Assembly: GCF_014822185.1 (NCBI RefSeq)
Contig: NZ_QVLR01000107.1
Span: forward strand, 124,001 to 188,000
Source: Azoarcus sp. Aa7
GTDB lineage: Bacteria; Pseudomonadota; Gammaproteobacteria; Burkholderiales; Rhodocyclaceae
Length of the DNA: 64,000 nt
Direction of reading: 5' to 3'
In this document: piece by piece, positions 1-64,000 of the stretch
How positions within the stretch are numbered: the first letter of the stretch is position 1
Layout: each line of letters starts with the position of its first letter
Made by a program: the position numbers and the translations under genes
Notes under the pieces: model-generated
The model's database searches: none
What the model saw: only the letters and a program-made list of their open reading frames with translations
What the model was told of the DNA's origin: nothing

Positions 1-2631
1 GTGACGCGGCTGGAGGCCGAACTGCGCCATCTCGACGACGCGCGCAAGCGGCTGGAGGCACGGCTCGCACAGCTCGCGACCGACGAGGCGCACTGGCAGG
101 AGCGCCAGGCGGCGCTGGCGGCGGAGCGCGAGCGCTGGACAGGCCTGCTCGACAACGCGGCGATGCGGGCCGAGCAGGCCGAGGCGCGCCATGGCGAGAT
201 CGCCGAGCGCCTGCCCGAGGCGGAGACTGCCCGGCAGGCTGCCGATACCACGGTCGCCGCGGCACGGCGCGAACTCGCGCAGACCGAGCAGCAGCTGCGC
301 GTCGAAGAGGCCAACCGCGCAAGCGCCGTGCGCGCGATCGATGCATTGAACCAGCGCCGCGGGCGCCTGACGGGTGAATCGGGCGGCATCGAAGGGCCGG
401 ACGAGGCCGTCGTCGCCCGGCAGGAGGCGCGCCTCGAAGCCCTGCGCGAGGCGCAGGAAGGTCATCAGGAAGAACTCGCTGCCGTCCAGATGCGCCTGCC
501 CGAGGCGCAGGCCGCGCTGAAGGCCGCGCTCGAGCACGAACGGCAGGTGCAGCGGCGCCTCACCGAACTGCGGGCGCGGCGCGATGCACTCGTGCAGTTG
601 CAGGCCAAGGTGCAGTCCCAGGGGCAGCTCGGCGACTGGTTGAAGCGCCACAGGCTGGCGGAGCTGCCGCCGCTGTGGCGCGACCTGCGGGTGGAATCGG
701 GCTGGGAGATGGCGGTCGAGGCCGTGCTGCGCGAGCGGCTGGCGGCGCTGACCGGCGACGTGAGTGAAGCGGCGCGCGCGCTGTTCGACGACGCGCCGCC
801 GGGATCCTTCGCCCTGGCCTTCGGCGACGGGGTGGGGGCGGCCGCCGAGCCTGCGCCGTTGCCCGGTACGTTCGCGCTGATGGACAAGATTTCCTTCGAG
901 GACGAAGGGCTCCGGCCGGTCGTCGCCGACTGGCTGCGCGGCTGCCTGGCCACCGACGGCCTGGAGCCGTGGGTCGAGCGGCGCGGGGAGCTTGCTGCGC
1001 ATCAATGTCTCGTCGGTCCGCGCGGCCAGATCCTCACGCGGCATGCCCTGGTGCATTACGCGCCGGACAGCCGTACGCACGGCGTCATGGAGCGCCAGCG
1101 CGAGATCGACGGTCTGGCGGAACAGCAGCGCGGGCTCGAGATGGAGGCCCATATCGCCCACGACGCGCTGATTGCGGCCGAGGGCGTGGCGGCCGAGCTG
1201 CAGGAACGCGGCAACGTACTGCGGCGCGAGCTGCAGGCGGCGCAGCAGCAGGTGCATGCCGAGCAGGTCGAGCTCCTCAAGCTCACGCAGGCGCGGCAGC
1301 GCGCCGAGGAGCGCCGGGCGCAGCTCGCGCGCGACCTCGAGGACATCGTCCATCTCGAATCCACCGAACGCGAACACCTTGCCCGCGCGGAGATGGAGCA
1401 GGCGCGCGCGGCGGAGCTGGCCGAGCTGCAGCGCGAGCGTCTCGACGGCGCGCAGGAGGTGCTGGCGGAGCGCGACAACGTGCTGCGCGAGACGCGCTCG
1501 CTCGAGCAGGCCCTCGCGCGCGAACTGCAGGAGGCGCGCTTTTCGGAGCGCGAGTGCGCGGGCAAGCTCGAAGACATCGCGCGCAACCTGCAGCTGGCCG
1601 GCGAGCAGCTGGGGCGGATCGCAACGGAAACCGAGGCGCGCCGGCACGAGCTCGACGCGACCGACAGCGGCCGCAGCCGCGACGCGCTGCAGGAGGCGCT
1701 GGAACTGCGTGCGAGCCGCGAGGCGGCGCTGGCGGCGCGACGCGACGCGCTGGAAACAGCGGCGATGCGGCTCAGGCAGACCGAGGAGCTGCGTCTGCGC
1801 ACCGAGCAGGAGGCGGCGCCCGCACGCGGACGGGTTGCCGAGTTGCGGCTCGCCGTGCAGGCGGCGGAGCTCGCGGCGGCGCAGTTCGACGAGCGGCTGA
1901 TCGAGGCGCAGGCCGACGAGGCGGCGCTGCAGCCGTTGCTCGTACCCGACCTGCGCGAGGGTTCGCTGGTCCGGGAGGTTGGACGGCTTGCGCGCGAAAT
2001 CGCGGAACTGGGCCAAGTCAACCTGGCGGCGCTGGACGAACTGCGCAGCGCGCAGGAGCGCAAGGGCTATCTCGACGCGCAGTTCGACGACCTGATGCAG
2101 GCGATCGGGACGCTGGAGGATGCCATCCGGCGCATCGACCGCGAGACGCGCGAGCAGCTGCAGGACACCTACAATACCGTGACGCAGCATTTCGGCACGC
2201 TCTTCCCGCAGCTCTTCGGCGGCGGGCAGGCGCGGTTGGTGCTCACCGGCGACGAGATCCTCGACGCGGGGATCCAGATCGTGGCCCAACCACCCGGGAA
2301 GAAGAACACCTCGATCCACCTGCTGTCCGGCGGCGAGAAGGCGCTGACGGCGATCGCGCTGGTGTTCTCGATGTTCCAGCTGAATCCTGCGCCGTTCTGC
2401 ATGCTTGACGAGGTGGACGCGCCGCTGGACGATACGAATACCGAGCGTTATTGCCAGATGGTGAAGCGCATGTCATCGCAGACGCAGTTCGTCTTCATCA
2501 GTCACAGCAAGATCACGATGGAGATCGCGCAGCAACTGGTGGGGGTGACGATGCAGGAACAGGGCGTGTCGCGCGTGGTGGAAGTGGATATGGAAGAGGC
2601 GCTGCGCCTGGCGGAGCCGGCAGCGGCCTGA
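1..2631 (+). CDS. smc: Chromosome segregation protein SMC, C-terminal three quarters
   Basis: This is the bacterial SMC ATPase, which dimerises and works with ScpA/ScpB to compact and segregate the chromosome. The frame is open from the first base and the gene begins outside the window: 876 residues are visible against about 1,170 for the family, and the N-terminal Walker A head is missing. Visible parts are long Ala/Glu/Arg/Gln-rich coiled coil, a hinge at about residues 205-330 of the fragment, a second coiled coil, and the C-terminal head. The head carries the ABC signature LSGGEKALTA (from residue 775) and Walker B MLDEVDAPLDD (from 801). The extreme GC and coiled-coil composition gives long meaningless open frames on the other strand. 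It is followed by zipA and ligA, an order common in beta- and gammaproteobacteria. Identity is certain; only the 5' end is unknown. Confidence 0.97.
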   Translation: MTRLEAELRHLDDARKRLEARLAQLATDEAHWQERQAALAAERERWTGLLDNAAMRAEQAEARHGEIAERLPEAETARQAADTTVAAARRELAQTEQQLRVEEANRASAVRAIDALNQRRGRLTGESGGIEGPDEAVVARQEARLEALREAQEGHQEELAAVQMRLPEAQAALKAALEHERQVQRRLTELRARRDALVQLQAKVQSQGQLGDWLKRHRLAELPPLWRDLRVESGWEMAVEAVLRERLAALTGDVSEAARALFDDAPPGSFALAFGDGVGAAAEPAPLPGTFALMDKISFEDEGLRPVVADWLRGCLATDGLEPWVERRGELAAHQCLVGPRGQILTRHALVHYAPDSRTHGVMERQREIDGLAEQQRGLEMEAHIAHDALIAAEGVAAELQERGNVLRRELQAAQQQVHAEQVELLKLTQARQRAEERRAQLARDLEDIVHLESTEREHLARAEMEQARAAELAELQRERLDGAQEVLAERDNVLRETRSLEQALARELQEARFSERECAGKLEDIARNLQLAGEQLGRIATETEARRHELDATDSGRSRDALQEALELRASREAALAARRDALETAAMRLRQTEELRLRTEQEAAPARGRVAELRLAVQAAELAAAQFDERLIEAQADEAALQPLLVPDLREGSLVREVGRLAREIAELGQVNLAALDELRSAQERKGYLDAQFDDLMQAIGTLEDAIRRIDRETREQLQDTYNTVTQHFGTLFPQLFGGGQARLVLTGDEILDAGIQIVAQPPGKKNTSIHLLSGGEKALTAIALVFSMFQLNPAPFCMLDEVDAPLDDTNTERYCQMVKRMSSQTQFVFISHSKITMEIAQQLVGVTMQEQGVSRVVEVDMEEALRLAEPAAA

Positions 2632-2744
2632 ACATGAGCGCCGCTGCGCCCCGGAATCGGGACGCGGCGGCAAGGTGGATTGCAGAGCCCAGAGAATCGC
2701 GAGGCCCGCTGCGCGATGCGGCGGGGCTGACAACGGGAAGGAAG

Positions 2745-5884
<3,140 letters not shown>

Positions 5885-5945
5885 AGATATGGCACGGACC
5901 AGACGCCGCGCTGAACCGAAAGACGTAACAAGGGAGAGTCATCCA

Positions 5946-6818
5946 ATGAAGAAGGTCACCAAGGCGGTATTTCCGGTTGCCGGCATGGGCACGCGCTTTC
6001 TGCCGGCCACCAAGGCCAGCCCGAAGGAAATGCTGCCGATCGTCGACAAGCCGCTGATCCAGTACGCGGTCGAGGAGGCGGTCGCCGCGGGCATCACCGA
6101 CATGATCTTCATCACCGGCCGCACCAAGCGCTCGATCGAGGACCACTTCGACAAGGCCTACGAGCTGGAAACCGAGCTCGAAGCGCGCGGCAAGAAGGAG
6201 CTGTTGGAGATCGTCAAGAAGACGGTGCCGAAGGGCGTGAACTGCGTGTATATCCGCCAGTCCGAGGCGCTGGGCCTCGGCCATGCGGTGTTGTGTGCGG
6301 CGCCGGTGGTGGGCGACGAGGCGTTTGCGGTGATCCTCGCGGACGATCTGCTGGACAACCACGGGGCCGAGCCGATCATGCAGCAGATGGTGGGTGTGTA
6401 TAACTACCACCGCTGCTCGGTGCTGGGTACGATGAACGTGCCGCGCGAGGATACCCGCCAGTACGGCATCGTCAGTACGGACAGCCAGCAGGGCAATGTG
6501 CAGCGCGTGACCGGCATCGTCGAGAAGCCGAAGCCCGAGGACGCGCCGACGACGCAGGCGGTGGTCGGCCGTTACATCCTGACGCCGCACATCTTCGACC
6601 ACCTGCGCTCGATCAAGCCGGGCGCGGGCGGCGAGCTGCAGCTCACCGACGCGATCGCATCGTTGCTGAAGGAAGAGGCCGTGCTGTCCTACCAGTTCCA
6701 GGGCGTGCGTTACGATTGCGGTTCGAAGCTGGGCTATCTGAAGGCGACCGTCGAACTGGGTCTGCGTCATCCGGAAATCGGCGCGGACTTCGCGGCCTAC
6801 CTCGCGGAACGCAAGTAA
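5946..6818 (+). CDS. galU: UTP--glucose-1-phosphate uridylyltransferase GalU
   Basis: GalU makes UDP-glucose from UTP and glucose-1-phosphate, feeding LPS, exopolysaccharide and trehalose/glycan synthesis in the cytoplasm. The product is 290 aa, typical of bacterial GalU. It opens with the nucleotidyltransferase signature [20 protein letters not shown] (from about residue 8), and also shows the metal/nucleotide motif ILADDLLD and the sugar-binding [10 protein letters not shown] and [12 protein letters not shown] segments. I chose the ATG at 5946, preceded by the purine-rich AAGGGAGAG; the in-frame start at 5889 adds 19 residues unlike the family. It lies 61 bp after ligA and is closed by a strong terminator at 6853-6882. 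Confidence 0.97.
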
Positions 6819-6852
6819 TATCCGGTGGCCGCGTTGTTCGGCGGCCAGCAAT

Positions 6853-6882
6853 AAAAAAGGCGCTGATTCAGCGCCTTTTTTT
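6853..6882. terminator. Bidirectional intrinsic terminator between galU and typA
   Basis: A run of six A, then GGCGCTGA, one T, TCAGCGCC and a run of seven T: a perfect 8-bp GC-rich stem extended by A/T pairing. The A-run on one side and the T-run on the other make it work in both directions, as expected between the converging galU (+) and typA (-). Confidence 0.93.
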
Positions 6883-6914
6883 GTTCCCGGCTCGTGCCGG
6901 GATCGGGGTCGAGC

Positions 6915-8732
<1,818 letters not shown>

Positions 8733-8932
8733 TTGGGACCGGAAGTCTTTGAAAAGTTTTTAATTTTAGCACGCGGTGTGGCATCGCAGCATGGATCGTC
8801 GAGCGATCGGAGGTCGCGGTGACGGCCGGGCCAATGCCGTGAGGGTAGCGGCGGGCGAGCGTCGCCATGCCGTCGAGGGCGCGCTGCGGCTGCGTGCTAG
8901 AATCGGCGCCGTTTTTCAAGGAGACAGGCTTC
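8733..8932. promoter_or_regulatory. Divergent promoter region, typA / methylthio-nucleoside phosphorylase
   Basis: This 200-bp non-coding region separates two divergent genes. On the minus strand TAAAAT at 8763-8768 is a five-of-six match to a sigma70 -10 box and would give typA a leader of about 25 nt. On the plus strand TAGAAT at 8898-8903 resembles a -10 box for the downstream gene. No convincing -35 box was found for either. AAGGAGACAGGCTTC supplies the ribosome site for the 8933 ATG. Confidence 0.45.
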
Positions 8933-9673
8933 ATGCTCGCGATCATCGGCGGGACCGGACTCACCCAGCTTTCGACGCTCGAAATCACCCGGCGCGAGGT
9001 TGCGCGCACGCCCTACGGCGAACCGTCGGGCGCGCTCACCTTCGGCAAGCTGGCGGAGAAGCCGGTGGTGTTCCTGGCGCGCCACGGCTACGGCCACACG
9101 ATTCCGCCGCACCAGGTGAATTACCGCGCCAACATCTGGGCGCTGAAGCATGCGAAGGTGTCGGCGATCGTGTCGGTCGCCTCGGTGGGCGGCATTCCCG
9201 CGGAATTCGGGCCGGGAGCGATGGTGGTGCCGAACCAGATCATCGACTACACGTGGGGCCGCAAGAGCACCTTTTTCGAGGGCGGCGAGTCGGCGGTGCA
9301 TCACATCGATTTCACCCATCCCTACGACGAGCCGCTGCGCCAGCGCATCCTCGCGTCCGCGGCTGCGGTGGGCGAGGCGATGTACGACGGCGGCGTGTAT
9401 GCAGCGACACAGGGGCCGCGTCTCGAGACGGCGGCCGAGATCAATCGCCTGGAGCGCGACGGTGCCGACCTCGTCGGCATGACGGGCATGCCCGAGGCGG
9501 CGCTGGCGCGCGAGCTGAACCTGCCTTACGCGGCGATCAACGTGGTTGCGAACTTCGCTGCCGGTCGCGGTGCGAGCGAGACCGGGATCCAGTTCAGCAG
9601 CATCGAGGTGGTGCTGCAGGAGGCGATGATGCGGGTGCGCCGCGTCCTCGAGGAGGTCTGCCGCTCTTCCTGA
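8933..9673 (+). CDS. S-methyl-5'-thioinosine / methylthioadenosine phosphorylase
   Basis: This enzyme belongs to the purine nucleoside phosphorylase/MTAP family, which splits methylthio-nucleosides with phosphate in polyamine by-product and methionine salvage. The 246-aa protein begins MLAIIGGTGLTQL (phosphate-binding GGTG) and shows FLARHGYGHTIPPHQVNYRANIWAL, the base-binding TQGPRLETAAEI and GMTGMPEAALAREL. The methionine-centred GMTGMPEA version, rather than the MTTxPE form of true MTAP, resembles S-methyl-5'-thioinosine phosphorylases of Pseudomonas, so that substrate is my preferred reading. The ATG at 8933 follows a good AAGGAG site; an in-frame start at 8867 adds residues foreign to the family. 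The gene is monocistronic. Confidence 0.87.
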   Translation: MLAIIGGTGLTQLSTLEITRREVARTPYGEPSGALTFGKLAEKPVVFLARHGYGHTIPPHQVNYRANIWALKHAKVSAIVSVASVGGIPAEFGPGAMVVPNQIIDYTWGRKSTFFEGGESAVHHIDFTHPYDEPLRQRILASAAAVGEAMYDGGVYAATQGPRLETAAEINRLERDGADLVGMTGMPEAALARELNLPYAAINVVANFAAGRGASETGIQFSSIEVVLQEAMMRVRRVLEEVCRSS

Positions 9674-9707
9674 GCGTCAGGGGGCGGCCGGTGGCGCCAG
9701 GTCGTCG

Positions 9708-10118
9708 TTACCAGTAGAACGCCATTTGCCGCTGGCCCTTGGCGGTAAGCCGCGCGTCGCGCACCTGCTGCTTTCCGGCGCTGGTTGCCGCGACGCGGTA
9801 ATCGCCGGCCGGCAGGCGGGCGAACACGAACGGGCCCTGTGCGATGACTTCGAGCACCTTGCGCCCGTCGCGGGCCGTCACGACGACTTCGGTGTCCGCG
9901 AGATACGAGCCGCCTTTCTCCGCGAAGAGGAGCTTGAGGTTGTATTCGGCGGCCGTGAAGAACAGTTGCTCGCGCTCGTCGAGACTCACGCCGCCGGAGA
10001 GGTAGCGCACGCCCTCGTATTCGCCCTGTTGCAGGGCGGTGTCCTGTGCAGCCGCGGGTAGTGCCGGGAGTGATGCGGCCAGGGTGAGCAGCGTCGCGAT
10101 AATCCGTAGTCGTTTCAT
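9708..10118 (-). CDS. Small exported protein at the end of the curli operon
   Basis: The 136-aa product has a clear signal peptide (MKRLRIIATLLTLAASLPALPAAAQ) and a roughly 110-residue secreted domain. The domain part VVVTARDGRKVLEVIAQGPFVFARLPAGDYRVAATSAGKQ looks like the beta-sandwich of carboxypeptidase regulatory-like domains. It shows no catalytic residues I can name. The ATG at 10118 has an excellent GGAGGTGATTTCC site. It is the last gene of the leftward csgD-E-F-G unit, 53 bp after csgG and converging on the phosphorylase gene. Context suggests a periplasmic or surface helper in amyloid export or fibre anchoring, but that is inference; such a gene is not part of the classical enterobacterial csg set. 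Function is not established. Confidence 0.72.
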   Translation of the reverse strand: MKRLRIIATLLTLAASLPALPAAAQDTALQQGEYEGVRYLSGGVSLDEREQLFFTAAEYNLKLLFAEKGGSYLADTEVVVTARDGRKVLEVIAQGPFVFARLPAGDYRVAATSAGKQQVRDARLTAKGQRQMAFYW

Positions 10119-10171
10119 GGAAATCACCTCCTTCGATCGCCTGGGTGCCCGCACGCAGCCCGCCCCGCGTC

Positions 10172-11119
10172 CTAACTGCCGTACGGAAGCGGAATCGCCG
10201 GTTCCTCCCTGGGCCGTGACAGGCGGCCTTCCTCCGCCTTGTCGAGCCACTGGTTCTGCGTCGCCAGATAGTGCCGGAGTAGTGGTGAATTCATGTCCTC
10301 CGGATTCTTGAGCGACCAGTGGTTGTCCTTGACGCCCTGAACGATCAGGTTGACCAAGGCTGCCTCGATGGCTTCTTGGACACATAGCTGGGCCGGTTCG
10401 TTGCGCGTGTACCCGATTTCCCCTTCGAGCAGTCGCTTGAAGGAAACGAAGCGAAAGACATCGGCGCTCAATTTGTAGGAATAGATCGTCTTGGTCGTGG
10501 ATGTACTGACCAGAATCTGGCTGGTACGGATATCGACGGCGCGCAAGTTGAGTGTCACCTGATCGGTACGGTATTCCTCCGACGCTCCGACGCCCATGTA
10601 GCGGGCACCGGCGCCACCGGTCCGCACGTTGGTCTCGTAGGTAATGATGCCGCCTTCGAGGAGAATGCTGGCGGGCAATAATCCTGCCAGATTGGCGCCG
10701 TTGGCCTGCGCCGTGTCGAGGGCCCGGACGATTCTGCGTTCGGTGAGGATATTCTGCAGGCCCTCGCGCTCGACCGGAATGAACCAGTTCGAGTCCATCA
10801 TCGCCTTGATCAGCAAGGACGCTGCACCCTGTGTGACTGCCGTGGAAAAGGAGCTGTCGGGGGTGGGTTTGTATTGACCTGTCTGGTCCCGGAACCCATA
10901 GACTGCCGCAGCGATCTTTCCTTTGGGAGGTGGAAGGCTGGCCAGATCGCGGCTCATCCCGGTGCCCGGCGTGAGTTCGGCCGGCTGCCCCCTGGCGTCG
11001 AGTACCGCTTGACGCTGCGTGTCGAGGATGGAACAGCCCGAGAGCAGGAGCACGCCGGCGATGGTTCCCAGAAGAGGCCGTAGCCGAGTCCGAAAGGGGT
11101 GGTTTCTTCTTTGGTTCAT
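10172..11119 (-). CDS. csgG: Curli secretion channel lipoprotein CsgG
   Basis: CsgG forms the nonameric outer-membrane pore that exports curlin subunits. The 315-aa precursor carries a lipoprotein signal peptide with lipobox LLLSGC (lipidated Cys29), then the CsgG core: KIAAAVYGFRDQTGQYKP, the constriction/helix region around SLLIKAMMDSNWFIPVEREG and LQNILTERRIVR, and the beta-strand hairpins that form the barrel (GARYMGVGASEEYRTDQVTLNLRAVD, ILVSTSTTKTIYSY). I prefer the ATG at 11119 because GAGGAG lies 7-8 bases upstream. An alternative ATG at 11134 overlaps the csgF stop as ATGA and would add MRRRA. It sits in the csgD-E-F-G order. Identity is strong. Confidence 0.95.
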   Translation of the reverse strand: MNQRRNHPFRTRLRPLLGTIAGVLLLSGCSILDTQRQAVLDARGQPAELTPGTGMSRDLASLPPPKGKIAAAVYGFRDQTGQYKPTPDSSFSTAVTQGAASLLIKAMMDSNWFIPVEREGLQNILTERRIVRALDTAQANGANLAGLLPASILLEGGIITYETNVRTGGAGARYMGVGASEEYRTDQVTLNLRAVDIRTSQILVSTSTTKTIYSYKLSADVFRFVSFKRLLEGEIGYTRNEPAQLCVQEAIEAALVNLIVQGVKDNHWSLKNPEDMNSPLLRHYLATQNQWLDKAEEGRLSRPREEPAIPLPYGS

Positions 11120-11130
11120 GGCCCGTCTCC

Positions 11131-11583
11131 TCATGGCGCCGTGCCGATTTCGAAGGTCGACGACGCTCCGGATGCCTTGTCGACGGTGGTGATCTTCAGC
11201 ACACCGCCGCCGAGGTCTACGATGGAAACGCTGAATGCGTCTGTCTCCACGGTGCCGGCCTTCAGGTCGCCATTAGTGTCGAAGATGCTTCCGGTGACGC
11301 TCGTGGCGATGCGATCGAGGATCATCGATTGCAGCCGCTGATTGAACGTTTCCAGCGCAGTGGGCGGCTTGTAGCCCGAGGCGCCCTTGTTCGTGGATGG
11401 ATCCGTATGGCGATTCTGGGCGTTGGCGTTGTTCAGCAGTACTGAGCCGTTGATCGGACTGCCGCCGAACGACGGATTTACCGGCGCATAGACGAGGTTC
11501 GTTGCTAGAGCCGCTGGCGGACAGCTGCATAGGGTCAAGGCGGTCAATATCTTCGCCGTGCCTTTATTCAGGCAATGCTTCAT
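11131..11583 (-). CDS. csgF: Curli assembly factor CsgF
   Basis: CsgF is a small exported protein that caps the outside of the CsgG pore and couples secretion to nucleation by CsgB. The 150-aa precursor has an N-terminal signal peptide ending near ALAT, then the CsgF hallmark NPSFGGSPINGSVLLNNANAQ, whose N-terminal NPxFGG part inserts in the CsgG channel in studied homologues. A helical middle follows (TFNQRLQSMILDRIATSV), then a C-terminal beta domain (FSVSIVDLGGGVLKITTVDKASG) ending in the family's typical FEIGTAP-like tail. The ATG at 11583 is preceded by GGAGAAAG. It lies between csgE and csgG on the minus strand. Confidence 0.93.
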   Translation of the reverse strand: MKHCLNKGTAKILTALTLCSCPPAALATNLVYAPVNPSFGGSPINGSVLLNNANAQNRHTDPSTNKGASGYKPPTALETFNQRLQSMILDRIATSVTGSIFDTNGDLKAGTVETDAFSVSIVDLGGGVLKITTVDKASGASSTFEIGTAP

Positions 11584-11631
11584 GCTCTTTCTCCGTGGGG
11601 AATGACAGGTGCCGGATCGCTCGCGGGGCGC

Positions 11632-12090
11632 TTACGGCAGTTCCTCTTTTCCGAGATCCGGATCGACTGCCAGGCGGTTCAGCAGAGCAATGTTGGCAAT
11701 GCGCCCCGCCATGTACTGCGCCGTGTTCTGGGCCAGTGGCCGGATGGAGTTGCTGCTGCCAGCCTGCAGGAATACCCGTGCGACCGGCCGGTTGTTGTGC
11801 TCGACGATGACCGTGCTGCCCCAGCGGGCGGACGGTTTCTCGACGATGGTGAGGTCGACCGATCCGGTATCTGCCTGGGTGCGCCAGAACTGCGCGAACT
11901 GCCGTACGAATTCGCCGCCGAAATGGGTGATCGTCCGATCGACGATGAAACCCGTGGCCTGCTCCAGGGTGCCGTTTGCCAATTCAGTCAGGGCGCCGCT
12001 GTCGATAGGGCCGTCCTCGTTCGCTGCGGCCACCGGAAGCGGCGGACAAAAGGCGATCAGCAGCGCTACGACCGGGAGAATTCTGATCAT
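11632..12090 (-). CDS. csgE: Curli assembly/transport factor CsgE
   Basis: CsgE is the periplasmic adaptor that binds curlin and plugs the inner side of CsgG to direct secretion. The 152-aa product has a signal peptide (MIRILPVVALLIAFCPPLPVAA) and the CsgE core, GFIVDRTITHFGGEFVRQFAQFW followed by VDLTIVEKPSARWGSTVIVEHNNRPVARVFLQAG. Both blocks follow the family pattern of a TIT..G..F...F..W motif and a beta-rich export domain. I chose the ATG at 12090, which overlaps the csgD stop (ATGA) and gives the signal peptide directly. The GTG/ATG starts farther upstream read through csgD codons. Coupled translation with csgD is likely. Confidence 0.92.
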   Translation of the reverse strand: MIRILPVVALLIAFCPPLPVAAANEDGPIDSGALTELANGTLEQATGFIVDRTITHFGGEFVRQFAQFWRTQADTGSVDLTIVEKPSARWGSTVIVEHNNRPVARVFLQAGSSNSIRPLAQNTAQYMAGRIANIALLNRLAVDPDLGKEELP

Positions 12091-12770
12091 TTGCCGTCCC
12101 ATGTCATCGGCTCGAGGTTCTTCATGGCCCAGGACGCTGCCTGCACCCGGTTGGTGACCTTGATCTTCCTGAAGAGGTTGTAGACGTGGGTCTTCACCGT
12201 ATGGGGACTGACCTTCAGGGTGCGCGCGATGTCCGCATTGCTGGCCCCTTCGCTCATCAGGCGCAGACTTTGCATTTCCTTCGGGGTGAGGGAGGTGGCA
12301 CCAATTGGCTGCAGGTGCCGCACGGTTCGCGTGTCTTCGACGTAATCGGTGAGCATCTTGCGCGGTACCCACCATTCGTCGTTGCTGAGTGCCTGTACGC
12401 CCTTGAGGAGTTGTTCCTCTGACGTGTCACGGTGAAACAGGCCCTTGAACTTGGGCCAGCGAAGCAGCCGTGCGCTCGGTATGTCGTGGTTGGCATTGAA
12501 GAGCGCCACGGCACTGACCAGGGCATCGTCGCCGAGTACCGTCATGTGGGTGTCGATCTGGTCGTTCGCCGACAGGCCGATATCGAGCAGGGCGACGGAC
12601 TCGGCCGTATGCTGAGGCCACCCGGCCTCATCAAGTGTGGCAACGACGCACCGGCTTCCCAGATGGCGCTCCAGGAGCGCGGCCAGCAGTTTGTTCTGCA
12701 GGCTGGGACGGCCGACGATAACCACGCCTTTGGTCGCCGTGAAGGCGGTTTCGGGCGCATGTTTCGACAT
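12087..12770 (-). CDS. csgD: LuxR-type curli master regulator CsgD
   Basis: CsgD is the LuxR/FixJ-family activator of curli and other biofilm-matrix genes. The 227-aa protein has a degenerate receiver-like N-terminal half (GVVIVGRPSLQNKLLAALLE, SVALLDIGLS). Its C-terminal LuxR HTH includes LTPKEMQSLRLMSEGASNADIARTLKVSPHTVKTHVYNLFRKIKVTNRVQAASWA, very close to the E. coli CsgD pattern (GASN.EIA..L..S.NTVKTH.YNLFKKI.V.NR.QA.SWA). It is the first gene of the leftward csg unit and faces csgB across a 629-bp gap. In enterobacteria csgD expression rises with c-di-GMP; the two GGDEF-EAL proteins in this window make that link plausible here but unproven. Confidence 0.92.
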   Translation of the reverse strand: MSKHAPETAFTATKGVVIVGRPSLQNKLLAALLERHLGSRCVVATLDEAGWPQHTAESVALLDIGLSANDQIDTHMTVLGDDALVSAVALFNANHDIPSARLLRWPKFKGLFHRDTSEEQLLKGVQALSNDEWWVPRKMLTDYVEDTRTVRHLQPIGATSLTPKEMQSLRLMSEGASNADIARTLKVSPHTVKTHVYNLFRKIKVTNRVQAASWAMKNLEPMTWDGK

Positions 12771-13399
12771 GATTCTCCTGTTTACCTCTGTGGCCGCCCG
12801 CCCTGTCCGGGGTCCTTCTCCGCCGGCGGTGCAAACCGGTTTGTTCCAGGGAGGACGGCCTCAATTCCTCATGGTCTTCCCTTGCGGTCCGTTCGGCTGT
12901 CATGGGCAAGGAATGCCTGTCGCGCCTTTGCCTGCGTCCTGCAGTAAGGCGTTGCCTGAAAGGTCGGTCCCGGGGGGGATCCAGCTCATCCGTGATCTGG
13001 TTCGATACACATTAGTGGGACGGCCCGGGTCAGTGTTTTTTTCTTTCTTATGTGCGTGACATGGTTCACGGTTTTCCTAACTCACTGTTTTTGCTTCTTC
13101 ATGGCGATTCCGATGGTATTAGAGAACGGTGATGGTGGAGATTCGCCCGATCGTCTTACTGCGAAAGGGGGAGGCGGGGCGGGGGTGAAGGCCTCTGTGC
13201 ATGGCGTCTACCCGTTCTTGCTGGAGCAGGGGGCATTACCGGGCGGTGGCTCGCCTCATCCTTTCTTCTGAGTTGAATTTCCGTCATTCGGAAGTTCGTC
13301 GTAGTGCCCGACCGCCTGTTGTCACCGCTGCTTGCCTGATTGTGCGGGCCGCCGACGGCGGCGCAAGCTGCGTTCGTCGCAATTGTGCAGGGGCTCCCG
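12771..13399. promoter_or_regulatory. Long csgD-csgB regulatory intergenic region
   Basis: No convincing gene lies in these 629 bp; the short open frames have no family signature or good ribosome sites. The region is locally AT-rich around 13036-13100, against the GC-rich background. It holds a CRP-like palindrome (separate entry), an imperfect direct repeat TCAGTGTTTTT (13030) / TCACTGTTTTT (13082) flanking it, and a small inverted repeat TTCCG-N5-CGGAA at 13279-13293. In E. coli the csgD-csgB gap is likewise unusually long and binds many regulators, so a similar integrating role is likely. Exact promoters could not be placed. Confidence 0.6.
13055..13070. promoter_or_regulatory. CRP/FNR-family-like operator in the csg intergenic region
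   Basis: CGTGACATGGTTCACG is a perfect 5-bp inverted repeat with a 6-bp spacer. It matches the GTGA-N6-TCAC core of CRP-type binding sites. It lies about 285 bp before csgD and about 330 bp before csgB. The match is by motif only. Confidence 0.4.
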
Positions 13400-13900
13400 G
13401 TGATTTTTCCATCCGTTCGTCACGCAATGGTCGTCGGCACGCTGGTGGCGTCGCTGGGCTCTTCGTGTCCGGTCGCTGCCGGAATGTTTGGCGATCTGGC
13501 ACCCGATGACGAACTGGCGGGCGCCACGAGTCTGCAAGCGGTCCAGCTCGGTGCCAGCGTTTCGCCCGGACGGAGTGTCGCCGACATCGTTCAGGCGGGT
13601 AAGGCGAATGACCTCTCTGCGGTACAGACGGGCGGGCAGCATGTGATCGCCGCGCAGCAGGTGGGGGAACGCAACCTGGCTGAAATCGTCCAGTCGGGGG
13701 AATTCAACCGGGTGTTTCTCTCCCAGGAGGGGCGCGGCAACCAGGCGGGTGTCTTCCAGGCGGGTTCGGGCGACGAGGCGATGGTGACCCAGCGGGGCGT
13801 CAACAATCTCGTACAGATCATTCAACTGGGCGAGGGGCTGCGGGCAATCGTTACGCAGACGGGCAACAACAATGTGGCGCGGGTCACGCAACAGAACTGA
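13400..13900 (+). CDS. csgB: Minor curlin / nucleator CsgB-like protein
   Basis: CsgB nucleates polymerisation of the major curlin on the cell surface. The mature region consists of curlin repeats of about 22 residues with regularly spaced Q, G and N, for example ADIVQAGKANDLSAVQ, AEIVQSGEFNRVFLSQ, VTQRGVNNLVQIIQ and IVTQTGNNNVARVTQQN. The start is uncertain. The GTG at 13400, about 8 bases after AGGGG, gives a signal peptide with basic residues (MIFPSVRHAMVVGTLVASLG); the ATG at 13427 would lack the positive n-region. The protein is about 166 aa from the GTG. It is followed after 108 bp by the larger csgA. I call it csgB from its position ahead of csgA and its shorter length; a second major subunit is the alternative. 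Confidence 0.83.
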   Translation: MIFPSVRHAMVVGTLVASLGSSCPVAAGMFGDLAPDDELAGATSLQAVQLGASVSPGRSVADIVQAGKANDLSAVQTGGQHVIAAQQVGERNLAEIVQSGEFNRVFLSQEGRGNQAGVFQAGSGDEAMVTQRGVNNLVQIIQLGEGLRAIVTQTGNNNVARVTQQN

Positions 13901-14008
13901 ACAAGGGGTGCTCGACCCCGGTTTCGAGCAAGAGGTCGGGAAAGTCCATGCGTACGGACTCTCCCCAATACATGAGCAGTCAGCCAACAAAGATCTGGAG
14001 ATCAAACC

Positions 14009-15124
14009 ATGAAGAGGAAACTCAGCACGATCGCATTCGCCATTCTTGCTGCCTATGGCCTGGCGTCGTCCGCCTGGGCGGCGGAGTCGACGGTGAGCCA
14101 GAACGGCGCCGACAACGTGGCCAACGTGACGCAGAGCAATGCGAACTTCGGCCTTCCCACAACCGCGACGGTAACGCAGGACGGTACGTCCAATACCGCC
14201 ACGGTGAATCAGATCTTCGTGAATGGTCCGTCGGCGGTCGTGTCGAGCACCGGGACGCTCAACAATGCCACCATCAACCAGCATGACCTGATTGCCGCCC
14301 AGGCCTCGATCAGCCAGCTGGGGACGGCGAACAACGCAGCGATCACCCAGGACAATTCACCCGCCGGTTTTGCGAATGTGGCCAGTGCCACCGTCGTTCA
14401 GCAGGGCGACAACGATAGCGCCACGATCAACCAGTTGGGTACCAATGGTAGTGGCGCGACGACGGACGGTGTCGTAGCGGTCATCAATCAGGTGAATGGA
14501 GCCACGAATGCTGTGGGCACCATCAATCAGATCGATCTTTCCCAGCGCTCCGTCGCTTCCATCACGCAAAGTGGCGTGGCCTTTGGTGGGGGCACCGACA
14601 CCAATACGGCGCTGATCAACCAGACGGGGCCGGACAGCTCGGCGACGATCGTCCAGAACGTGACCAAGGGCGATAACGCGACCATCAACCAACTGGGGGC
14701 CGATCAGCACGCGTCGACGCTCCAGGACGATTCGTGGTTCGCCTCCGCGTCGATCTCGCAGTCGGGGGTAAGCAACAACGCCTTGGTGTCGCAGACTTCG
14801 GTGAGCGATTTCTCGAGCGCCTCGATCGCCCAGACGGGGGATCGGAATGGTGCTGCGGTGAATCAGGTCGGTGCCTTCAGCTCGACCGCTCAGATCACGC
14901 AGGTCGGCGCGGATAACCTGGCGGCCGTCAATCAGTCCGGCAGTTTCAATGACGCGGTAATTTCTCAGGCCGGTGCCCTGCTGGTGGCAACCATCAACCA
15001 GTCGGGTTTCGGCGGATCTGCGAACCACAATCAGGCAATCGTCCAGCAGAGCGGCTTCAATCATGTCGCGACCGTCAATCAGTCGGGCGGTGGCGGCAAC
15101 TTCGCGAAGGTTGTGCAGAACTGA
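14009..15124 (+). CDS. csgA: Major curlin subunit CsgA, unusually long
   Basis: CsgA is the secreted amyloid subunit that forms the curli fibre. The 371-aa precursor has a Sec signal peptide (MKRKLSTIAFAILAAYGLASSAWA). After it come imperfect curlin repeats, x-A-x-I-x-Q-x-G-x-x-N-x-A-x-V-x-Q, to the very end; examples are NVANVTQSNANFG, NAAITQDNS, NATINQLGADQHAS and HVATVNQSG. I see about fifteen such units, some stretched by inserts (FANVASATVVQQGDN, FGGGTDTNT). E. coli CsgA has five repeats in 151 aa, so this is over twice as long. The ATG at 14009 has CTGGAG upstream. A GC hairpin after the stop separates it from csgH. Confidence 0.92.
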   Translation: MKRKLSTIAFAILAAYGLASSAWAAESTVSQNGADNVANVTQSNANFGLPTTATVTQDGTSNTATVNQIFVNGPSAVVSSTGTLNNATINQHDLIAAQASISQLGTANNAAITQDNSPAGFANVASATVVQQGDNDSATINQLGTNGSGATTDGVVAVINQVNGATNAVGTINQIDLSQRSVASITQSGVAFGGGTDTNTALINQTGPDSSATIVQNVTKGDNATINQLGADQHASTLQDDSWFASASISQSGVSNNALVSQTSVSDFSSASIAQTGDRNGAAVNQVGAFSSTAQITQVGADNLAAVNQSGSFNDAVISQAGALLVATINQSGFGGSANHNQAIVQQSGFNHVATVNQSGGGGNFAKVVQN

Positions 15125-15141
15125 TCTTTGCTGACGCGACG

Positions 15142-15174
15142 GGTGTCCCCGGGGGATTCGGCCCCGGGGGCACC
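15142..15174 (+). terminator. Hairpin between csgA and csgH
   Basis: GGTGTCCCCGGGG (15142-15154), a 7-nt loop and CCCCGGGGGCACC (15162-15174) form a 13-bp stem with one G-U pair. No T-run follows, so it looks like a partial terminator or an mRNA-stabilising hairpin. It would let csgA be expressed well above csgH. Confidence 0.6.
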
Positions 15175-15180
15175 TGACCA

Positions 15181-15576
15181 ATGAAGTCTGTCGGTGCTTA
15201 TTCCATGGATGTGTCGTGGTGGCGATGTGCTCCTCTGATCTTGCTGTTGGCGGCGGGTATTGACGCCATGGCCGCCTCTTCTGCGGTGCGTCTCTGGGCA
15301 GATGTGACAAGGGACGGCAACCGGTGGACTGTCGTGCCTCACGTTGCCGCAGATGCGGGCCGCGTGTTCCGCTACGAAATGAGCACGAGCAAGGAAGGCC
15401 CCTCCGGCCGTTCGACCACGCGCCAAGGCGGGCGTCTGGCATCCCAGGATGAGTCCGCTCGTCCACTCGCAACCGTGCAGGTCGAACTCGGTGCGCAGGA
15501 TCACTGCGAAGTGCTTGTCCTCGTGCTGGAGGGGGATGTGCCGGTCGGTGATCTGAGTCTGAAGTTGCCGGACTGA
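15181..15576 (+). CDS. csgH: CsgH-like curli chaperone / amyloid inhibitor
   Basis: CsgC/CsgH proteins are small periplasmic beta-sandwich proteins that stop curlin from polymerising before export. This 131-aa product has an N-terminal signal or anchor region (WWRCAPLILLLAAGIDAMAAS), then a single beta-rich domain. The stretch YEMSTSKEGPSGRSTTRQGG resembles the Y-E-x-x-x-S-K-x-G-x-x-G-x-S-x-T-x-Q-x-G motif I associate with CsgH, with flanking strands VRLWADVTRDGNRWTVVPHV and CEVLVLVLEGDVPVGDLSL. It directly follows csgA in the rightward csgB-A unit, as expected. CsgH is the form described mainly in Alphaproteobacteria, so its presence here is notable. The ATG at 15181 has no strong ribosome site; 15205 is a weaker alternative. 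Confidence 0.78.
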   Translation: MKSVGAYSMDVSWWRCAPLILLLAAGIDAMAASSAVRLWADVTRDGNRWTVVPHVAADAGRVFRYEMSTSKEGPSGRSTTRQGGRLASQDESARPLATVQVELGAQDHCEVLVLVLEGDVPVGDLSLKLPD

Positions 15577-15589
15577 TCGTCCCTGCGCG

Positions 15590-16063
15590 TCAGTGACGCT
15601 CGAAGGTGCCGATGAGTTCGGCCTGAGCGAGGACGTGTCCGCGCATTTCCGTTTCGAGACGGGCTTTGGTCGGGTGCGCGAGGTCGGGCAGGACGGTATC
15701 CAGTGCGTAGAGCTTGTGGAAGTAGCGGTGACGGCCGATGGGCGGGCAGGGGCCGCCGTAGCCGGTGCGCTTCCAGTCGTTGAGGCCTTCGAGCGTGCCG
15801 GGCGGCAGGGCTGCCGCGGCGACGCCTTCGGGCAGGCCGGCTGCGGTCGGGGGGATGTTGTACAGCACCCAGTGTACCCAGGTCATTTTGGGCGCGGCCG
15901 GATCGGGGGCGTCGGGGTCGTCGACGATCAGCACGAGGCTCCGCGTGCCCGGCGGAAGGCCGCTCCAGGCGAGCGGAGGCGATACGTTGCGGCCGTCGCA
16001 GGTGTACGCGGCCGGCATCGTGTTCCCATGTTCGAAGACGCTCGATGTCAGTGTCAGGTTCAT
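15590..16063 (-). CDS. YbhB/YbcL-type phosphatidylethanolamine-binding-like protein
   Basis: This is a member of the bacterial PEBP/Raf-kinase-inhibitor-like family, whose biochemical role in bacteria is unclear. The 157-aa protein shows the family signatures in order: YTCDGRNVSPPLAWSGLPPGTRSLVLIVDDPDAP, the VHWVLYNIPP block, GLNDWKRTGYGGPCPPIG, the HRYFHKLYALD ligand-site motif and the closing GHVLAQAELIGTFER. Length and motif order are normal. It is the last gene of a leftward run after pncB (27 bp gap) and converges on csgH with only 13 bp between stops. No signal peptide is seen, so it is probably cytoplasmic. Confidence 0.9.
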   Translation of the reverse strand: MNLTLTSSVFEHGNTMPAAYTCDGRNVSPPLAWSGLPPGTRSLVLIVDDPDAPDPAAPKMTWVHWVLYNIPPTAAGLPEGVAAAALPPGTLEGLNDWKRTGYGGPCPPIGRHRYFHKLYALDTVLPDLAHPTKARLETEMRGHVLAQAELIGTFERH

Positions 16064-16090
16064 GTCGGGTTCTCCTGTCGGGTGCGGGCC

Positions 16091-17449
16091 TCAGCGGGCT
16101 GCGGGCGAGGCGGATTGCAGGCGCCGGTCGACGGTTTCCGCGAGCTTGCGCAGCGCGGTGGAGACGGTGACCGGTGGTGCTTCGGCGGGGGCGATCTGTC
16201 GCAGGCGGGGCGGAAGCGCCGCGAGGTTCGCGGCGGCCTGCGCGCGCACCGCGGCGAGCGGTGGTGATGGGGCGAGGCGTTTGCCGGCGCGCATCACGGG
16301 GACGAGCAGGGGTTCTCCGTCCGCGGGATCGTCCATGGTCGTGAGCAGGTCGCCGGCGAGGCGGCCGTCGGCGTCGCGGTGGCGGTATACCTGCTTGCGG
16401 CCGGGCCACGTCGCCTTGCCTTCCGAGCGTTTGCGGCGCGGCTGGCCGTCGTATTCCTGCAGCTTGTAGGCGCAGTCGAGCCAGGGTTGGTCCGCCGAGG
16501 TGTTCATGCGCGTGCCGACGCCGAAGCCGTCGATCGGCGCACCGCAGGCGACCAGATCGCGCACGGCGTATTCGTCGAGATTGCCGCTGACGAAGATGCG
16601 CACCTTGGGCAGGCCCTCGCCGTCGAGGATCGCGCGCACGCGGCGCGCGTGTTCGGCGAGGTCGCCGCTGTCGATGCGCACGGCCTGGATCGCGATGCCG
16701 TCGGGCGCGAGGCGGGCGGCGAGGCCGGCGAGCTTGCGTGCGGCGGACTCGGTGTCGTAGGTGTCGATCAGCATCGTGTTCGCTGCGGGCTGCGAGCGGG
16801 CGAAGTGTTCGAAGGCGGCGGCTTCGTCGTCGTGGGCCTGGATGAAGGAATGGGCCATCGTGCCGTAGAGCGGGATGCCCCATTGCATGCCGGCCGCGAC
16901 CGTCGCGGTGCCGTCGAAGCCGGCGAGGTGGCTCGCGCGTGCCGAGAGCAGGCCCGCCTCGGCGCCGTGTGCGCGGCGCAGGCCGAAGTCGACGAGCAGG
17001 CGGCCCTGCGCAGCGAGGGTGCAGCGCGCAGCCTTGGAGGCGACCATGGTCTGGAACTGCAGCAGGTTGATGATGCGCGTCTCGACGAGCTGCGCCTGCG
17101 GCAGCGGGGCGGTGACACGCAGGATGGGTTCGTCGGCGAAGACCACCGTGCCCTCGGGCATGGCGTCGACGTCGCCGGTGAAGTGCAGCGTCGCGAGCCA
17201 GTCGATGAAGCGGCGGTGGAAACGCCCGCAACCGGCGAGCCATGCGATTTCCTCGTCGCTGAAGCGCAGGGTCTCGAGGTAGTCGAGGATCTGCTCCAGG
17301 CCGGCAGCGACCAGGAAGTTGCGGTTCTCGGGCAGCCGCCGCACGAAGAATTCGAACGACGCGGTCTTCGTCATGCCGCCGTCGAAATAGGCCTGCAGCA
17401 TCGTGAGCTGGTAGAGGTCGGTGAGCAGGGCGGGGGCGGACGGGGTCAT
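16091..17449 (-). CDS. pncB: Nicotinate phosphoribosyltransferase
   Basis: PncB joins nicotinate to PRPP with ATP hydrolysis, giving nicotinate mononucleotide in the Preiss-Handler branch of NAD salvage. The 452-aa product begins LLTDLYQLTMLQAYFDGGM, a hallmark of the longer bacterial/eukaryote-like NAPRTase subfamily. It also carries FFVRRLPENRNFLVAAGLEQ, LQFQTMVASKAAR, DFGLRRAHG, the active-site LIDTYDT, VRIDSGDL, the phosphate-binding FVSGNLDEY, and GFGVGTRM. The ATG at 17449 overlaps the pncA stop as ATGA; upstream in-frame codons belong to the pncA region and were left out. With pncA it converts nicotinamide to NaMN in two consecutive steps. Confidence 0.93.
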   Translation of the reverse strand: MTPSAPALLTDLYQLTMLQAYFDGGMTKTASFEFFVRRLPENRNFLVAAGLEQILDYLETLRFSDEEIAWLAGCGRFHRRFIDWLATLHFTGDVDAMPEGTVVFADEPILRVTAPLPQAQLVETRIINLLQFQTMVASKAARCTLAAQGRLLVDFGLRRAHGAEAGLLSARASHLAGFDGTATVAAGMQWGIPLYGTMAHSFIQAHDDEAAAFEHFARSQPAANTMLIDTYDTESAARKLAGLAARLAPDGIAIQAVRIDSGDLAEHARRVRAILDGEGLPKVRIFVSGNLDEYAVRDLVACGAPIDGFGVGTRMNTSADQPWLDCAYKLQEYDGQPRRKRSEGKATWPGRKQVYRHRDADGRLAGDLLTTMDDPADGEPLLVPVMRAGKRLAPSPPLAAVRAQAAANLAALPPRLRQIAPAEAPPVTVSTALRKLAETVDRRLQSASPAAR

Positions 17450-18051
17450 GCGGGATTCCCGATGTCGGCCGACGCGATCGCGCATGCGCCGAGGCGTGTC
17501 ATGTCGTCGATGGCGCGCCGGCCGTCGCCGGGCGTGACGTCCACGGCGCGGATCGCGTCGGTGAGCAGGACCACGTCGTAGCCGTGCGTGAGGCCGTCGC
17601 GCACGGTGTTCAGGACGCAGTAGTCGGTCGCGAGGCCGCCGACCAGCAGGCGGCGCACGCCTGCGGCCTGCAGCCGGTCGTGCAGATCGGTGCCGCCGAA
17701 GCCGGAGTAGGCGTCTACTTCGGCGGTGACCGCCTTGGAGACGATGGTGGCGGATTCCGGCAGGGCAAGCGCAGGCGCGAAGGCCGCGCCGGGCGTGGCG
17801 GCGACGCAGTGTGGCGGCCACGGACCTCCGCGCTCACGGAAGGAGCAGTGCTCCGGCGGGTGCCAGTCGCGCGTGGCGACGATGGGCAGGCGGAGCCTCG
17901 CGCAGCGGGCGATCAGTGCGTTCAGCGGCGCGACGACTTCATCGCCCTGCGGCACGGCGAGGCTGCCCCCCGGGAGGAAGTCGTTCTGCACGTCGACGAT
18001 GACCAGCGCGTCGCCGGGCTGCAGGGTGATCGGTGCCGCGGGGCTGTGCAT
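17446..18051 (-). CDS. pncA: Nicotinamidase
   Basis: PncA deamidates nicotinamide to nicotinate, the first step of bacterial NAD salvage. The 201-aa protein has the isochorismatase-like catalytic triad: Asp20 in VIVDVQNDF, Lys106 in IVSKAVTAEVDAYSGF, and nucleophile Cys145 in GLATDYCVLNTV. The metal site is in TRDWHPPEHCSF. I chose the ATG at 18051, which has GGAGGT a few bases upstream; a GTG at 18072 is a weaker in-frame choice. Its stop overlaps the pncB start, so the two are translationally coupled. It lies 25 bp after the Lon-like protease gene on the same strand. Confidence 0.94.
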   Translation of the reverse strand: MHSPAAPITLQPGDALVIVDVQNDFLPGGSLAVPQGDEVVAPLNALIARCARLRLPIVATRDWHPPEHCSFRERGGPWPPHCVAATPGAAFAPALALPESATIVSKAVTAEVDAYSGFGGTDLHDRLQAAGVRRLLVGGLATDYCVLNTVRDGLTHGYDVVLLTDAIRAVDVTPGDGRRAIDDMTRLGACAIASADIGNPA

Positions 18052-18076
18052 CGTGCACCTCCGGTGTTCCACGTCT

Positions 18077-20524
18077 TTACTTTAGACCCCCGTCCGGCTC
18101 CTGCGTCCGCGTGCTCTTGCCATCGCCCTTCGCGCTGCGCTTGCCGATGGCGAATTCCTTGCGCAGGGCGATGAGTTCGTTGATGCGGGCCTCGATGCGC
18201 TGGTTCACGCTGCCGTCGGGATAGGTGCCCTTTGCATCGGCTTCGCCCGCCGCGACGCCGGTGATGAGCGTGATCGCCTCGTCGACGGTGGTCACGGGAT
18301 GGATGTGGAAGCGTCCTGCCGCGGCCGCCTGCACGACGTCGTCGCGCAGCATCAGGTGCTTGACGTTGGAGTGCGGGATCAGAACGCCCTGCTCGCCGGT
18401 GAGGCCGCGCGCCTTGCAGATGTCGAAGAAGCCTTCGATCTTTTCGTTCACGCCGCCGATTGCCTGCACCTTGCCGTGCTGGTTGATCGAGCCGGTGATC
18501 GCGAGCGACTGGCGGATCGGCACGCCCGACAATGCGGACAGCAGCGCGCACAGTTCGGCGAGCGAGGCGCTGTCGCCTTCGACGGGGCCGTAGGACTGTT
18601 CGAACACCAGGCTGGCCGACAGCGACAGGGGCCGGTTCTGCGCGTAGCGCGACGCGAGACAGGCCGACAGGATCATCACCCCCTTGGTGTGGATGGACCG
18701 GCCGAGTTCGGCCTTGCGTTCGATGTCGACGACGTCGCCGTCGCCGAGGCGGGCGGTCGCGGTGATGCGCGTGGGGCGGCCGAACATGAAGTCGCCGAGG
18801 TCGATGACCGCGAGGCCGTTGATCTGGCCCACTTCGGCGCCGGTGGTCGAGATCAGCAGGGTGTCGCGCAGGACGGCATCGTGCACGGCGTCGCGCAGGC
18901 GGTCGGCGCGCTCGATGCGGGCGGCCAGTGCGGCCTCGATGTCGCGGCGCTGCATGGCGGGGTGGGCCGCGGCGCGCGCAACGTGGTCGGCTTCGCGCAG
19001 CAGGTCGGCGAGTTCGCGCGTGCGCGTCGACAGCTTGCCGGCGTCGTCGGCGAGGCGCGAGGCGTGCTCGACGAGGCGGCCGGCGGCGTCGCGGTCGAGC
19101 GGCAGCAGGCCTTGCTGGCGGGCGAGTGCCGCGGCCTTGCGCAGGTAGTGGCGCGTATTGTCGGGATTGCGCTCGACGACGTCCTCGAAGTCGGCGCCGA
19201 TCTTGAACAGTTCGTCGAACTCGGGGTCGAGGGCCTTCAGCAGGTAGTAGTGGCGGCGCAGGCCGATGAGGACGACCTTGACCGAGAGCGGGACGGGATC
19301 CGGCTCCAGCGGCAGCGAGCCGACCCAGCCGAACACCTGGGCGAGCGACTCGATACGCACCTGCCCGGACTTCAGCGAGCGTTTGAGGCCTTCCCACGCA
19401 TAGGCCTGGGTCAGCACCTTCTCTGCGTCGAGGATCAGGTAGCCGCCGTTGGCGCGATGCAGGGCGCCGGCGCGAATCAGCGTGAAATTGGTGACGAGAG
19501 TGCCCATGTGGGCGATCTGGTCGACGCGGCCGACGAGGTTGGGGAAGGTCGGGTGGTCCTCGAACACGATGGGCGCAGTCTTCCGTCCATCCTGGTCGAC
19601 GACCAGGTTGACCTGGTAGCGCTGCGCCGAGATGCCGCCCTCGGACGGGCCGGGCGAATCGCTCTTCGCCGCCTGTTCGCGCAGTTCCTGGCCGACCTCG
19701 ACGACGTCGCGCAGGACCTTGTCGAGGAAGGTCTGGATCGCGGGCAGGTCGGCGTGGCGTTCCTTCAGCTCCTCGATGAGGTGGCCGACCGCGAGTTCCA
19801 GCGTCTCGCGGCTGGCTTCGCGTATCCGCGCCTGCATCTCGCGGCGCTGGCGCGGGAACTGCTGCAGCAGCTTGTGCAGCTTTTCGCGCAGGCCCTCGAT
19901 GAGCTTGCCGATGCGCTCGCGCTCGTCCTCGGGCAGGGCGTTGAAGGCTTCCGGGTCGAGGCTCTCGTCGCCCTTCATCGGCACGAAGGCGAAACCCTGG
20001 GGGGTGCGCAGGAAGGCAACGCCCTTGTCGCTCGCCTCGTCGCCCAGCGCGCGCAGGGCGCTTTCCTCGCGCTGCTTGAACTCGTCCTGGATCGATTCGA
20101 TGCGCGCGCGGTATTCGTCGCTGTCGAAGCCGGCGGCGATGGCCTGACCGAGCTCGGAGACGAATTGCTGCATGTCGTCGCGGAACTGGGCGCCGCGTCC
20201 GGGCGGCAGCTGCAGTGCGTGCGGATAGTTCGGTTCGGCGAAGTTGTTGATGTAGATCCAGTCGCCGGGCGAAGGCCGGGTGGCCGCGTGCGCTTCCAGC
20301 AGACGGCGCACGGCGGCGTGGCGACCGCCGCCCGGTTCGCCGAGGACGAAGAGGTTGTAGCCGGGGGCGTCGATCTCCAGTGCCAGACGCACGGCGTCGA
20401 CGGCGCGTTGCTGGCCGAAGATCTCGTCAGGTTCGGGCAGGGCTTCGGTGGTCTTGAAGTCGAGGAGTTCGGGGTCGCAGCGGGTGCACAGCTGCTGCGG
20501 TTCGAGCGGAGGGATGACGGGCAT
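18077..20524 (-). CDS. Lon-like ATP-dependent protease (AAA_32/LonB-like family)
   Basis: This 815-aa protein belongs to the non-classical Lon family (COG1067), in which an AAA domain with a large insert is joined to a C-terminal Lon serine protease domain, without the N-terminal LAN domain of Lon. The protease domain is complete: catalytic Ser in EGDSASLAELCALLSALSG and catalytic Lys in GGVNEKIEGFF. Walker B-like GGYLILDAEKVL and the HMGTLVTNFTLIRAGALHRANGGYL region mark the AAA part. The Walker A position (residues 62-70, GEPGGGRHA) has R-H where K-S/T is usual. The start at 20524 gives MPVIPPLEPQQL; the frame remains open far upstream through sufB antisense, which I exclude. It is probably the first gene of the operon with pncA, pncB and ybhB. 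Confidence 0.9.
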   Translation of the reverse strand: MPVIPPLEPQQLCTRCDPELLDFKTTEALPEPDEIFGQQRAVDAVRLALEIDAPGYNLFVLGEPGGGRHAAVRRLLEAHAATRPSPGDWIYINNFAEPNYPHALQLPPGRGAQFRDDMQQFVSELGQAIAAGFDSDEYRARIESIQDEFKQREESALRALGDEASDKGVAFLRTPQGFAFVPMKGDESLDPEAFNALPEDERERIGKLIEGLREKLHKLLQQFPRQRREMQARIREASRETLELAVGHLIEELKERHADLPAIQTFLDKVLRDVVEVGQELREQAAKSDSPGPSEGGISAQRYQVNLVVDQDGRKTAPIVFEDHPTFPNLVGRVDQIAHMGTLVTNFTLIRAGALHRANGGYLILDAEKVLTQAYAWEGLKRSLKSGQVRIESLAQVFGWVGSLPLEPDPVPLSVKVVLIGLRRHYYLLKALDPEFDELFKIGADFEDVVERNPDNTRHYLRKAAALARQQGLLPLDRDAAGRLVEHASRLADDAGKLSTRTRELADLLREADHVARAAAHPAMQRRDIEAALAARIERADRLRDAVHDAVLRDTLLISTTGAEVGQINGLAVIDLGDFMFGRPTRITATARLGDGDVVDIERKAELGRSIHTKGVMILSACLASRYAQNRPLSLSASLVFEQSYGPVEGDSASLAELCALLSALSGVPIRQSLAITGSINQHGKVQAIGGVNEKIEGFFDICKARGLTGEQGVLIPHSNVKHLMLRDDVVQAAAAGRFHIHPVTTVDEAITLITGVAAGEADAKGTYPDGSVNQRIEARINELIALRKEFAIGKRSAKGDGKSTRTQEPDGGLK

Positions 20525-20734
20525 CGCTGATGTTCTCCTGCATCCAGATATTCGTTCCGGATTCCCGGTGCTTCTCACGTGATTAGACTGGATGCGGCGG
20601 CGCTTTGCGAGACATTTGTTCTCGTCGGTGCGCGTGTCATGCCGGCTGCGTCGCCGCGGCGAGGAACGAAACCGCGGTGACCGGGTCCTAAAAGCCGGGA
20701 ACGCACATGCGCTCCGGACGTGGAGGGCCGCAGG
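20525..20734. promoter_or_regulatory. Divergent region between Lon-like protease and suf operon
   Basis: These 210 bp separate divergent operons. CGAGA-N7-TCTCG at 20608-20624 is a perfect 5-bp inverted repeat lying centrally. On the minus strand TCTAAT near 20580-20585 could be a -10 box for the protease operon. I could not place sufB promoter boxes or recognise an IscR-type site with confidence. Confidence 0.35.
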
Positions 20735-22183
<1,449 letters not shown>

Positions 22184-22193
22184 GGAAACCGCC

Positions 22194-22972
<779 letters not shown>

Positions 22973-22976
<4 letters not shown>

Positions 22977-24304
22977 GAATCGGTCCGGAAGAACCCTGCG
23001 TGCCGGGATTCCTGTCGGTGTATCCGTCGCTTGCGGCGCAGCTTCCGGGGGCGGCGCTGCCGTGGCTGAAGCGTAGCCGCGACGAGGCGTTCGACCGCTT
23101 CGCCGCACTCGGCCTGCCGACGACACGCGACGAGGACTGGAAATACACCAGCGTTGCGGCGATCGCGCGGCGGGTATTCCGCGTGGAGGCGGCGATCGAA
23201 GTGTCGGATGAGGTGCGCGCGGTGGTGCTACGCCACGCGATCGAGGGTACGCAGCGGATGGTGTTCGTCGATGGCCATTTCGTGCCGGGACTGTCGCAGC
23301 CGATGCCGCTGCGGGCAACGCTACCTGAGGGCGCGAGGATCGGCAGTCTGGCGCAGGCGGTCGAGGCGTGGGCGGATGACGTCGCCCCCTCGTTCGCCGC
23401 CGCCGGCGACGCGGCGGACGGTTTCACTGCCTTGAACGCCGCGTTCTGGAGCGACGGTGCGTGGATCGACCTCGCCGCGGGCGTCGCGCTCGAAGCGCCC
23501 GTGCATCTGCTCTTCGTCACGACGCGAAGCGACGGCGCGAGCTTCCCGCGCAACCTGATCCGCGCCGGCGAGGGCGCGAGTGCGACGGTGATCGAGCATC
23601 ATGTCGGGCCGGATGGCGCGGGCTATCTGAGCGATACGGTGACGCGCATCGTCCTCGGTCGCGGCGCGCGCATTGCGCATACGAAGCTGCAGCAGGAGGG
23701 CAGAAAGGCGTTTCACGTCGCGGATGTCGCCGCCGAGCAGGGGCAGGACAGCGCCTTCCTGTCGCATGCGCTTGCTTTTGGCGGGCAACTTTCGCGCGCC
23801 GCGATCGCGACCCGCCTCGGGGCCGAAGGCTGCGACGCGAAACTCGCGGGCCTGTATGTCGGGAACGGGCGCCAGCATATGGACCACCACACCTGCATCG
23901 ACCACGCCTCGCCGCGCGGCACCAGCCGCGAGCTGTACAAGGGCGTGCTCGACGAGGCGGCGCGGGCGGTGTTCAACGGTCGCGTGATCGTGCGGCCGGA
24001 TGCCCAGCGCACCGACGCGCTGCAGTCGAACCGCAACCTGCTGCTCTCCGAAGAGGCCGAAGTCGACACCAAGCCGCAGCTGGAGATCTGGGCGGACGAC
24101 GTGAAGTGCGCCCATGGCGCGACCGTCGGCCAACTCGACGCGGACCAGCTGCATTACCTGCGCGCGCGCGGAATCGGGGAACGCGATGCGCGGGCGCTGC
24201 TGATCCGGGCCTTTGCGGCCGATGCGCTCGCGGGCATCGAACACGGCCCGTTGCGGGCGCGGCTCGAATCGCTGCTGCCGGGTGCGCTGCCCGAGGCGGT
24301 GTGA
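22973..24304 (+). CDS. sufD: Fe-S cluster assembly protein SufD
   Basis: SufD is the SufB paralogue that completes the SufBC2D scaffold and helps iron entry. The 443-aa protein has the N-terminal helical part with the family's TTRDEDWKYTSVAAI motif. The beta-helix core includes VHLLFVTT, YLSDTVTRIVLGRGARIAHTKLQQEG, the conserved HMDHHTCIDHASPRGTSRELYKG, and RTDALQSNRNLLLSEEAEVDTKPQLEIWADDVKCAHGATVG. The last stretch holds the Cys/His positions proposed to act with SufB. The ATG at 22973 overlaps the sufC stop. Confidence 0.95.
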
Positions 24305-24325
24305 GGCGAGGCGAGGAGACCGACG

Positions 24326-25612
24326 ATGCGCGACAACCCGAAGGAACTCGCGGCGCTGGGCAGGGCGGCCGATGTGCTTGCGGGGGGCGTTGCGGGTGGA
24401 ATTGCGCGTCGGCGTGCGGATTTTCCCATCCTCGCACGCACGGTGAATGACAGGCCGCTGGTGTATCTCGACAACGGCGCGACGAGCCAGAAACCGCGGT
24501 GCGTGATCGACGCCGAGGCGCATTACTACGAGCACCTCAACGCGAACGTGCATCGCGGCGTGCATCGCCTGAGCCAGGAGGCGACCGATGCCTACGAGGC
24601 CGCACGCGACACCGCGCGGGACTTCCTCAACGCCGCGCAGCGCGAGGAGATCGTGTTCGTGCGCGGCACCACCGAGGCGATCAATCTCGTCGCCAACAGC
24701 TTCGGTGCCCGTTTCCGCGCCGGGGACGAGATCCTGATCACCGGCATGGAGCACCACTCCAACATCGTGCCGTGGCAGCTCGCGTGCGAGCGCAGCGGGG
24801 CGGTGCTGAGGGTCGTGCCGGTCGACGACGACGGCGAGCTGGATGTGGCGGCCTTCGAGGCGCTGCTGTCGCCGCGCACGCGCATCGTCGGGCTGACGCA
24901 CGTGTCGAACGCGCTGGGCACGATCAATCCGGTGCGCGAACTGATCACGCTGGCGCATTCACGCGGCGTGCCCGTGCTGCTCGACGGCGCGCAGGCGGTG
25001 CCGCATCTGGCGATCGACGTGCAGGCGCTGGATTGCGACTTCTACGCCTTCTCGGGGCACAAGCTGTACGGGCCCACCGGCACCGGCGTGCTGTACGGGC
25101 GCCGCGCGCTGCTGGAGGCGATGCCGCCGTGGCAGGGCGGCGGCGACATGATCCGGCAGGTGAGTTTCGCGCGCACGACCTACAACGACCTGCCGTACAA
25201 GTTCGAGGCCGGTACCCCCAACATCGCCGGCGCGATCGCGCTGGCGGAGGCGATGCGCTACGTGCGCGAGGTCGGCTTCGATGCGATCGCGGCCCACGAA
25301 AGCGCGCTGCTGCGCGATGCGACCGAGCGTGCACGGGCTTTCCCCGGATTGCGCCTCATCGGCACGGCGCGCGAGAAGGCCGCGATCCTGTCCTTCGTGC
25401 TCGCGGACGTGCATGCGCACGACGTCGGTTCCATCCTCGACCATGAGGGGGTGGCCGTGCGCACCGGGCACCACTGCGCGATGCCGCTGATGGAGCGTTT
25501 CGGCGTCGCGGCGACCGTGCGCGCGTCGTTCGCGTTGTACAACACGCACGAGGACGTCGCGGCGCTGTTCGCTGCGCTGGAGAAGGTGCGGGAGGTGTTC
25601 GGCGATGCCTGA
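24326..25612 (+). CDS. sufS: Cysteine desulfurase SufS
   Basis: SufS is the PLP-dependent group II cysteine desulfurase that supplies sulfur as a persulfide for cluster assembly. The 428-aa product has VYLDNGATSQKP near the N-terminus, MEHHSNIVPWQ, the PLP-binding Lys246 in AFSGHKLYGPTG, and catalytic Cys384 in RTGHHCAMPLMERFG. It carries about 25 extra N-terminal residues before the usual start of homology (MRDNPKELAALGRAADVLAGG), which is within family variation; a downstream start is possible. It lies 21 bp after sufD, and sufU begins 8 bp before its stop. The usual acceptor is SufE or SufU; here SufU is adjacent. Confidence 0.95.
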   Translation: MRDNPKELAALGRAADVLAGGVAGGIARRRADFPILARTVNDRPLVYLDNGATSQKPRCVIDAEAHYYEHLNANVHRGVHRLSQEATDAYEAARDTARDFLNAAQREEIVFVRGTTEAINLVANSFGARFRAGDEILITGMEHHSNIVPWQLACERSGAVLRVVPVDDDGELDVAAFEALLSPRTRIVGLTHVSNALGTINPVRELITLAHSRGVPVLLDGAQAVPHLAIDVQALDCDFYAFSGHKLYGPTGTGVLYGRRALLEAMPPWQGGGDMIRQVSFARTTYNDLPYKFEAGTPNIAGAIALAEAMRYVREVGFDAIAAHESALLRDATERARAFPGLRLIGTAREKAAILSFVLADVHAHDVGSILDHEGVAVRTGHHCAMPLMERFGVAATVRASFALYNTHEDVAALFAALEKVREVFGDA

Positions 25613-26105
25613 TCTGCGCGACCTGTACCAGGAACTCATCATCGACCACGGCCGGCGGCCGCGCAATTTCGGCGCGCTCGCGGATGCGAATCACACTGCC
25701 GAGGGCTTCAATCCGCTGTGCGGCGACCGCATCACCCTGTTCGTGAAGACGCGCGACGGCGTGATCGAGGACGTGCGCTTCGAGGGCACCGGCTGCGCGA
25801 TCTCGACCGCGTCGGCGTCGCTGATGAGCGAGGCCTTGAAGGGCAGGACCGAGGCCGAGGCGCAGGCCTTGTTCGACGGTTTCCATGCGCTGGTCACCGG
25901 CCAGGGCGCCGCGGAGCCGCCGCTGCTGGGCAAACTGGAAGTGCTGGCCGGCGTCGCCGAATTCCCCGCGCGCGTGAAGTGCGCGACGCTCGCGTGGCAC
26001 ACGCTGCTCGCGGCGCTGCGCGACCAGTCGGCGCCGGTCACCACCGAGCAGGACGAACGAGGCGGAGCGGAGTCCGGCGGCACGGGACGGGCGGCAGATG
26101 GATAA
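25605..26105 (+). CDS. sufU: SUF sulfur acceptor SufU (IscU-like)
   Basis: SufU takes persulfide sulfur from SufS; in Gram-positive bacteria it is a zinc-dependent sulfur shuttle rather than a scaffold. The 166-aa protein has the three conserved Cys and one Asp: Cys39 and Asp41 in NPLCGD, Cys64 in GTGCAIS, and Cys126 in RVKCATLAWHTLL. About 20 residues are inserted between the second and third Cys compared with IscU, and the IscU HscA-binding LPPVK motif is absent; both are SufU traits. It overlaps sufS by 8 bp. The last 25 residues are low-complexity and poorly conserved. Confidence 0.92.
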   Translation: MPDLRDLYQELIIDHGRRPRNFGALADANHTAEGFNPLCGDRITLFVKTRDGVIEDVRFEGTGCAISTASASLMSEALKGRTEAEAQALFDGFHALVTGQGAAEPPLLGKLEVLAGVAEFPARVKCATLAWHTLLAALRDQSAPVTTEQDERGGAESGGTGRAADG

Positions 26106-26133
26106 GCGGGAAAGGAAGGGGAAGAGAGGCGAC

Positions 26134-26508
26134 ATGAGCATCTTCGATTGGCTGCACCGCGCCGAGAAGCTGAAGGCGACGGAGGTGCCGGCGCCCGCGG
26201 AGGCCGGCCTGCGGGCGGATGTGATCGCCGCGCTGCGCACCGTTTACGACCCGGAAATTCCGGTCAACATCTACGACCTGGGGCTGATCTACGGACTCGA
26301 CGTTGATGAGGAGTCCGGCAAGGTCGCCGTGCGCATGACCCTCACGGCACCGGGCTGCCCGGTCGCGGAGACCTTTCCCGGCACGGTGCAGTGTGCGGTC
26401 GAGGAGGTCTCGGGTGTCAGCGAGGCGAGCGTCGAGCTGGTGTGGGATCCGCCCTGGTCCGCGGCGCAGATGAGCGAGGCCGCGCGCTTGGAGCTGGGGC
26501 TGCTGTGA
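26134..26508 (+). CDS. sufT: SufT-like MIP18/DUF59 protein
   Basis: SufT proteins (MIP18/DUF59 family) act in Fe-S cluster maturation or delivery as auxiliary factors. The 124-aa product shows the DUF59 motif VIAALRTVYDPEIPVNIYDLGLIYGL, then VRMTLTAPGCPV with the conserved Cys, and ELVWDPPWSAAQMSEAARLELGL at the end. I chose the ATG at 26134 (GAGAGG just upstream, product MSIFDWLHRAEK). An ATG at 26098 overlaps the sufU stop and would add a basic 12-residue leader. The stop shares one base with the Rieske start (TGATG). Confidence 0.9.
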   Translation: MSIFDWLHRAEKLKATEVPAPAEAGLRADVIAALRTVYDPEIPVNIYDLGLIYGLDVDEESGKVAVRMTLTAPGCPVAETFPGTVQCAVEEVSGVSEASVELVWDPPWSAAQMSEAARLELGLL

Positions 26509-26831
26509 TGGCGGACTGGGTCGATGTCGCGAAGGTCGACGAATTCGGCGACGGGACGGTGCGCGTCGTGGCGCTGGAGGACGGCCGCGAGGTGGCGGTG
26601 TTCAACGTCGGCGGACGCTATTACGCGATCGAGGACCGTTGCAGCCACGAGGAAGAGGCCTTGTCGTGGGGTGTCGTCGAGGGCGACGAGGTGATCTGCC
26701 CGCGCCACGGCGCGCGCTTTTCCCTGGTAACGGGCGCGGCGCTCACGCTGCCGGCGTGCGAGCCGGTCGCGAACTTCGCGGTGCGCGTGGAGGCCGGCGT
26801 CGTGCAGGTCGACACGGCGTCCGCGCGCTGA
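26508..26831 (+). CDS. Rieske-type [2Fe-2S] ferredoxin
   Basis: A small soluble Rieske protein of 107 aa. The cluster ligands are the two pairs Cys45-x-His47 (CSHEE) and Cys64-x2-His67 (CPRHGARF), 16 residues apart, as in ferredoxin components of non-haem oxygenases and NirD-like proteins. There is no signal peptide or membrane segment. It is the last gene of the suf operon and is coupled to sufT, so it may act with cluster assembly or be an electron donor that receives its cluster from it; similar genes occur at the ends of SUF operons of other bacteria. Its electron partner cannot be told from sequence. Confidence 0.9.
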   Translation: MADWVDVAKVDEFGDGTVRVVALEDGREVAVFNVGGRYYAIEDRCSHEEEALSWGVVEGDEVICPRHGARFSLVTGAALTLPACEPVANFAVRVEAGVVQVDTASAR

Positions 26832-26861
26832 CGCGGACGGCACGGTCTTGGGCGTTGCCGT

Positions 26862-29045
26862 TCAGGTGGTTTCCAGCGCCTGTTGGGCGGCAATGTAGCG
26901 CACGACGTCCTCCGGCGGCACCGGCCGGCTGAAGCGGAAGCCCTGCATTACATCGCAGCCGTGCAGGCGCAGTGCGTCGATCTGGTTTTCCGTCTCGACG
27001 CCCTCGGCCAATACGTTGAGGCCAAAACCGCGGGCGATGCCGACGATCGCGCTGATCACCGGCGACTGGCTGCCGGTGGTTTCAAGGTCGCGGACGAAGG
27101 ATTGGTCGATCTTGATGGTATTGACGGGGAAGCGGCGCAGGTAATTCAGCGACGAGAAGCGCGTGCCGAAGTCGTCTATCGAGATGCGCAGACCATGCGT
27201 GCGCAGCTCCTGCACCTTGGCGATGACGGTTTCCGCGTCATCCATCAGCATGTTTTCGGTGATCTCGATTTCGATGCTCTCGGGCGGCAGCTGGTGGGTG
27301 CGGATCGGCTGCAGGATGCGCTCGACGATGTCGGCGCGGGTGAACTCGAGCGGCGAGATGTTCACGGCCACCTTCAGGTCGGCGATGCCGCGCTTGATCC
27401 AGATCGCCTGCTGGCGGCAGGCTTCGTTGAGGACCCAGTCGCTGATCGCGAAGATCAGGCCGCCTTCCTCGGCGAGCGGGATGAAGGTGTTGGGCCCAAG
27501 CAGGCCGCGTTCGGGATGTTCCCAGCGCACCAGGGCCTCGACGCCGGTGACGCGGCCGCGGCGGATGTCGACCTGCGGCTGGTAGTGCAGCGTCAGCTGG
27601 CCGCTTTCGATCGCGATGCGCAGTTCGTTGTCGAGATCCACGCGCTCGCTGTGGTTACGGCTCATCTCCTCCGTGTAGCGCAGGAAACCGTTCTTGCCCT
27701 GCACCTTGACCTGGCACATCGCGATGTCGGCGTCGCGCAGCAGGTGGTCCGGCGTTTCGGCGTCGTCGGGGAATACCGCGATGCCGATGCTCGCCGTGCA
27801 GCGGAAGTCGCGGCCGCCGACGGTGAAAGGCGTCTTCAGCGCCGCGGTGATCTTTTCCGCGATCGTGCGAACGGCCTCGGCGTCGGCAATGTCGGGCAGC
27901 AGGATCGTGAATTCGTCGCCGCTCTGGCGCGACATCGTGTCGCCGGCGCGCAGGCACTCGCGCACGCGACGGGCGAAGCTTTTCAACAGTTCGTCGCCCT
28001 CGAGCTGGCCGTGGGTGTCGTTCACGAGCTTGAAGCGGTCGAGGTCGATGTACATCAGCCCGACCACCTCGCCGCGGCGGCGCGCCTGGCTGATCGCGAG
28101 GTTGAGGCGGTCGCGGAACAGCACGCGGTTGGGCAGGCCGGTGAGGAGGTCGTGGTAGGTCTGGTAGCTGATCGTCTCCTCGGCGTGCTTGCGCTCGGTG
28201 ATGTCGCGCAGGACGCCCGCGGTGCCGACGAAGCGCTTCGCATCGCCCTCGTCGATTTCCTGCTGGTAGATGCCCTGCGAACTCAGCATCGCGACGATGG
28301 TGCGGTTTTCGAAGCTGCGCACGTCGAGGTTGCGGCAGCGCAGCCGGATTTCCTGGTTGGTCGTTGCGCGCAGGCCGACCCGGCGTTCGGCGAAGGCGCT
28401 GCGCGCCTGCTCCAGGTCCATGGGGTGTACGATCAGCGAGTAGTGCTTGCCGATGAGTTCGCCGCGGTTGTAGCCGAGCAGGGATTCGATGCGGCGGTTG
28501 AGGAAGACGAAGCAGCCTTCCGGGTCGAGCGTGTAGATGATGTCGGGCGAGTATTCGACGAGGAAGCGGTGCAGGCGCTCGGACTCTTCGAGGCGCGCGG
28601 TCATGCGTGCGTTCTCGCGTTCGAGGCGGCGTCGGCTGATGGCCTTGTCGACCGTCCGGATCAGATCTTCCGGGTCGGCGTGCTTGCGGATGAACTCGCA
28701 GGCGCCGCGCCGCAGCGCCAGGATCGCGGAGTCGATCGCGTCGTCGCCGCTGAAGACCACCACGGCGGTGTCGATGCCGGCCTCGCCCATCCACGCCATG
28801 ATCTCGGTGCCATGCATGTCGGGCAGGTGCAGGTCCAGCACCATGACGTCGATCTCGGTGTTGCCGAGGCACGCCATCGCGTCGGCGCCGTTGGCGCAGG
28901 TAAGGATCTCACGCCCTTCCGCGGCGAGAAGGGCGCCGTAGGCGTCACGGATGCGCGGTTCGTCATCTACGATCAGCACCCGCGCTACGGTCAGCGCGGC
29001 AGGTCCGGCCTTGCCTGCCAAGAACAGGCTCTTGCCAATCTCCAT
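26862..29045 (-). CDS. Response regulator with PAS, GGDEF and EAL domains
   Basis: A cytoplasmic c-di-GMP enzyme under two-component control, 727 aa. The order is receiver (about 20-140, phospho-acceptor Asp71 in VMVLDLHLP), PAS (about 155-295, ending in the typical GVLRDITERKHAEE), GGDEF (about 300-465) and EAL (about 475-720). The GGDEF site reads RQSGDEF, with Ser for the first Gly. The EAL domain keeps EALVRWEHP, LEITENMLMDD, IDDFGT and LAEGVET, so phosphodiesterase activity is likely. IDDFGTRFSS differs slightly from the usual GTGYSS. The start at 29045 has GGAG 8 bases upstream. It follows the HDOD-kinase gene by 47 bp, and that kinase is its probable partner. Confidence 0.93.
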   Translation of the reverse strand: MEIGKSLFLAGKAGPAALTVARVLIVDDEPRIRDAYGALLAAEGREILTCANGADAMACLGNTEIDVMVLDLHLPDMHGTEIMAWMGEAGIDTAVVVFSGDDAIDSAILALRRGACEFIRKHADPEDLIRTVDKAISRRRLERENARMTARLEESERLHRFLVEYSPDIIYTLDPEGCFVFLNRRIESLLGYNRGELIGKHYSLIVHPMDLEQARSAFAERRVGLRATTNQEIRLRCRNLDVRSFENRTIVAMLSSQGIYQQEIDEGDAKRFVGTAGVLRDITERKHAEETISYQTYHDLLTGLPNRVLFRDRLNLAISQARRRGEVVGLMYIDLDRFKLVNDTHGQLEGDELLKSFARRVRECLRAGDTMSRQSGDEFTILLPDIADAEAVRTIAEKITAALKTPFTVGGRDFRCTASIGIAVFPDDAETPDHLLRDADIAMCQVKVQGKNGFLRYTEEMSRNHSERVDLDNELRIAIESGQLTLHYQPQVDIRRGRVTGVEALVRWEHPERGLLGPNTFIPLAEEGGLIFAISDWVLNEACRQQAIWIKRGIADLKVAVNISPLEFTRADIVERILQPIRTHQLPPESIEIEITENMLMDDAETVIAKVQELRTHGLRISIDDFGTRFSSLNYLRRFPVNTIKIDQSFVRDLETTGSQSPVISAIVGIARGFGLNVLAEGVETENQIDALRLHGCDVMQGFRFSRPVPPEDVVRYIAAQQALETT

Positions 29046-29092
29046 GGAAGTTCTCCGGAGCGAGCGTCACGCATCGTGCGGACTCGCAAGCA

Positions 29093-31249
29093 TCATGAAA
29101 CCTGGACGCACGGCAGCAGGAGCGAGAGCGTCGTGCCCACGCCCGCCTTGCTGCGGCATGTAATTCTGCAGCCGATCCTGGCGGCGATGCTGCCCACGAT
29201 GGACAGGCCGTGGCCGCGATCGGCATTGCTGTGCGCCTGATCCGGGAAGGACAGGTTGCGGATCGCCTCGTCGGGCATCCCGGCACCGCTGTCTTCCATG
29301 CGGATCTCGACGTGTCGCCGTCCATTCTGCACGACGCCGTCGAACACCGAGATTTCGAAGCGCCCATCGCGGGGCGTCGCCTCGGCGGCGTTCTTCCACA
29401 GGTTAACGAGAATTTGTTTCAGACTGTCGGGGTCGCAGGCCGCGGGTTCGGCGTCGTCGCCGAGCCGGCTGGTGACGGCGATGCCCTTGTCGCCGAAGAG
29501 CGGCGCGCCATACAGGGCGAGCAGTTCGCGCACCAGCGCGGTGACGGCCACGGACGTCGCGGCGCCGGCTGGCGTCGGCACCTCGTTCATGCGCCGCACG
29601 ATGCCGGCGACGCGGTCGATCTCGTCACGCAATACGTCGATCTCGTGCCGTACGTCGCTATTTTCCGGCAGCTTCTGGTCGAGGATGCGCAGGTAGCTCT
29701 TGATGATCCCCAGCGGGTTGCCCACCTCGTGCACGATGCGCCGTGCCTGGCGGCGGAAGGCTGCGGCCGCTTCGTCCTCGGCCTGCTTGCGGCAGGCGGT
29801 CGCGTCCTGCCATGCCTCGACGCTCACGCCGCCGATGCGGCCGAAGTTGAGCAGCCAGGGCGTGCGGCGCTTGAGCCGCGCGTGGTCGGCGTGGCCGAGG
29901 GCGAAGAGCATCACGCCGACGGTGCGGCGCTTGCCGACCATCGGCAGCGCAAGGATGCCTTCGCTGCCGAATGCGCGTGCGAGCTGGCGGTCGAGCAGGG
30001 ATTCGCGCGGGGGGCGGGCCTCGTCGAAGCTGCTGCGGACTTCGCGCTCCGCGATCGCGCGTGTCGCGAGTCCGGCGTCGGTGCCGCGCGGGACGCGCGT
30101 CTGGCGGAAGATGGCGGCCTGGCCGGCACTCTCGCCACCGGTGAGCTCGCCCGAGTCTCGGTCGATGAGCAGGAAGCCCATGCGCGGCAGTTCGAACAGG
30201 ATGCGCGCGGATTCGCGCAGGGCGTTCAGCAGCTCGGTCTCGCTCGCGAGCTCGAACAGGTCCTGCTGCAACGGGTGCATGACCGCCATGTCGCGGATGT
30301 GCTCGGCCAGCGCGCGGTCCGCTTCGTGCGGCGCATGGGCGGGGGCGAGGATCGTGACGTTGGGGAGCGTGCGCTGCGGCGCGGCGTCGTCGGCCTCCGG
30401 CCGTGCCGCGACCCCCATGGCGGTGGCGATGACCTGCACGTGGTCGAGGGCGCGGGCCAGGATGCGTCCCGCGTCGAAATCCGAGCCGGTGCCGAAGAGC
30501 GTCGCCGCGAGCTCCTCGAAGGGGGCCAAGCCCGGCACGCCGCGCGCGAGCGCGTCGGCGAACCACACCAGGCGGGGCAGGTTTGAGGCGGTGGCGATTT
30601 CCTCTGCGCTCGCGTGGTGGAACAGGAGCGCATCGGCGAGTCCGCTGTCGAGGCGCCATTGGTCGGCAAGCCAAGTGCCCACCTCGCAGTGGTCGGTGGA
30701 CAGGCTGGTGCGTTCGAGCTCGGTCAGCTTGTCTTCATCTCCCGTCTGCGACAGCAGCCACGCGTACTGGTCGCCCAGCGATGATATGAGCACGAGCTGG
30801 CCCACATCGTGCAGGAGCCCGGCGAGATACGCCTCGCCGGGGTGCGGATAGCCGGTCGCGGCCGCCATTGCGCGGCTCGTCTCGGCCACGAGCAGCGAGT
30901 GGCGCCAGAAGTCGGTGAGATCGACGGAAACGGTTCCGGGATCGGCGTCGAACAGCCGCTTGACCGCGAGGCAGGTGGCCATGGCGCGCACCATGCGGGT
31001 TCCGAGCAGCGAGACGCAGGACTTGATGTCGCTCGCAGGGGTGTTGCGGTAGAACGCGGCCGAATTGGCGGCGGTCAGGATGCGCGCGCTGAGCGCGGGA
31101 TCCTGGCTCACGACCGCGGCGAGGGAGTCGATCGTCGAGGATTCGTCGTCCAGTTGCTGAATCAGGCGCAGCAGCACCTGAGGCAGCGGAGGGACGTTCG
31201 CGCCTTCGATTGCAGCCGTGACGGCTTGCGGAAGCTGTAGATCGCGCAT
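29093..31249 (-). CDS. HDOD-GAF-histidine kinase hybrid sensor
   Basis: A 718-aa cytoplasmic sensor of unusual build. An N-terminal HDOD domain (about 10-230: PPLPQVLLRLIQQLDDE, VSQDPALSARILTAANSAAFY, YLAGLLHDVGQLVL) is followed by a GAF-like region (about 330-480). A HisKA-like helix with the candidate phospho-His in RRIVHEVGNPLGIIKSYL comes next, then an HATPase domain (N-box LVNLWKNAAEAT, G1 DSGAGMPD, G2 RGHGLSIV). HDOD domains usually recruit partner signalling proteins. The start is uncertain: 31249 gives MRDLQLPQAV close to the domain edge; 31309 is another in-frame ATG. The REC-PAS-GGDEF-EAL protein is the next gene and likely receives the phosphate. Confidence 0.9.
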   Translation of the reverse strand: MRDLQLPQAVTAAIEGANVPPLPQVLLRLIQQLDDESSTIDSLAAVVSQDPALSARILTAANSAAFYRNTPASDIKSCVSLLGTRMVRAMATCLAVKRLFDADPGTVSVDLTDFWRHSLLVAETSRAMAAATGYPHPGEAYLAGLLHDVGQLVLISSLGDQYAWLLSQTGDEDKLTELERTSLSTDHCEVGTWLADQWRLDSGLADALLFHHASAEEIATASNLPRLVWFADALARGVPGLAPFEELAATLFGTGSDFDAGRILARALDHVQVIATAMGVAARPEADDAAPQRTLPNVTILAPAHAPHEADRALAEHIRDMAVMHPLQQDLFELASETELLNALRESARILFELPRMGFLLIDRDSGELTGGESAGQAAIFRQTRVPRGTDAGLATRAIAEREVRSSFDEARPPRESLLDRQLARAFGSEGILALPMVGKRRTVGVMLFALGHADHARLKRRTPWLLNFGRIGGVSVEAWQDATACRKQAEDEAAAAFRRQARRIVHEVGNPLGIIKSYLRILDQKLPENSDVRHEIDVLRDEIDRVAGIVRRMNEVPTPAGAATSVAVTALVRELLALYGAPLFGDKGIAVTSRLGDDAEPAACDPDSLKQILVNLWKNAAEATPRDGRFEISVFDGVVQNGRRHVEIRMEDSGAGMPDEAIRNLSFPDQAHSNADRGHGLSIVGSIAARIGCRITCRSKAGVGTTLSLLLPCVQVS

Positions 31250-31571
31250 TGCAGAGATTATTCGATCGCCGAATCGCACTGTCCGTGATGGGTACTGCAG
31301 CCTGCGCATTTCGCTCGGGGGCGTCGCACTGATACTGTCTGTCGACAATAACCTGTTAGTGATAGTAACGGAAGATTCGGCGTCTGCGCAGGCTTGCCCG
31401 GGATCGGGCGGCGCTTGTTTTGTTGAAGTGAGCAATTTTCACGCACGCTCCGGTCTCGCCGCCATTGCGCAACGGCCATTGCGATCCATGCTGAGAACAG
31501 GTCGCGGGCCGTCGAGGGGATGCGGTCCGGCCAAGGGGGCGCCAGAAGCGGGGCGCGGACCGGAGACAGGG
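31250..31571. promoter_or_regulatory. Divergent intergenic region, HDOD kinase / P-type ATPase
   Basis: This 322-bp gap has no gene signature. It is locally less GC-rich around 31325-31385, where a TGTCGACA palindrome and repeated GTGATAGT/CTGATACT-like words occur. These could hold promoters for either direction, but I could not assign boxes. CGGAGACAGGG before 31572 is the ribosome site for the ATPase. Confidence 0.35.
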
Positions 31572-34268
31572 ATGGACATCTGGCGCGGGCAGGTCGACGA
31601 GGTGCTGGCAGGGCTGGGAACGGGCCGCGAGGGACTGTCGGCCGCCGAGGCCGGGCGTCGGCTCGCGACCTTCGGCCTCAACCGCGTCGAGGCCCGTCCG
31701 CGACAGCTGCTTGCACTGCGTTTCGCGCGCGAATTCACCCACTTTTTCGCGATCGTCCTGTGGATCGCTGCGGCGCTCGCATTGATTGCCGACCGCTTCG
31801 ATCCGGGGCAGGGCATGGGCGCGCTGGCTGCCGCGATCGTCGGCGTGATTTTCGTGAATGGCTGCTTCTCGTTCTGGCAGGAGTACCGGGCGGAGCGGGC
31901 GGTCGAGGCGCTGGCGGCGCTGCTGCCGCAGCGCGCGCTGGCGTGCCGGGACGGAAGGCTGGGTGCGGTGCTGGCGCAGGATCTCGTGCCGGGCGACGTG
32001 ATTGCGCTGGAGGCGGGCGACAACGTGCCGGCCGACTGCCGCGTGATCGAGGCCCGCGGCCTGCGCGTCAATGCCGCGACGGTGACGGGCGAATCGCGGC
32101 CGGTGGGGCGGGTGGCCGAGCCGGTGGAGGCGGCGGGGGCGGAGGATGCACGCAACCTGTTGCTCGCGGGGACTTCGGTGGTCGCCGGGCATGCGCAGGC
32201 GGTGGTGTTCGCGACCGGCATGCACACCGAGTTCGGCCGTATCGCGCACCTGAGCCAGCATATCGAGGAGCGGCCGTCGCCGCTGGCGCTGGAGATCGCC
32301 CGCCTGTCGCGGCTGGTCGCGCTGGCGGCAACGGCGCTGGGCGCGGTCTTCTTCTTGGTCGGGCGTGCGATCGGCGTGCCTTTCTGGGACAGCGCGCTGT
32401 TCGCGATCGCGATCATCGTCGCGAACGTGCCCGAGGGGCTGCTGCCGACCGTGACGCTGTCGCTCGCGATGGCGACGCAGCGCATGGCGCGGCGCAATGC
32501 GCTGGTGCGACACCTGCCGGCGGTCGAGGCGCTGGGCGCGACGACGGTGATCTGCACCGACAAGACCGGGACGCTGACCGAGAACCGCATGCGTGTCGTA
32601 AGCCTGATGGCGGGGGGCAGGGCATGGATGCCGCGCCCCGAGCGGGTGGAGGAGGCAAATGGGGCGGGCGTGACGCCGGCGCTGGCGGGCTTGCTCGCGG
32701 TCGCCGCGGGGTGTCACGGCCTGCGGCCCGATCCGGATGCCGAAGGCGGCCATGCGGGCGATCCGATGGAAGTCGCGCTGGTCGAGTGTGCGGCGGCATG
32801 GGGCGTGCGCGAGTCGGGTGTGCGGGTCGCCGAGCTGCCATTCGAGACGGGGCGCAACCGCATGTCGGTGGCGGCTGCGGATGGCGGTGCCGTATGGCTG
32901 CTGTGCAAGGGGGCGCCGGAGGTGGTCGTGCCGCGTTGTGTGCTGCAGCGCGCGCCCGACGGCGGCACGGAGGCGGTGGACGAGGGCGCCATTCGCGGCG
33001 CGCTCGATGCGATGGCGCGGCGGGGCCTGCGGGTGATCGCGTTCGCGCGGCGGCAGCTCGATGCCGGCGAGACGGTGGTCGACGATAGGGCTGAAGACGA
33101 GGCCGAACGCGACCTGATCCTCGAAGGGCTGGCCGGCATCGAGGATCCGCCGCGCCCGGACGTGCGCGAAGCGGTGGCGCGCTGCCGCGAGGCGGGCATC
33201 CGCGTGATCATGGTGACGGGGGATTACCCGGCGACGGCGGTCGCGATCGGACGCGAGATCGGACTGAACGGAGATGCGCCACGGGTGCTGCGCGGCGAGG
33301 ACGTCGCACGCATGAATGCGGCGCAGCTCGCGCTCGCACTCGAAAGTCCCCAGGTGATCTGTGCACGCGTCACCGCCGAGCACAAGCTGCGCGTCGTCCA
33401 GGCCTTGCAGCAGCGTGGCGAGGTGGTCGCGGTGACGGGCGACGGCGTGAACGACGCGCCGGCACTGCGGGCGGCGGACATCGGCATCGCGATGGGGCGA
33501 AGCGGCACCGACGTGGCGAAGGAGGCGGCCGACATCGTGCTGCTGGACGACCACTTCGCGACCATCGTCAGCGCGATCGAGGAAGGGCGTGCGGTGTTCG
33601 AGAACCTGCGCAAGTTCCTGACCTACATCCTCACGTCCAACATCCCCGAGCTGGTCCCGTGCCTGGTGTTCGTGTTGCTACGCGTGCCCCTGCCGCTGAC
33701 GGTGATCCAGATCCTGGCGGTCGACCTCGGTACCGACATGCTGCCGGCCCTCGCGCTCGGTGCCGAGCCGCCGTCGCCGGGACTGATGACGCGCCCGCCG
33801 CGCCCGCGCAGCGCACGTCTGGTGGACGGGGCGCTGATCGCGCGGGCCTACCTCTTCCTCGGCGTGCTGGAGTCGGCCGCTTCGCTTGTCGTGTACTTCG
33901 GCGTGCTCGCGGCGGGGGGCTGGGTGCGCGGCGAAGGGCTCGGCAGGCTGGATCCGCTGTACCTGGAGGCGACCACGGCCTGCCTGGCGACGATCGTCGT
34001 GATGCAGGTCGCGAACCTGTTCCTGTGCCGTGACGCGCGGCTCCCGGCCTGGCCGCCGGGGCTGGCGGCCAATCCGCTGCTGCTGTGGGGCCTGGGCTTC
34101 GAGTTGGCCCTGATCGTGGCGATCGTCTACCTGCCCGGCGGCAATGCGATCTTCGGCACGGCGCCGCTCGACGCCGGAACCTGGCTGCGGATGCTGCCGC
34201 TCGCTCTCGCGTTGGTGGCGCTGGAGGAGGGGCGCAAGGCGTGGCTGCGGCGACGGGCGCGGCGGTAG
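31572..34268 (+). CDS. P2-type cation-transporting ATPase
   Basis: A P-type ATPase of 898 aa that pumps a cation across the inner membrane. It has an N-terminal cation-ATPase domain (LSAAEAGRRLATFGLNRVE), the actuator motif TVTGESRPV, and the TM4 motif VPEGLLPTVTLSLAMATQRM. The phosphorylation site is Asp330 in ICTDKTGTLTENRM. Also present are nucleotide-site CKGAPEVV, hinge TGDGVNDAPALRAADIGIAMG, and six C-terminal membrane segments. PEGLLPTVTL in TM4 is seen in the Ca2+/Na+,K+ ATPase group rather than heavy-metal pumps, and no metal-binding Cys domain is present. The ion is not determined; Ca2+, Na+, K+ or Mg2+ are all possible. The start at 31572 is preceded by GGAG; the frame is open farther upstream without homology. 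Confidence 0.9.
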   Translation: MDIWRGQVDEVLAGLGTGREGLSAAEAGRRLATFGLNRVEARPRQLLALRFAREFTHFFAIVLWIAAALALIADRFDPGQGMGALAAAIVGVIFVNGCFSFWQEYRAERAVEALAALLPQRALACRDGRLGAVLAQDLVPGDVIALEAGDNVPADCRVIEARGLRVNAATVTGESRPVGRVAEPVEAAGAEDARNLLLAGTSVVAGHAQAVVFATGMHTEFGRIAHLSQHIEERPSPLALEIARLSRLVALAATALGAVFFLVGRAIGVPFWDSALFAIAIIVANVPEGLLPTVTLSLAMATQRMARRNALVRHLPAVEALGATTVICTDKTGTLTENRMRVVSLMAGGRAWMPRPERVEEANGAGVTPALAGLLAVAAGCHGLRPDPDAEGGHAGDPMEVALVECAAAWGVRESGVRVAELPFETGRNRMSVAAADGGAVWLLCKGAPEVVVPRCVLQRAPDGGTEAVDEGAIRGALDAMARRGLRVIAFARRQLDAGETVVDDRAEDEAERDLILEGLAGIEDPPRPDVREAVARCREAGIRVIMVTGDYPATAVAIGREIGLNGDAPRVLRGEDVARMNAAQLALALESPQVICARVTAEHKLRVVQALQQRGEVVAVTGDGVNDAPALRAADIGIAMGRSGTDVAKEAADIVLLDDHFATIVSAIEEGRAVFENLRKFLTYILTSNIPELVPCLVFVLLRVPLPLTVIQILAVDLGTDMLPALALGAEPPSPGLMTRPPRPRSARLVDGALIARAYLFLGVLESAASLVVYFGVLAAGGWVRGEGLGRLDPLYLEATTACLATIVVMQVANLFLCRDARLPAWPPGLAANPLLLWGLGFELALIVAIVYLPGGNAIFGTAPLDAGTWLRMLPLALALVALEEGRKAWLRRRARR

Positions 34269-34298
34269 CGCGAGTGCCAGGCTCGGGTGGGCTGCGAC

Positions 34299-34946
34299 CT
34301 ACGGGTGCGGCGCAGGGTGGTCGTATTCGCGCAGCAGGCGTAGCGCCTCGTCGTCCTCGACCTGCGTGAAGTCGCCGTAGAAGCCGCTGATGCCGCCCAG
34401 CCAGGTCGGTTGCAGCACGCATTCGACCTGGTCGCAGTGGCGGGCGAGGGTGTCCAGCGTGTCGGGCGGCGCGACAGGGACGGCGACGATCAGCTCGTGC
34501 GGCTGCTTCGCGCGGATCACGTGCAGCGCAGCGAGCATCGTCGCGCCGGTCGCCACCCCGTCGTCGGTGACGATGACCGAGCGTCCGGCGATTTCGGCCG
34601 CGGGGCGCACGGCGCGGAAACGCTCCTTGCGGCGGTCGATCTCGGCGATCTGGTGTGCGCGTTCGCGTTGGAGGTATTCGTCATCGACGCCGATTACCGA
34701 GCGGGCGTAGTCCGCCAGGTATTCCTCGCCGTCCTCGCCGATCGCGCCGACCGCGAGCTCCGGGTCGTAGCGGGCGCGCAGCTTGCGGGCGAGCACGATG
34801 TCCAACTCCGCGCCGAGCTCGCGTGCGAGCACGGCACCGGTGACGACGCCGCCGCGCGGAATCGCCAGCACGAGCGGATCCTTCAGCGGGCGCCCCTTGA
34901 GCTTCGCCGCGAGCTGGCGCGCGGCGTCTTCCCTGTCCTTGAACAT
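34299..34946 (-). CDS. Phosphoribosyltransferase-domain protein
   Basis: A 215-aa type I phosphoribosyltransferase-fold protein. It shows LVLAIPRGGVVTGAVLARELGAELDIVLARKL and the PRPP loop SVIVTDDGVATGATMLAAL. The long insertion AVGAIGEDGEEYLADYARSVIGVDDEYLQRERAHQIAEIDRRKERFR is typical of a stand-alone PRTase group often found near stress or dienelactone-hydrolase-like genes. The substrate is not known for this group; xanthine/hypoxanthine specificity cannot be assumed. It starts at 34946 and converges with the P-type ATPase gene 30 bp away. Nothing suggests an operon with the regulator upstream. Confidence 0.85.
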   Translation of the reverse strand: MFKDREDAARQLAAKLKGRPLKDPLVLAIPRGGVVTGAVLARELGAELDIVLARKLRARYDPELAVGAIGEDGEEYLADYARSVIGVDDEYLQRERAHQIAEIDRRKERFRAVRPAAEIAGRSVIVTDDGVATGATMLAALHVIRAKQPHELIVAVPVAPPDTLDTLARHCDQVECVLQPTWLGGISGFYGDFTQVEDDEALRLLREYDHPAPHP

Positions 34947-35031
34947 GGCCGTCTCCGATCATCCATTTCAGTTATGGAGGATCGCGGCGGAAAGGCAAGG
35001 AAACGGGGTTCCTGCCCCGGTGGGCGCCGGT

Positions 35032-35928
35032 TCAGGACGGCGCGACGCCGCGGCGCACCATCTCGACCATCGCGTCGGCGATCTGCTGCGGGGTGCGGCG
35101 GCCTTCGCGGTACCACAGGTACACCCAGTTCATGCCGCCGAGCAGGAAGAGGCGCAGCAGCGAGCGGTCGGTGCCGGCGGCCACGGGCAGGGCGTTGACG
35201 AGGTCGCGGAACAGCTGCTCGTAGGCTTCGCGCGCGGGCTGGATCTTGGCGAGCAATTCCTGATTGCCCACTAGCGCGAGGTTGTGCCCCGTGATGCGCT
35301 CGACCGCCGGGCCTTCGATCATCTGGGCGACGTGCACCTCGCAGGCGCGGCGCAGGCGCTCCCAGGGGTCGGAAAGCGCTCCGATCTCGGTCGTGATCGT
35401 GCTCATCACGCGCTGGAAGCCTTCGCGATGGACAGCGAGGTAGAGCTCGTCCTTGGAGGCGAAGTGATGGTAGACGGAGCCGGGCAGCAGGCCGACCTTG
35501 CGCGCGATGTCACGAATCGAGCTGCGGTCGTAGCCCTGCTCGGAAAAGAGTTCGGCCGCGGCGTTGAGGATGATCTGGCGGCGGTCGAGCGGTTCGTCCC
35601 TGTCGCCGCAACCGTCGCCCGCGGACGTCGCGAGTTGCGCGCTGAGCGTGCCGCGTTCGAGGAGCTCGCGCTGGTTGTCGGTGAGCGCGGCGAGGCCTTC
35701 CGGGGTGGCATCCACCAGCGCCTGCAGGCGCTTGGCGGTGGTCTCGAGACCGTGCTTCTGCCAGATGTAGCGCACGCCGGAGGGCGAGATCGTCAGGCCG
35801 GTGCGGCGCAGGCGGTCCGCGACGGCGGCCTGGCCGAGTTCGGGTTCCTCGCGCGACAGCCGCAGGATCTCCGCCTCGGTCGAGGAAAGAGGCGAATCGT
35901 CGTGAGCGGCGGCCGAAGCGGATGTCAT
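35032..35928 (-). CDS. TetR-family regulator with extra N-terminal HTH
   Basis: Likely local repressor of the divergent transport/beta-oxidation genes. The 298-aa protein has a normal TetR half: HTH at about 116-162 (RRQIILNAAAELFSEQGYDRSSIRDIARKVGLLPGSVYHHFASKDELY) and a C-terminal ligand/dimer domain with an HNLALVGNQELLAKIQPAREAYEQLFRDLV segment. Before it are about 80 residues (SSTEAEILRLSREEPELGQAAVADRLRRTGLTISPSGVRYIWQKHGLET) that look like a second winged or transposase-like HTH. Three ATGs (35991, 35967, 35928) are possible and none has a strong ribosome site; 35928 is used as the shortest that keeps both HTHs. An operator-like palindrome at 36053-36078 lies 125 bp upstream, fitting autoregulation. 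Confidence 0.85.
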   Translation of the reverse strand: MTSASAAAHDDSPLSSTEAEILRLSREEPELGQAAVADRLRRTGLTISPSGVRYIWQKHGLETTAKRLQALVDATPEGLAALTDNQRELLERGTLSAQLATSAGDGCGDRDEPLDRRQIILNAAAELFSEQGYDRSSIRDIARKVGLLPGSVYHHFASKDELYLAVHREGFQRVMSTITTEIGALSDPWERLRRACEVHVAQMIEGPAVERITGHNLALVGNQELLAKIQPAREAYEQLFRDLVNALPVAAGTDRSLLRLFLLGGMNWVYLWYREGRRTPQQIADAMVEMVRRGVAPS

Positions 35929-36052
35929 CAGGAAGGTGGCTGGAAGCGGTTGTCGGGCGGAAATCATAGCGTGCAGGGCGCCAGGCTGCATGTTCGGGGC
36001 GGGGGGCGCCGGGTGCCGGCAGCTGCTCCGCGTAGCCCTTGCTGATGATTAG

Positions 36053-36078
36053 ACTACTTGACCAAGTGTTTGACAAGT
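36053..36078. promoter_or_regulatory. Putative TetR operator, site 1 (upstream of livH)
   Basis: ACTTG at 36056-36060 and CAAGT at 36074-36078 form an imperfect palindrome around a core CAAGTGTTTGACAAGT (36063-36078). The same 16-mer occurs at 41292-41307, and the 26-bp alignment has three mismatches. It lies between the divergent TetR gene and livH. Assignment to this TetR protein is inference from position and symmetry. Confidence 0.7.
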
Positions 36079-36403
36079 CTGCTTTGTGTCTGTAGCTTGA
36101 TCGGGCACCGTCAGGGCATGCGCCTGCGGGAGCAAGACTCGAGAGCGGCCATCCAGGCCGCCACCAGCCGTACCCGCTTCGGGGCGGCAAAGAACGGAGA
36201 CAAGACGCAATGACCACCACACCCGTCGCTACCGCGCCTCGTGCCGGCGATCCCCCGACCTCCCGATTCCTCCCTCCAGCGATCACCTTGCCCGGAGTTC
36301 TGGCGCGGCGTCCCTGACGTCGAGCCAGCCGCCGCGGACGCGCGGCTTCTTCCTTTGATTCATGGTGTTTCCGCGCCTTGGCGCGGTCGGTCGGGGTTCG
36401 TCG
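36079..36403 (+). promoter_or_regulatory. Leader region before livH
   Basis: No complete gene is visible in these 325 bp. The segment AGAGCGGCC...CCGCCACC...GGGGCGGCAAAGA (36143-36193) resembles the leader before the binding-protein gene (41366-41412), so the two promoters look like duplicated units (operator plus leader). A 36-codon open frame with ribosome site begins at 36210 (separate entry). Confidence 0.5.
36210..36317 (+). pseudogene. Short ORF, possible 5' remnant of a CoA-ligase gene
   Basis: An ATG at 36210, with GGAG about 11 bases upstream, opens 35 codons. The peptide starts MTTTPVATAPRAG and ends LPPAITLPGVLARRP. The C-terminal LPGVLARR is reminiscent of the start of AMP-forming acyl-CoA synthetases that, in related liv clusters, sit directly before livH. 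It may be the stump of such a gene after a deletion, or an unrelated leader peptide. Evidence is weak. Confidence 0.3.
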
Positions 36404-37441
36404 ATGGATATTCAGATAGCGCTGTTGCTCGCACAGGACGGCATCACCAACGGTGCGATCTATGCGCTGCTCGCGCTCGCGCTGGTGCTGGTGTTTGCCG
36501 TGACGCGGGTGATCTTCATTCCGCAGGGGGAGTTCGTCGCCTATGGCGCGCTGACTCTCGTCATGATCCAGGCCGGCACGGTGCCGGCGACACTGTGGCT
36601 GCTGCTGGGGGCGGGCGTGCTCGCCGCGGCGGTCGATGCGCGCGGCGCACTCGCCAGCGGCCAGAAGGGGCGCCTCGCGGGCGTGCTGGCGTGGAACGTC
36701 GGCTACCCCGCGGTGCTCGCGGCGCTGCTGTACGGGCTGCCGCTCGCCACCCTTGCCTTGCCGCTGCAGGTGCTGCTGGCGCTCCTCGTGGTCGTGCCGA
36801 TGGGCCCGCTGATGTACCGCCTGATCTACCAGCCGATCGCCGCCGCCCCGGTGCTGATCCTGCTGATCGTCTCGGTCGCCGTGCACGTGGGCATGGTCGG
36901 CCTCGGGCTGCTGTTCTTCGGCGCCGAGGGTTCCCGCACCCCGGCCTTCTCGGAAGCCCGCTTCGAGCTCGGCCCGATGCTGGTGAACGGCCAGACGATC
37001 TGGGTCATCGCCGCCTCCATCGTGCTCATCGTCGCGCTCTACCTGTTCTTCGGCCGCACGATCTACGGCAAGGCGCTGCGCGCGACCGCGATGAACCGCA
37101 ACGGTGCGCGCCTGATGGGCATCTCGCCCGCGCTCGCCGGGCGCCTCACCTTCCTGCTCGCGGCGCTGATCGGGGCGCTCTCGGGCGTGCTGATCGCCCC
37201 GATCACCACCATCTACTACGACACCGGCTTCCTCATCGGCTTGAAGGGCTTCGTGGCCGCCATCGTCGGCGGACTCGCCAGCTACCCGATCGCCGCCGCC
37301 GGCGCCGTGCTCGTCGGCCTGCTCGAAGCCTTCAGCTCCTTCTGGGCCAGCGCCTACAAGGAAGTCATCGTGTTCACGCTCATCATCCCGGTGCTCTTGT
37401 GGCGTTCGTTCACGAGCCACCACGTGGAGGAAGAGGAATGA
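36404..37441 (+). CDS. livH: Branched-chain-amino-acid-type ABC permease LivH
   Basis: An inner-membrane permease of the HAAT/Liv ABC family. The 345-aa product has about eight or more hydrophobic segments and the LivH signatures [35 protein letters not shown] and [42 protein letters not shown], the latter being the coupling loop to the ATPase. I chose the ATG at 36404 because the family begins with an amphipathic [13 protein letters not shown]; the ATG at 36362 adds 14 unusual residues. The insert of charged residues between membrane segments ([20 protein letters not shown]) is longer than in E. coli LivH. The stop overlaps livMG as ATGA. In this family substrates include aromatic and other carboxylic acids as well as amino acids. 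Confidence 0.92.
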
Positions 37442-39240
37442 AGCCCGCACTGTCCGCCCGGTCCGTCCTGGGCAGCTTCCTCGCGCTGCTGCTGGTGGCG
37501 CCGCTCGTGATGCCGCCCTTCTACGTCACGTTGCTCAACTACATCGGCCTGTATGCGCTGGTCGCCCTCGGCCTCGTGCTGCTCACCGGCGTCGGCGGCC
37601 TCACGAGCTTCGGCCAGGCCGCCTTTGTGGGCCTCGGCGCCTACACCACCGCCGTGCTCACCACCGCCACGGAACTGCCCGCCTGGCTCGCGTGGGCGGG
37701 CGGCTCGCCGTGGCTGGCCCTATTCGTCGGCCTGGCGTTCACCGCCACCGTCGCGTTCGTCCTCGGCTCGCTCACGCTGCGCCTGTCGGGCCACTACCTG
37801 CCGCTGGGCACCATCGCGTGGGGCATCAGCCTGTATTTCCTCTTCGGCACGCTCGAAACCCTGGGCGGCCATACGGGACTCACCGGCATCCCGCCGATCG
37901 CGATCTTCGGCTATGAGCTCACCGACGGTAGCCAGATCTTCTACCTCATCTGGGCCTTCCTGCTCTTGGCGGTGTTCACCACCCAGAACCTGCTCGACTC
38001 GCGCGAAGGCCGCGCGATCCGGGCCTTGAAGGGCGGCATGGTGATGGCCGAGGCGATGGGGGTGGATACCGCGCGCGCGCGCATGGTGATCTTCGTCATC
38101 GCCGCACTCCACGCCTGCGCCTCGGGCTGGCTCTACGCGCACATGCAGCGCTTCGTGAACCCGACGCCCTTTGGACTCCACATCGGCATCGAGTACCTCT
38201 TCATGGCGGTGGTCGGCGGCGCCGGCCAGGTGTGGGGCGCGCTGCTGGGCGCGGGCGTCATCACCATCGCCAAGCAGTGGCTGCAGGACATCCTGCCCCG
38301 CATCTTCGGCCAGAGCGGCAACTTCGAGGTGATCTTCTTCGGCCTGATGATGATCATCATCCTGCAGCGCGCGCGCGAAGGCCTGTGGCCCCTGTTCGCC
38401 CGCTTCGTGCCGGTGAAGGCGACCCAACGCACGCTCGATGCCGCGGCCGAGCCGTTGCCGAGAAAGCCGCTGCCCGCGCGTGGGGACGTGATCCTCGAAG
38501 CGAAGGACGTCACGCGCAAGTTCGGCGGGCTGGTGGCCAACAACGCCATGAGCCTCACCGTCAAGGCGGGCGAGATCCTCGCGCTGATCGGCCCCAACGG
38601 TGCGGGCAAAAGCACCATGTTCAACCAGATCTCGGGCGTCGACACCCCGACCTCGGGCGAGGTGCTGTTCCTCGGGCGACCGGTCGCCGGGCGCGGCTCG
38701 CGCGCGATCGCCAGGATGGGCATGAGCCGCACCTTCCAGCACGTGAAACTGCTGCCGACCATGAGCGTGCTTGAGAACGTCGCCATCGGCGCGCACATGC
38801 GCGGCGACAAGGGCGTGTTCCCGGCGGCGTGGCGCATGGACCGCGCCGAGGAAGCGCGGCTCTTGAACGAAGCCGCGCGCCAGATCGAGCGCGTGGGCCT
38901 CGCCGAGCACATGTTCGACGCCGCGGGCAGCCTCGCGCTGGGCCAGCAGCGCATCCTCGAGATCGCCCGCGCGCTCGCCGCCGACCCCTGCCTGCTGCTG
39001 CTCGACGAGCCGGCCGCGGGCCTGCGCTTCAAGGAGAAGCAGGCGCTCGCCGAGCTCCTCAGGAAACTCCGGGGCGAAGGCATGGGCATCCTGCTGGTCG
39101 AGCACGACATGGACTTCGTCATGGGCCTGGTCGATCGCGTCGTCGTGATGGAGTTCGGCCAGAAGATCGCCGAGGGCCTGCCCGAGGAAGTGCAGCAGAA
39201 CCCGGCGGTGCTCGAAGCCTACCTCGGAGGTGTGGAATGA
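37438..39240 (+). CDS. Fused ABC permease-ATPase LivM-LivG
   Basis: A single 600-aa polypeptide combines the second permease and one ATPase of the Liv system. Residues about 1-325 are LivM-like membrane segments ([80 protein letters not shown]). After a short linker, residues about 350-598 are a LivG ATPase with Walker [10 protein letters not shown] near 385, signature [16 protein letters not shown], Walker [12 protein letters not shown] and H-loop [10 protein letters not shown]. The signature LALGQQR replaces the usual LSxGQxR. livM and livG are separate genes in enterobacteria; the fusion is known in several proteobacteria. Both ends overlap neighbours by ATGA, so livH-MG-F is tightly coupled. 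Confidence 0.93.
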
Positions 39241-40058
39241 ACGGCATGAGCGTGGAGATGAACGTGATCGGGCAGACCATCGACGAGGCAGGCAAAAGCG
39301 CGCCCGGCACCCCGCGCACGGTGCTCGAGGTGCGCGACCTGTGTGTCGCCTACGGCAAGGTGGAAGCCTTGTCGAACGCCAACCTCCGCGTCGGCGAAGG
39401 CCAGATCGTCACCGTGATCGGCCCCAACGGCGCGGGCAAGACGACGATGCTGTCGGCGATCATGGGGCTGCTGGAGTCGCGCGGGCAGGTCATCTTCGAC
39501 GGCGAGGCCGAGTACGTGCCGCGCGTCGAACGCATGGTCGCGCGCGGCATGAACCTGGTGCCCGAGAAAAGGGAATTGTTCGCCGAGATGAGCGTCGAGG
39601 ACAACCTGCTGCTGGGCGCCTTCCAGCGCTACCGCTCGGGCAAGCGCGATCACGCCGAGACGATGAAAGAGGTGTATCACCTCTTCCCGCGCCTCGAGGA
39701 GCGCAAGGCGCAGTTGGCCGGCACGCTCTCGGGCGGCGAGCGCCAGATGCTCGCGGTGGGGCGCGCGCTGATGGCCAAACCGAAGCTGCTGATGCTCGAC
39801 GAACCGAGCCTGGGCCTCGCCCCGCTGATCGTGCGCGAGATCTTCCGCATCATCGGCGAGCTGCGCCGGCGCGGCGTGTCGATCCTGCTGGTCGAGCAGA
39901 ACGCGCGCGCCGCGCTGCAGGTCGCGGACTACGCCTACGTGCTGGAGACCGGCGAGATCTCGATGGAAGGCCCGGCCAAGCAGCTCGCCGATGACCCGCG
40001 CGTGATCGAGGCCTATCTCGGACTGGGTGGGAAGCACCAGGACAGGCTCGCAGCCTGA
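39237..40058 (+). CDS. livF: Liv-type ABC transporter ATPase LivF
   Basis: The second ATPase subunit of the transporter. The 273-aa protein shows LEVRDLCVAYGKVEALSNANLRVGEGQIVTVI, Walker A GPNGAGKTT at about 62-70, LVPEKRELFAEMSVEDNLLLGAF, signature LSGGERQMLAVGRALM, Walker B LLMLDEPSLGLAP, and the H-loop variant LLVEQNARAAL typical of LivF. It begins at 39237 by ATGA overlap with the fused gene, with two internal ATGs (39246, 39258) as alternatives; about 20 N-terminal residues precede the ABC core. A GC hairpin follows at 40089-40125. Confidence 0.94.
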   Translation: MNGMSVEMNVIGQTIDEAGKSAPGTPRTVLEVRDLCVAYGKVEALSNANLRVGEGQIVTVIGPNGAGKTTMLSAIMGLLESRGQVIFDGEAEYVPRVERMVARGMNLVPEKRELFAEMSVEDNLLLGAFQRYRSGKRDHAETMKEVYHLFPRLEERKAQLAGTLSGGERQMLAVGRALMAKPKLLMLDEPSLGLAPLIVREIFRIIGELRRRGVSILLVEQNARAALQVADYAYVLETGEISMEGPAKQLADDPRVIEAYLGLGGKHQDRLAA

Positions 40059-40088
40059 TCCCCGTTTTCGCTTGCGACCGCCTGCGCC

Positions 40089-40125
40089 GGACGACGCGGG
40101 CGGGGCTGTGCTGTGCCCGTCGTCC
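40089..40125 (+). terminator. Hairpin between livF and the porin gene
   Basis: GGACGACGCGGGC (40089-40101) can pair with GCCCGTCGTCC (40115-40125), with a 2-nt bulge. No U-run follows, so termination may be partial. The downstream TAAATA (40131-40136) may be a -10 box for the porin. Confidence 0.45.
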
Positions 40126-40160
40126 GCTCATAAATACATCGATACGACAAAGGAGGAGGC

Positions 40161-41204
40161 ATGAAGGGTTTTCGAATCGTTGCAGGGTTTGCCGCACTGG
40201 GGGTGGTTGCCGGACCGGCGTTCGCACAGTCGAACGTCACGATCTACGGTGCGATGGACATGTACGTCGGGCATGCGCGCGGCGAGCACAAGAGCCTTAC
40301 CGTGGTCGATAGCGGCGGCCTGGAGCCGAGCCGCATCGGCTTTCACGGCACCGAGGATCTGGGTAACGGCCTGAAGGCGCTGTTCCGGCTGGAAAGCGGC
40401 ATCGCCGCCGATACCGGTGGCACCGTGCCGCCGGGCGTGCTGTTCAGCCGGCAGTCCTTCGTCGGCCTGCAGGGCGGCTTCGGCACCGTCACGGCGGGGC
40501 GCCAGCACTCGCCCGGGTACTGGATGTCGCTGCTGCGCTACGACGCGCTGATGGGCGGACCGTTCTCGCCGGTCACCGCGCTCGCGGCGCAGGGGAGCAT
40601 GAGCGTCGTATCGACCGGCCCGGGGCGGGTGAACAACTCGATCAATTACAACTCGCCGAACTGGGGCGGGCTGACGGTCAGCGCGATGTACGGCGTGGGG
40701 CAGGAGAGCACCGTGAACCGCAACGCGGGCGAGTTCGCCGGCGCGAGCATCAACTATGCGAACGGCCCGCTGTCGGTCGGCTACGTATTCCATCGCCTCG
40801 ACACCAGCACCGTCGCTGCGCCCATCGTGGACCGGCGGCAGCGCGAGCACATGCTCGGCGCGTCCTACGACTTCAAGCTCGTGAAAGTGATCGGCAGCTA
40901 CCAGACGCTGGACGGCGACGTGGCGGCGGAGGCGCGGCTGTGGAATCTCGGCGCGCGCATTCCCGTGGGCGCGGCGGGCAACGTGCAGGTCGCCTACGCG
41001 GCCTACAGGTCGGATGCGAGCCAGTCGGATTCGCGTTCCTGGGCCCTCGGCTACAGCCATGACCTTTCCAAGCGCACCGCGCTGTACGGGCGGGTGATCC
41101 GCGCCGACAACGACGACGCGGTGGCGCGCAGCGTGTACAACGGCCTGGCCGAGCGTGGCGGTGCGACGAGGTTGATCGGCGTTGGCATGCGGCACAGTTT
41201 CTGA
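40161..41204 (+). CDS. Gram-negative general porin
   Basis: A 347-aa outer-membrane porin of the Neisseria/Burkholderia/Comamonas type. It has a 22-residue signal peptide (MKGFRIVAGFAALGVVAGPAFA) and starts the barrel with SNVTIYGAMDMYVG. Typical features follow: SRIGFHGTEDLGNGLKALFRLESG, LFSRQSFVGLQGGFGTVTAGRQHSP (loop 3 region), repeated aromatic-edged beta strands, and the C-terminal targeting phenylalanine (GVGMRHSF). A very strong AAGGAGGAGG ribosome site precedes the ATG. Placed between the transporter ATPase and the binding protein, it probably lets the same substrate across the outer membrane. Confidence 0.93.
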   Translation: MKGFRIVAGFAALGVVAGPAFAQSNVTIYGAMDMYVGHARGEHKSLTVVDSGGLEPSRIGFHGTEDLGNGLKALFRLESGIAADTGGTVPPGVLFSRQSFVGLQGGFGTVTAGRQHSPGYWMSLLRYDALMGGPFSPVTALAAQGSMSVVSTGPGRVNNSINYNSPNWGGLTVSAMYGVGQESTVNRNAGEFAGASINYANGPLSVGYVFHRLDTSTVAAPIVDRRQREHMLGASYDFKLVKVIGSYQTLDGDVAAEARLWNLGARIPVGAAGNVQVAYAAYRSDASQSDSRSWALGYSHDLSKRTALYGRVIRADNDDAVARSVYNGLAERGGATRLIGVGMRHSF

Positions 41205-41281
41205 GGATTGCGCGTTGTTCCGGCTGCGGATTTCCGGCTGCCGGAACAGCGCGCGCAGGGTGCGCAAAAAGAAGTTAACAA

Positions 41282-41307
41282 ACTAGTCGAACAAGTGTTT
41301 GACAAGT
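41282..41307. promoter_or_regulatory. Putative TetR operator, site 2 (upstream of livK-like gene)
   Basis: The core CAAGTGTTTGACAAGT (41292-41307) is identical to site 1 at 36063-36078. The surrounding 26 bp match site 1 with three mismatches. It lies 126 bp before the binding-protein ATG and 78 bp after the porin stop. This supports co-regulation of the two transcription units. Confidence 0.7.
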
Positions 41308-41433
41308 GACAATAGCGCTGCTAACTTTCACACCATGCCGGCTCGTTGCGAGCTCCGGCGACAGAGCGGCCAGAACCGCCACCCAATCGACCCGACACCG
41401 TCGGGCGCAAAGACACCAAAGGAGTGAGTGAAC

Positions 41434-42573
41434 ATGCAGGTCAAGAAACTCGCAGTGCTGTGCTCGCTGGCCGCCGCCTCGTACGTCTCGCCGGCGCTGG
41501 CCGACGTCACGATAGGCATCTCGCTGTCGGCGACCGGACCCGGCGCTTCGCTCGGGATTCCGGAAAAGAACGTGTTCGCGCTGCTGCCGACGCAGATCGG
41601 CGGCGAGAAGGTCAATTTCATCGTGCTCGACGATGCGACCGATCCCACGATGGCGACGAAGAATGCGCGCAAGCTGGTCAGCGAGGACAAGGTCGACGTG
41701 CTGGTCGGCTCCTCCACGACGCCGGCGACCGCCGCGATCGCCGAGGTGGCCAACGAGAGCGCCACGCCGCAGGTCACGATCAGCCCTGTTTCGCTGCCGG
41801 CCGAGCGCAACAAGTGGGTGTTCCGCACCCCGCAGCAAAACAGCGTGATGGCCGCTGCGCTCGTCGGGCACATGAAGCAGAACGGGGTGAAGACGCTCGG
41901 CTTCATCGGCTTCTCGGATGCGTATGGCGAGGACTGGCTGACTTCCGTGACCGCCAAGGCCGAAGCGGCCGGCATCAAGCTGGTCGCGACCGAGCGCTAT
42001 GCGCGTGCGGATACCTCGGTGAGCGGCCAGATCCTGAAGCTGGTGTCGGCGCGGCCGGACGCGATCCTCGTCGTCGGCTCCGGCAGCCCTGCCGCCCTGC
42101 CGCAGACCACGCTGGTCGAACGCGGCTACAAGGGGCAGGTCTACCAGACCCACGCGGTCGCGAACCAGGCCTTCCTCAAGGTCGCGGGCAAGGCGGCCGA
42201 CGGCGTGATCATCCCGGTCGGGCCGGTCGTGGTGGTGGACCAGATTGCCGATTCGCACCCGTCCAAGGCGATGGGCAAGAGCCTCGTGACGAAGTACGAG
42301 GAAAAGTACGGCGCCGGTTCGTTCTCGTCCTTCGCCGGCCATGCCTTCGACGCCTGGCGGTTGATCGAGCAGGCGGTGCCGGTCGCGCTGAAGAGCGCCA
42401 AGCCGGGCACCCCGGAATTCCGCGCGGCGCTGCGCGATGCGCTCGAGGGGAACAAGGAGGTCATCGCGAGCCACGGCGTCTACAACATGAACGCGAACGA
42501 CCACTTCGGCCTGGACGAGCGCTCGCACGTGCTGGTGAAGATCGACAGCGGCAACTACAAGCTGATCAAGTAA
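41434..42573 (+). CDS. Periplasmic ABC substrate-binding protein (LivK-like)
   Basis: The solute-binding partner of livHMGF, in the type I periplasmic-binding (Peripla_BP_6) family. The 379-aa precursor has a 23-residue signal peptide (MQVKKLAVLCSLAAASYVSPALA), then DVTIGISLSATGPGASLGIPEKN, the family pattern for the first strand and ligand loop. VLDDATDPTMATKNARKLVSEDKVDVLVGSSTTPATAA, a domain-crossing GFIGFSDAYGEDWL and FAGHAFDAWRLIEQA follow. I prefer the ATG at 41434, 9 bases after GGAG; a GTG at 41428 is possible. It opens the second transcription unit with the CoA ligase. The ligand is unknown; family members bind amino acids, amides and aromatic acids. Confidence 0.93.
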   Translation: MQVKKLAVLCSLAAASYVSPALADVTIGISLSATGPGASLGIPEKNVFALLPTQIGGEKVNFIVLDDATDPTMATKNARKLVSEDKVDVLVGSSTTPATAAIAEVANESATPQVTISPVSLPAERNKWVFRTPQQNSVMAAALVGHMKQNGVKTLGFIGFSDAYGEDWLTSVTAKAEAAGIKLVATERYARADTSVSGQILKLVSARPDAILVVGSGSPAALPQTTLVERGYKGQVYQTHAVANQAFLKVAGKAADGVIIPVGPVVVVDQIADSHPSKAMGKSLVTKYEEKYGAGSFSSFAGHAFDAWRLIEQAVPVALKSAKPGTPEFRAALRDALEGNKEVIASHGVYNMNANDHFGLDERSHVLVKIDSGNYKLIK

Positions 42574-42595
42574 GCAGCGCAGGCGGGGACGATTC

Positions 42596-44449
42596 ATGAG
42601 CACTGCGATCAACGAGACCGACGCGATGTTCGCGCGCCCGGTCGTCAATGTCGAAGAACGGCCCGACGGCAGCCGCATCCTGCGCTCGGGCATCCCGCTG
42701 CCGCAGACCTATGCGCGCTGCGTCGGCGAGTGGCTGGAGCACTGGGCGCGCGAGGCGCCGGAGCGCGTGTTTCTTGCCGAGCGCAATGCGGCGGGCGAGT
42801 GGGACAGGGTGAGCTATGGCGAGGCGCGCCGGCGCGTGGTCGCGATCGCGACCTGGCTGCTGGGGCAGAACCTGTCCGCGGAGCGGCCGGTCGTCATCCT
42901 CTCCGACAACTCCATCGAGCATGCGCTGCTGATGTACGCGGCAATGCATGTCGGCGTGCCCTCGTGCGCGATCTCGACCGGCAATTCGCTGATGTCGAAA
43001 GACTTCGCCAAGCTCAAGGGGAACATCGAGCTGATGCGGCCGGGCGTCGTGTATGCGGATGACGTGGCGCGATTCGCCGCGGCGATCGAGGCGATCCGGC
43101 CGCTGCACGACGGCGTCGTGGTGGCGGGCCGGCGCAGCGGGCAGGCGGCGGGTTGCATCGCGTTCGCAGACATCGAGACGACGAGCGACGAAGCTGCGGT
43201 GATGCGCGCCTTTGATCGCATCACGCCGGACACGACGGCCAAGTTCCTGTTCACGTCGGGTTCGGTCGGTACGCCCAAGGCCGTCATCAACACGCAGCGC
43301 ATGCTGTGCGCGAGCCAACTGGCGAAGGAGCTGGTGTGGCCCTTCCTCAAGGACGAGCCGCCGGTGCTGGTGGACTGGCTGCCGTGGAGCCACACCTTCG
43401 GCAGCAACCACAACCTGAACATGGTGCTGCGTTGCGGCGGCAGCCTCTACATCGACGACGGCAAGCCGGTGCCGGCGCTGCTGGGCAAGACGTTGCGCAA
43501 CCTCAAGGACGTGTCGCCGACGATCTACTTCAGCGTGCCGCGTGCCTACGACATGCTGGTGCCCGAACTGCGCCGCGACGCGCAACTGCGCGAGGCCTTC
43601 TTCGGGCGCCTGAAGCTGATCTTCTACGCCGGTGCGGCGCTGCCGCAGCACCTGTGGGCGGAGCTGGAGAACCTCTCGGAGGAATCCACCGGCCGCCGCG
43701 TCACGATGGTGTCGTCGTGGGGTTCGACCGAGACCGCGCCGCTCGCGACCGACTGCCACTTCCAGGCGGTGCGCTCGGGCGTGATCGGCGTGCCGGTGCC
43801 GGGCGTCGAACTGAAGCTGGTGCCGTCGGCGGACAAGCTGGAAGTGCGCGTGCGCGGACCGAACGTGTTCCCGGGGTACTGGAAGCAGCCCGAGCTCACC
43901 GCCAAGTCCTTCGACGAGGAAGGCTTCTACCTGATCGGTGACGCGGTCGAGTTCGTCGATCCGGCGCGACCCGAGCAGGGATTGCTGTTCGACGGCCGTG
44001 TCGGCGAGGACTTCAAGCTGCTGACCGGCACCTGGGTACATGTGGGGTCGCTGCGCGTGAAGGGCATCGATGCGCTCAAGCCGGTCGCCCAGGACATCGT
44101 CGTGACCGGTCACGACCGCGACGAGATCGGCTTCCTCGTCTTCCCTAACGTGTCCGAATGCCGCTCGCTGTGCCCCGGCCTGCCGGCCGATGCACCGGTC
44201 GAGCAGGTGCTGACGAATCCGGCGGTGCTGGCGCGGGTGCGTCTCGGGATGGCGGCGCTGGCGCAGGGCGGAGGCGGGTCCTCGACGGTGCCGACGCGCG
44301 CGCTGCTGATGGCGGAACCGCCGTCGGTGGAGGCGGGCGAGATCACCGACAAGGGCTACATCAACCAGCGTGCGGTGCTGACGCGGCGCAAGGATCTCGT
44401 CGCGGCCCTGTACGCGGAAATGCCGGACAAGACCGTCGTCACTGCATGA
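42596..44449 (+). CDS. Feruloyl-CoA-synthetase-like acid:CoA ligase
   Basis: An AMP-forming acyl-CoA synthetase of 617 aa that would activate the imported acid with ATP and CoA. It has the adenylation P-loop KFLFTSGSVGTPKAVINTQ (about residues 215-235), WLPWSHTFGSNHNLNMVL, VSSWGSTETAPLATD, the GDAVEFVDP hinge region, and a C-terminal segment GEITDKGYINQRAVLTRR. The TSGSVGTPK loop and the EITDKGYINQ tail are, as I recall them, features of feruloyl-CoA synthetases and their relatives rather than of fatty acyl-CoA synthetases. A hydroxycinnamate or other aryl/acyl carboxylate is therefore the best guess, not proven. It starts 22 bp after the binding-protein gene. Confidence 0.87.
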   Translation: MSTAINETDAMFARPVVNVEERPDGSRILRSGIPLPQTYARCVGEWLEHWAREAPERVFLAERNAAGEWDRVSYGEARRRVVAIATWLLGQNLSAERPVVILSDNSIEHALLMYAAMHVGVPSCAISTGNSLMSKDFAKLKGNIELMRPGVVYADDVARFAAAIEAIRPLHDGVVVAGRRSGQAAGCIAFADIETTSDEAAVMRAFDRITPDTTAKFLFTSGSVGTPKAVINTQRMLCASQLAKELVWPFLKDEPPVLVDWLPWSHTFGSNHNLNMVLRCGGSLYIDDGKPVPALLGKTLRNLKDVSPTIYFSVPRAYDMLVPELRRDAQLREAFFGRLKLIFYAGAALPQHLWAELENLSEESTGRRVTMVSSWGSTETAPLATDCHFQAVRSGVIGVPVPGVELKLVPSADKLEVRVRGPNVFPGYWKQPELTAKSFDEEGFYLIGDAVEFVDPARPEQGLLFDGRVGEDFKLLTGTWVHVGSLRVKGIDALKPVAQDIVVTGHDRDEIGFLVFPNVSECRSLCPGLPADAPVEQVLTNPAVLARVRLGMAALAQGGGGSSTVPTRALLMAEPPSVEAGEITDKGYINQRAVLTRRKDLVAALYAEMPDKTVVTA

Positions 44450-44499
44450 ACCGGAGCCGCCCGGTCAAAGGCGGCACGACAAGTGGAAAGGATCGCCCC

Positions 44500-45270
44500 A
44501 TGAGCGAAGAACTGGTTAAGACCTCATTCGAAAACAACATCTACACGGTGATGCTGGCGCGGCCTGCGAAGCGCAACGCGATCAGCGACCGTCTGCTCAA
44601 TGCGATCGATGCCGCTTTCGCGGCCGTACCCGAAGGGACGCGGGCCATCGTCCTCGGCGGCGAGGGCGAGCACTTCTGCGCGGGGCTGGATCTCACCGAG
44701 CACCAGCACCGCGACCCCTTCGGCGTGATGCAGCACTCGCGCAGCTGGCACCGCGTGTTCGACCGCATCCAGAACGGGGGCATCCCGGTGATCGCGGCGC
44801 TGCACGGTGCGGTGATCGGGGGCGGGCTGGAACTGGCGACGGCGACCCACGTGCGCGTCGCGGAGCCGAACACGATCTACCAGCTGCCGGAAGGGCGCCA
44901 CGGCATCTTCGTCGGCGGCGGCGCGTCGGTGCGCGTCGCCAAGATCATCGGCGCGGGGCGGATGTGCGAAATGATGCTCACCGGACGCATCATCGAATCC
45001 GACGAGGGGCAGCGCCTCGGCCTGTCGCACTACCTCGTCGGCCCCGGCGAGGCGCTGGCGAAGGCGCAGCAGCTCGCGCGCCGCGTCGCCGAGAATGCGC
45101 CGATGGCGAACTGGGCGATGGTCACGGCCGTCGCGCGCATCGACAACCTGGCGAGCGACGACGGCCTCTTCGTCGAATCGCTGACTGCCGCACTCACACA
45201 AACCAGCCCGGAAGTCGCCGAGCGTATCGGGCACTTCCTGCAACGCAAGGGACAGGGACCGCAGCGATGA
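44500..45270 (+). CDS. Enoyl-CoA hydratase/isomerase family protein
   Basis: A crotonase-fold protein of 256 aa, likely hydrating the enoyl-CoA made in beta-oxidation. It shows LARPAKRNAISDRLLNAI, the oxyanion segments LGGEGEHFCAGLDL and LHGAVIGGGLELATATHVRVAE, and YQLPEGRHGIFVGGGASVRV. The two Glu positions used by true hydratases are both present (GGGLELA and LPEG), which supports hydratase activity. I chose the ATG at 44500 with GGAAAGG upstream; an ATG at 44446 overlaps the ligase stop and would add 18 residues. It is coupled to the thiolase by ATGA. Confidence 0.88.
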   Translation: MSEELVKTSFENNIYTVMLARPAKRNAISDRLLNAIDAAFAAVPEGTRAIVLGGEGEHFCAGLDLTEHQHRDPFGVMQHSRSWHRVFDRIQNGGIPVIAALHGAVIGGGLELATATHVRVAEPNTIYQLPEGRHGIFVGGGASVRVAKIIGAGRMCEMMLTGRIIESDEGQRLGLSHYLVGPGEALAKAQQLARRVAENAPMANWAMVTAVARIDNLASDDGLFVESLTAALTQTSPEVAERIGHFLQRKGQGPQR

Positions 45271-46529
45271 CGAATCCTTACGCAGCATCCGAAGCCGCCG
45301 CGCAGGCGCGCGCCTACGACGACATCTGGCTGGTGGCGGGGCAGCGCACGCCCTTCGCCGACTACAACGGCCCGCTGCGCGACGTGTCGCCGACCGATCT
45401 GGGCATCTTCGCCGCGCGCGCGCTGTTCGAGCGCAGCGGCATCCCGGCCGGCGAGGTCGATGCGATCGTCGCCGGCAACATGGCGCAGGCGAGCTTCGAC
45501 GCCTACTTCCTGCCGCGCCACGTCGGCTTGTATGCGGGCGTGAATCCGGCGGTGCCGGCGCTGCTGGTGCAGCGCCTGTGCGGCACCGGCTTCGAGACCA
45601 TCCTCGCCGCAGCCGACCAGATCACGCTGGGCAAGGCGAAAGTCGCGCTGTGCGTGGGCACCGAGTCGATGTCGCGCAACCCGATCGCCGCCTACACGCA
45701 CCGTGCGGGCTTCCGCATGGGGCAGCTCGACTTCCGCGATTTCCTGTGGGAGGCGACCAAGGACACCGCACCGGGCGACAGCATGGGCGACACCGCCGAG
45801 AATCTCGCCAAGCGCTACGGCATCTCGCGCGAAGAGGTCGACCACTTTGCCGCGCAAAGCTTCGCGCGCGCCTGCGCGGCCTGGGATTCGGGGTATTTCG
45901 CCGACGAGGTCGCGTCCGTCGTCAATTCGAACTGGGTGCTCCCGGGTTACAACCCGCGCGCGCTGAAGCTCGCCGACCGTGTCGAGTGCGTGGATCGCGA
46001 CGGCCACGTGCGTCCGACCTCACTGGAAACGCTGCAGAAACTGAAGCCGGCATTCGGCGGCGTGCAGACCGGCGGCAACAGCTCGGCGATCGTCGACGGC
46101 GCGGCCGCGGTGATCGTCGCGCACGGCGACTGGGTGCGGGCACACGGCGTGAAGCCGCTCGCGCGCATCGTCGCCGGTGCGTCGGTGGCGGTGCCGCCGG
46201 AGATCATGGGCATCGGGCCGGCGCCGTCGATCCGCGTGGCCGCGGCGCGGGCGGGGCTGAAAGTGGGCGACCTGGGGCGCGTCGAGATCAACGAGGCCTT
46301 CGGCGCGCAGTACCTCGCGTGCGAGAAGGAACTCGGGCTCGACCGCGACAAGACCAACGTGCATGGCGGCGCGATCGCGATCGGGCATCCGCTCGGCGCG
46401 TCGGGCGTGCGCCTGACGACGACGGTCGCGCGCGAGCTGCGCGAGGCGGGGCTGCAGTTCGGTGTGTCGTCCGCCTGCTGCGGCGGCGGGCAGGGCGTGG
46501 CGATCGTCGTCGAGAACGGCAATCGGTAG
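45267..46529 (+). CDS. Thiolase (acyl-CoA acetyltransferase)
   Basis: A thiolase-family enzyme of 420 aa for the last step of beta-oxidation, cleaving 3-ketoacyl-CoA with CoA. Catalytic residues are Cys105 in LLVQRLCGTGFE, His in GGAIAIGHPLGASG, and a C-terminal Cys in SSACCGGGQGVAIV. NEAFGAQYLACEKELGLD is also conserved. The N-terminal 20 residues before WLVAGQRTPF are longer than usual. It overlaps the hydratase stop by ATGA. A perfect 31-bp inverted repeat follows before the next gene. Confidence 0.93.
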   Translation: MTNPYAASEAAAQARAYDDIWLVAGQRTPFADYNGPLRDVSPTDLGIFAARALFERSGIPAGEVDAIVAGNMAQASFDAYFLPRHVGLYAGVNPAVPALLVQRLCGTGFETILAAADQITLGKAKVALCVGTESMSRNPIAAYTHRAGFRMGQLDFRDFLWEATKDTAPGDSMGDTAENLAKRYGISREEVDHFAAQSFARACAAWDSGYFADEVASVVNSNWVLPGYNPRALKLADRVECVDRDGHVRPTSLETLQKLKPAFGGVQTGGNSSAIVDGAAAVIVAHGDWVRAHGVKPLARIVAGASVAVPPEIMGIGPAPSIRVAAARAGLKVGDLGRVEINEAFGAQYLACEKELGLDRDKTNVHGGAIAIGHPLGASGVRLTTTVARELREAGLQFGVSSACCGGGQGVAIVVENGNR

Positions 46530-46544
46530 CAGCAGGGTAGCAGG

Positions 46545-46632
46545 GTAGGTTGGGTTGAGCGCAGCGAAGCCCAACAACTGCGGTTGTGCGTGGCGCCGAA
46601 CGTTGGGCTTCGCTGCGCTCAACCCAACCTAC
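46545..46632. repeat. Perfect 31-bp inverted repeat, REP-like
   Basis: Two 31-bp arms (46545-46575 and 46602-46632) are exact reverse complements with a 26-bp spacer. Each arm is itself a small imperfect palindrome (GTTGGG ... CCCAAC). It lies between the thiolase and SDR genes and could fold the mRNA strongly. Confidence 0.9.
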
Positions 46633-46688
46633 GCCAGGCGGGAACGTTGGCAGTCCCGTCGGGCGGGCAACGAATCAAGGATCATCGC

Positions 46689-47456
46689 ATGCAACTCGAA
46701 AACAGCACCTTCATCGTCACCGGCGGCGCTTCCGGCCTCGGTGAAGCGACCGCGCGCGCCTTCCACGCCGCCGGCGCGAACGTCGTCATCGCTGACCTGA
46801 ACGCCGCGGCAGGCGAGAAGCTCGCCGACGAACTCGGTCCGCGGGCAGCCTTTCATCGCACCGACGTCTCCTCCGAGACCGACGCGCGTGGCTGCGTGGA
46901 ACTCGCCGTGTCGCGCTTCGGCGCGCTGCAGGGGCTCGTGAACTGCGCCGGCATCGGCACGGCCGCGAAGGTGCTCGGCAAGGATGGCCCGCATCCGCTC
47001 GACGTCTTTGGCCGCATCGTGAATATCAATCTCGTCGGCACCTTCAACATGATCCGCATCGCCTCCGACGCGATGTCGCACGGCGCGGCGAACGCCGGCG
47101 GCGAGCGCGGCGTGATCATCAATACCGCGTCGATCGCCGCCTACGACGGCCAGATCGGGCAGGCCGGCTACGCGGCGTCGAAGGGCGGCATCGTGTCGAT
47201 GACCCTGCCGATCGCGCGCGAACTGGCGCGCTTCGGCATCCGTGTCGTGACGATCGCGCCGGGCCTGTTCCTGACGCCGATGATGAAAGGTCTGCCCGAG
47301 GATGTGCAGAAGTCGCTCGGCGAGTCCGTGCCCTTCCCGCCGCGGCTGGGCGAGCCGGCGGAGTACGCGCAGCTCGCGCGCTCCATCGTCGAGAACGCGA
47401 TGCTCAACGGCGAGACGATCCGGCTGGATGGGGCGATCCGGCTCGCGCCGCGATGA
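46689..47456 (+). CDS. SDR 3-hydroxyacyl-CoA dehydrogenase (type II-like)
   Basis: A short-chain dehydrogenase of 255 aa most like the human HSD17B10/type II 3-hydroxyacyl-CoA dehydrogenase group, which oxidises 3-hydroxyacyl-CoA with NAD+. It has the cofactor glycine motif [14 protein letters not shown], Asp in VVIADLNAA favouring NAD(H), [39 protein letters not shown], catalytic Ser and Tyr-x3-Lys in [24 protein letters not shown], and [15 protein letters not shown]. The ATG at 46689 follows AAGGA. In the cluster it fills the dehydrogenase step between hydratase and thiolase. Confidence 0.92.
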
Positions 47457-47530
47457 AATCGCATGAACCATCGAGTCGCTGGCCGAGTGTTCCAACGAAG
47501 CCGGCGACTGGGGTTGCTGGACCGTTGTGT

Positions 47531-47561
47531 GGCGGGATGCGCTTCGCTCCTCCCGCCCTAC
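47531..47561. repeat. REP-like palindrome
   Basis: GGCGGGATGC...TCCCGCCCTAC is an imperfect palindrome in reverse orientation relative to the unit at 60955-60985. It lies between the SDR and acyl-CoA dehydrogenase genes, ending 23 bp before the latter's start. Confidence 0.8.
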
Positions 47562-47584
47562 GAGATGCATCCGGAGACTGAAGC

Positions 47585-49375
47585 ATGACCGACTACGCCG
47601 CGCCCCTGCGCGACATGCACTTCATCCTGCGCGAGCTCGCGGGGCTCGACGCCGTCGCAGCGCTGCCGGGCTGCGAGGAGGCGACGCCGGACGTCGTCGA
47701 GGCCATCCTCGACGAGGCCGGCAAGTTCGCCTCAGGCGTGCTCGCCCCGATCAGCCGTGCGGGCGACCTGCAGGGCTGCCGGCTGGGAGCGGACGGACGT
47801 GTCGCGAGCGCGGAGGGCTGGAAGGAGGCGTGGCAGCAGTTCGTGGCGGCCGGCTGGACCGGCTTGTCGCTGCCGGTCGAATACGGCGGGCAGGGTCTGC
47901 CCAAGCTGGTTTCAACGCCGGTCTGGGAGATGTGGTTCTCGACCAACATGGCCTTCGCGATGCTGCCGCAGCTCAACGTCGGGCAGGCGGAAGCCTTGCA
48001 GATCGCCGCGAGCGAGGAACTCAAGCGCACGTGGCTGCCCAAGGTCGTGAGCGGTGAGTGGGGCAGCACGATGAACCTCACCGAACCGCAGGCGGGCTCG
48101 GACCTCGCGGCGACGCGTGCCCGCGCCGAGACGGCGGCGGACGGCACTTACCGTGTCTTCGGCCAGAAGATCTTCATCTCCTGGGGCGAGCACGAGCTGA
48201 CGGAAAACATCGTCCACCTCGTGCTCGCCCGCCTGCCGGATGCGCCGGCGGGGGTGAAGGGGCTGTCGCTGTTCCTCGTGCCGAAATACCTGCTCGACGC
48301 CGACGGCCGGCCCGGCGCGAAGAACGACGTGCGCTGCATTTCGATCGAGCACAAGATGGGCATCCACGGCAGCCCGACCTGCACGATGAGCTACGGCGAT
48401 GCGGGTGGCGCAGTCGGCTGGCTGGTCGGCGAGCCGAATCGCGGGCTGGAGACGATGTTCATCATGATGAACGAGGCGCGCTTCGGCGTCGGCGTGCAGG
48501 GCGCGGGCCTCGGCGAACGCGCCTACCAGATGGCGCTCGCCTATGCGCGCGAACGCGTGCAGGGGCGCGACCCGATCACCGGCGAGGCCGGCAAGCCCAT
48601 CCTGTGCCACCCCGACGTCAAGCGCATGCTGCTGTCGCTGCGCGCGCGCGTGATGGCGATGCGGGCGCTGCTGTACACGGCGGCGGCGTGGTTCGACACC
48701 GCCCACCATCACCCGGACGCGGCGGTCGCGGGCAAGGCGCAGCGCTACGTCGACCTGCTGATGCCGGTCGCGAAGGGGTGGTGCACCGAGGTCGGCCAGC
48801 AGGCCTGCTGGGACGCGATCCAGGTGTTCGGCGGCATGGGCTTCGTCGAGGAGACCGGCATCGCGCAGTTCGCGCGCGATTCGCGCATCATCACGATCTA
48901 CGAAGGCACGACCGGCATCCAGGCAAACGACCTGGTCGGCCGCAAGATCCTGCGCGAAGGCGGCGAGACGCTGCGCGAGCTGATCGCCGAGTTGCGTACG
49001 ACGATTACGGCGCTGCGTGCCGAGCCCGGCTTCGGTCCCATGGTCGACGGGCTCGCCGAGAACGTCGGAGCGCTGAGCGAAGCGACGCACTGGCTGCTCG
49101 CGGCCGGCAAGGAGCGCCACGTCGAGGCGCTCGCGGCGGCCGTGCCTTTCCTGCATCTCCTCGGCACCGTCTGCGGCAGCTGGCAGATGGCGCGCCTCGC
49201 GCTTGCGGCGCGCCGGTGCCTGGCGGCGGGCGAGGGCGACGCCGCCTACCAAGCGAGCCTGGTCGAGCTGGCGTGTTTCTGGATGGCGACCTTCGCGCCC
49301 CAGGCCGCGGCGCACCTGCGCACGGTGCAGTCCGCCGGGGCGCCCCTTTCGGCTTTCGACGACACCGAGTTCTGA
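47585..49375 (+). CDS. Acyl-CoA dehydrogenase
   Basis: A flavoprotein of 596 aa that introduces the 2,3-double bond in acyl-CoA. It has the longer form with a C-terminal extension seen in the DmdC/AcdA-like group. Motifs are GWTGLSLPVEYGGQGLP, MNLTEPQAGSDLAATRARAE, the flavin/substrate region KIFISWGEHELTENIVHLVLARLPDAP, IEHKMGIHGSPTCTM, AIQVFGGMGFVEETGIAQFARDSRI, and the catalytic-base region TIYEGTTGIQANDLVGRKI. Physiological acceptor is usually ETF. It completes a ligase-dehydrogenase-hydratase-dehydrogenase-thiolase set. Substrate is uncertain; DmdC-type relatives include short thioether and aryl acids. Confidence 0.92.
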   Translation: MTDYAAPLRDMHFILRELAGLDAVAALPGCEEATPDVVEAILDEAGKFASGVLAPISRAGDLQGCRLGADGRVASAEGWKEAWQQFVAAGWTGLSLPVEYGGQGLPKLVSTPVWEMWFSTNMAFAMLPQLNVGQAEALQIAASEELKRTWLPKVVSGEWGSTMNLTEPQAGSDLAATRARAETAADGTYRVFGQKIFISWGEHELTENIVHLVLARLPDAPAGVKGLSLFLVPKYLLDADGRPGAKNDVRCISIEHKMGIHGSPTCTMSYGDAGGAVGWLVGEPNRGLETMFIMMNEARFGVGVQGAGLGERAYQMALAYARERVQGRDPITGEAGKPILCHPDVKRMLLSLRARVMAMRALLYTAAAWFDTAHHHPDAAVAGKAQRYVDLLMPVAKGWCTEVGQQACWDAIQVFGGMGFVEETGIAQFARDSRIITIYEGTTGIQANDLVGRKILREGGETLRELIAELRTTITALRAEPGFGPMVDGLAENVGALSEATHWLLAAGKERHVEALAAAVPFLHLLGTVCGSWQMARLALAARRCLAAGEGDAAYQASLVELACFWMATFAPQAAAHLRTVQSAGAPLSAFDDTEF

Positions 49376-49468
49376 ACTCTTGCCTGGCGCCCGCCTGCGC
49401 GCGGGCAAGCCGGCCGCGCGGTCGTGGTCTATCGTGAGCAGTGGATGACCTGACCAGGCGGGGGCCCC

Positions 49469-51679
49469 ATGAGCCGGACCGTGAACGTGTTTGTCAGCTA
49501 CAGTCACGACGACGGCGCATGGTGCGACGTCGTCGTGAAGCATCTGCAGGGCCTGCACGACCCGATCGAGGTCGAGGTGTGGATCGACCGCAAGGGCATC
49601 CGCGCCGGCGACAAGTGGCTGCCGGAGATCGAGTCCGCGCTCGCGCAGGCCGACCTCGCGCTGCTGCTGATCAGCCCGTCCTTCCTGAGCTCCGATTTCA
49701 TCCGCAAGACCGAACTGCCCAAGCTGCTCGCGCGCAGCAAGGAAGGACTGCGCGTGATTCCGGTGCAGATCATCCCCAGTGCGTGGGAAGTGATCAACTG
49801 GCTCAGGGAAACCGAGCTGCGGCCCAAGGAACGGGACGAGAAGACGCGCAAGATCAAGGCGCTGGCTGAGTTCGGAAACGAGAAATCGGTCGCGGTGAGC
49901 CGCAGGCTCAGTGACCTGATGGTCGAGATCGCGGGAATCCTCCGCGAGGACGCAAACGAAGCGAACAACGCGAAACCGGGTGCCGGGAACGGTCGCAACC
50001 AGGCGAACGATGACGCGCATGCGCGCGCGGCGGTGTCGCTGCTCGTCGCGACGCTGCTGCAGGAGATGCCTGTCGAGGTGCGCGAGCCCTTCGCGCGGCG
50101 GAGCGTCGAACGCCTGGCGGAGTTCTGCAAGCTGTCGGGCGAGGCGCTTCTCTGCGCGGTGCGCCTTTTCGTCGAGTATCAGCTGCTGCGCGCCGATGCG
50201 CCCACGTCGGTACTGGAGCTGCAGGACACGCTCGACGGGCTGGACGACGACGAGACCGCGCAGCGTCTCGCCAGCGAGCTGAAGCGCGGCGCGCACGATG
50301 GCGACTTCAGCGGCAGCGTGATCGAGATGAAGTCGCTGTTTTTCATGCTCGCACGGGAACGTGAGGCGCTGTGGGAGAGCTACTTCGACGCCCTTGCGCG
50401 GACCGCGCGCGATACCCCGGCACGCGATGCGATCGCGACGCTCGCGCGCATCCGGGTGAACCTCGGCTTCATCGCGCCGCAGTTCCTCGTCGCCGGGCTG
50501 CTGTCGCGCTTCGAGGACGACTGGCGTCCGGTCCTCAACGCCTACCGGCACTCGATTCCCAAGGCGGGCGGGCGCTCGGGTGCCTTCGAGAGCCTGCAGG
50601 CCTCGCAGTGGAACTGCTGGCTGGTATGGGGCCCCAGCATCCCGATCTGCCGCTGCGCGCAGTGGCAGGGGCGTTTTGCGTACCAGTACGGGTACGGCGA
50701 CGAAAACAACTCGCTGCCGTTGATCGAGCTCGACCTTGCCGACAGCGGCGAACCGCGCACCCTCGGCCCCCTGGTGTCGGATCTCGCTGCCGAGGGACGC
50801 GGCGCGAAGCTGGTGCAACTCACCGGGCGGCTGCGCTGGGGACCGGATTTCCAGCGCGAAGGCGGCGACCCGGGCACGCACCCGACGGACGACGACTCGA
50901 CGCTGGACCTGATCGACGAGCTGGAGCGCGACGACAGCGGGGAGGAACCGCAGCCGCGCAAGTATCCGATGGCCGCCGCTCAGGCGAGCCTGTGGTGCGG
51001 CGATGGTCCGCAGCACGCGCATCACGCCGACGGTCTCGTGCTGCAGCTGGAGTCCGTCGACCAAACCGTCGAGGAGACGCGCGTGTACTTCTCCGCCTAC
51101 CTGTGGATGATGTTTCTCGTCGCGCTCGCCCGGCCCGATCCGACCGATCCGGACATCGGTCCGCGCCTGCTGCGCCGCAAACCCTATCCGTCATGGCCGG
51201 AGAGTCCGGCCGAGCGCGTGCGCGTCGGCGACGCCCGCCTGTGGGAGAACCTGCTGCCGGTCTTCGTGCACGCCAACGTGGCCGACCCGGCGGCGCTGCA
51301 TTTCCAGCGGCGCGCGGTGGTCGAGAACAGCGTCCAGTTGCTGCGCCAGGTGTGGGAGCGGCGGAGCGAGTTCTTCGACGCCGACGACGTGGCCAGCGGC
51401 ATCCGCTTCCACCTCGTGTGCAGTTCGGATTACTCGGGTTGCGACTGTGAGATCCGCTACGCCTCGGCCGACCCCTTGCCCGAGTTGCTGCGCGAGCGTC
51501 TCGTGGCGGAGGGCGATCGCGACTTTGCCGCGTCCGTGGTCGTGCCGGGCAGTTCCGACAACCCTGCGCAGCGACCGTGGGGGCTCGCCGGCTATTTCTC
51601 GTCCTGCCACCTGCCCGAGCTGGTCGCGGACTACTTCGGCTATGTCGACAAGCTTCAGCGGCAGAAGCCGCGCCGCTAG
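49469..51679 (+). CDS. TIR-domain protein with large uncharacterised C-terminal region
   Basis: A 736-aa protein with an N-terminal TIR domain (about 1-150) of the prokaryotic type: box 1 VNVFVSYSHDD (5-15), DRKGIRAGDKWLPEIESAL (40-58), and SFLSSDFIRKTEL with Glu82 at the position used by NADase TIR enzymes. Many bacterial TIR domains cleave NAD+ or make signal molecules, often in phage defence, so such activity is plausible. The remaining about 580 residues match nothing I recognise. They include an acidic helical part, WNCWLVWGPSIPICRCAQW, and a HAHHADGLVLQLESVDQT segment, with no membrane segments. It overlaps the GNAT gene by 38 bp. The start at 49469 (GGGGG upstream) fits the TIR edge. 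Confidence 0.85.
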   Translation: MSRTVNVFVSYSHDDGAWCDVVVKHLQGLHDPIEVEVWIDRKGIRAGDKWLPEIESALAQADLALLLISPSFLSSDFIRKTELPKLLARSKEGLRVIPVQIIPSAWEVINWLRETELRPKERDEKTRKIKALAEFGNEKSVAVSRRLSDLMVEIAGILREDANEANNAKPGAGNGRNQANDDAHARAAVSLLVATLLQEMPVEVREPFARRSVERLAEFCKLSGEALLCAVRLFVEYQLLRADAPTSVLELQDTLDGLDDDETAQRLASELKRGAHDGDFSGSVIEMKSLFFMLAREREALWESYFDALARTARDTPARDAIATLARIRVNLGFIAPQFLVAGLLSRFEDDWRPVLNAYRHSIPKAGGRSGAFESLQASQWNCWLVWGPSIPICRCAQWQGRFAYQYGYGDENNSLPLIELDLADSGEPRTLGPLVSDLAAEGRGAKLVQLTGRLRWGPDFQREGGDPGTHPTDDDSTLDLIDELERDDSGEEPQPRKYPMAAAQASLWCGDGPQHAHHADGLVLQLESVDQTVEETRVYFSAYLWMMFLVALARPDPTDPDIGPRLLRRKPYPSWPESPAERVRVGDARLWENLLPVFVHANVADPAALHFQRRAVVENSVQLLRQVWERRSEFFDADDVASGIRFHLVCSSDYSGCDCEIRYASADPLPELLRERLVAEGDRDFAASVVVPGSSDNPAQRPWGLAGYFSSCHLPELVADYFGYVDKLQRQKPRR

Positions 51680-53090
51680 CGGGCATTTTCGCGAACTCGA
51701 CGCGTCGCCCGGCGGGCTGGCGGCGCTGGAGCGCTTCTACGACGAGCGCTACGTCGCCGAGTTCCCCGACCCCGACGAACGCGAGTCGCTCGACAACATG
51801 CGGCGCTACCTGCTGCTGAAGGCGCAGGGTTGGTACGGGAGCAACAACTACCACATCGTCGTCGCCGAACTCGACGGCGAAGCGGTCGGGGGCGTCGTGT
51901 TCGACTATCTCGCCCTGCCGCGTGCGGGCGTGATCGAATTCCTGTTCGTCGCTTCGGACCGCCGCGAGTCGGGCATCGGCCGCGCACTGCTGGACGAGGC
52001 GATCCGCCTGCTGCGCCGGGACGCCCGCCGGCACGGCGCGCGCCTGGCCGCCGTGGTCGCCGAAATGAACGATCCCTTCCGCCGTCCCGCGACGCCCGAC
52101 AACATGGACCCCTTCCGGCGCGCGGCGATCTGGGGCCGCTGGGGCTTCGGCGTGCTCGAATTCCCCTACGTCCAGCCCGCGCTGTCGGCCGGACAGCAGC
52201 CGGTCGACGGCCTGCTGCTGATCATGCGTCCGTTCGGGCGTGTGCCGCGGTCGGGCTTCCGCTCGCACTGGGTCGAACTCGTCGTCGCGGAGTATCTGCG
52301 CTGGGCGATGCGCATCGAGAACCCCGCGGCGGACCGCGATTTTCTCGCGATGTCCGACGCGCTCGCGTCGCGTCCGCGCGTCGCGCTGGTTCCGCTCGGT
52401 CGCTACGCCGGCCAGGACCCGACGGACGGATTGGTGGTCGAAGTCGTGTCGTCGCCAGATCGGCGCTCGGACGGTATCGCGACGGCGGCCGCGATCGCCC
52501 GCGCGGCGATTCCCGTCCCCGGTCGCGTCGCCGCACAGCAGGATTTTGCCGCGGCCTTCGCGCTCGGCGACAGCGGCGCGGCGCACTACCACCTGTGGCT
52601 GTTGCGCACGGCACCGGACGCCCCGGCCGAGGGCATGGCGAGCTTCTTCACGCTGCCAACGGCCGGTTTCGGCGGCTATCTCGTCCTTGCCGGAAGCCTG
52701 CGCGGGCGCGGCCTGCTGCGCCGGGCGGTCGCACGCATCGAGGCGCGCATGAGGCAGGACGGGACGTCCGCGGACGGCTGGTTCATCGAATGCGGCGCGG
52801 AATCGGTGGCGGTGTTCCGGCACATCGGTTTCATCGACGTGCCGTGTGACTACCGCCCGCCCGCGGTGGGCGAGGCGTCGCCGGGCGGGGCACCGGAACG
52901 TCTGCACCTGCTGTTCAAACCCTTCGGAATGCGCCGCGAGCCGGACCGTCTCGAGCGCGATTTCGTGTCCCGCGCGCTGCGGGAAATCCTGTGCTCGGTT
53001 TATGCGATCGGCAATCCTGAGGCCGCTTCCTGCTATCGGCGGGTGCTGCGGACGCTGGCCGACGGCGATCTTCGCGGGGCGCGGCGATGA
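51642..53090 (+). CDS. Tandem GNAT-fold acetyltransferase-like protein
   Basis: A 482-aa protein with two GNAT-like folds. The first (about 15-165) has a good acetyl-CoA motif A, FLFVASDRRESGIGRALLDEA (about 101-121). The second (about 220-445) has LAGSLRGRGLLRRAVARIEARM (from about 350), then ECGAESVAVFRHIGFIDVP, a typical GNAT tail. The acceptor is unknown. The ATG at 51642 lies inside the end of the TIR gene (38-bp overlap in another frame) and has no clear ribosome site, so translation is probably coupled to the TIR gene. A downstream promoter at 53145 starts a separate operon. Confidence 0.85.
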   Translation: MSTSFSGRSRAASGHFRELDASPGGLAALERFYDERYVAEFPDPDERESLDNMRRYLLLKAQGWYGSNNYHIVVAELDGEAVGGVVFDYLALPRAGVIEFLFVASDRRESGIGRALLDEAIRLLRRDARRHGARLAAVVAEMNDPFRRPATPDNMDPFRRAAIWGRWGFGVLEFPYVQPALSAGQQPVDGLLLIMRPFGRVPRSGFRSHWVELVVAEYLRWAMRIENPAADRDFLAMSDALASRPRVALVPLGRYAGQDPTDGLVVEVVSSPDRRSDGIATAAAIARAAIPVPGRVAAQQDFAAAFALGDSGAAHYHLWLLRTAPDAPAEGMASFFTLPTAGFGGYLVLAGSLRGRGLLRRAVARIEARMRQDGTSADGWFIECGAESVAVFRHIGFIDVPCDYRPPAVGEASPGGAPERLHLLFKPFGMRREPDRLERDFVSRALREILCSVYAIGNPEAASCYRRVLRTLADGDLRGARR

Positions 53091-53144
53091 ATGTAGGTGC
53101 TTGAAAACCATGCTTTTATCAGGGCTATTACCCGACAAAAGCGG

Positions 53145-53173
53145 TTGGATATCGGGCGTCGATTTGCTATAGA
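53145..53173 (+). promoter_or_regulatory. Sigma70-type promoter for the sensor-kinase operon
   Basis: TTGGAT (53145-53150), a 17-bp spacer and TATAGA (53168-53173) fit a sigma70 promoter well. The region around it is unusually AT-rich. It would start the kinase-regulator-GGDEF/EAL operon about 75 bp before the 53256 ATG. Confidence 0.65.
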
Positions 53174-53255
53174 TACGTCATGGATGGGGATTCATCTCCG
53201 CAACACGGAGCGATCTCCCCGAATCCGCGTCGCGTTCGCGAACCGGGGAGTGCAC

Positions 53256-54737
53256 ATGGCGATGGACGTTTGCGGTCTCCTGCTGGACGAGGCGCCCGAT
53301 GCATTCGTGGTGCAATCGCCGGAGGGGATCGTCCTGCACTGGAGCAGGAGCGCCGAATCCATCTTCGGTTACGTGGCGAACGAAGTCGTGGGGCGGGACC
53401 TGCTCGACCTCATCGTGCCCGCCGACCGCGCGGACGAGGAACGCAGCATGCGGTGCGAGGCGCTGGAAACGGGCTTCGCCGCGATCGAATCGCTGCGGCG
53501 CTGCAAGGACGGTTCGCTGGTCTTCGTCTCGATCAGCGCGAAGACTGTGGGCGACGGCCAGGGACGGCCGCAGTACCTGATCGTGTGCAAGAAGGACGTC
53601 ACGCAGCTCAAGGTGATGCGCGACGCGAAACTCGTGGACGCACGCTACAGCAAGCTGCTTGAGTCGATGCCTGACGGCATCGTGCTGATCAACGCGTCGG
53701 GGCGCATCGTCTTCGCGAACAGCCAGGCCGAGGCCATGTTCGCCTACGAGGCGGGGCGCCTGCGCGGCCTGCCGGTGGAAGCGCTGCTACCCGAGCGCCT
53801 GCGCGGTGGGCACGTGGCACATCGTTCGGCCTACTTCGGTCAACTGCGCACGCGGGCGATGGGCATGGGGCTGGAGCTGTACGGCCTGCGTCAGGACGGC
53901 AGCGAGTTTCCGGTCGAGATCGGCCTCAGTCCGCTGGAGACGGGGGAGGGCACGCTGGTGACCAGTGCGATCCGTGACATCACCGAACGCAAGCGCATCG
54001 AGCGTGCGCTGCACGAGAAGAACGTCGAGCTCGCAAAGGCCAACGCCGCGAAGGACCGCTTCCTCGCGAGCATGAGCCACGAGCTGCGTACGCCGCTCAA
54101 CGCGATCATCGGCTTCACCGGCACGCTGCTGATGAAACTGCCGGGACCCCTGAACGAGGTGCAGGAAAAGCAGCTGCGCCGCGTCCAGTCCGGCGGCCAG
54201 CACCTGCTCGAACTCATCAACGATCTCCTCGACATCGCGAAGATCGAGGCCGGCAAGGTCGAACTGGTGGTGGAACCCCTGGATTGCCGGACGGTCGTGG
54301 AGGACGTGGCCGCGACGCTGCGTCCGGCGGCGGAAGGGAAGGGACTGGCCTTCGCCATCGAGGTCGTCGACGAGTCCTTGCGGCTGTCGACCGACCGGCG
54401 TGCTTTCAGTCAGATCCTCATTAACCTGGTGCAGAACGCGATCAAGTTCACCGAGCGCGGATGCGTCACGATCCGGCTCGCGCGGCGGATCGAGGGCGAG
54501 CTTGCGCTGGTCGAGGTCAGCGTCCGCGACACCGGCATGGGCATCGGCGATGAGGACCTGCAGCGCCTGTTCGCCCCGTTCTCGCGCATCACGCCGCGCA
54601 GCGGCAAATTTGCCGAGGGAACCGGTCTCGGCCTGCACCTGAGCCAGAAGCTCGCCGGGCACATGGGCGGCCGGATTACAGTGGAAAGCGCGCCAGGGGT
54701 CGGCAGCACTTTCGCGCTCGTGTTGCCGGAGGGATGA
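53256..54737 (+). CDS. PAS-domain sensor histidine kinase
   Basis: A 493-aa cytosolic sensor kinase with no membrane segment. It has two PAS domains (about 8-125 with APDAFVVQSPEGIVLHWSRSAESIFGY, and about 130-250 ending AIRDITERKRIE). A HisKA domain carries phospho-acceptor His275 in FLASMSHELRTPLNAIIGF; the HATPase domain has N-box LINLVQNAIKFTE, G1 VRDTGMGIGDE, F-box and G2 GTGLGLHLSQKLAGHMGG. The ATG at 53256 has GGGGAG a few bases upstream; upstream in-frame codons to 53097 cross the promoter and are excluded. It overlaps the next gene (ATGA). Confidence 0.93.
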   Translation: MAMDVCGLLLDEAPDAFVVQSPEGIVLHWSRSAESIFGYVANEVVGRDLLDLIVPADRADEERSMRCEALETGFAAIESLRRCKDGSLVFVSISAKTVGDGQGRPQYLIVCKKDVTQLKVMRDAKLVDARYSKLLESMPDGIVLINASGRIVFANSQAEAMFAYEAGRLRGLPVEALLPERLRGGHVAHRSAYFGQLRTRAMGMGLELYGLRQDGSEFPVEIGLSPLETGEGTLVTSAIRDITERKRIERALHEKNVELAKANAAKDRFLASMSHELRTPLNAIIGFTGTLLMKLPGPLNEVQEKQLRRVQSGGQHLLELINDLLDIAKIEAGKVELVVEPLDCRTVVEDVAATLRPAAEGKGLAFAIEVVDESLRLSTDRRAFSQILINLVQNAIKFTERGCVTIRLARRIEGELALVEVSVRDTGMGIGDEDLQRLFAPFSRITPRSGKFAEGTGLGLHLSQKLAGHMGGRITVESAPGVGSTFALVLPEG

Positions 54738-55144
54738 GCGTGGCGGTGCGCATCCTCCTCGTCGAGGACAACCCGGCGAACCTCGAACTCGTCAGCTACC
54801 TGCTCGAAGCGGCCGGGCACATCGTGCTGATCGCCGAGGACGGCCGGCAGGGGCTGGAACTCGCCCGCAAGGAGCCGCCCCCCGACCTCATCGTCAGCGA
54901 CCTGCGCATGCCCGTGATGGACGGCTTCGAAATGCTTCGACACATCCGCATGGACGCCACCCTGAACGATGTCCCCGTGATCGCGGTCACAGCGTTCTCG
55001 ATGTCGGGCGACCAGACTCGGGTGATGCTCGCGGGCTTCGACGGCTACATCTCCAAGCCCATCGTTCCAGAGACCTTCGTCAGCGAGGTCGAAGCCTACC
55101 TGAAGGCCGGACGGCGCAAGGCCGGACCGCCCGCCGACCCGTGA
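54734..55144 (+). CDS. Single-domain response regulator
   Basis: A 136-aa stand-alone receiver domain. Acidic pocket EDN (11-13), phospho-acceptor Asp56 in LIVSDLRMPVMDG, Thr in VTAFS and Lys108 in GYISKPI are all present. With no output domain it likely relays phosphate or acts by protein contact, as DivK- or CheY-like regulators do. It is coupled by ATGA to the kinase before it and followed by a second receiver-containing protein, so a relay through this operon is plausible. Confidence 0.93.
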   Translation: MSVAVRILLVEDNPANLELVSYLLEAAGHIVLIAEDGRQGLELARKEPPPDLIVSDLRMPVMDGFEMLRHIRMDATLNDVPVIAVTAFSMSGDQTRVMLAGFDGYISKPIVPETFVSEVEAYLKAGRRKAGPPADP

Positions 55145-55156
55145 GGATGCGTGCCG

Positions 55157-57931
55157 ATGGCGAAGATTCTTGTCATAGACGACCATGCCGCGAATCGCGA
55201 ACTCATCGTTGCCCTGGCTGGCTACGAGGGGCACGAGGCGCTGGAGGCGGGCGACGGCGCCGAAGGGCTCGCCATCGTGCGGGCGCAGCGTCCGCAGCTG
55301 GTCATCTGCGACATCCTCATGCCCAACGTGGACGGTTACGAGTTCGTGCGCCGGCTGCGTGCGGATCCGGCGATCGCCGATACGCCGGTGATCTTCTATA
55401 CGGCCAATTACCACGAGCGCGAAGTGCGCAACCTCGCCGGCATCCTCGGCGTGTCGCGCATCCTCGTGAAGCCCTGCAACCCCGATGACATCGTGCGCGC
55501 CATCGACGACACGCTCCGCCAGGCGGTGAAGGAATTGCCGCCCGCGAGCGACGCCGAATTCGAGCGCGAGCACTTGCGCGTGCTCACCGACAAGCTCGCC
55601 GCCAAGGCCGAGGAGCTCGAACGCCGCGCCGCGGATCTCGCGGGCGAGGTCGAGACCCGCAAGCTCGCCGAGGCGCAGCTGCGGCGTGTGCTGCGCGCGC
55701 GCAACGTGATGGCCGAGTGCAACCGCACGCTGGTGCGCGCCACCGACGAGCGGCGGCTGCTCGCGGACATGTGCCGCTTCCTCATCGAGCTCGGGAACTA
55801 CGGCATCGCGTGGGTGAGCCTGGCGTGGCACGACGCCGACTGCACGGTGGAGACGGTCGCCGCCGCGGGCGAGGGGGCCAGCCTGCTGAAATCCTTCCGC
55901 TTTTCGTGGGGCGACAACGCCTGTGGCAACGGTCCGGTGGGCGAGGCGGTGCGCACGCGCGCACCGCAGGTCGTGCACGACATCGCGTCGGACCCGCGCC
56001 TTGTGCGCTGGCGCGAGGCGGCACTCGGACGCGGCTTCCAGGCGGCCGCGGTGCTGCCCCTCGTGTTCGAGCACGAGACTTTCGGCGTGCTGTGCATCGT
56101 CACGCGGGAGAAGGAAGCCTTCGATGGGGACGAGCTCGAGCTGCTCGGCGAGCTGGCGGACGACATCGCCTACGGCATCCACACGCTGCGCGCGCGCGTC
56201 GTGCAGCAGCGCACTGAGGAGACGTTGCGCCTGCGCAACCGCGCCATCGACGAGAGCATCAACGCCATCGTGATCAGCGCGGCCGATCGCGAGGCCGATA
56301 ATCCGGTGCTCTACGTGAACCCCGCCTTCACGCTGATGACCGGCTATGCGCCCGAGGAGATCATCGGGCGCAACACGCGCCTGCTGGTCGGCGACGACTG
56401 GGACCAGCCCGATATCGAGCGTCTGCGCGAGGCGGTGCGCCGCGGGCGCGATGCTCGGGTCACGCTGCGCTGCTACCGCAAGGACGGTTCGCTGTTCTGG
56501 AACGAGATCTCGCTCGCGTCGATGCACGACCCGAGCGGGCGCGTGTCGCACTTCATCTCGATCTTCAACGACCTCACCGACCGCAAGCGCTACGAGGCGG
56601 AGCTCGAACAGCAGGCCAACCACGACGCCCTGACCGGACTCGCCAACCGCAACCTTCTCAACGACCGCCTGCAGCAGTCGATGATCCGCGCGCAGCGCAA
56701 CGCCGGCGCGGTGGCCGTGATGCTGCTCGACCTCGACCGCTTCAAGCTGATCAACGACAGCCTCGGCCATGCCGTCGGCGACGAACTGATCTGCGAGGTG
56801 GCACGGCGTCTCGCCGCCTGCGTGCGCCAGGGCGACACCGTGGCGCGCCTCGGCGGCGACGAGTTCATGATCGTCATGTCCGAGCTGTGGGCCGAAAGCG
56901 ATGCCGCGTCGCTCGCGGCCAAGGTGCTGCAGCGCGTGTCGGCGCCGATGAAGCTGTCGGGCCACGAGATCGTCGTCACCGGCAGCCTGGGCGTCGCGCT
57001 GTTTCCGCGCGACGGCGAATCGGCGGCCCTGCTGGTGAAGAATGCCGACGTCGCGATGTACCGCGCGAAGGAGCAGGGGCGCAACGACTTCCGCTTCTAC
57101 GCGCCCGAGATGAACGCACGCATGCTCGAACGCCTGGAACTCGAAAACGGCCTGCGCCGGGCGCTCGACCAGGGCGAGCTGGAACTGCACTACCAGCCCA
57201 AGGTCGAGCTCGCCAACGGGCATGTGGTCGGCGCCGAGGCGCTGATCCGCTGGCGCCATCCGGTGCTGGGCATGGTGTCGCCGGCCGATTTCATCCCGCT
57301 GGCGGAGGAAACGGGGCTCATCGTGCCGATCGGCGAATGGGTCATCAACACCGCGTGCCGCCAGTTGAAGGCCTGGCGCGAAGAAGGGCTCACAGGGGTC
57401 AGCGTCGCGGTCAATGTCTCGGCGCGGCAGTTCCAGCAGGACGACCTCGTCGGCGTGCTGGGCGAGGCCTTGCGCGCGTCCGGGGTGCCGGCGCGGAGCC
57501 TGCACCTCGAAGTCACCGAGAGCGGCGTGATGAGCAACCCGGAGCGCACCATCGTGATCCTGCGCACGCTCAAGGACATCGGCGTGCTGGTCTCGCTCGA
57601 CGACTTCGGCACCGGCTATTCCAGCCTGAACTACCTCAAGCGCTTCCTCATCGACAGCGTCAAGATCGACCAGTCCTTCGTCGCCGACCTCACGACGTCT
57701 TCGGAGGACGCCGCGATCGCCCGCATGGTCATCTCGCTCGCCCACAGCCTCAACCAGACCGTCGTCGCCGAAGGCGTCGAGACCGTGGCGCAGCTCGACT
57801 TCCTGCGCCGCCACCGCTGCGACGAGATGCAGGGCTTCCTGTGCAGCCGTGCGATTCCCGCCGCCGAGTTCGCCGGGATGATCCGCGACGGGGGCTGCGT
57901 GCTGCCGTCACTGGCAGGTGCACTGCACTAG
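55157..57931 (+). CDS. REC-GAF-PAS-GGDEF-EAL c-di-GMP enzyme
   Basis: A 924-aa multidomain protein. It consists of a receiver (about 1-125, Asp52 in LVICDILMP), a short coiled coil, a GAF domain (about 180-350), and a PAS domain (about 365-480). GGDEF (about 490-650, intact RLGGDEF and A-site) and EAL (about 665-915, intact GAEALIRW, EVTESGVMSN, LDDFGTGYSS, VAEGVET) follow. Both catalytic domains look active. The PAS has the LOV-like element GRNTRLLVG, with Thr where photosensory LOV domains have Cys. The ATG at 55157 gives MAKILVIDD; a GTG at 55151 adds two residues. It follows the response regulator by 12 bp. Confidence 0.94.
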   Translation: MAKILVIDDHAANRELIVALAGYEGHEALEAGDGAEGLAIVRAQRPQLVICDILMPNVDGYEFVRRLRADPAIADTPVIFYTANYHEREVRNLAGILGVSRILVKPCNPDDIVRAIDDTLRQAVKELPPASDAEFEREHLRVLTDKLAAKAEELERRAADLAGEVETRKLAEAQLRRVLRARNVMAECNRTLVRATDERRLLADMCRFLIELGNYGIAWVSLAWHDADCTVETVAAAGEGASLLKSFRFSWGDNACGNGPVGEAVRTRAPQVVHDIASDPRLVRWREAALGRGFQAAAVLPLVFEHETFGVLCIVTREKEAFDGDELELLGELADDIAYGIHTLRARVVQQRTEETLRLRNRAIDESINAIVISAADREADNPVLYVNPAFTLMTGYAPEEIIGRNTRLLVGDDWDQPDIERLREAVRRGRDARVTLRCYRKDGSLFWNEISLASMHDPSGRVSHFISIFNDLTDRKRYEAELEQQANHDALTGLANRNLLNDRLQQSMIRAQRNAGAVAVMLLDLDRFKLINDSLGHAVGDELICEVARRLAACVRQGDTVARLGGDEFMIVMSELWAESDAASLAAKVLQRVSAPMKLSGHEIVVTGSLGVALFPRDGESAALLVKNADVAMYRAKEQGRNDFRFYAPEMNARMLERLELENGLRRALDQGELELHYQPKVELANGHVVGAEALIRWRHPVLGMVSPADFIPLAEETGLIVPIGEWVINTACRQLKAWREEGLTGVSVAVNVSARQFQQDDLVGVLGEALRASGVPARSLHLEVTESGVMSNPERTIVILRTLKDIGVLVSLDDFGTGYSSLNYLKRFLIDSVKIDQSFVADLTTSSEDAAIARMVISLAHSLNQTVVAEGVETVAQLDFLRRHRCDEMQGFLCSRAIPAAEFAGMIRDGGCVLPSLAGALH

Positions 57932-58009
57932 CTTTCGCCGTTCGCTCCCCGCATTGGCACTAGAATGCGGCTGCTACAGTCCGCACAACACGGCCTCGTG
58001 CCGCCCCCC

Positions 58010-59917
58010 ATGTCCGAAACTTCCCTGCGCGTCCTGTCGGTGATCCCGCCGATGACGCAACTCAACACCCCGTACCCTTCGACGGCCTACCTCACCGGCT
58101 TCCTGCGTTCGCGCAGCGTCGATGCGGTGCAGGAGGACCTCGCGCTCGCGCTCGTGCTGCGCCTCTTGTCGCGCGACGGCCTCACCGCGATCCGCGACCG
58201 CATCGAGGCGACGCCCGAGCGCCAGCGCAGCTCGCGCGTGAGGGCCTTCCTCGCGCAGTTCGAGCGCTACCGCATCACGATAGGCCCGGCCATCGCCTTC
58301 CTGCAGGGGCGCGACCCGACCCTCGCGAACCGCATCTGCGGGCGCAACTTCCTGCCCGAAGGCTCGCGCTTCGAATCGCTGGACGTCTACATCGACCCGG
58401 AAGGCGGCGACCCGCTCGCGTGGGCCTTCGGCGCGCTGGGGCTGGAAGACCGCGCCCGCCACCTCGCGACGCTGTACCTCAACGACGTCGCCGACGTGCT
58501 GCGCGAAGCGGTCGATCCGCGCTTCGAGTTCGTGCGCTACGCCGAATCGCTGGCGCAGAGCCAGGCGAGCTTCGAGCCGCTGGCGCTGGCGCTCGCCGAG
58601 CCGCTCAACCTCGTCGACGAGACGCTGCGCGAACTCGCGCTCGATGCGATCGCCCGCCATGCGCCGCAGGTCGTGCTGCTTTCGGTGCCCTTTCCCGGCG
58701 CGGTGTATGGCGCCTTCCGCATCGCGCAGGCGATCAAGGCGCGCGACCCGCAGATCGTCACGGTGCTGGGCGGCGGTTTCGTCAACACCGAACTGCGCGA
58801 ACTCACGGAGCCGCGCGTCTTCGACTACTTCGATTACGTCACGCTCGACGACGGCGAGCGCCCGATCCTCGCGCTGCTCGACCACCTGCAGGGCGGCCGC
58901 GGCCGTTCGCGCCTGGTGCGCACCTTCTTCCGCGACGCCGACTCGGGCGAGGTGCGCTACGTGAACCTCGGCGAGGCCGACATCGCCTTCGCCGAAGTCG
59001 GCACCCCGACCTGGGACGGCCTGCCGCTCGACCGCTACCTGTCGGTGCTCGACATGCTCAACCCCATGCACCGCCTGTGGTCGGACGGTCGCTGGAACAA
59101 GCTCACCGTCGCGCACGGCTGCTACTGGAAGAAGTGCAGCTTCTGCGACGTCAGCCTCGACTACATCTCGCGCTACGACGGCGCGAGCGCGAAGACGCTG
59201 GTCGACCGGATCGAGGCGATCATCGCCGAGACAGGGCAGACCGGCTTCCACTTCGTCGACGAGGCCGCACCGCCCAAGGCCCTGAAGGCGCTCGCGCAGG
59301 AACTCCTGGACCGCGGCGTGGCGATCTCGTGGTGGGGCAACATCCGCTTCGAAAAATCCTTCACCCCGGACCTGTGCCGCCTGCTCGCCGAGAGCGGCTG
59401 CATCGCCGTGTCGGGCGGGCTGGAGGTGGCGTCGGACCGCCTGCTGCAGCTCATGAAGAAGGGCGTGTCGGTCGACCAGGTCGCGCGCGTCACCAACGCC
59501 TTCACCGAGGCCGGCATCCTCGTGCACGCCTACCTGATGTACGGCTTCCCGACCCAGACCGTGCAGGACACGGTCGACGCCCTCGAATACGTGCGCCAGC
59601 TGTTCGAATCCGGCTGCATCCAGTCCGGCTTCTTCCACCGCTTCGCGTGCACGGTGCATTCGCCGGTCGGCCAGAACCCGGACGAATACGGCGTGAAGCT
59701 CGTCCCGCTGCCGCCCGTGACCTTCGCCAAGAACGACGTGCGCTTCATCGACCCGACCGGCGTCGATCACGACCAACTGGGCGTGGCGCTGAACAAGGCG
59801 CTCTACAACTACATGCACGGCATCGGGCTGGACCAGGACGTGCGCAGCTGGTTCTCCGACCGGGTTCCGCGCCCCCGCGTGCAGCGCAACTTCATCGAGC
59901 GGGCCTTGCGCTATTAA
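58010..59917 (+). CDS. B12-binding-domain radical SAM protein
   Basis: A 635-aa enzyme combining an N-terminal cobalamin-binding-like domain (VIPPMTQLNTPYPSTAYLTGFLRS; RHAPQVVLLSVPFPGAVYGAFRIAQAIKARDPQIVTVLGGG) with a radical SAM domain. The cluster motif is Cys371-x4-Cys376-x2-Cys379 (GCYWKKCSFCD), one residue longer than the usual CxxxCxxC. FHFVDEAAPPKALKALAQEL, SWWGNIRFEKSFTPDLCRLLAESGCIAVSGGLEVASDRLL and AYLMYGFPTQT are typical later segments. The substrate is unknown; class members methylate or rearrange unactivated carbons. I used the ATG at 58010; the ATG at 57965 overlaps a TAGAAT -10-like box. Confidence 0.88.
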   Translation: MSETSLRVLSVIPPMTQLNTPYPSTAYLTGFLRSRSVDAVQEDLALALVLRLLSRDGLTAIRDRIEATPERQRSSRVRAFLAQFERYRITIGPAIAFLQGRDPTLANRICGRNFLPEGSRFESLDVYIDPEGGDPLAWAFGALGLEDRARHLATLYLNDVADVLREAVDPRFEFVRYAESLAQSQASFEPLALALAEPLNLVDETLRELALDAIARHAPQVVLLSVPFPGAVYGAFRIAQAIKARDPQIVTVLGGGFVNTELRELTEPRVFDYFDYVTLDDGERPILALLDHLQGGRGRSRLVRTFFRDADSGEVRYVNLGEADIAFAEVGTPTWDGLPLDRYLSVLDMLNPMHRLWSDGRWNKLTVAHGCYWKKCSFCDVSLDYISRYDGASAKTLVDRIEAIIAETGQTGFHFVDEAAPPKALKALAQELLDRGVAISWWGNIRFEKSFTPDLCRLLAESGCIAVSGGLEVASDRLLQLMKKGVSVDQVARVTNAFTEAGILVHAYLMYGFPTQTVQDTVDALEYVRQLFESGCIQSGFFHRFACTVHSPVGQNPDEYGVKLVPLPPVTFAKNDVRFIDPTGVDHDQLGVALNKALYNYMHGIGLDQDVRSWFSDRVPRPRVQRNFIERALRY

Positions 59918-60279
59918 GGCGGCAATCAAATAGGTGAAGTCTGCTGGGGCACCGTGGTACTCCCCCTTCAAGGGGGGCGGAGCAGGGGTTTCGGCGAGCA
60001 CTGCTCGCCGCCTGTGGAGCGGCGAGGCGAAGGCGAGACTACCGGTCAGGAGGGGGATGGGTTTCCGCAGTAACGCACTGCGAACCTTCGCTGCGCAATG
60101 GACTCAAAAGAAAATACGGATTCATCGACCGGCCCGAAAGCGGGTAGTGCCGCTACCCGAAGGGAGGTATCGGAGATATCTTTGATTTCGATAATAATTT
60201 TGCAAAATCGGGGCTTTAACATCGACCGGTAAATCGGCATCAGACCGCAGCCGGACAGGATTCAATGGAGGAGACAGCA
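59918..60279 (+). promoter_or_regulatory. Structured non-coding region before the 195-aa protein gene
   Basis: These 362 bp contain no gene signature but several inverted repeats. They are CCCCCTTCAAGGGGG (59962-59976), CGGCGAGCA-C-TGCTCGCCG (59992-60010), CGGGTAG-N5-CTACCCG (60141-60159), and the palindrome ATTTTGCAAAAT (60197-60208) inside an AT-rich stretch that may be the promoter. It does not match c-di-GMP riboswitch cores I know. GGAGGAG before 60280 is the ribosome site. Confidence 0.5.
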
Positions 60280-60867
60280 ATGAGCATGACACCGAACGAA
60301 CGACTCTCCGCACCCAATCTGGAGAACGAGTTCATCCCGCCCGTCGGGCAGGGCGAGGCGAGCGAGATCGCGTGGGATCAGCGCCTGAATGCCGAAGTGG
60401 CGTGGCAGCTCGCACGTGCGACCGTCGATGACGGACTCGCGCAGTGGACGGACAGCGCCGGGGAGGGCGCGCCGCGGCGCCTGCCGACAATGCGCACGAT
60501 CGCGCGCATGAACACCGCCCTCGTGGCGCTGCGCGAACGGCTCTACCAGATCCAGAACGAGGCCGCGAACATTGCGATCTCCGAGCTGGCATTGCGGCAG
60601 GAGGCCGATCCCGCCGCGTCGTCCGACGATGCGTTCTCCCCGCTGCATGCCCAGAACGCGCGCCGGATCGAGGCACTGGCCGCGTCCTGCTACGGGCTGC
60701 TGGCCGCGGCGCAGGGCAACCTCGCGGCGGTGGCGGGCAAGGTGCCGGTCGAGTATTCCGCCGATTCTGGCACCTCTGGCCGTGCCGGGCTGGAGGACTC
60801 GTTGTACGCCGAACGCCGTCAGTCCGACGCGGTCATCAACTTCCCGGATCGCCGCGCCGCCGCGTGA
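60280..60867 (+). CDS. Uncharacterised 195-aa protein
   Basis: I do not recognise this protein. It is 195 aa, Ala-rich and mostly helical, acidic near the N-terminus (SAPNLENEFIPPVGQGEASE) with a central region RTIARMNTALVALRERLYQIQNEAANIAISELALRQEADP that could form a coiled coil. The tail ends AVINFPDRRAAA. No signal peptide, membrane segment or Cys-rich motif is visible (one Cys). The ATG at 60280 has GGAGGAG upstream; 60265 is an in-frame alternative. Its codon use matches the neighbours, it has a clean intrinsic terminator after it, and it is monocistronic, so it is likely a real gene. Confidence 0.75.
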   Translation: MSMTPNERLSAPNLENEFIPPVGQGEASEIAWDQRLNAEVAWQLARATVDDGLAQWTDSAGEGAPRRLPTMRTIARMNTALVALRERLYQIQNEAANIAISELALRQEADPAASSDDAFSPLHAQNARRIEALAASCYGLLAAAQGNLAAVAGKVPVEYSADSGTSGRAGLEDSLYAERRQSDAVINFPDRRAAA

Positions 60868-60901
60868 GTTTTCGCGGGTGATGCAGTTCTGCGTCACCCG
60901 C

Positions 60902-60938
60902 ACTCCCGGCGCGCACGGTCATCTGTCGCGCCGGGAGT
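60902..60938 (+). terminator. Intrinsic terminator after the 195-aa protein gene
   Basis: ACTCCCGGCGCG (60902-60913), a 13-nt loop and CGCGCCGGGAGT (60927-60938) form a perfect 12-bp stem followed by TTTCTTCT. Confidence 0.88.
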
Positions 60939-60954
60939 TTCTTCTGCAGCAAGC

Positions 60955-60985
60955 GTAGGGCGGGAGAAGCGCAGCGCATCCCGCC
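60955..60985. repeat. REP-like palindrome
   Basis: GTAGGGCGGGAGAAGCGC...GCATCCCGCC is an imperfect palindrome of about 31 bp. It is nearly identical to units at 47531 and 62687 and sits in the gap before the ahpF end. Confidence 0.82.
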
Positions 60986-61010
60986 AGAAGCCCGGCAATC
61001 GCCCTGCACA

Positions 61011-62567
61011 TCAGGCCGGCACGGACTCCCTGATCAGGTGATCGAAGGCCGCCAGCGAGGCTTTCGCGCCTTCGCCCATCGCGATGACGATCTGCTTGAA
61101 GGGAACCGTCGTGCAGTCGCCGGCCGCGAACAGGCCCGGCACCGAAGTCTGGCCGCGCGCATCGACGACGATCTCGCCGAATCTCGTGCGCTCGACCGTG
61201 TCCTTCACGAAGTCGGTGTTCGGCAGCAGGCCGATCTGCACGAAGATGCCTTCGAGCGCGATGCGCTGCGTTTCGCCCGACACGCGATCCTTGTAGACCA
61301 GTCCGTTCACCTTCGCGTCGCCCGTCACCTCGGTCGTCTGCGCGTTCGTGATCACCGTGACGTTGGGCAGGCTCGCGAGCATCTTCTGCAGCACCGCGTC
61401 GGCGCGCAGCGTGTCGGCGAATTCGAGCAGCGTGACGTGCGAGACGATGCCGGCGAGGTCGATCGCCGCCTCGACACCCGAGTTGCCGCCGCCGATCACC
61501 GCGACGCGCTTGCCCTTGAACAGCGGGCCGTCGCAGTGCGGGCAGTAGGCCACGCCCTTGCCGCGGAATTCCTTCTCGCCCGGCACGTTCATTTCGCGCC
61601 AGCGCGCGCCGGTCGCGAGGATCACCGAACGGGCCTTGAGCGACGCGCCGTTCTCGAGCTTCACCTCGAAGCCGCGCTCCTGCGGGATCACCGCCGCTGC
61701 GCGCTGCAGGTTCATGATGTCGACCTCGTATTCCTTGACGTGCTCCTCGAGCGCCATCGCGAGCTTCGGGCCTTCGGTGGCCGTCACCGAGATGAAATTC
61801 TCGATCGCGAGGGTGTCCATCACCTGGCCGCCGAAGCGTTCGGCGACGACGCCGGTGCGGATGCCCTTGCGTGCGGCGTAGATCGCCGCCGCGGCGCCGG
61901 CCGGCCCGCCGCCGACGACGAGCACGTCGAATTCGTCTTTCGCGGCGATCTTCCCGGCCGCACGAGCGCGGGCGCCGGTGTCGATCTTCGCCACGATCTC
62001 GGCGAGCTCCATGCGGCCCTGGCCGAAGTGCTGGCCGTTGAGGAACACGGTCGGCACTGCCATCACCTGACGGGCGTCGACCTCGTCCTGGAACAGCGCG
62101 CCGTCGATCATCGTGTGGCGGATGTTGGGGTTGATCACCGACAGCAGGTTGAGCGCCTGCACGACATCCGGGCAGTTGTGGCACGAGAGCGAGATGAAGG
62201 TCTCGAACTCGTAGCTGCCTTCGATCGCGCGGATCTGCTCGATCACGTCCTGCTCGACCTTGGGCGGGTGGCCGCCGACCTGCAGCAGCGCGAGGATCAG
62301 CGACGTGAATTCATGGCCCATCGGCAGGCCGGCGAAGCGCACGCCGGTGTCCTCGCCCTTGCGGTTGATCGCGAAGGAGGGCTTGCGTTCGGTGTCGTCG
62401 CGGCGTTCGACGATGGTGATCAGATTCGACTGTTCGGCGATGTCGCCGAGCAGGGCCTGCATCTCGCGCGACTTGTCGCTGCCGTCCAGCGAGGCGACGA
62501 TTTCGATCGGCTGGGTGAGGCGTTCGAGGTAGGTCTTCAACTGCTTCTTGATGTTCGCGTCGAGCAT
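61011..62567 (-). CDS. ahpF: Alkyl hydroperoxide reductase subunit F
   Basis: AhpF passes electrons from NADH through FAD and two disulfide centres to AhpC, which reduces peroxides. The 518-aa product has the N-terminal double-thioredoxin domain with Cys129-x2-Cys132 (SCHNCPDVV), the same numbers as E. coli AhpF. FAD motif [19 protein letters not shown], redox pair [13 protein letters not shown] (about 343-346), NAD motif [19 protein letters not shown], and [14 protein letters not shown] and [13 protein letters not shown] near the end are present. Start 62567 gives [17 protein letters not shown], as in homologues; an upstream extension to 62654 reads into a repeat and is excluded. ahpC lies 165 bp upstream, separated by a REP-like pair. 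Confidence 0.97.
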
Positions 62568-62619
62568 GGCGGGGTCGTCCGTGAAATGCAGGGGGCGGGG
62601 GCATAGGGCCGGCGAGGGC

Positions 62620-62717
62620 GTAGGGCGGGAGGAGCCGCAGGCGTATCCCGCCATGCGGCCGTCGGGCGGGTGTCTGCGCTTGGATTGGCGGGATGCGCTG
62701 CGCTTCTCCCGCCCTAC
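62620..62717. repeat. Inverted pair of REP-like palindromes
   Basis: Two units, GTAGGGCGGGAGG...TCCCGCC (62620-62652) and GGCGGGATGC...TCCCGCCCTAC (62687-62717), face each other across 34 bp. They could form one large hairpin between ahpC and ahpF and might lower ahpF expression or protect ahpC mRNA. Confidence 0.85.
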
Positions 62718-62732
62718 GCGTTATGCGCCGGC

Positions 62733-63296
62733 TCAGATTTTGCCGACGAGGTCCAGCGAGGGGGCGAGGGTCGCGTCGCCTTCCTTCCACTTGGCCGGGC
62801 ACACTTCGCCCGGGTGGCTGGCGACGTACTGCGCGGCCTTGACCTTGCGCAGCAGCTCCGAGGCGTCGCGGCCGATGCCACCGGCGGTGATCTCGACGAT
62901 CTGGATCTTGCCGTCAGGGTCGATCACGAAGGTGCCGCGGTCGGCCAGGCCTTCCGATTCGATCATCACGTCGAAGTTGCGCGAGATCGTGCCGGTGGGG
63001 TCGCCGACCATCGGGTAGCGGATCTTGCCGATCGTCTCCGAACTGTCGTGCCACGCCTTGTGGGTGAAGTGGGTGTCGGTCGACACGGCGTAGATCTCGA
63101 CGCCCATCTTCTGGAACTCGGCGTAGTTGTCGGCGAGGTCGCCGAGCTCGGTCGGGCACACGAAGGTGAAGTCGGCCGGGTAGAAGAACACCACCGACCA
63201 CTGGCCTTTCAGCGTCTCGTCACTGACCGGAACGAACTTGCCGTTGTGGAAGGCGGTGGCCTTGAAGGACTTGATCTGCTGGTTGATCCGGGACAT
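62733..63296 (-). CDS. ahpC: Alkyl hydroperoxide reductase subunit C (peroxiredoxin)
   Basis: AhpC is a 2-Cys peroxiredoxin that reduces H2O2, organic peroxides and peroxynitrite. The 187-aa product is the standard length; the peroxidatic Cys47 lies in [10 protein letters not shown] and the resolving Cys166 in [41 protein letters not shown] and [16 protein letters not shown] are fully typical of Prx1/AhpC. It lies before ahpF on the minus strand; an AT-rich promoter region precedes it. Confidence 0.98.
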
Positions 63297-63417
63297 GTCG
63301 CACTCCTGTGTCGTAGTGGGTAAGAGGACCGAGCGGTTTGTCTCGCTCGATGGGTGTCACTCTAACGACCGGGGTGCGATAGCTCCAATTGAATTAAAAA
63401 ATGAATTCCATAGAGTG
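63297..63417 (-). promoter_or_regulatory. AT-rich promoter region of ahpC
   Basis: This 121-bp gap is strikingly AT-rich at 63389-63412. On the minus strand TTGGAG and TAGAGT, 18 bp apart, could be weak -35/-10 boxes. Upstream are CTAT and AATTCAATTGGAGCTAT elements suggestive of OxyR half-sites, but the spacing does not fit the full ATAG-N7-CTAT tetramer, so OxyR control is only a possibility. Confidence 0.35.
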
Positions 63418-64000
63418 TTACGATCGGCAGCTAGCTGCTCGGCTCGCTTCGATTTCGCGCACTGCTGCGTCGATCAGTCGCCGCGCGATGCTGATGCGGT
63501 GCGGCAGGCGCGGCAGGCGGTCGATCGTGAACCAGTCTGCGGCCTCGATCTCCTCGGGCTGCAGGACGATCCTGCCGCCGGCGTAATCAGCGACGAAGCC
63601 GATCATCAGCGAATGCGGAAAAGGCCAGGGTTGGCTGCCGAAATAACGGACGTTGGCGATCTCGATCCCGACCTCCTCGCGTACTTCGCGCGCCAGCGTC
63701 TGCTCCAGCGATTCGCCCGGCTCGACGAACCCGGCCAGCGCGCTGAACATGCCTTCGGGAAAGTGCGGGGAGCGTGCGAGCAGCAGTTCGTCGCCGCGCC
63801 GCACCAGCGCCATCACCGCCGGGGCCAGGCGCGGGTAGTGGACCATGCCGCAGCCGGGGCACACCCGCGAACGCTCGCTCGGGTGCGGCTCCGTTGCCGT
63901 GCCGCAGCGGCCGCAGTAGCGATGCGTCAGATCCCACTGCACGATCTGCACGGCGCGTCCCGCCACCCCGAATGAGGTTTCGTCGAGCCGGCTGAACAGG
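63418..64000 (-). CDS. nudC: NADH pyrophosphatase NudC, 5' end outside window
   Basis: NudC is a Nudix hydrolase that cleaves NADH (and NAD-capped RNA 5' ends) to NMNH and AMP. The visible 193 codons cover the C-terminal part. The zinc ribbon CGRCG...CPGCG precedes the Nudix box GFVEPGESLEQTLAREVREEVGIE and the NudC-specific SQPWPFPHSLMIGF. The frame stays open to the right edge (LFSRLDETSFGV before the GTG at 63966), so the true start lies beyond the window. It reads toward ahpC on the same strand, 121 bp away. Confidence 0.93.
   Translation of the reverse strand, partial: LFSRLDETSFGVAGRAVQIVQWDLTHRYCGRCGTATEPHPSERSRVCPGCGMVHYPRLAPAVMALVRRGDELLLARSPHFPEGMFSALAGFVEPGESLEQTLAREVREEVGIEIANVRYFGSQPWPFPHSLMIGFVADYAGGRIVLQPEEIEAADWFTIDRLPRLPHRISIARRLIDAAVREIEASRAASCRS

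Follow-up and report, generated by a model that had tools for sequence, protein, structure and literature searches.

TIR proteins take part in bacterial, plant and animal immunity, where a standing question is how they are held inactive. In the 64,000-nucleotide stretch of DNA analysed here (the window), from a member of the genus Aromatoleum, the gene of a TIR-domain protein overlaps that of an acetyltransferase of the GNAT superfamily. A sequence-only reading of this locus had proposed that the long C-terminal region of the TIR protein (X; the whole protein, TIR-X) senses a trigger, that the TIR domain is the effector and that the GNAT protein modifies a target or sets the off-state. What does this pair do, and which of its parts governs the other?

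The TIR-X and GNAT proteins

The two genes and their parts are the following:

49469..51679, + strand: TIR-X gene, 736 aa, ATG start
49484..49792, + strand: TIR domain (about residues 6-108), matched by Pfam TIR_2 and the PADLOC ThsB profile
49712..49714, + strand: codon of Glu82, the putative catalytic residue of a NADase, from its invariance and alignment to solved TIR chains
50018..51676, + strand: X region, residues 184-736, in no library family
51642..51679, + strand: overlap of the TIR-X and GNAT genes, 38 bp, from the ORF coordinates
51642..53090, + strand: tandem GNAT gene, 482 aa, ATG at 51642, stop at 53090
51759..52043, + strand: first GNAT domain (about residues 40-134; Pfam Acetyltransf_1, residues 40-130) with RRESGIGRA, presumably its acetyl-CoA motif
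52584..52841, + strand: second GNAT domain, more degenerate than the first (about residues 315-400), from a sub-cut-off FR47 match and Foldseek

The TIR protein is as had been described: its open reading frame is present, Pfam TIR_2 matches residues 7-102 (1.2e-14; 55.3 bits, cut-off 28), and the PADLOC ThsB profile PDLC00420 matches residues 6-108 (6.8e-16), that is, within the TIR domain. Glu82, earlier placed at the NADase position, is invariant in 10/10 sequences (the window and nine relatives) and is aligned opposite a conserved glutamate of TIR chains in the PDB, including the NAD+ hydrolase AbTIR, a glutamate which we take to be the catalytic residue. Judging from these alignments the TIR domain of TIR-X may be able to destroy NAD.

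The C-terminal region of roughly 580 residues, which the sequence-only reading could not assign, resisted assignment here as well: past about residue 110 no Pfam, PADLOC or NCBIfam model matched at E values up to 1 (NCBIfam being run on the window TIR-X only), and by sequence no known enzyme was matched, the best PDB profile match being AtRbcX1 at 0.053. The core of X begins at about residue 303, carries the motifs WGPSIPICxC, QYGxGDENNS, SAYLW and HxNxxDP, and five cysteines of X (383, 394, 396, 658 and 713) are invariant. This core is common to the protein P0004 of a Novosphingobium plasmid (24% identity over 473 columns, with an E value of 2e-26 for that single comparison), in which the N-terminus of X is a hydropathy-predicted membrane segment (residues 25-58) instead of a TIR domain. 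Such an exchange at the N-terminus fits an arrangement in which the C-terminal region would sense and the N-terminal domain kill; the membrane version is a single example, and the core also scores one hydrophobic stretch, at 429-451. As AlphaFold models (7 sequences each) reached a mean pLDDT of 43.0 for TIR-X and 54.7 for the GNAT protein, they lend the sensor idea neither a fold nor a complex.

Two GNAT folds had been proposed for the partner, and both find support. Acetyltransf_1 matches it in two stretches (2.6e-13; 50.7 bits against a cut-off of 20.7), which places it in the GNAT superfamily, FR47 matches residues 335-399 of the second half at 0.0026, under its cut-off, and a Foldseek search with the low-confidence model returned as its best match the tandem GNAT protein 2wpx (5.4e-6), the matches listed having whole-chain TM-scores of 0.17-0.23 by query length. 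R108 and G111 are invariant in all 13 aligned GNATs. The members on plasmids and in genome G210 (238-305 aa) are too short for a second GNAT domain; Pfam gave no match for the plasmid protein P0005 and matches slightly below the cut-offs for the remaining two (7e-4 and 6.6e-4), and it is pairwise similarity that ties the plasmid GNATs to the family.

Linkage and distribution of the pair

Coupled synthesis of the two proteins had been deduced from their 38-bp overlap and from the lack of a ribosome site before the GNAT gene. The overlap is confirmed at 51642-51679, and just before the ATG at 51642 no Shine-Dalgarno-like stretch is seen. The exact 38-bp overlap is found in 3/10 loci (the window, L009 and L011, the GNAT start in L011 being an alternative GTG), in another six the nearest GNAT start candidate lies 1 nt past the TIR-X stop, and in L021 it overlaps that stop by 4 nt. 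Thus overlapping or closely spaced starts are the rule in these ten loci, but in Novosphingobium the GNAT gene is convergent to the X gene, with an overlap of 37 bp, and coupled translation is therefore not general. Adjacency itself holds throughout the loci found: a GNAT gene adjoins X in 11/11 of them, including all seven other Aromatoleum TIR-X loci and two Burkholderiales MAGs. In the MAGs both proteins keep 50-54% identity, and this conservation, together with adjacency in every relative found, argues for a pairing beyond chance.

To place the pair in its genus we compared 17 Aromatoleum genomes, eight of which carry TIR-X, in each case with GNAT adjacent. The surroundings of the pair in the window are:

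49376..53143, + strand: the whole accessory cassette, 3,768 bp, replaced by 85 bp in the pair-free genome G005
47585..49375, + strand: acyl-CoA dehydrogenase, resident upstream neighbour outside the cassette, present in 8/8 pair-free stretches examined
53256..57931, + strand: PAS histidine kinase (start at 53256 chosen by us), response regulator and GAF-PAS-GGDEF-EAL protein, resident downstream and outside the cassette, found without the pair in 3/8 pair-free stretches
57965..59917, + strand: B12-binding radical SAM gene, resident and outside the cassette, in 16/17 Aromatoleum genomes

The precise borders come from a single aligned site, that of G005 (L047), whose blastn alignment to the window stops at 49375, the stop of the acyl-CoA dehydrogenase, and restarts at 53144. 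All eight pair-free stretches examined have the two flanking anchor genes, and searches at 1e-20 found no TIR or GNAT in them; as seven of the eight contain other DNA somewhere between the anchors, the site is itself variable. On the tree of the radical SAM gene (16 genomes) the pair requires at least three changes between presence and absence. These comparisons indicate that TIR-X and GNAT are present or absent together as an accessory cassette in Aromatoleum. DNA identity between G002 and the window is 68-89% for the TIR gene and 93-98% for the GNAT and kinase genes. The resident genes were considered as parts of the system and set aside, the kinase, regulator and GGDEF-EAL genes since they persist in pair-free stretches, and the radical SAM gene since it is in 16/17 genomes against 8/17 for TIR-X.

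Few of the genomes sampled have the family. With the window's own genome set aside, the X profile found no member in 368 class genomes or 398 order genomes and matched once in 397 phylum genomes (G849; 5e-4), a match with internal stops that was dropped. The GNAT profile found none in 348 other phylum genomes, and a second GNAT profile one in 228 other class genomes, G210; as some genomes recur among the class, order and phylum samples, these counts are not independent. No other copy was found in phage records or viral contigs, and 15 of 16 plasmid matches were discarded because the TIR domain alone was matched. A short-peptide-pattern scan of genome contigs recovered four Aromatoleum members of the eight known, so its silence elsewhere carries little weight.

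Versions of the pair and known systems

In the two MAGs the pair opens a block of 7.25 kb with genes for a TrkA_N membrane protein, a PGDYG protein and a patatin, and the two 21.6-kb loci have nothing else in common (blastn, 1e-5) than this block, which is 74% identical between them, the flanks being unrelated. The neighbours scanned there were the TrkA_N, PGDYG and patatin proteins and a hemerythrin. A RyR-like C-terminus seen by eye in the TrkA_N protein was confirmed neither by Pfam up to E 10 nor by a PDB search; the protein itself was found in 0/17 genus genomes, 0/130 order genomes and no plasmid, in searches run without a positive control.

The GNAT family also occurs apart from X. In 4/4 loci found with GNAT as the starting point (Sphingobium, Croceicoccus, G210 and G322) it stands beside an unrelated large protein, Y, with predicted C-terminal membrane segments, and the Novosphingobium locus, first found through X, was found again through GNAT. 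X and Y are two protein families between which no homology was found (hhalign probability 0.1), and neither has a Pfam model above cut-off or a PADLOC match outside the TIR domain. Since the GNAT family adjoins both X and Y, the constant element looks to be GNAT and not TIR, with an exchangeable killer part. The interpretation offered in the sequence-only reading thus stands in that the pair co-occurs and the C-terminal region is free of recognizable enzymes by sequence, and needs revision in that it is the GNAT that appears constant. Signs of mobility are the MAG block between unrelated flanks and the plasmid members.

The sequence-only reading named no described defence family with this pairing, and on the pair and the MAG block PADLOC matches the TIR domain and the patatin of the MAGs but nothing else, the GNAT protein included; among the matches listed by a literature search covering titles and abstract openings, with most subscription papers outside its coverage, the pair is undescribed. 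Thoeris comes close in having a TIR with a glutamate at the NADase position, the ThsB match and a unit of few genes, but the window TIR is fused to X and has a GNAT as its partner. The full-length Thoeris model ThcB4 scores 15.6 bits on TIR-X against a cut-off of 220, and no ThsA-type effector (SIR2-SLOG, macro or another described type) was found in the eight window proteins scanned (46.6-59.9 kb, pair included) or in the scanned MAG neighbours. A point in common with CBASS is the MAG patatin, which matches the PADLOC 'Effector, Phospholipase' models (2.1e-37), presumably those of CBASS; however, the eight window proteins scanned at the pair include no patatin, and no gene for a CD-NTase (nucleotidyltransferase) was seen among the scanned neighbours of the window and MAG pairs, where part of the ORFs was scanned. 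GNAT domains have been recruited into DndF and BREX-related defence loci (PMC10853773, PMC12839542), but there they belong to large DNA-targeting machines, by fusion or as a gene encoded alongside, and the available passages of these two papers place none beside a TIR protein like TIR-X.

Proposed function and alternatives

We propose, at about even chances, that the pair is a two-gene accessory conflict module, probably anti-phage and acting by cell suicide. On our best reading its composition would be new, TIR-X providing both trigger and killer and GNAT the regulator. X, with its five invariant cysteines, would hold the TIR off and answer the trigger; upon activation the TIR domains would assemble, NAD+ would be consumed or an ADP-ribose signal made, and the cell would stop. 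The GNAT would set the threshold: it would either acetylate X, or consume or supply a ligand read by X. For the MAG version, the patatin and the TrkA_N membrane protein would act as additional effectors, perhaps in response to the product of the TIR. Defence genes near the pair, which the earlier reading had suggested looking for, are absent by Pfam from the 17 other window proteins scanned, but these putative effectors do stand beside it in the two MAGs.

A wider and more tentative proposal, possible but not probable in our judgement, is that of a GNAT-centred immune family in which a constant acetyltransferase governs exchangeable sensor-effectors (TIR-X, membrane-X and Y), the largest form being one in which the product of the TIR acts on two further proteins and drives them, a patatin lipase and a nucleotide-binding (TrkA_N) membrane protein. 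NAD+-based immunity would then have acetylation as one of its control steps. Such a step in TIR control, which does not appear in the TIR literature among the matches listed, would be suggested by a coupled acetyltransferase that persists as the killer domains change. The eight pair-free Aromatoleum stretches offer a natural comparison set for the pair.

GNAT toxin-antitoxin modules of the TacT/AtaT type are likewise coupled two-gene units with a GNAT, and GNAT toxins are small. The pair could accordingly be toxin-antitoxin-like, the GNAT being a toxin that acetylates tRNA or protein and is restrained by the large partner, or an antidote that keeps TIR-X off by acetylation. The tight coupling of the genes, the single GNAT family with differing partners, and the Novosphingobium plasmid, where the pair lies beside an annotated RelE/ParE toxin and killer protein, speak for this, yet a 482-aa two-domain GNAT differs from the small toxins, and partners of 450-740 aa with TIR or membrane segments, TIR-X among them, are unlike a small antitoxin. 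We consider this explanation unlikely.

Somewhat less likely still is a peptide system (RiPP or bacteriocin) in which TIR-X and GNAT would mature a peptide or give self-immunity. Two GG-leader peptide genes, divergent from TIR, are found immediately upstream of it in 4/8 pair-bearing Aromatoleum loci. Past these genes, and on the same strand as TIR, come genes for a sigma-54 regulator, for an ABC exporter of the C39 peptidase/cNMP-binding kind and for a PpiC-like maturation protein; homologues of the leader peptide occur in 5/8 pair-bearing and 0/9 pair-free genomes (Fisher p 0.009, relatedness uncorrected). The published association of TIR ATPases with FxSxx radical-SAM, processed-peptide systems (PMC7159879) also favours it, and in the window a TIR protein does lie near a radical SAM gene. 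However, that gene is resident, with or without the pair, no vWA or MoxR protein (as in FxsC/VMAP systems) is among the neighbours scanned, and TIR-X scores 13.2 bits with the FxsC N-terminal model NF040588, whose cut-off is 130. At 1e-3 the L012 peptide has no homologue in the window's genome, and a regular-expression scan of the window for GG-type leaders, the one precursor kind sought, found none. In the two MAG loci, a search at 1e-3 over about 10 kb each side found no gene for the peptide, the exporter, the PpiC-like protein, the regulator or the radical SAM protein, and no peptide-system or radical-SAM genes are annotated near the Novosphingobium pair.

A role as metabolic or signalling regulator, in which the pair would read the NAD+/acetyl-CoA status on behalf of the neighbouring histidine kinase and c-di-GMP enzymes, is most improbable: the kinase, regulator and GGDEF-EAL genes do follow the pair in the same direction in 7/8 Aromatoleum loci, but they also occur without it, as noted, were not found at L014, where the pair is present, and the kinase and c-di-GMP genes are missing from the MAG loci.

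As to the cassette DNA, the ends (49340-49480 and 53060-53200) share no direct or inverted repeats of at least 8 bases, and no sigma-70-type promoters were found. Terminator-like sites number 3, against 1.8 +/- 1.3 in shuffles. Third-position G+C is 0.88 for TIR-X and 0.86 for GNAT, with 0.87-0.93 for four neighbours, and thus gives no clear sign of foreign origin.

The TIR-X and GNAT genes

The two overlapping genes lie at the coordinates that the sequence-only reading had given them:

49469-51679, + strand: TIR-X gene, 736 aa, N-terminal TIR domain
51642 (ATG) to 53090 (stop), + strand: tandem GNAT gene, 482 aa, in the next frame after TIR-X

Residues 7-102 of TIR-X match Pfam TIR_2 (1.2e-14), and a sequence search of solved structures aligned this domain with 7uxr (3.5e-5), 7uwg and AbTIR 8g83 (0.0015), placing Glu82 opposite the conserved glutamate of all three, which we take to be the catalytic residue of TIR NADases. 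The Glu82 column is invariant across ten TIR-X sequences (eight Aromatoleum, two MAG). This match and the alignment with the AbTIR-type glutamate uphold the proposed TIR domain, in which Glu82 may be the NADase glutamate. The partner's two predicted GNAT folds are borne out by matches in both halves, with a strong Pfam GNAT match in the N-terminal half and one below cut-off in the C-terminal half. Also as first read, the genes overlap by 38 bp in the window and no ribosome-site-like stretch was seen upstream of ATG 51642. In three of ten loci the two genes overlap by 38 bp, judged by the GNAT start closest to the TIR stop; in one (L021, a MAG locus) the overlap is 4 nt, and in the other six that start lies 1 nt past the stop.

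In X, the C-terminal domain of TIR-X, alignment of the window with Novosphingobium gives 474 columns, 80 of them invariant in 7/7 rows. Five of the nine aligned cysteines are invariant (Cys383, 394, 396, 658 and 713; Fisher p 0.009), as are GDENNS and His601, and together these residues suggest a metal or redox site. AlphaFold models built from seven sequences were poor for both proteins, that of TIR-X exceeding a mean pLDDT of 70 only in blocks ~181-240 and 671-690.

A cassette between resident genes

The C-terminal part of TIR-X is present in 8/17 genomes of Aromatoleum, to which the window belongs, and the GNAT gene adjoins the TIR gene in the window, in all seven other Aromatoleum genomes having the TIR protein and in both MAG loci. 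TIR and GNAT are both absent at 1e-20 from the eight pair-free stretches examined, from eight of nine genomes (G010, without a radical-SAM match at 1e-100, was left out), all of which retain the flanking acyl-CoA dehydrogenase and radical-SAM genes. In three of these stretches no more than ~100 bp separate the kinase gene from that of the acyl-CoA dehydrogenase, and in seven there is other DNA at some point between the acyl-CoA dehydrogenase and radical-SAM anchors. At the G005 site, the single pair-free site aligned base by base with the window, the alignment runs to the stop codon of the acyl-CoA dehydrogenase gene (49375), then restarts at 53144, with 85 bp between in G005. Presence of the pair requires at least three changes on the radical-SAM gene tree (16 genomes). 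The pair-free genomes, the G005 borders and the tree thus argue for a cassette that has entered or left these genomes more than once. In base composition it differs little from neighbouring genes, and no flanking repeats were found. Since the neighbours also occur without the pair, and the radical-SAM gene is in 16/17 Aromatoleum genomes, the kinase, regulator, GGDEF-EAL and radical-SAM genes are resident, and we excluded them as parts of the system.

An apparently constant GNAT with exchangeable partners

In Novosphingobium sp. PP1Y a plasmid encodes the X core with no TIR attached (24% identity across 473 columns); a plain hydropathy scan predicts a membrane segment at residues 25-58 and shows a second hydrophobic stretch, within the core, at 429-451. 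Its GNAT gene is single-domain and convergent with the X gene, overlapping it by 37 bp; the protein has no Pfam match, and its link to the family is 30% identity to the window GNAT (3e-14, that single comparison) and 44% to that of Sphingobium. GNAT-led searches of plasmids, 229 class genomes and the family of G210 found members in Sphingobium, Croceicoccus, G210 and G322, each adjoining a second large protein, Y:

L026:7848-10031, L025:7862-9589, L029:6409-7764, L058:5343-6677: Y family, beside GNAT in 4/4 loci

The Y proteins share a conserved IGxxPYxxLxH...NEAL stretch, and the three measured also have membrane segments predicted at their C-termini; those scanned matched no Pfam model above cut-off and nothing in PADLOC, and comparison of X with Y gave no homology. 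The G322 GNAT was matched in two frames and the gene may be broken. A GNAT profile run on 349 phylum genomes matched, beyond these members, the window's own genome only. With a Y neighbour in all four GNAT-first finds and a GNAT neighbour at 11/11 X loci, GNAT looks constant and the effector part (TIR-X, membrane-X or Y) exchangeable.

A pattern-based scan of 84,980 species genomes returned six loci, four in Aromatoleum and two in Burkholderiales MAGs (54-56% identity); it was not exhaustive, as Aromatoleum loci already known were missed. By blastn at 1e-5, all that the two MAG loci share is one 7.25-kb block, 74% identical in DNA:

L021:9322-16573, L022:9283-16719: TIR-X, tandem GNAT, TrkA_N membrane protein, PGDYG and patatin genes, with unrelated flanks

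The TrkA_N matches are sub-threshold (1.5e-4 and 3e-3), the PGDYG match is 1e-27, and the patatin (7e-22), encoded on the opposite strand to the rest, matches the PADLOC 'Effector, Phospholipase' models (2.1e-37), presumably those of CBASS. Should the GTG starts be correct, the overlap is 7 nt between GNAT and TrkA_N and 4 nt between TrkA_N and PGDYG; the TrkA_N queries used here began 4 and 13 codons ahead of these starts. Searches of 17 genus genomes, 130 order genomes and plasmids gave no further copy of the TrkA_N protein.

CBASS and Thoeris are modular conflict systems. The pair resembles them in several respects: TIR is fused to a conserved module X and can give way to a membrane segment, carriage is mobile, a patatin accompanies the pair in the MAGs, and the partner enzyme looks constant. 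The features tested place it outside Thoeris, FxSxx and the GNAT toxin-antitoxin modules, and membership in CBASS is unsupported by a nucleotidyltransferase scan covering part of the ORFs. By this resemblance TIR-X would act as both trigger and killer, with GNAT as its regulator. We give the conflict-module reading even chances and hold the regulator role more doubtfully: GNAT may keep the system off by acetylating X, turn it on, or be a second toxin. The original interpretation is partly supported, by co-occurrence of the pair, and is extended by the seemingly exchangeable partners; the sensor, effector and GNAT roles are proposals. Published accounts place GNATs recruited into defence loci in DndF and BREX-related systems (PMC10853773, PMC12839542), and radical-SAM peptide systems have TIR ATPases as neighbours (PMC7159879); the titles and abstract openings of the matches listed, drawn from a collection that lacks most subscription papers, hold no description of a TIR-X and GNAT pair.

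The variable site and its surroundings

At four pair-bearing loci (L010, L012, L013 and L015) the acyl-CoA dehydrogenase gene was not found upstream of TIR, where two GG-leader peptide genes lie instead:

L012:12922-13548, L010:7095-7721, L013:12719-13346, L015:6375-6995: paired GG-leader peptides, divergent to TIR

Their leaders end in MSEVRGG or MSAVRGG, their cores are N-rich, and the two L012 peptides have no match in Pfam or NCBIfam. Past them, the TIR strand encodes a sigma-54 regulator, an ABC exporter with C39 peptidase and cNMP-binding domains, and a PpiC-like protein. Homologues of the first L012 peptide occur in 5/17 Aromatoleum genomes (3-5 matches each), that is in 5/8 pair-bearing versus 0/9 pair-free genomes, a count made without correcting for relatedness; none occurs in the genome of the window itself. 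Compared with the window, G002 is 68-89% identical in the TIR gene and 93-99% in GNAT and the following genes, from which we infer that its TIR allele was replaced, along with the upstream island, to about the TIR/GNAT boundary.

Other DNA lies between the same anchors in pair-free Aromatoleum (L050:2241-12044, L048:2243-4207, L051:9499-12804), with genes named by eye only as a GntR/aminotransferase-like regulator, phosphate-transport-like and others; the place is therefore a variable spot.

The B12-binding radical SAM protein (57965-59917) is 86-100% identical across 16/17 Aromatoleum genomes and matches PhpK-like and RiPP C-methyltransferase models far below their cut-offs. Downstream of it, 60265-60867 encodes a small protein with a below-cut-off match to Pfam Death_3 (0.073), to which a protein at L013:1002-1592 is similar by eye. 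Elsewhere in the window, the curli export genes csgG and csgE (10175-12375) lie where G+C is lower, at about 61-62%.
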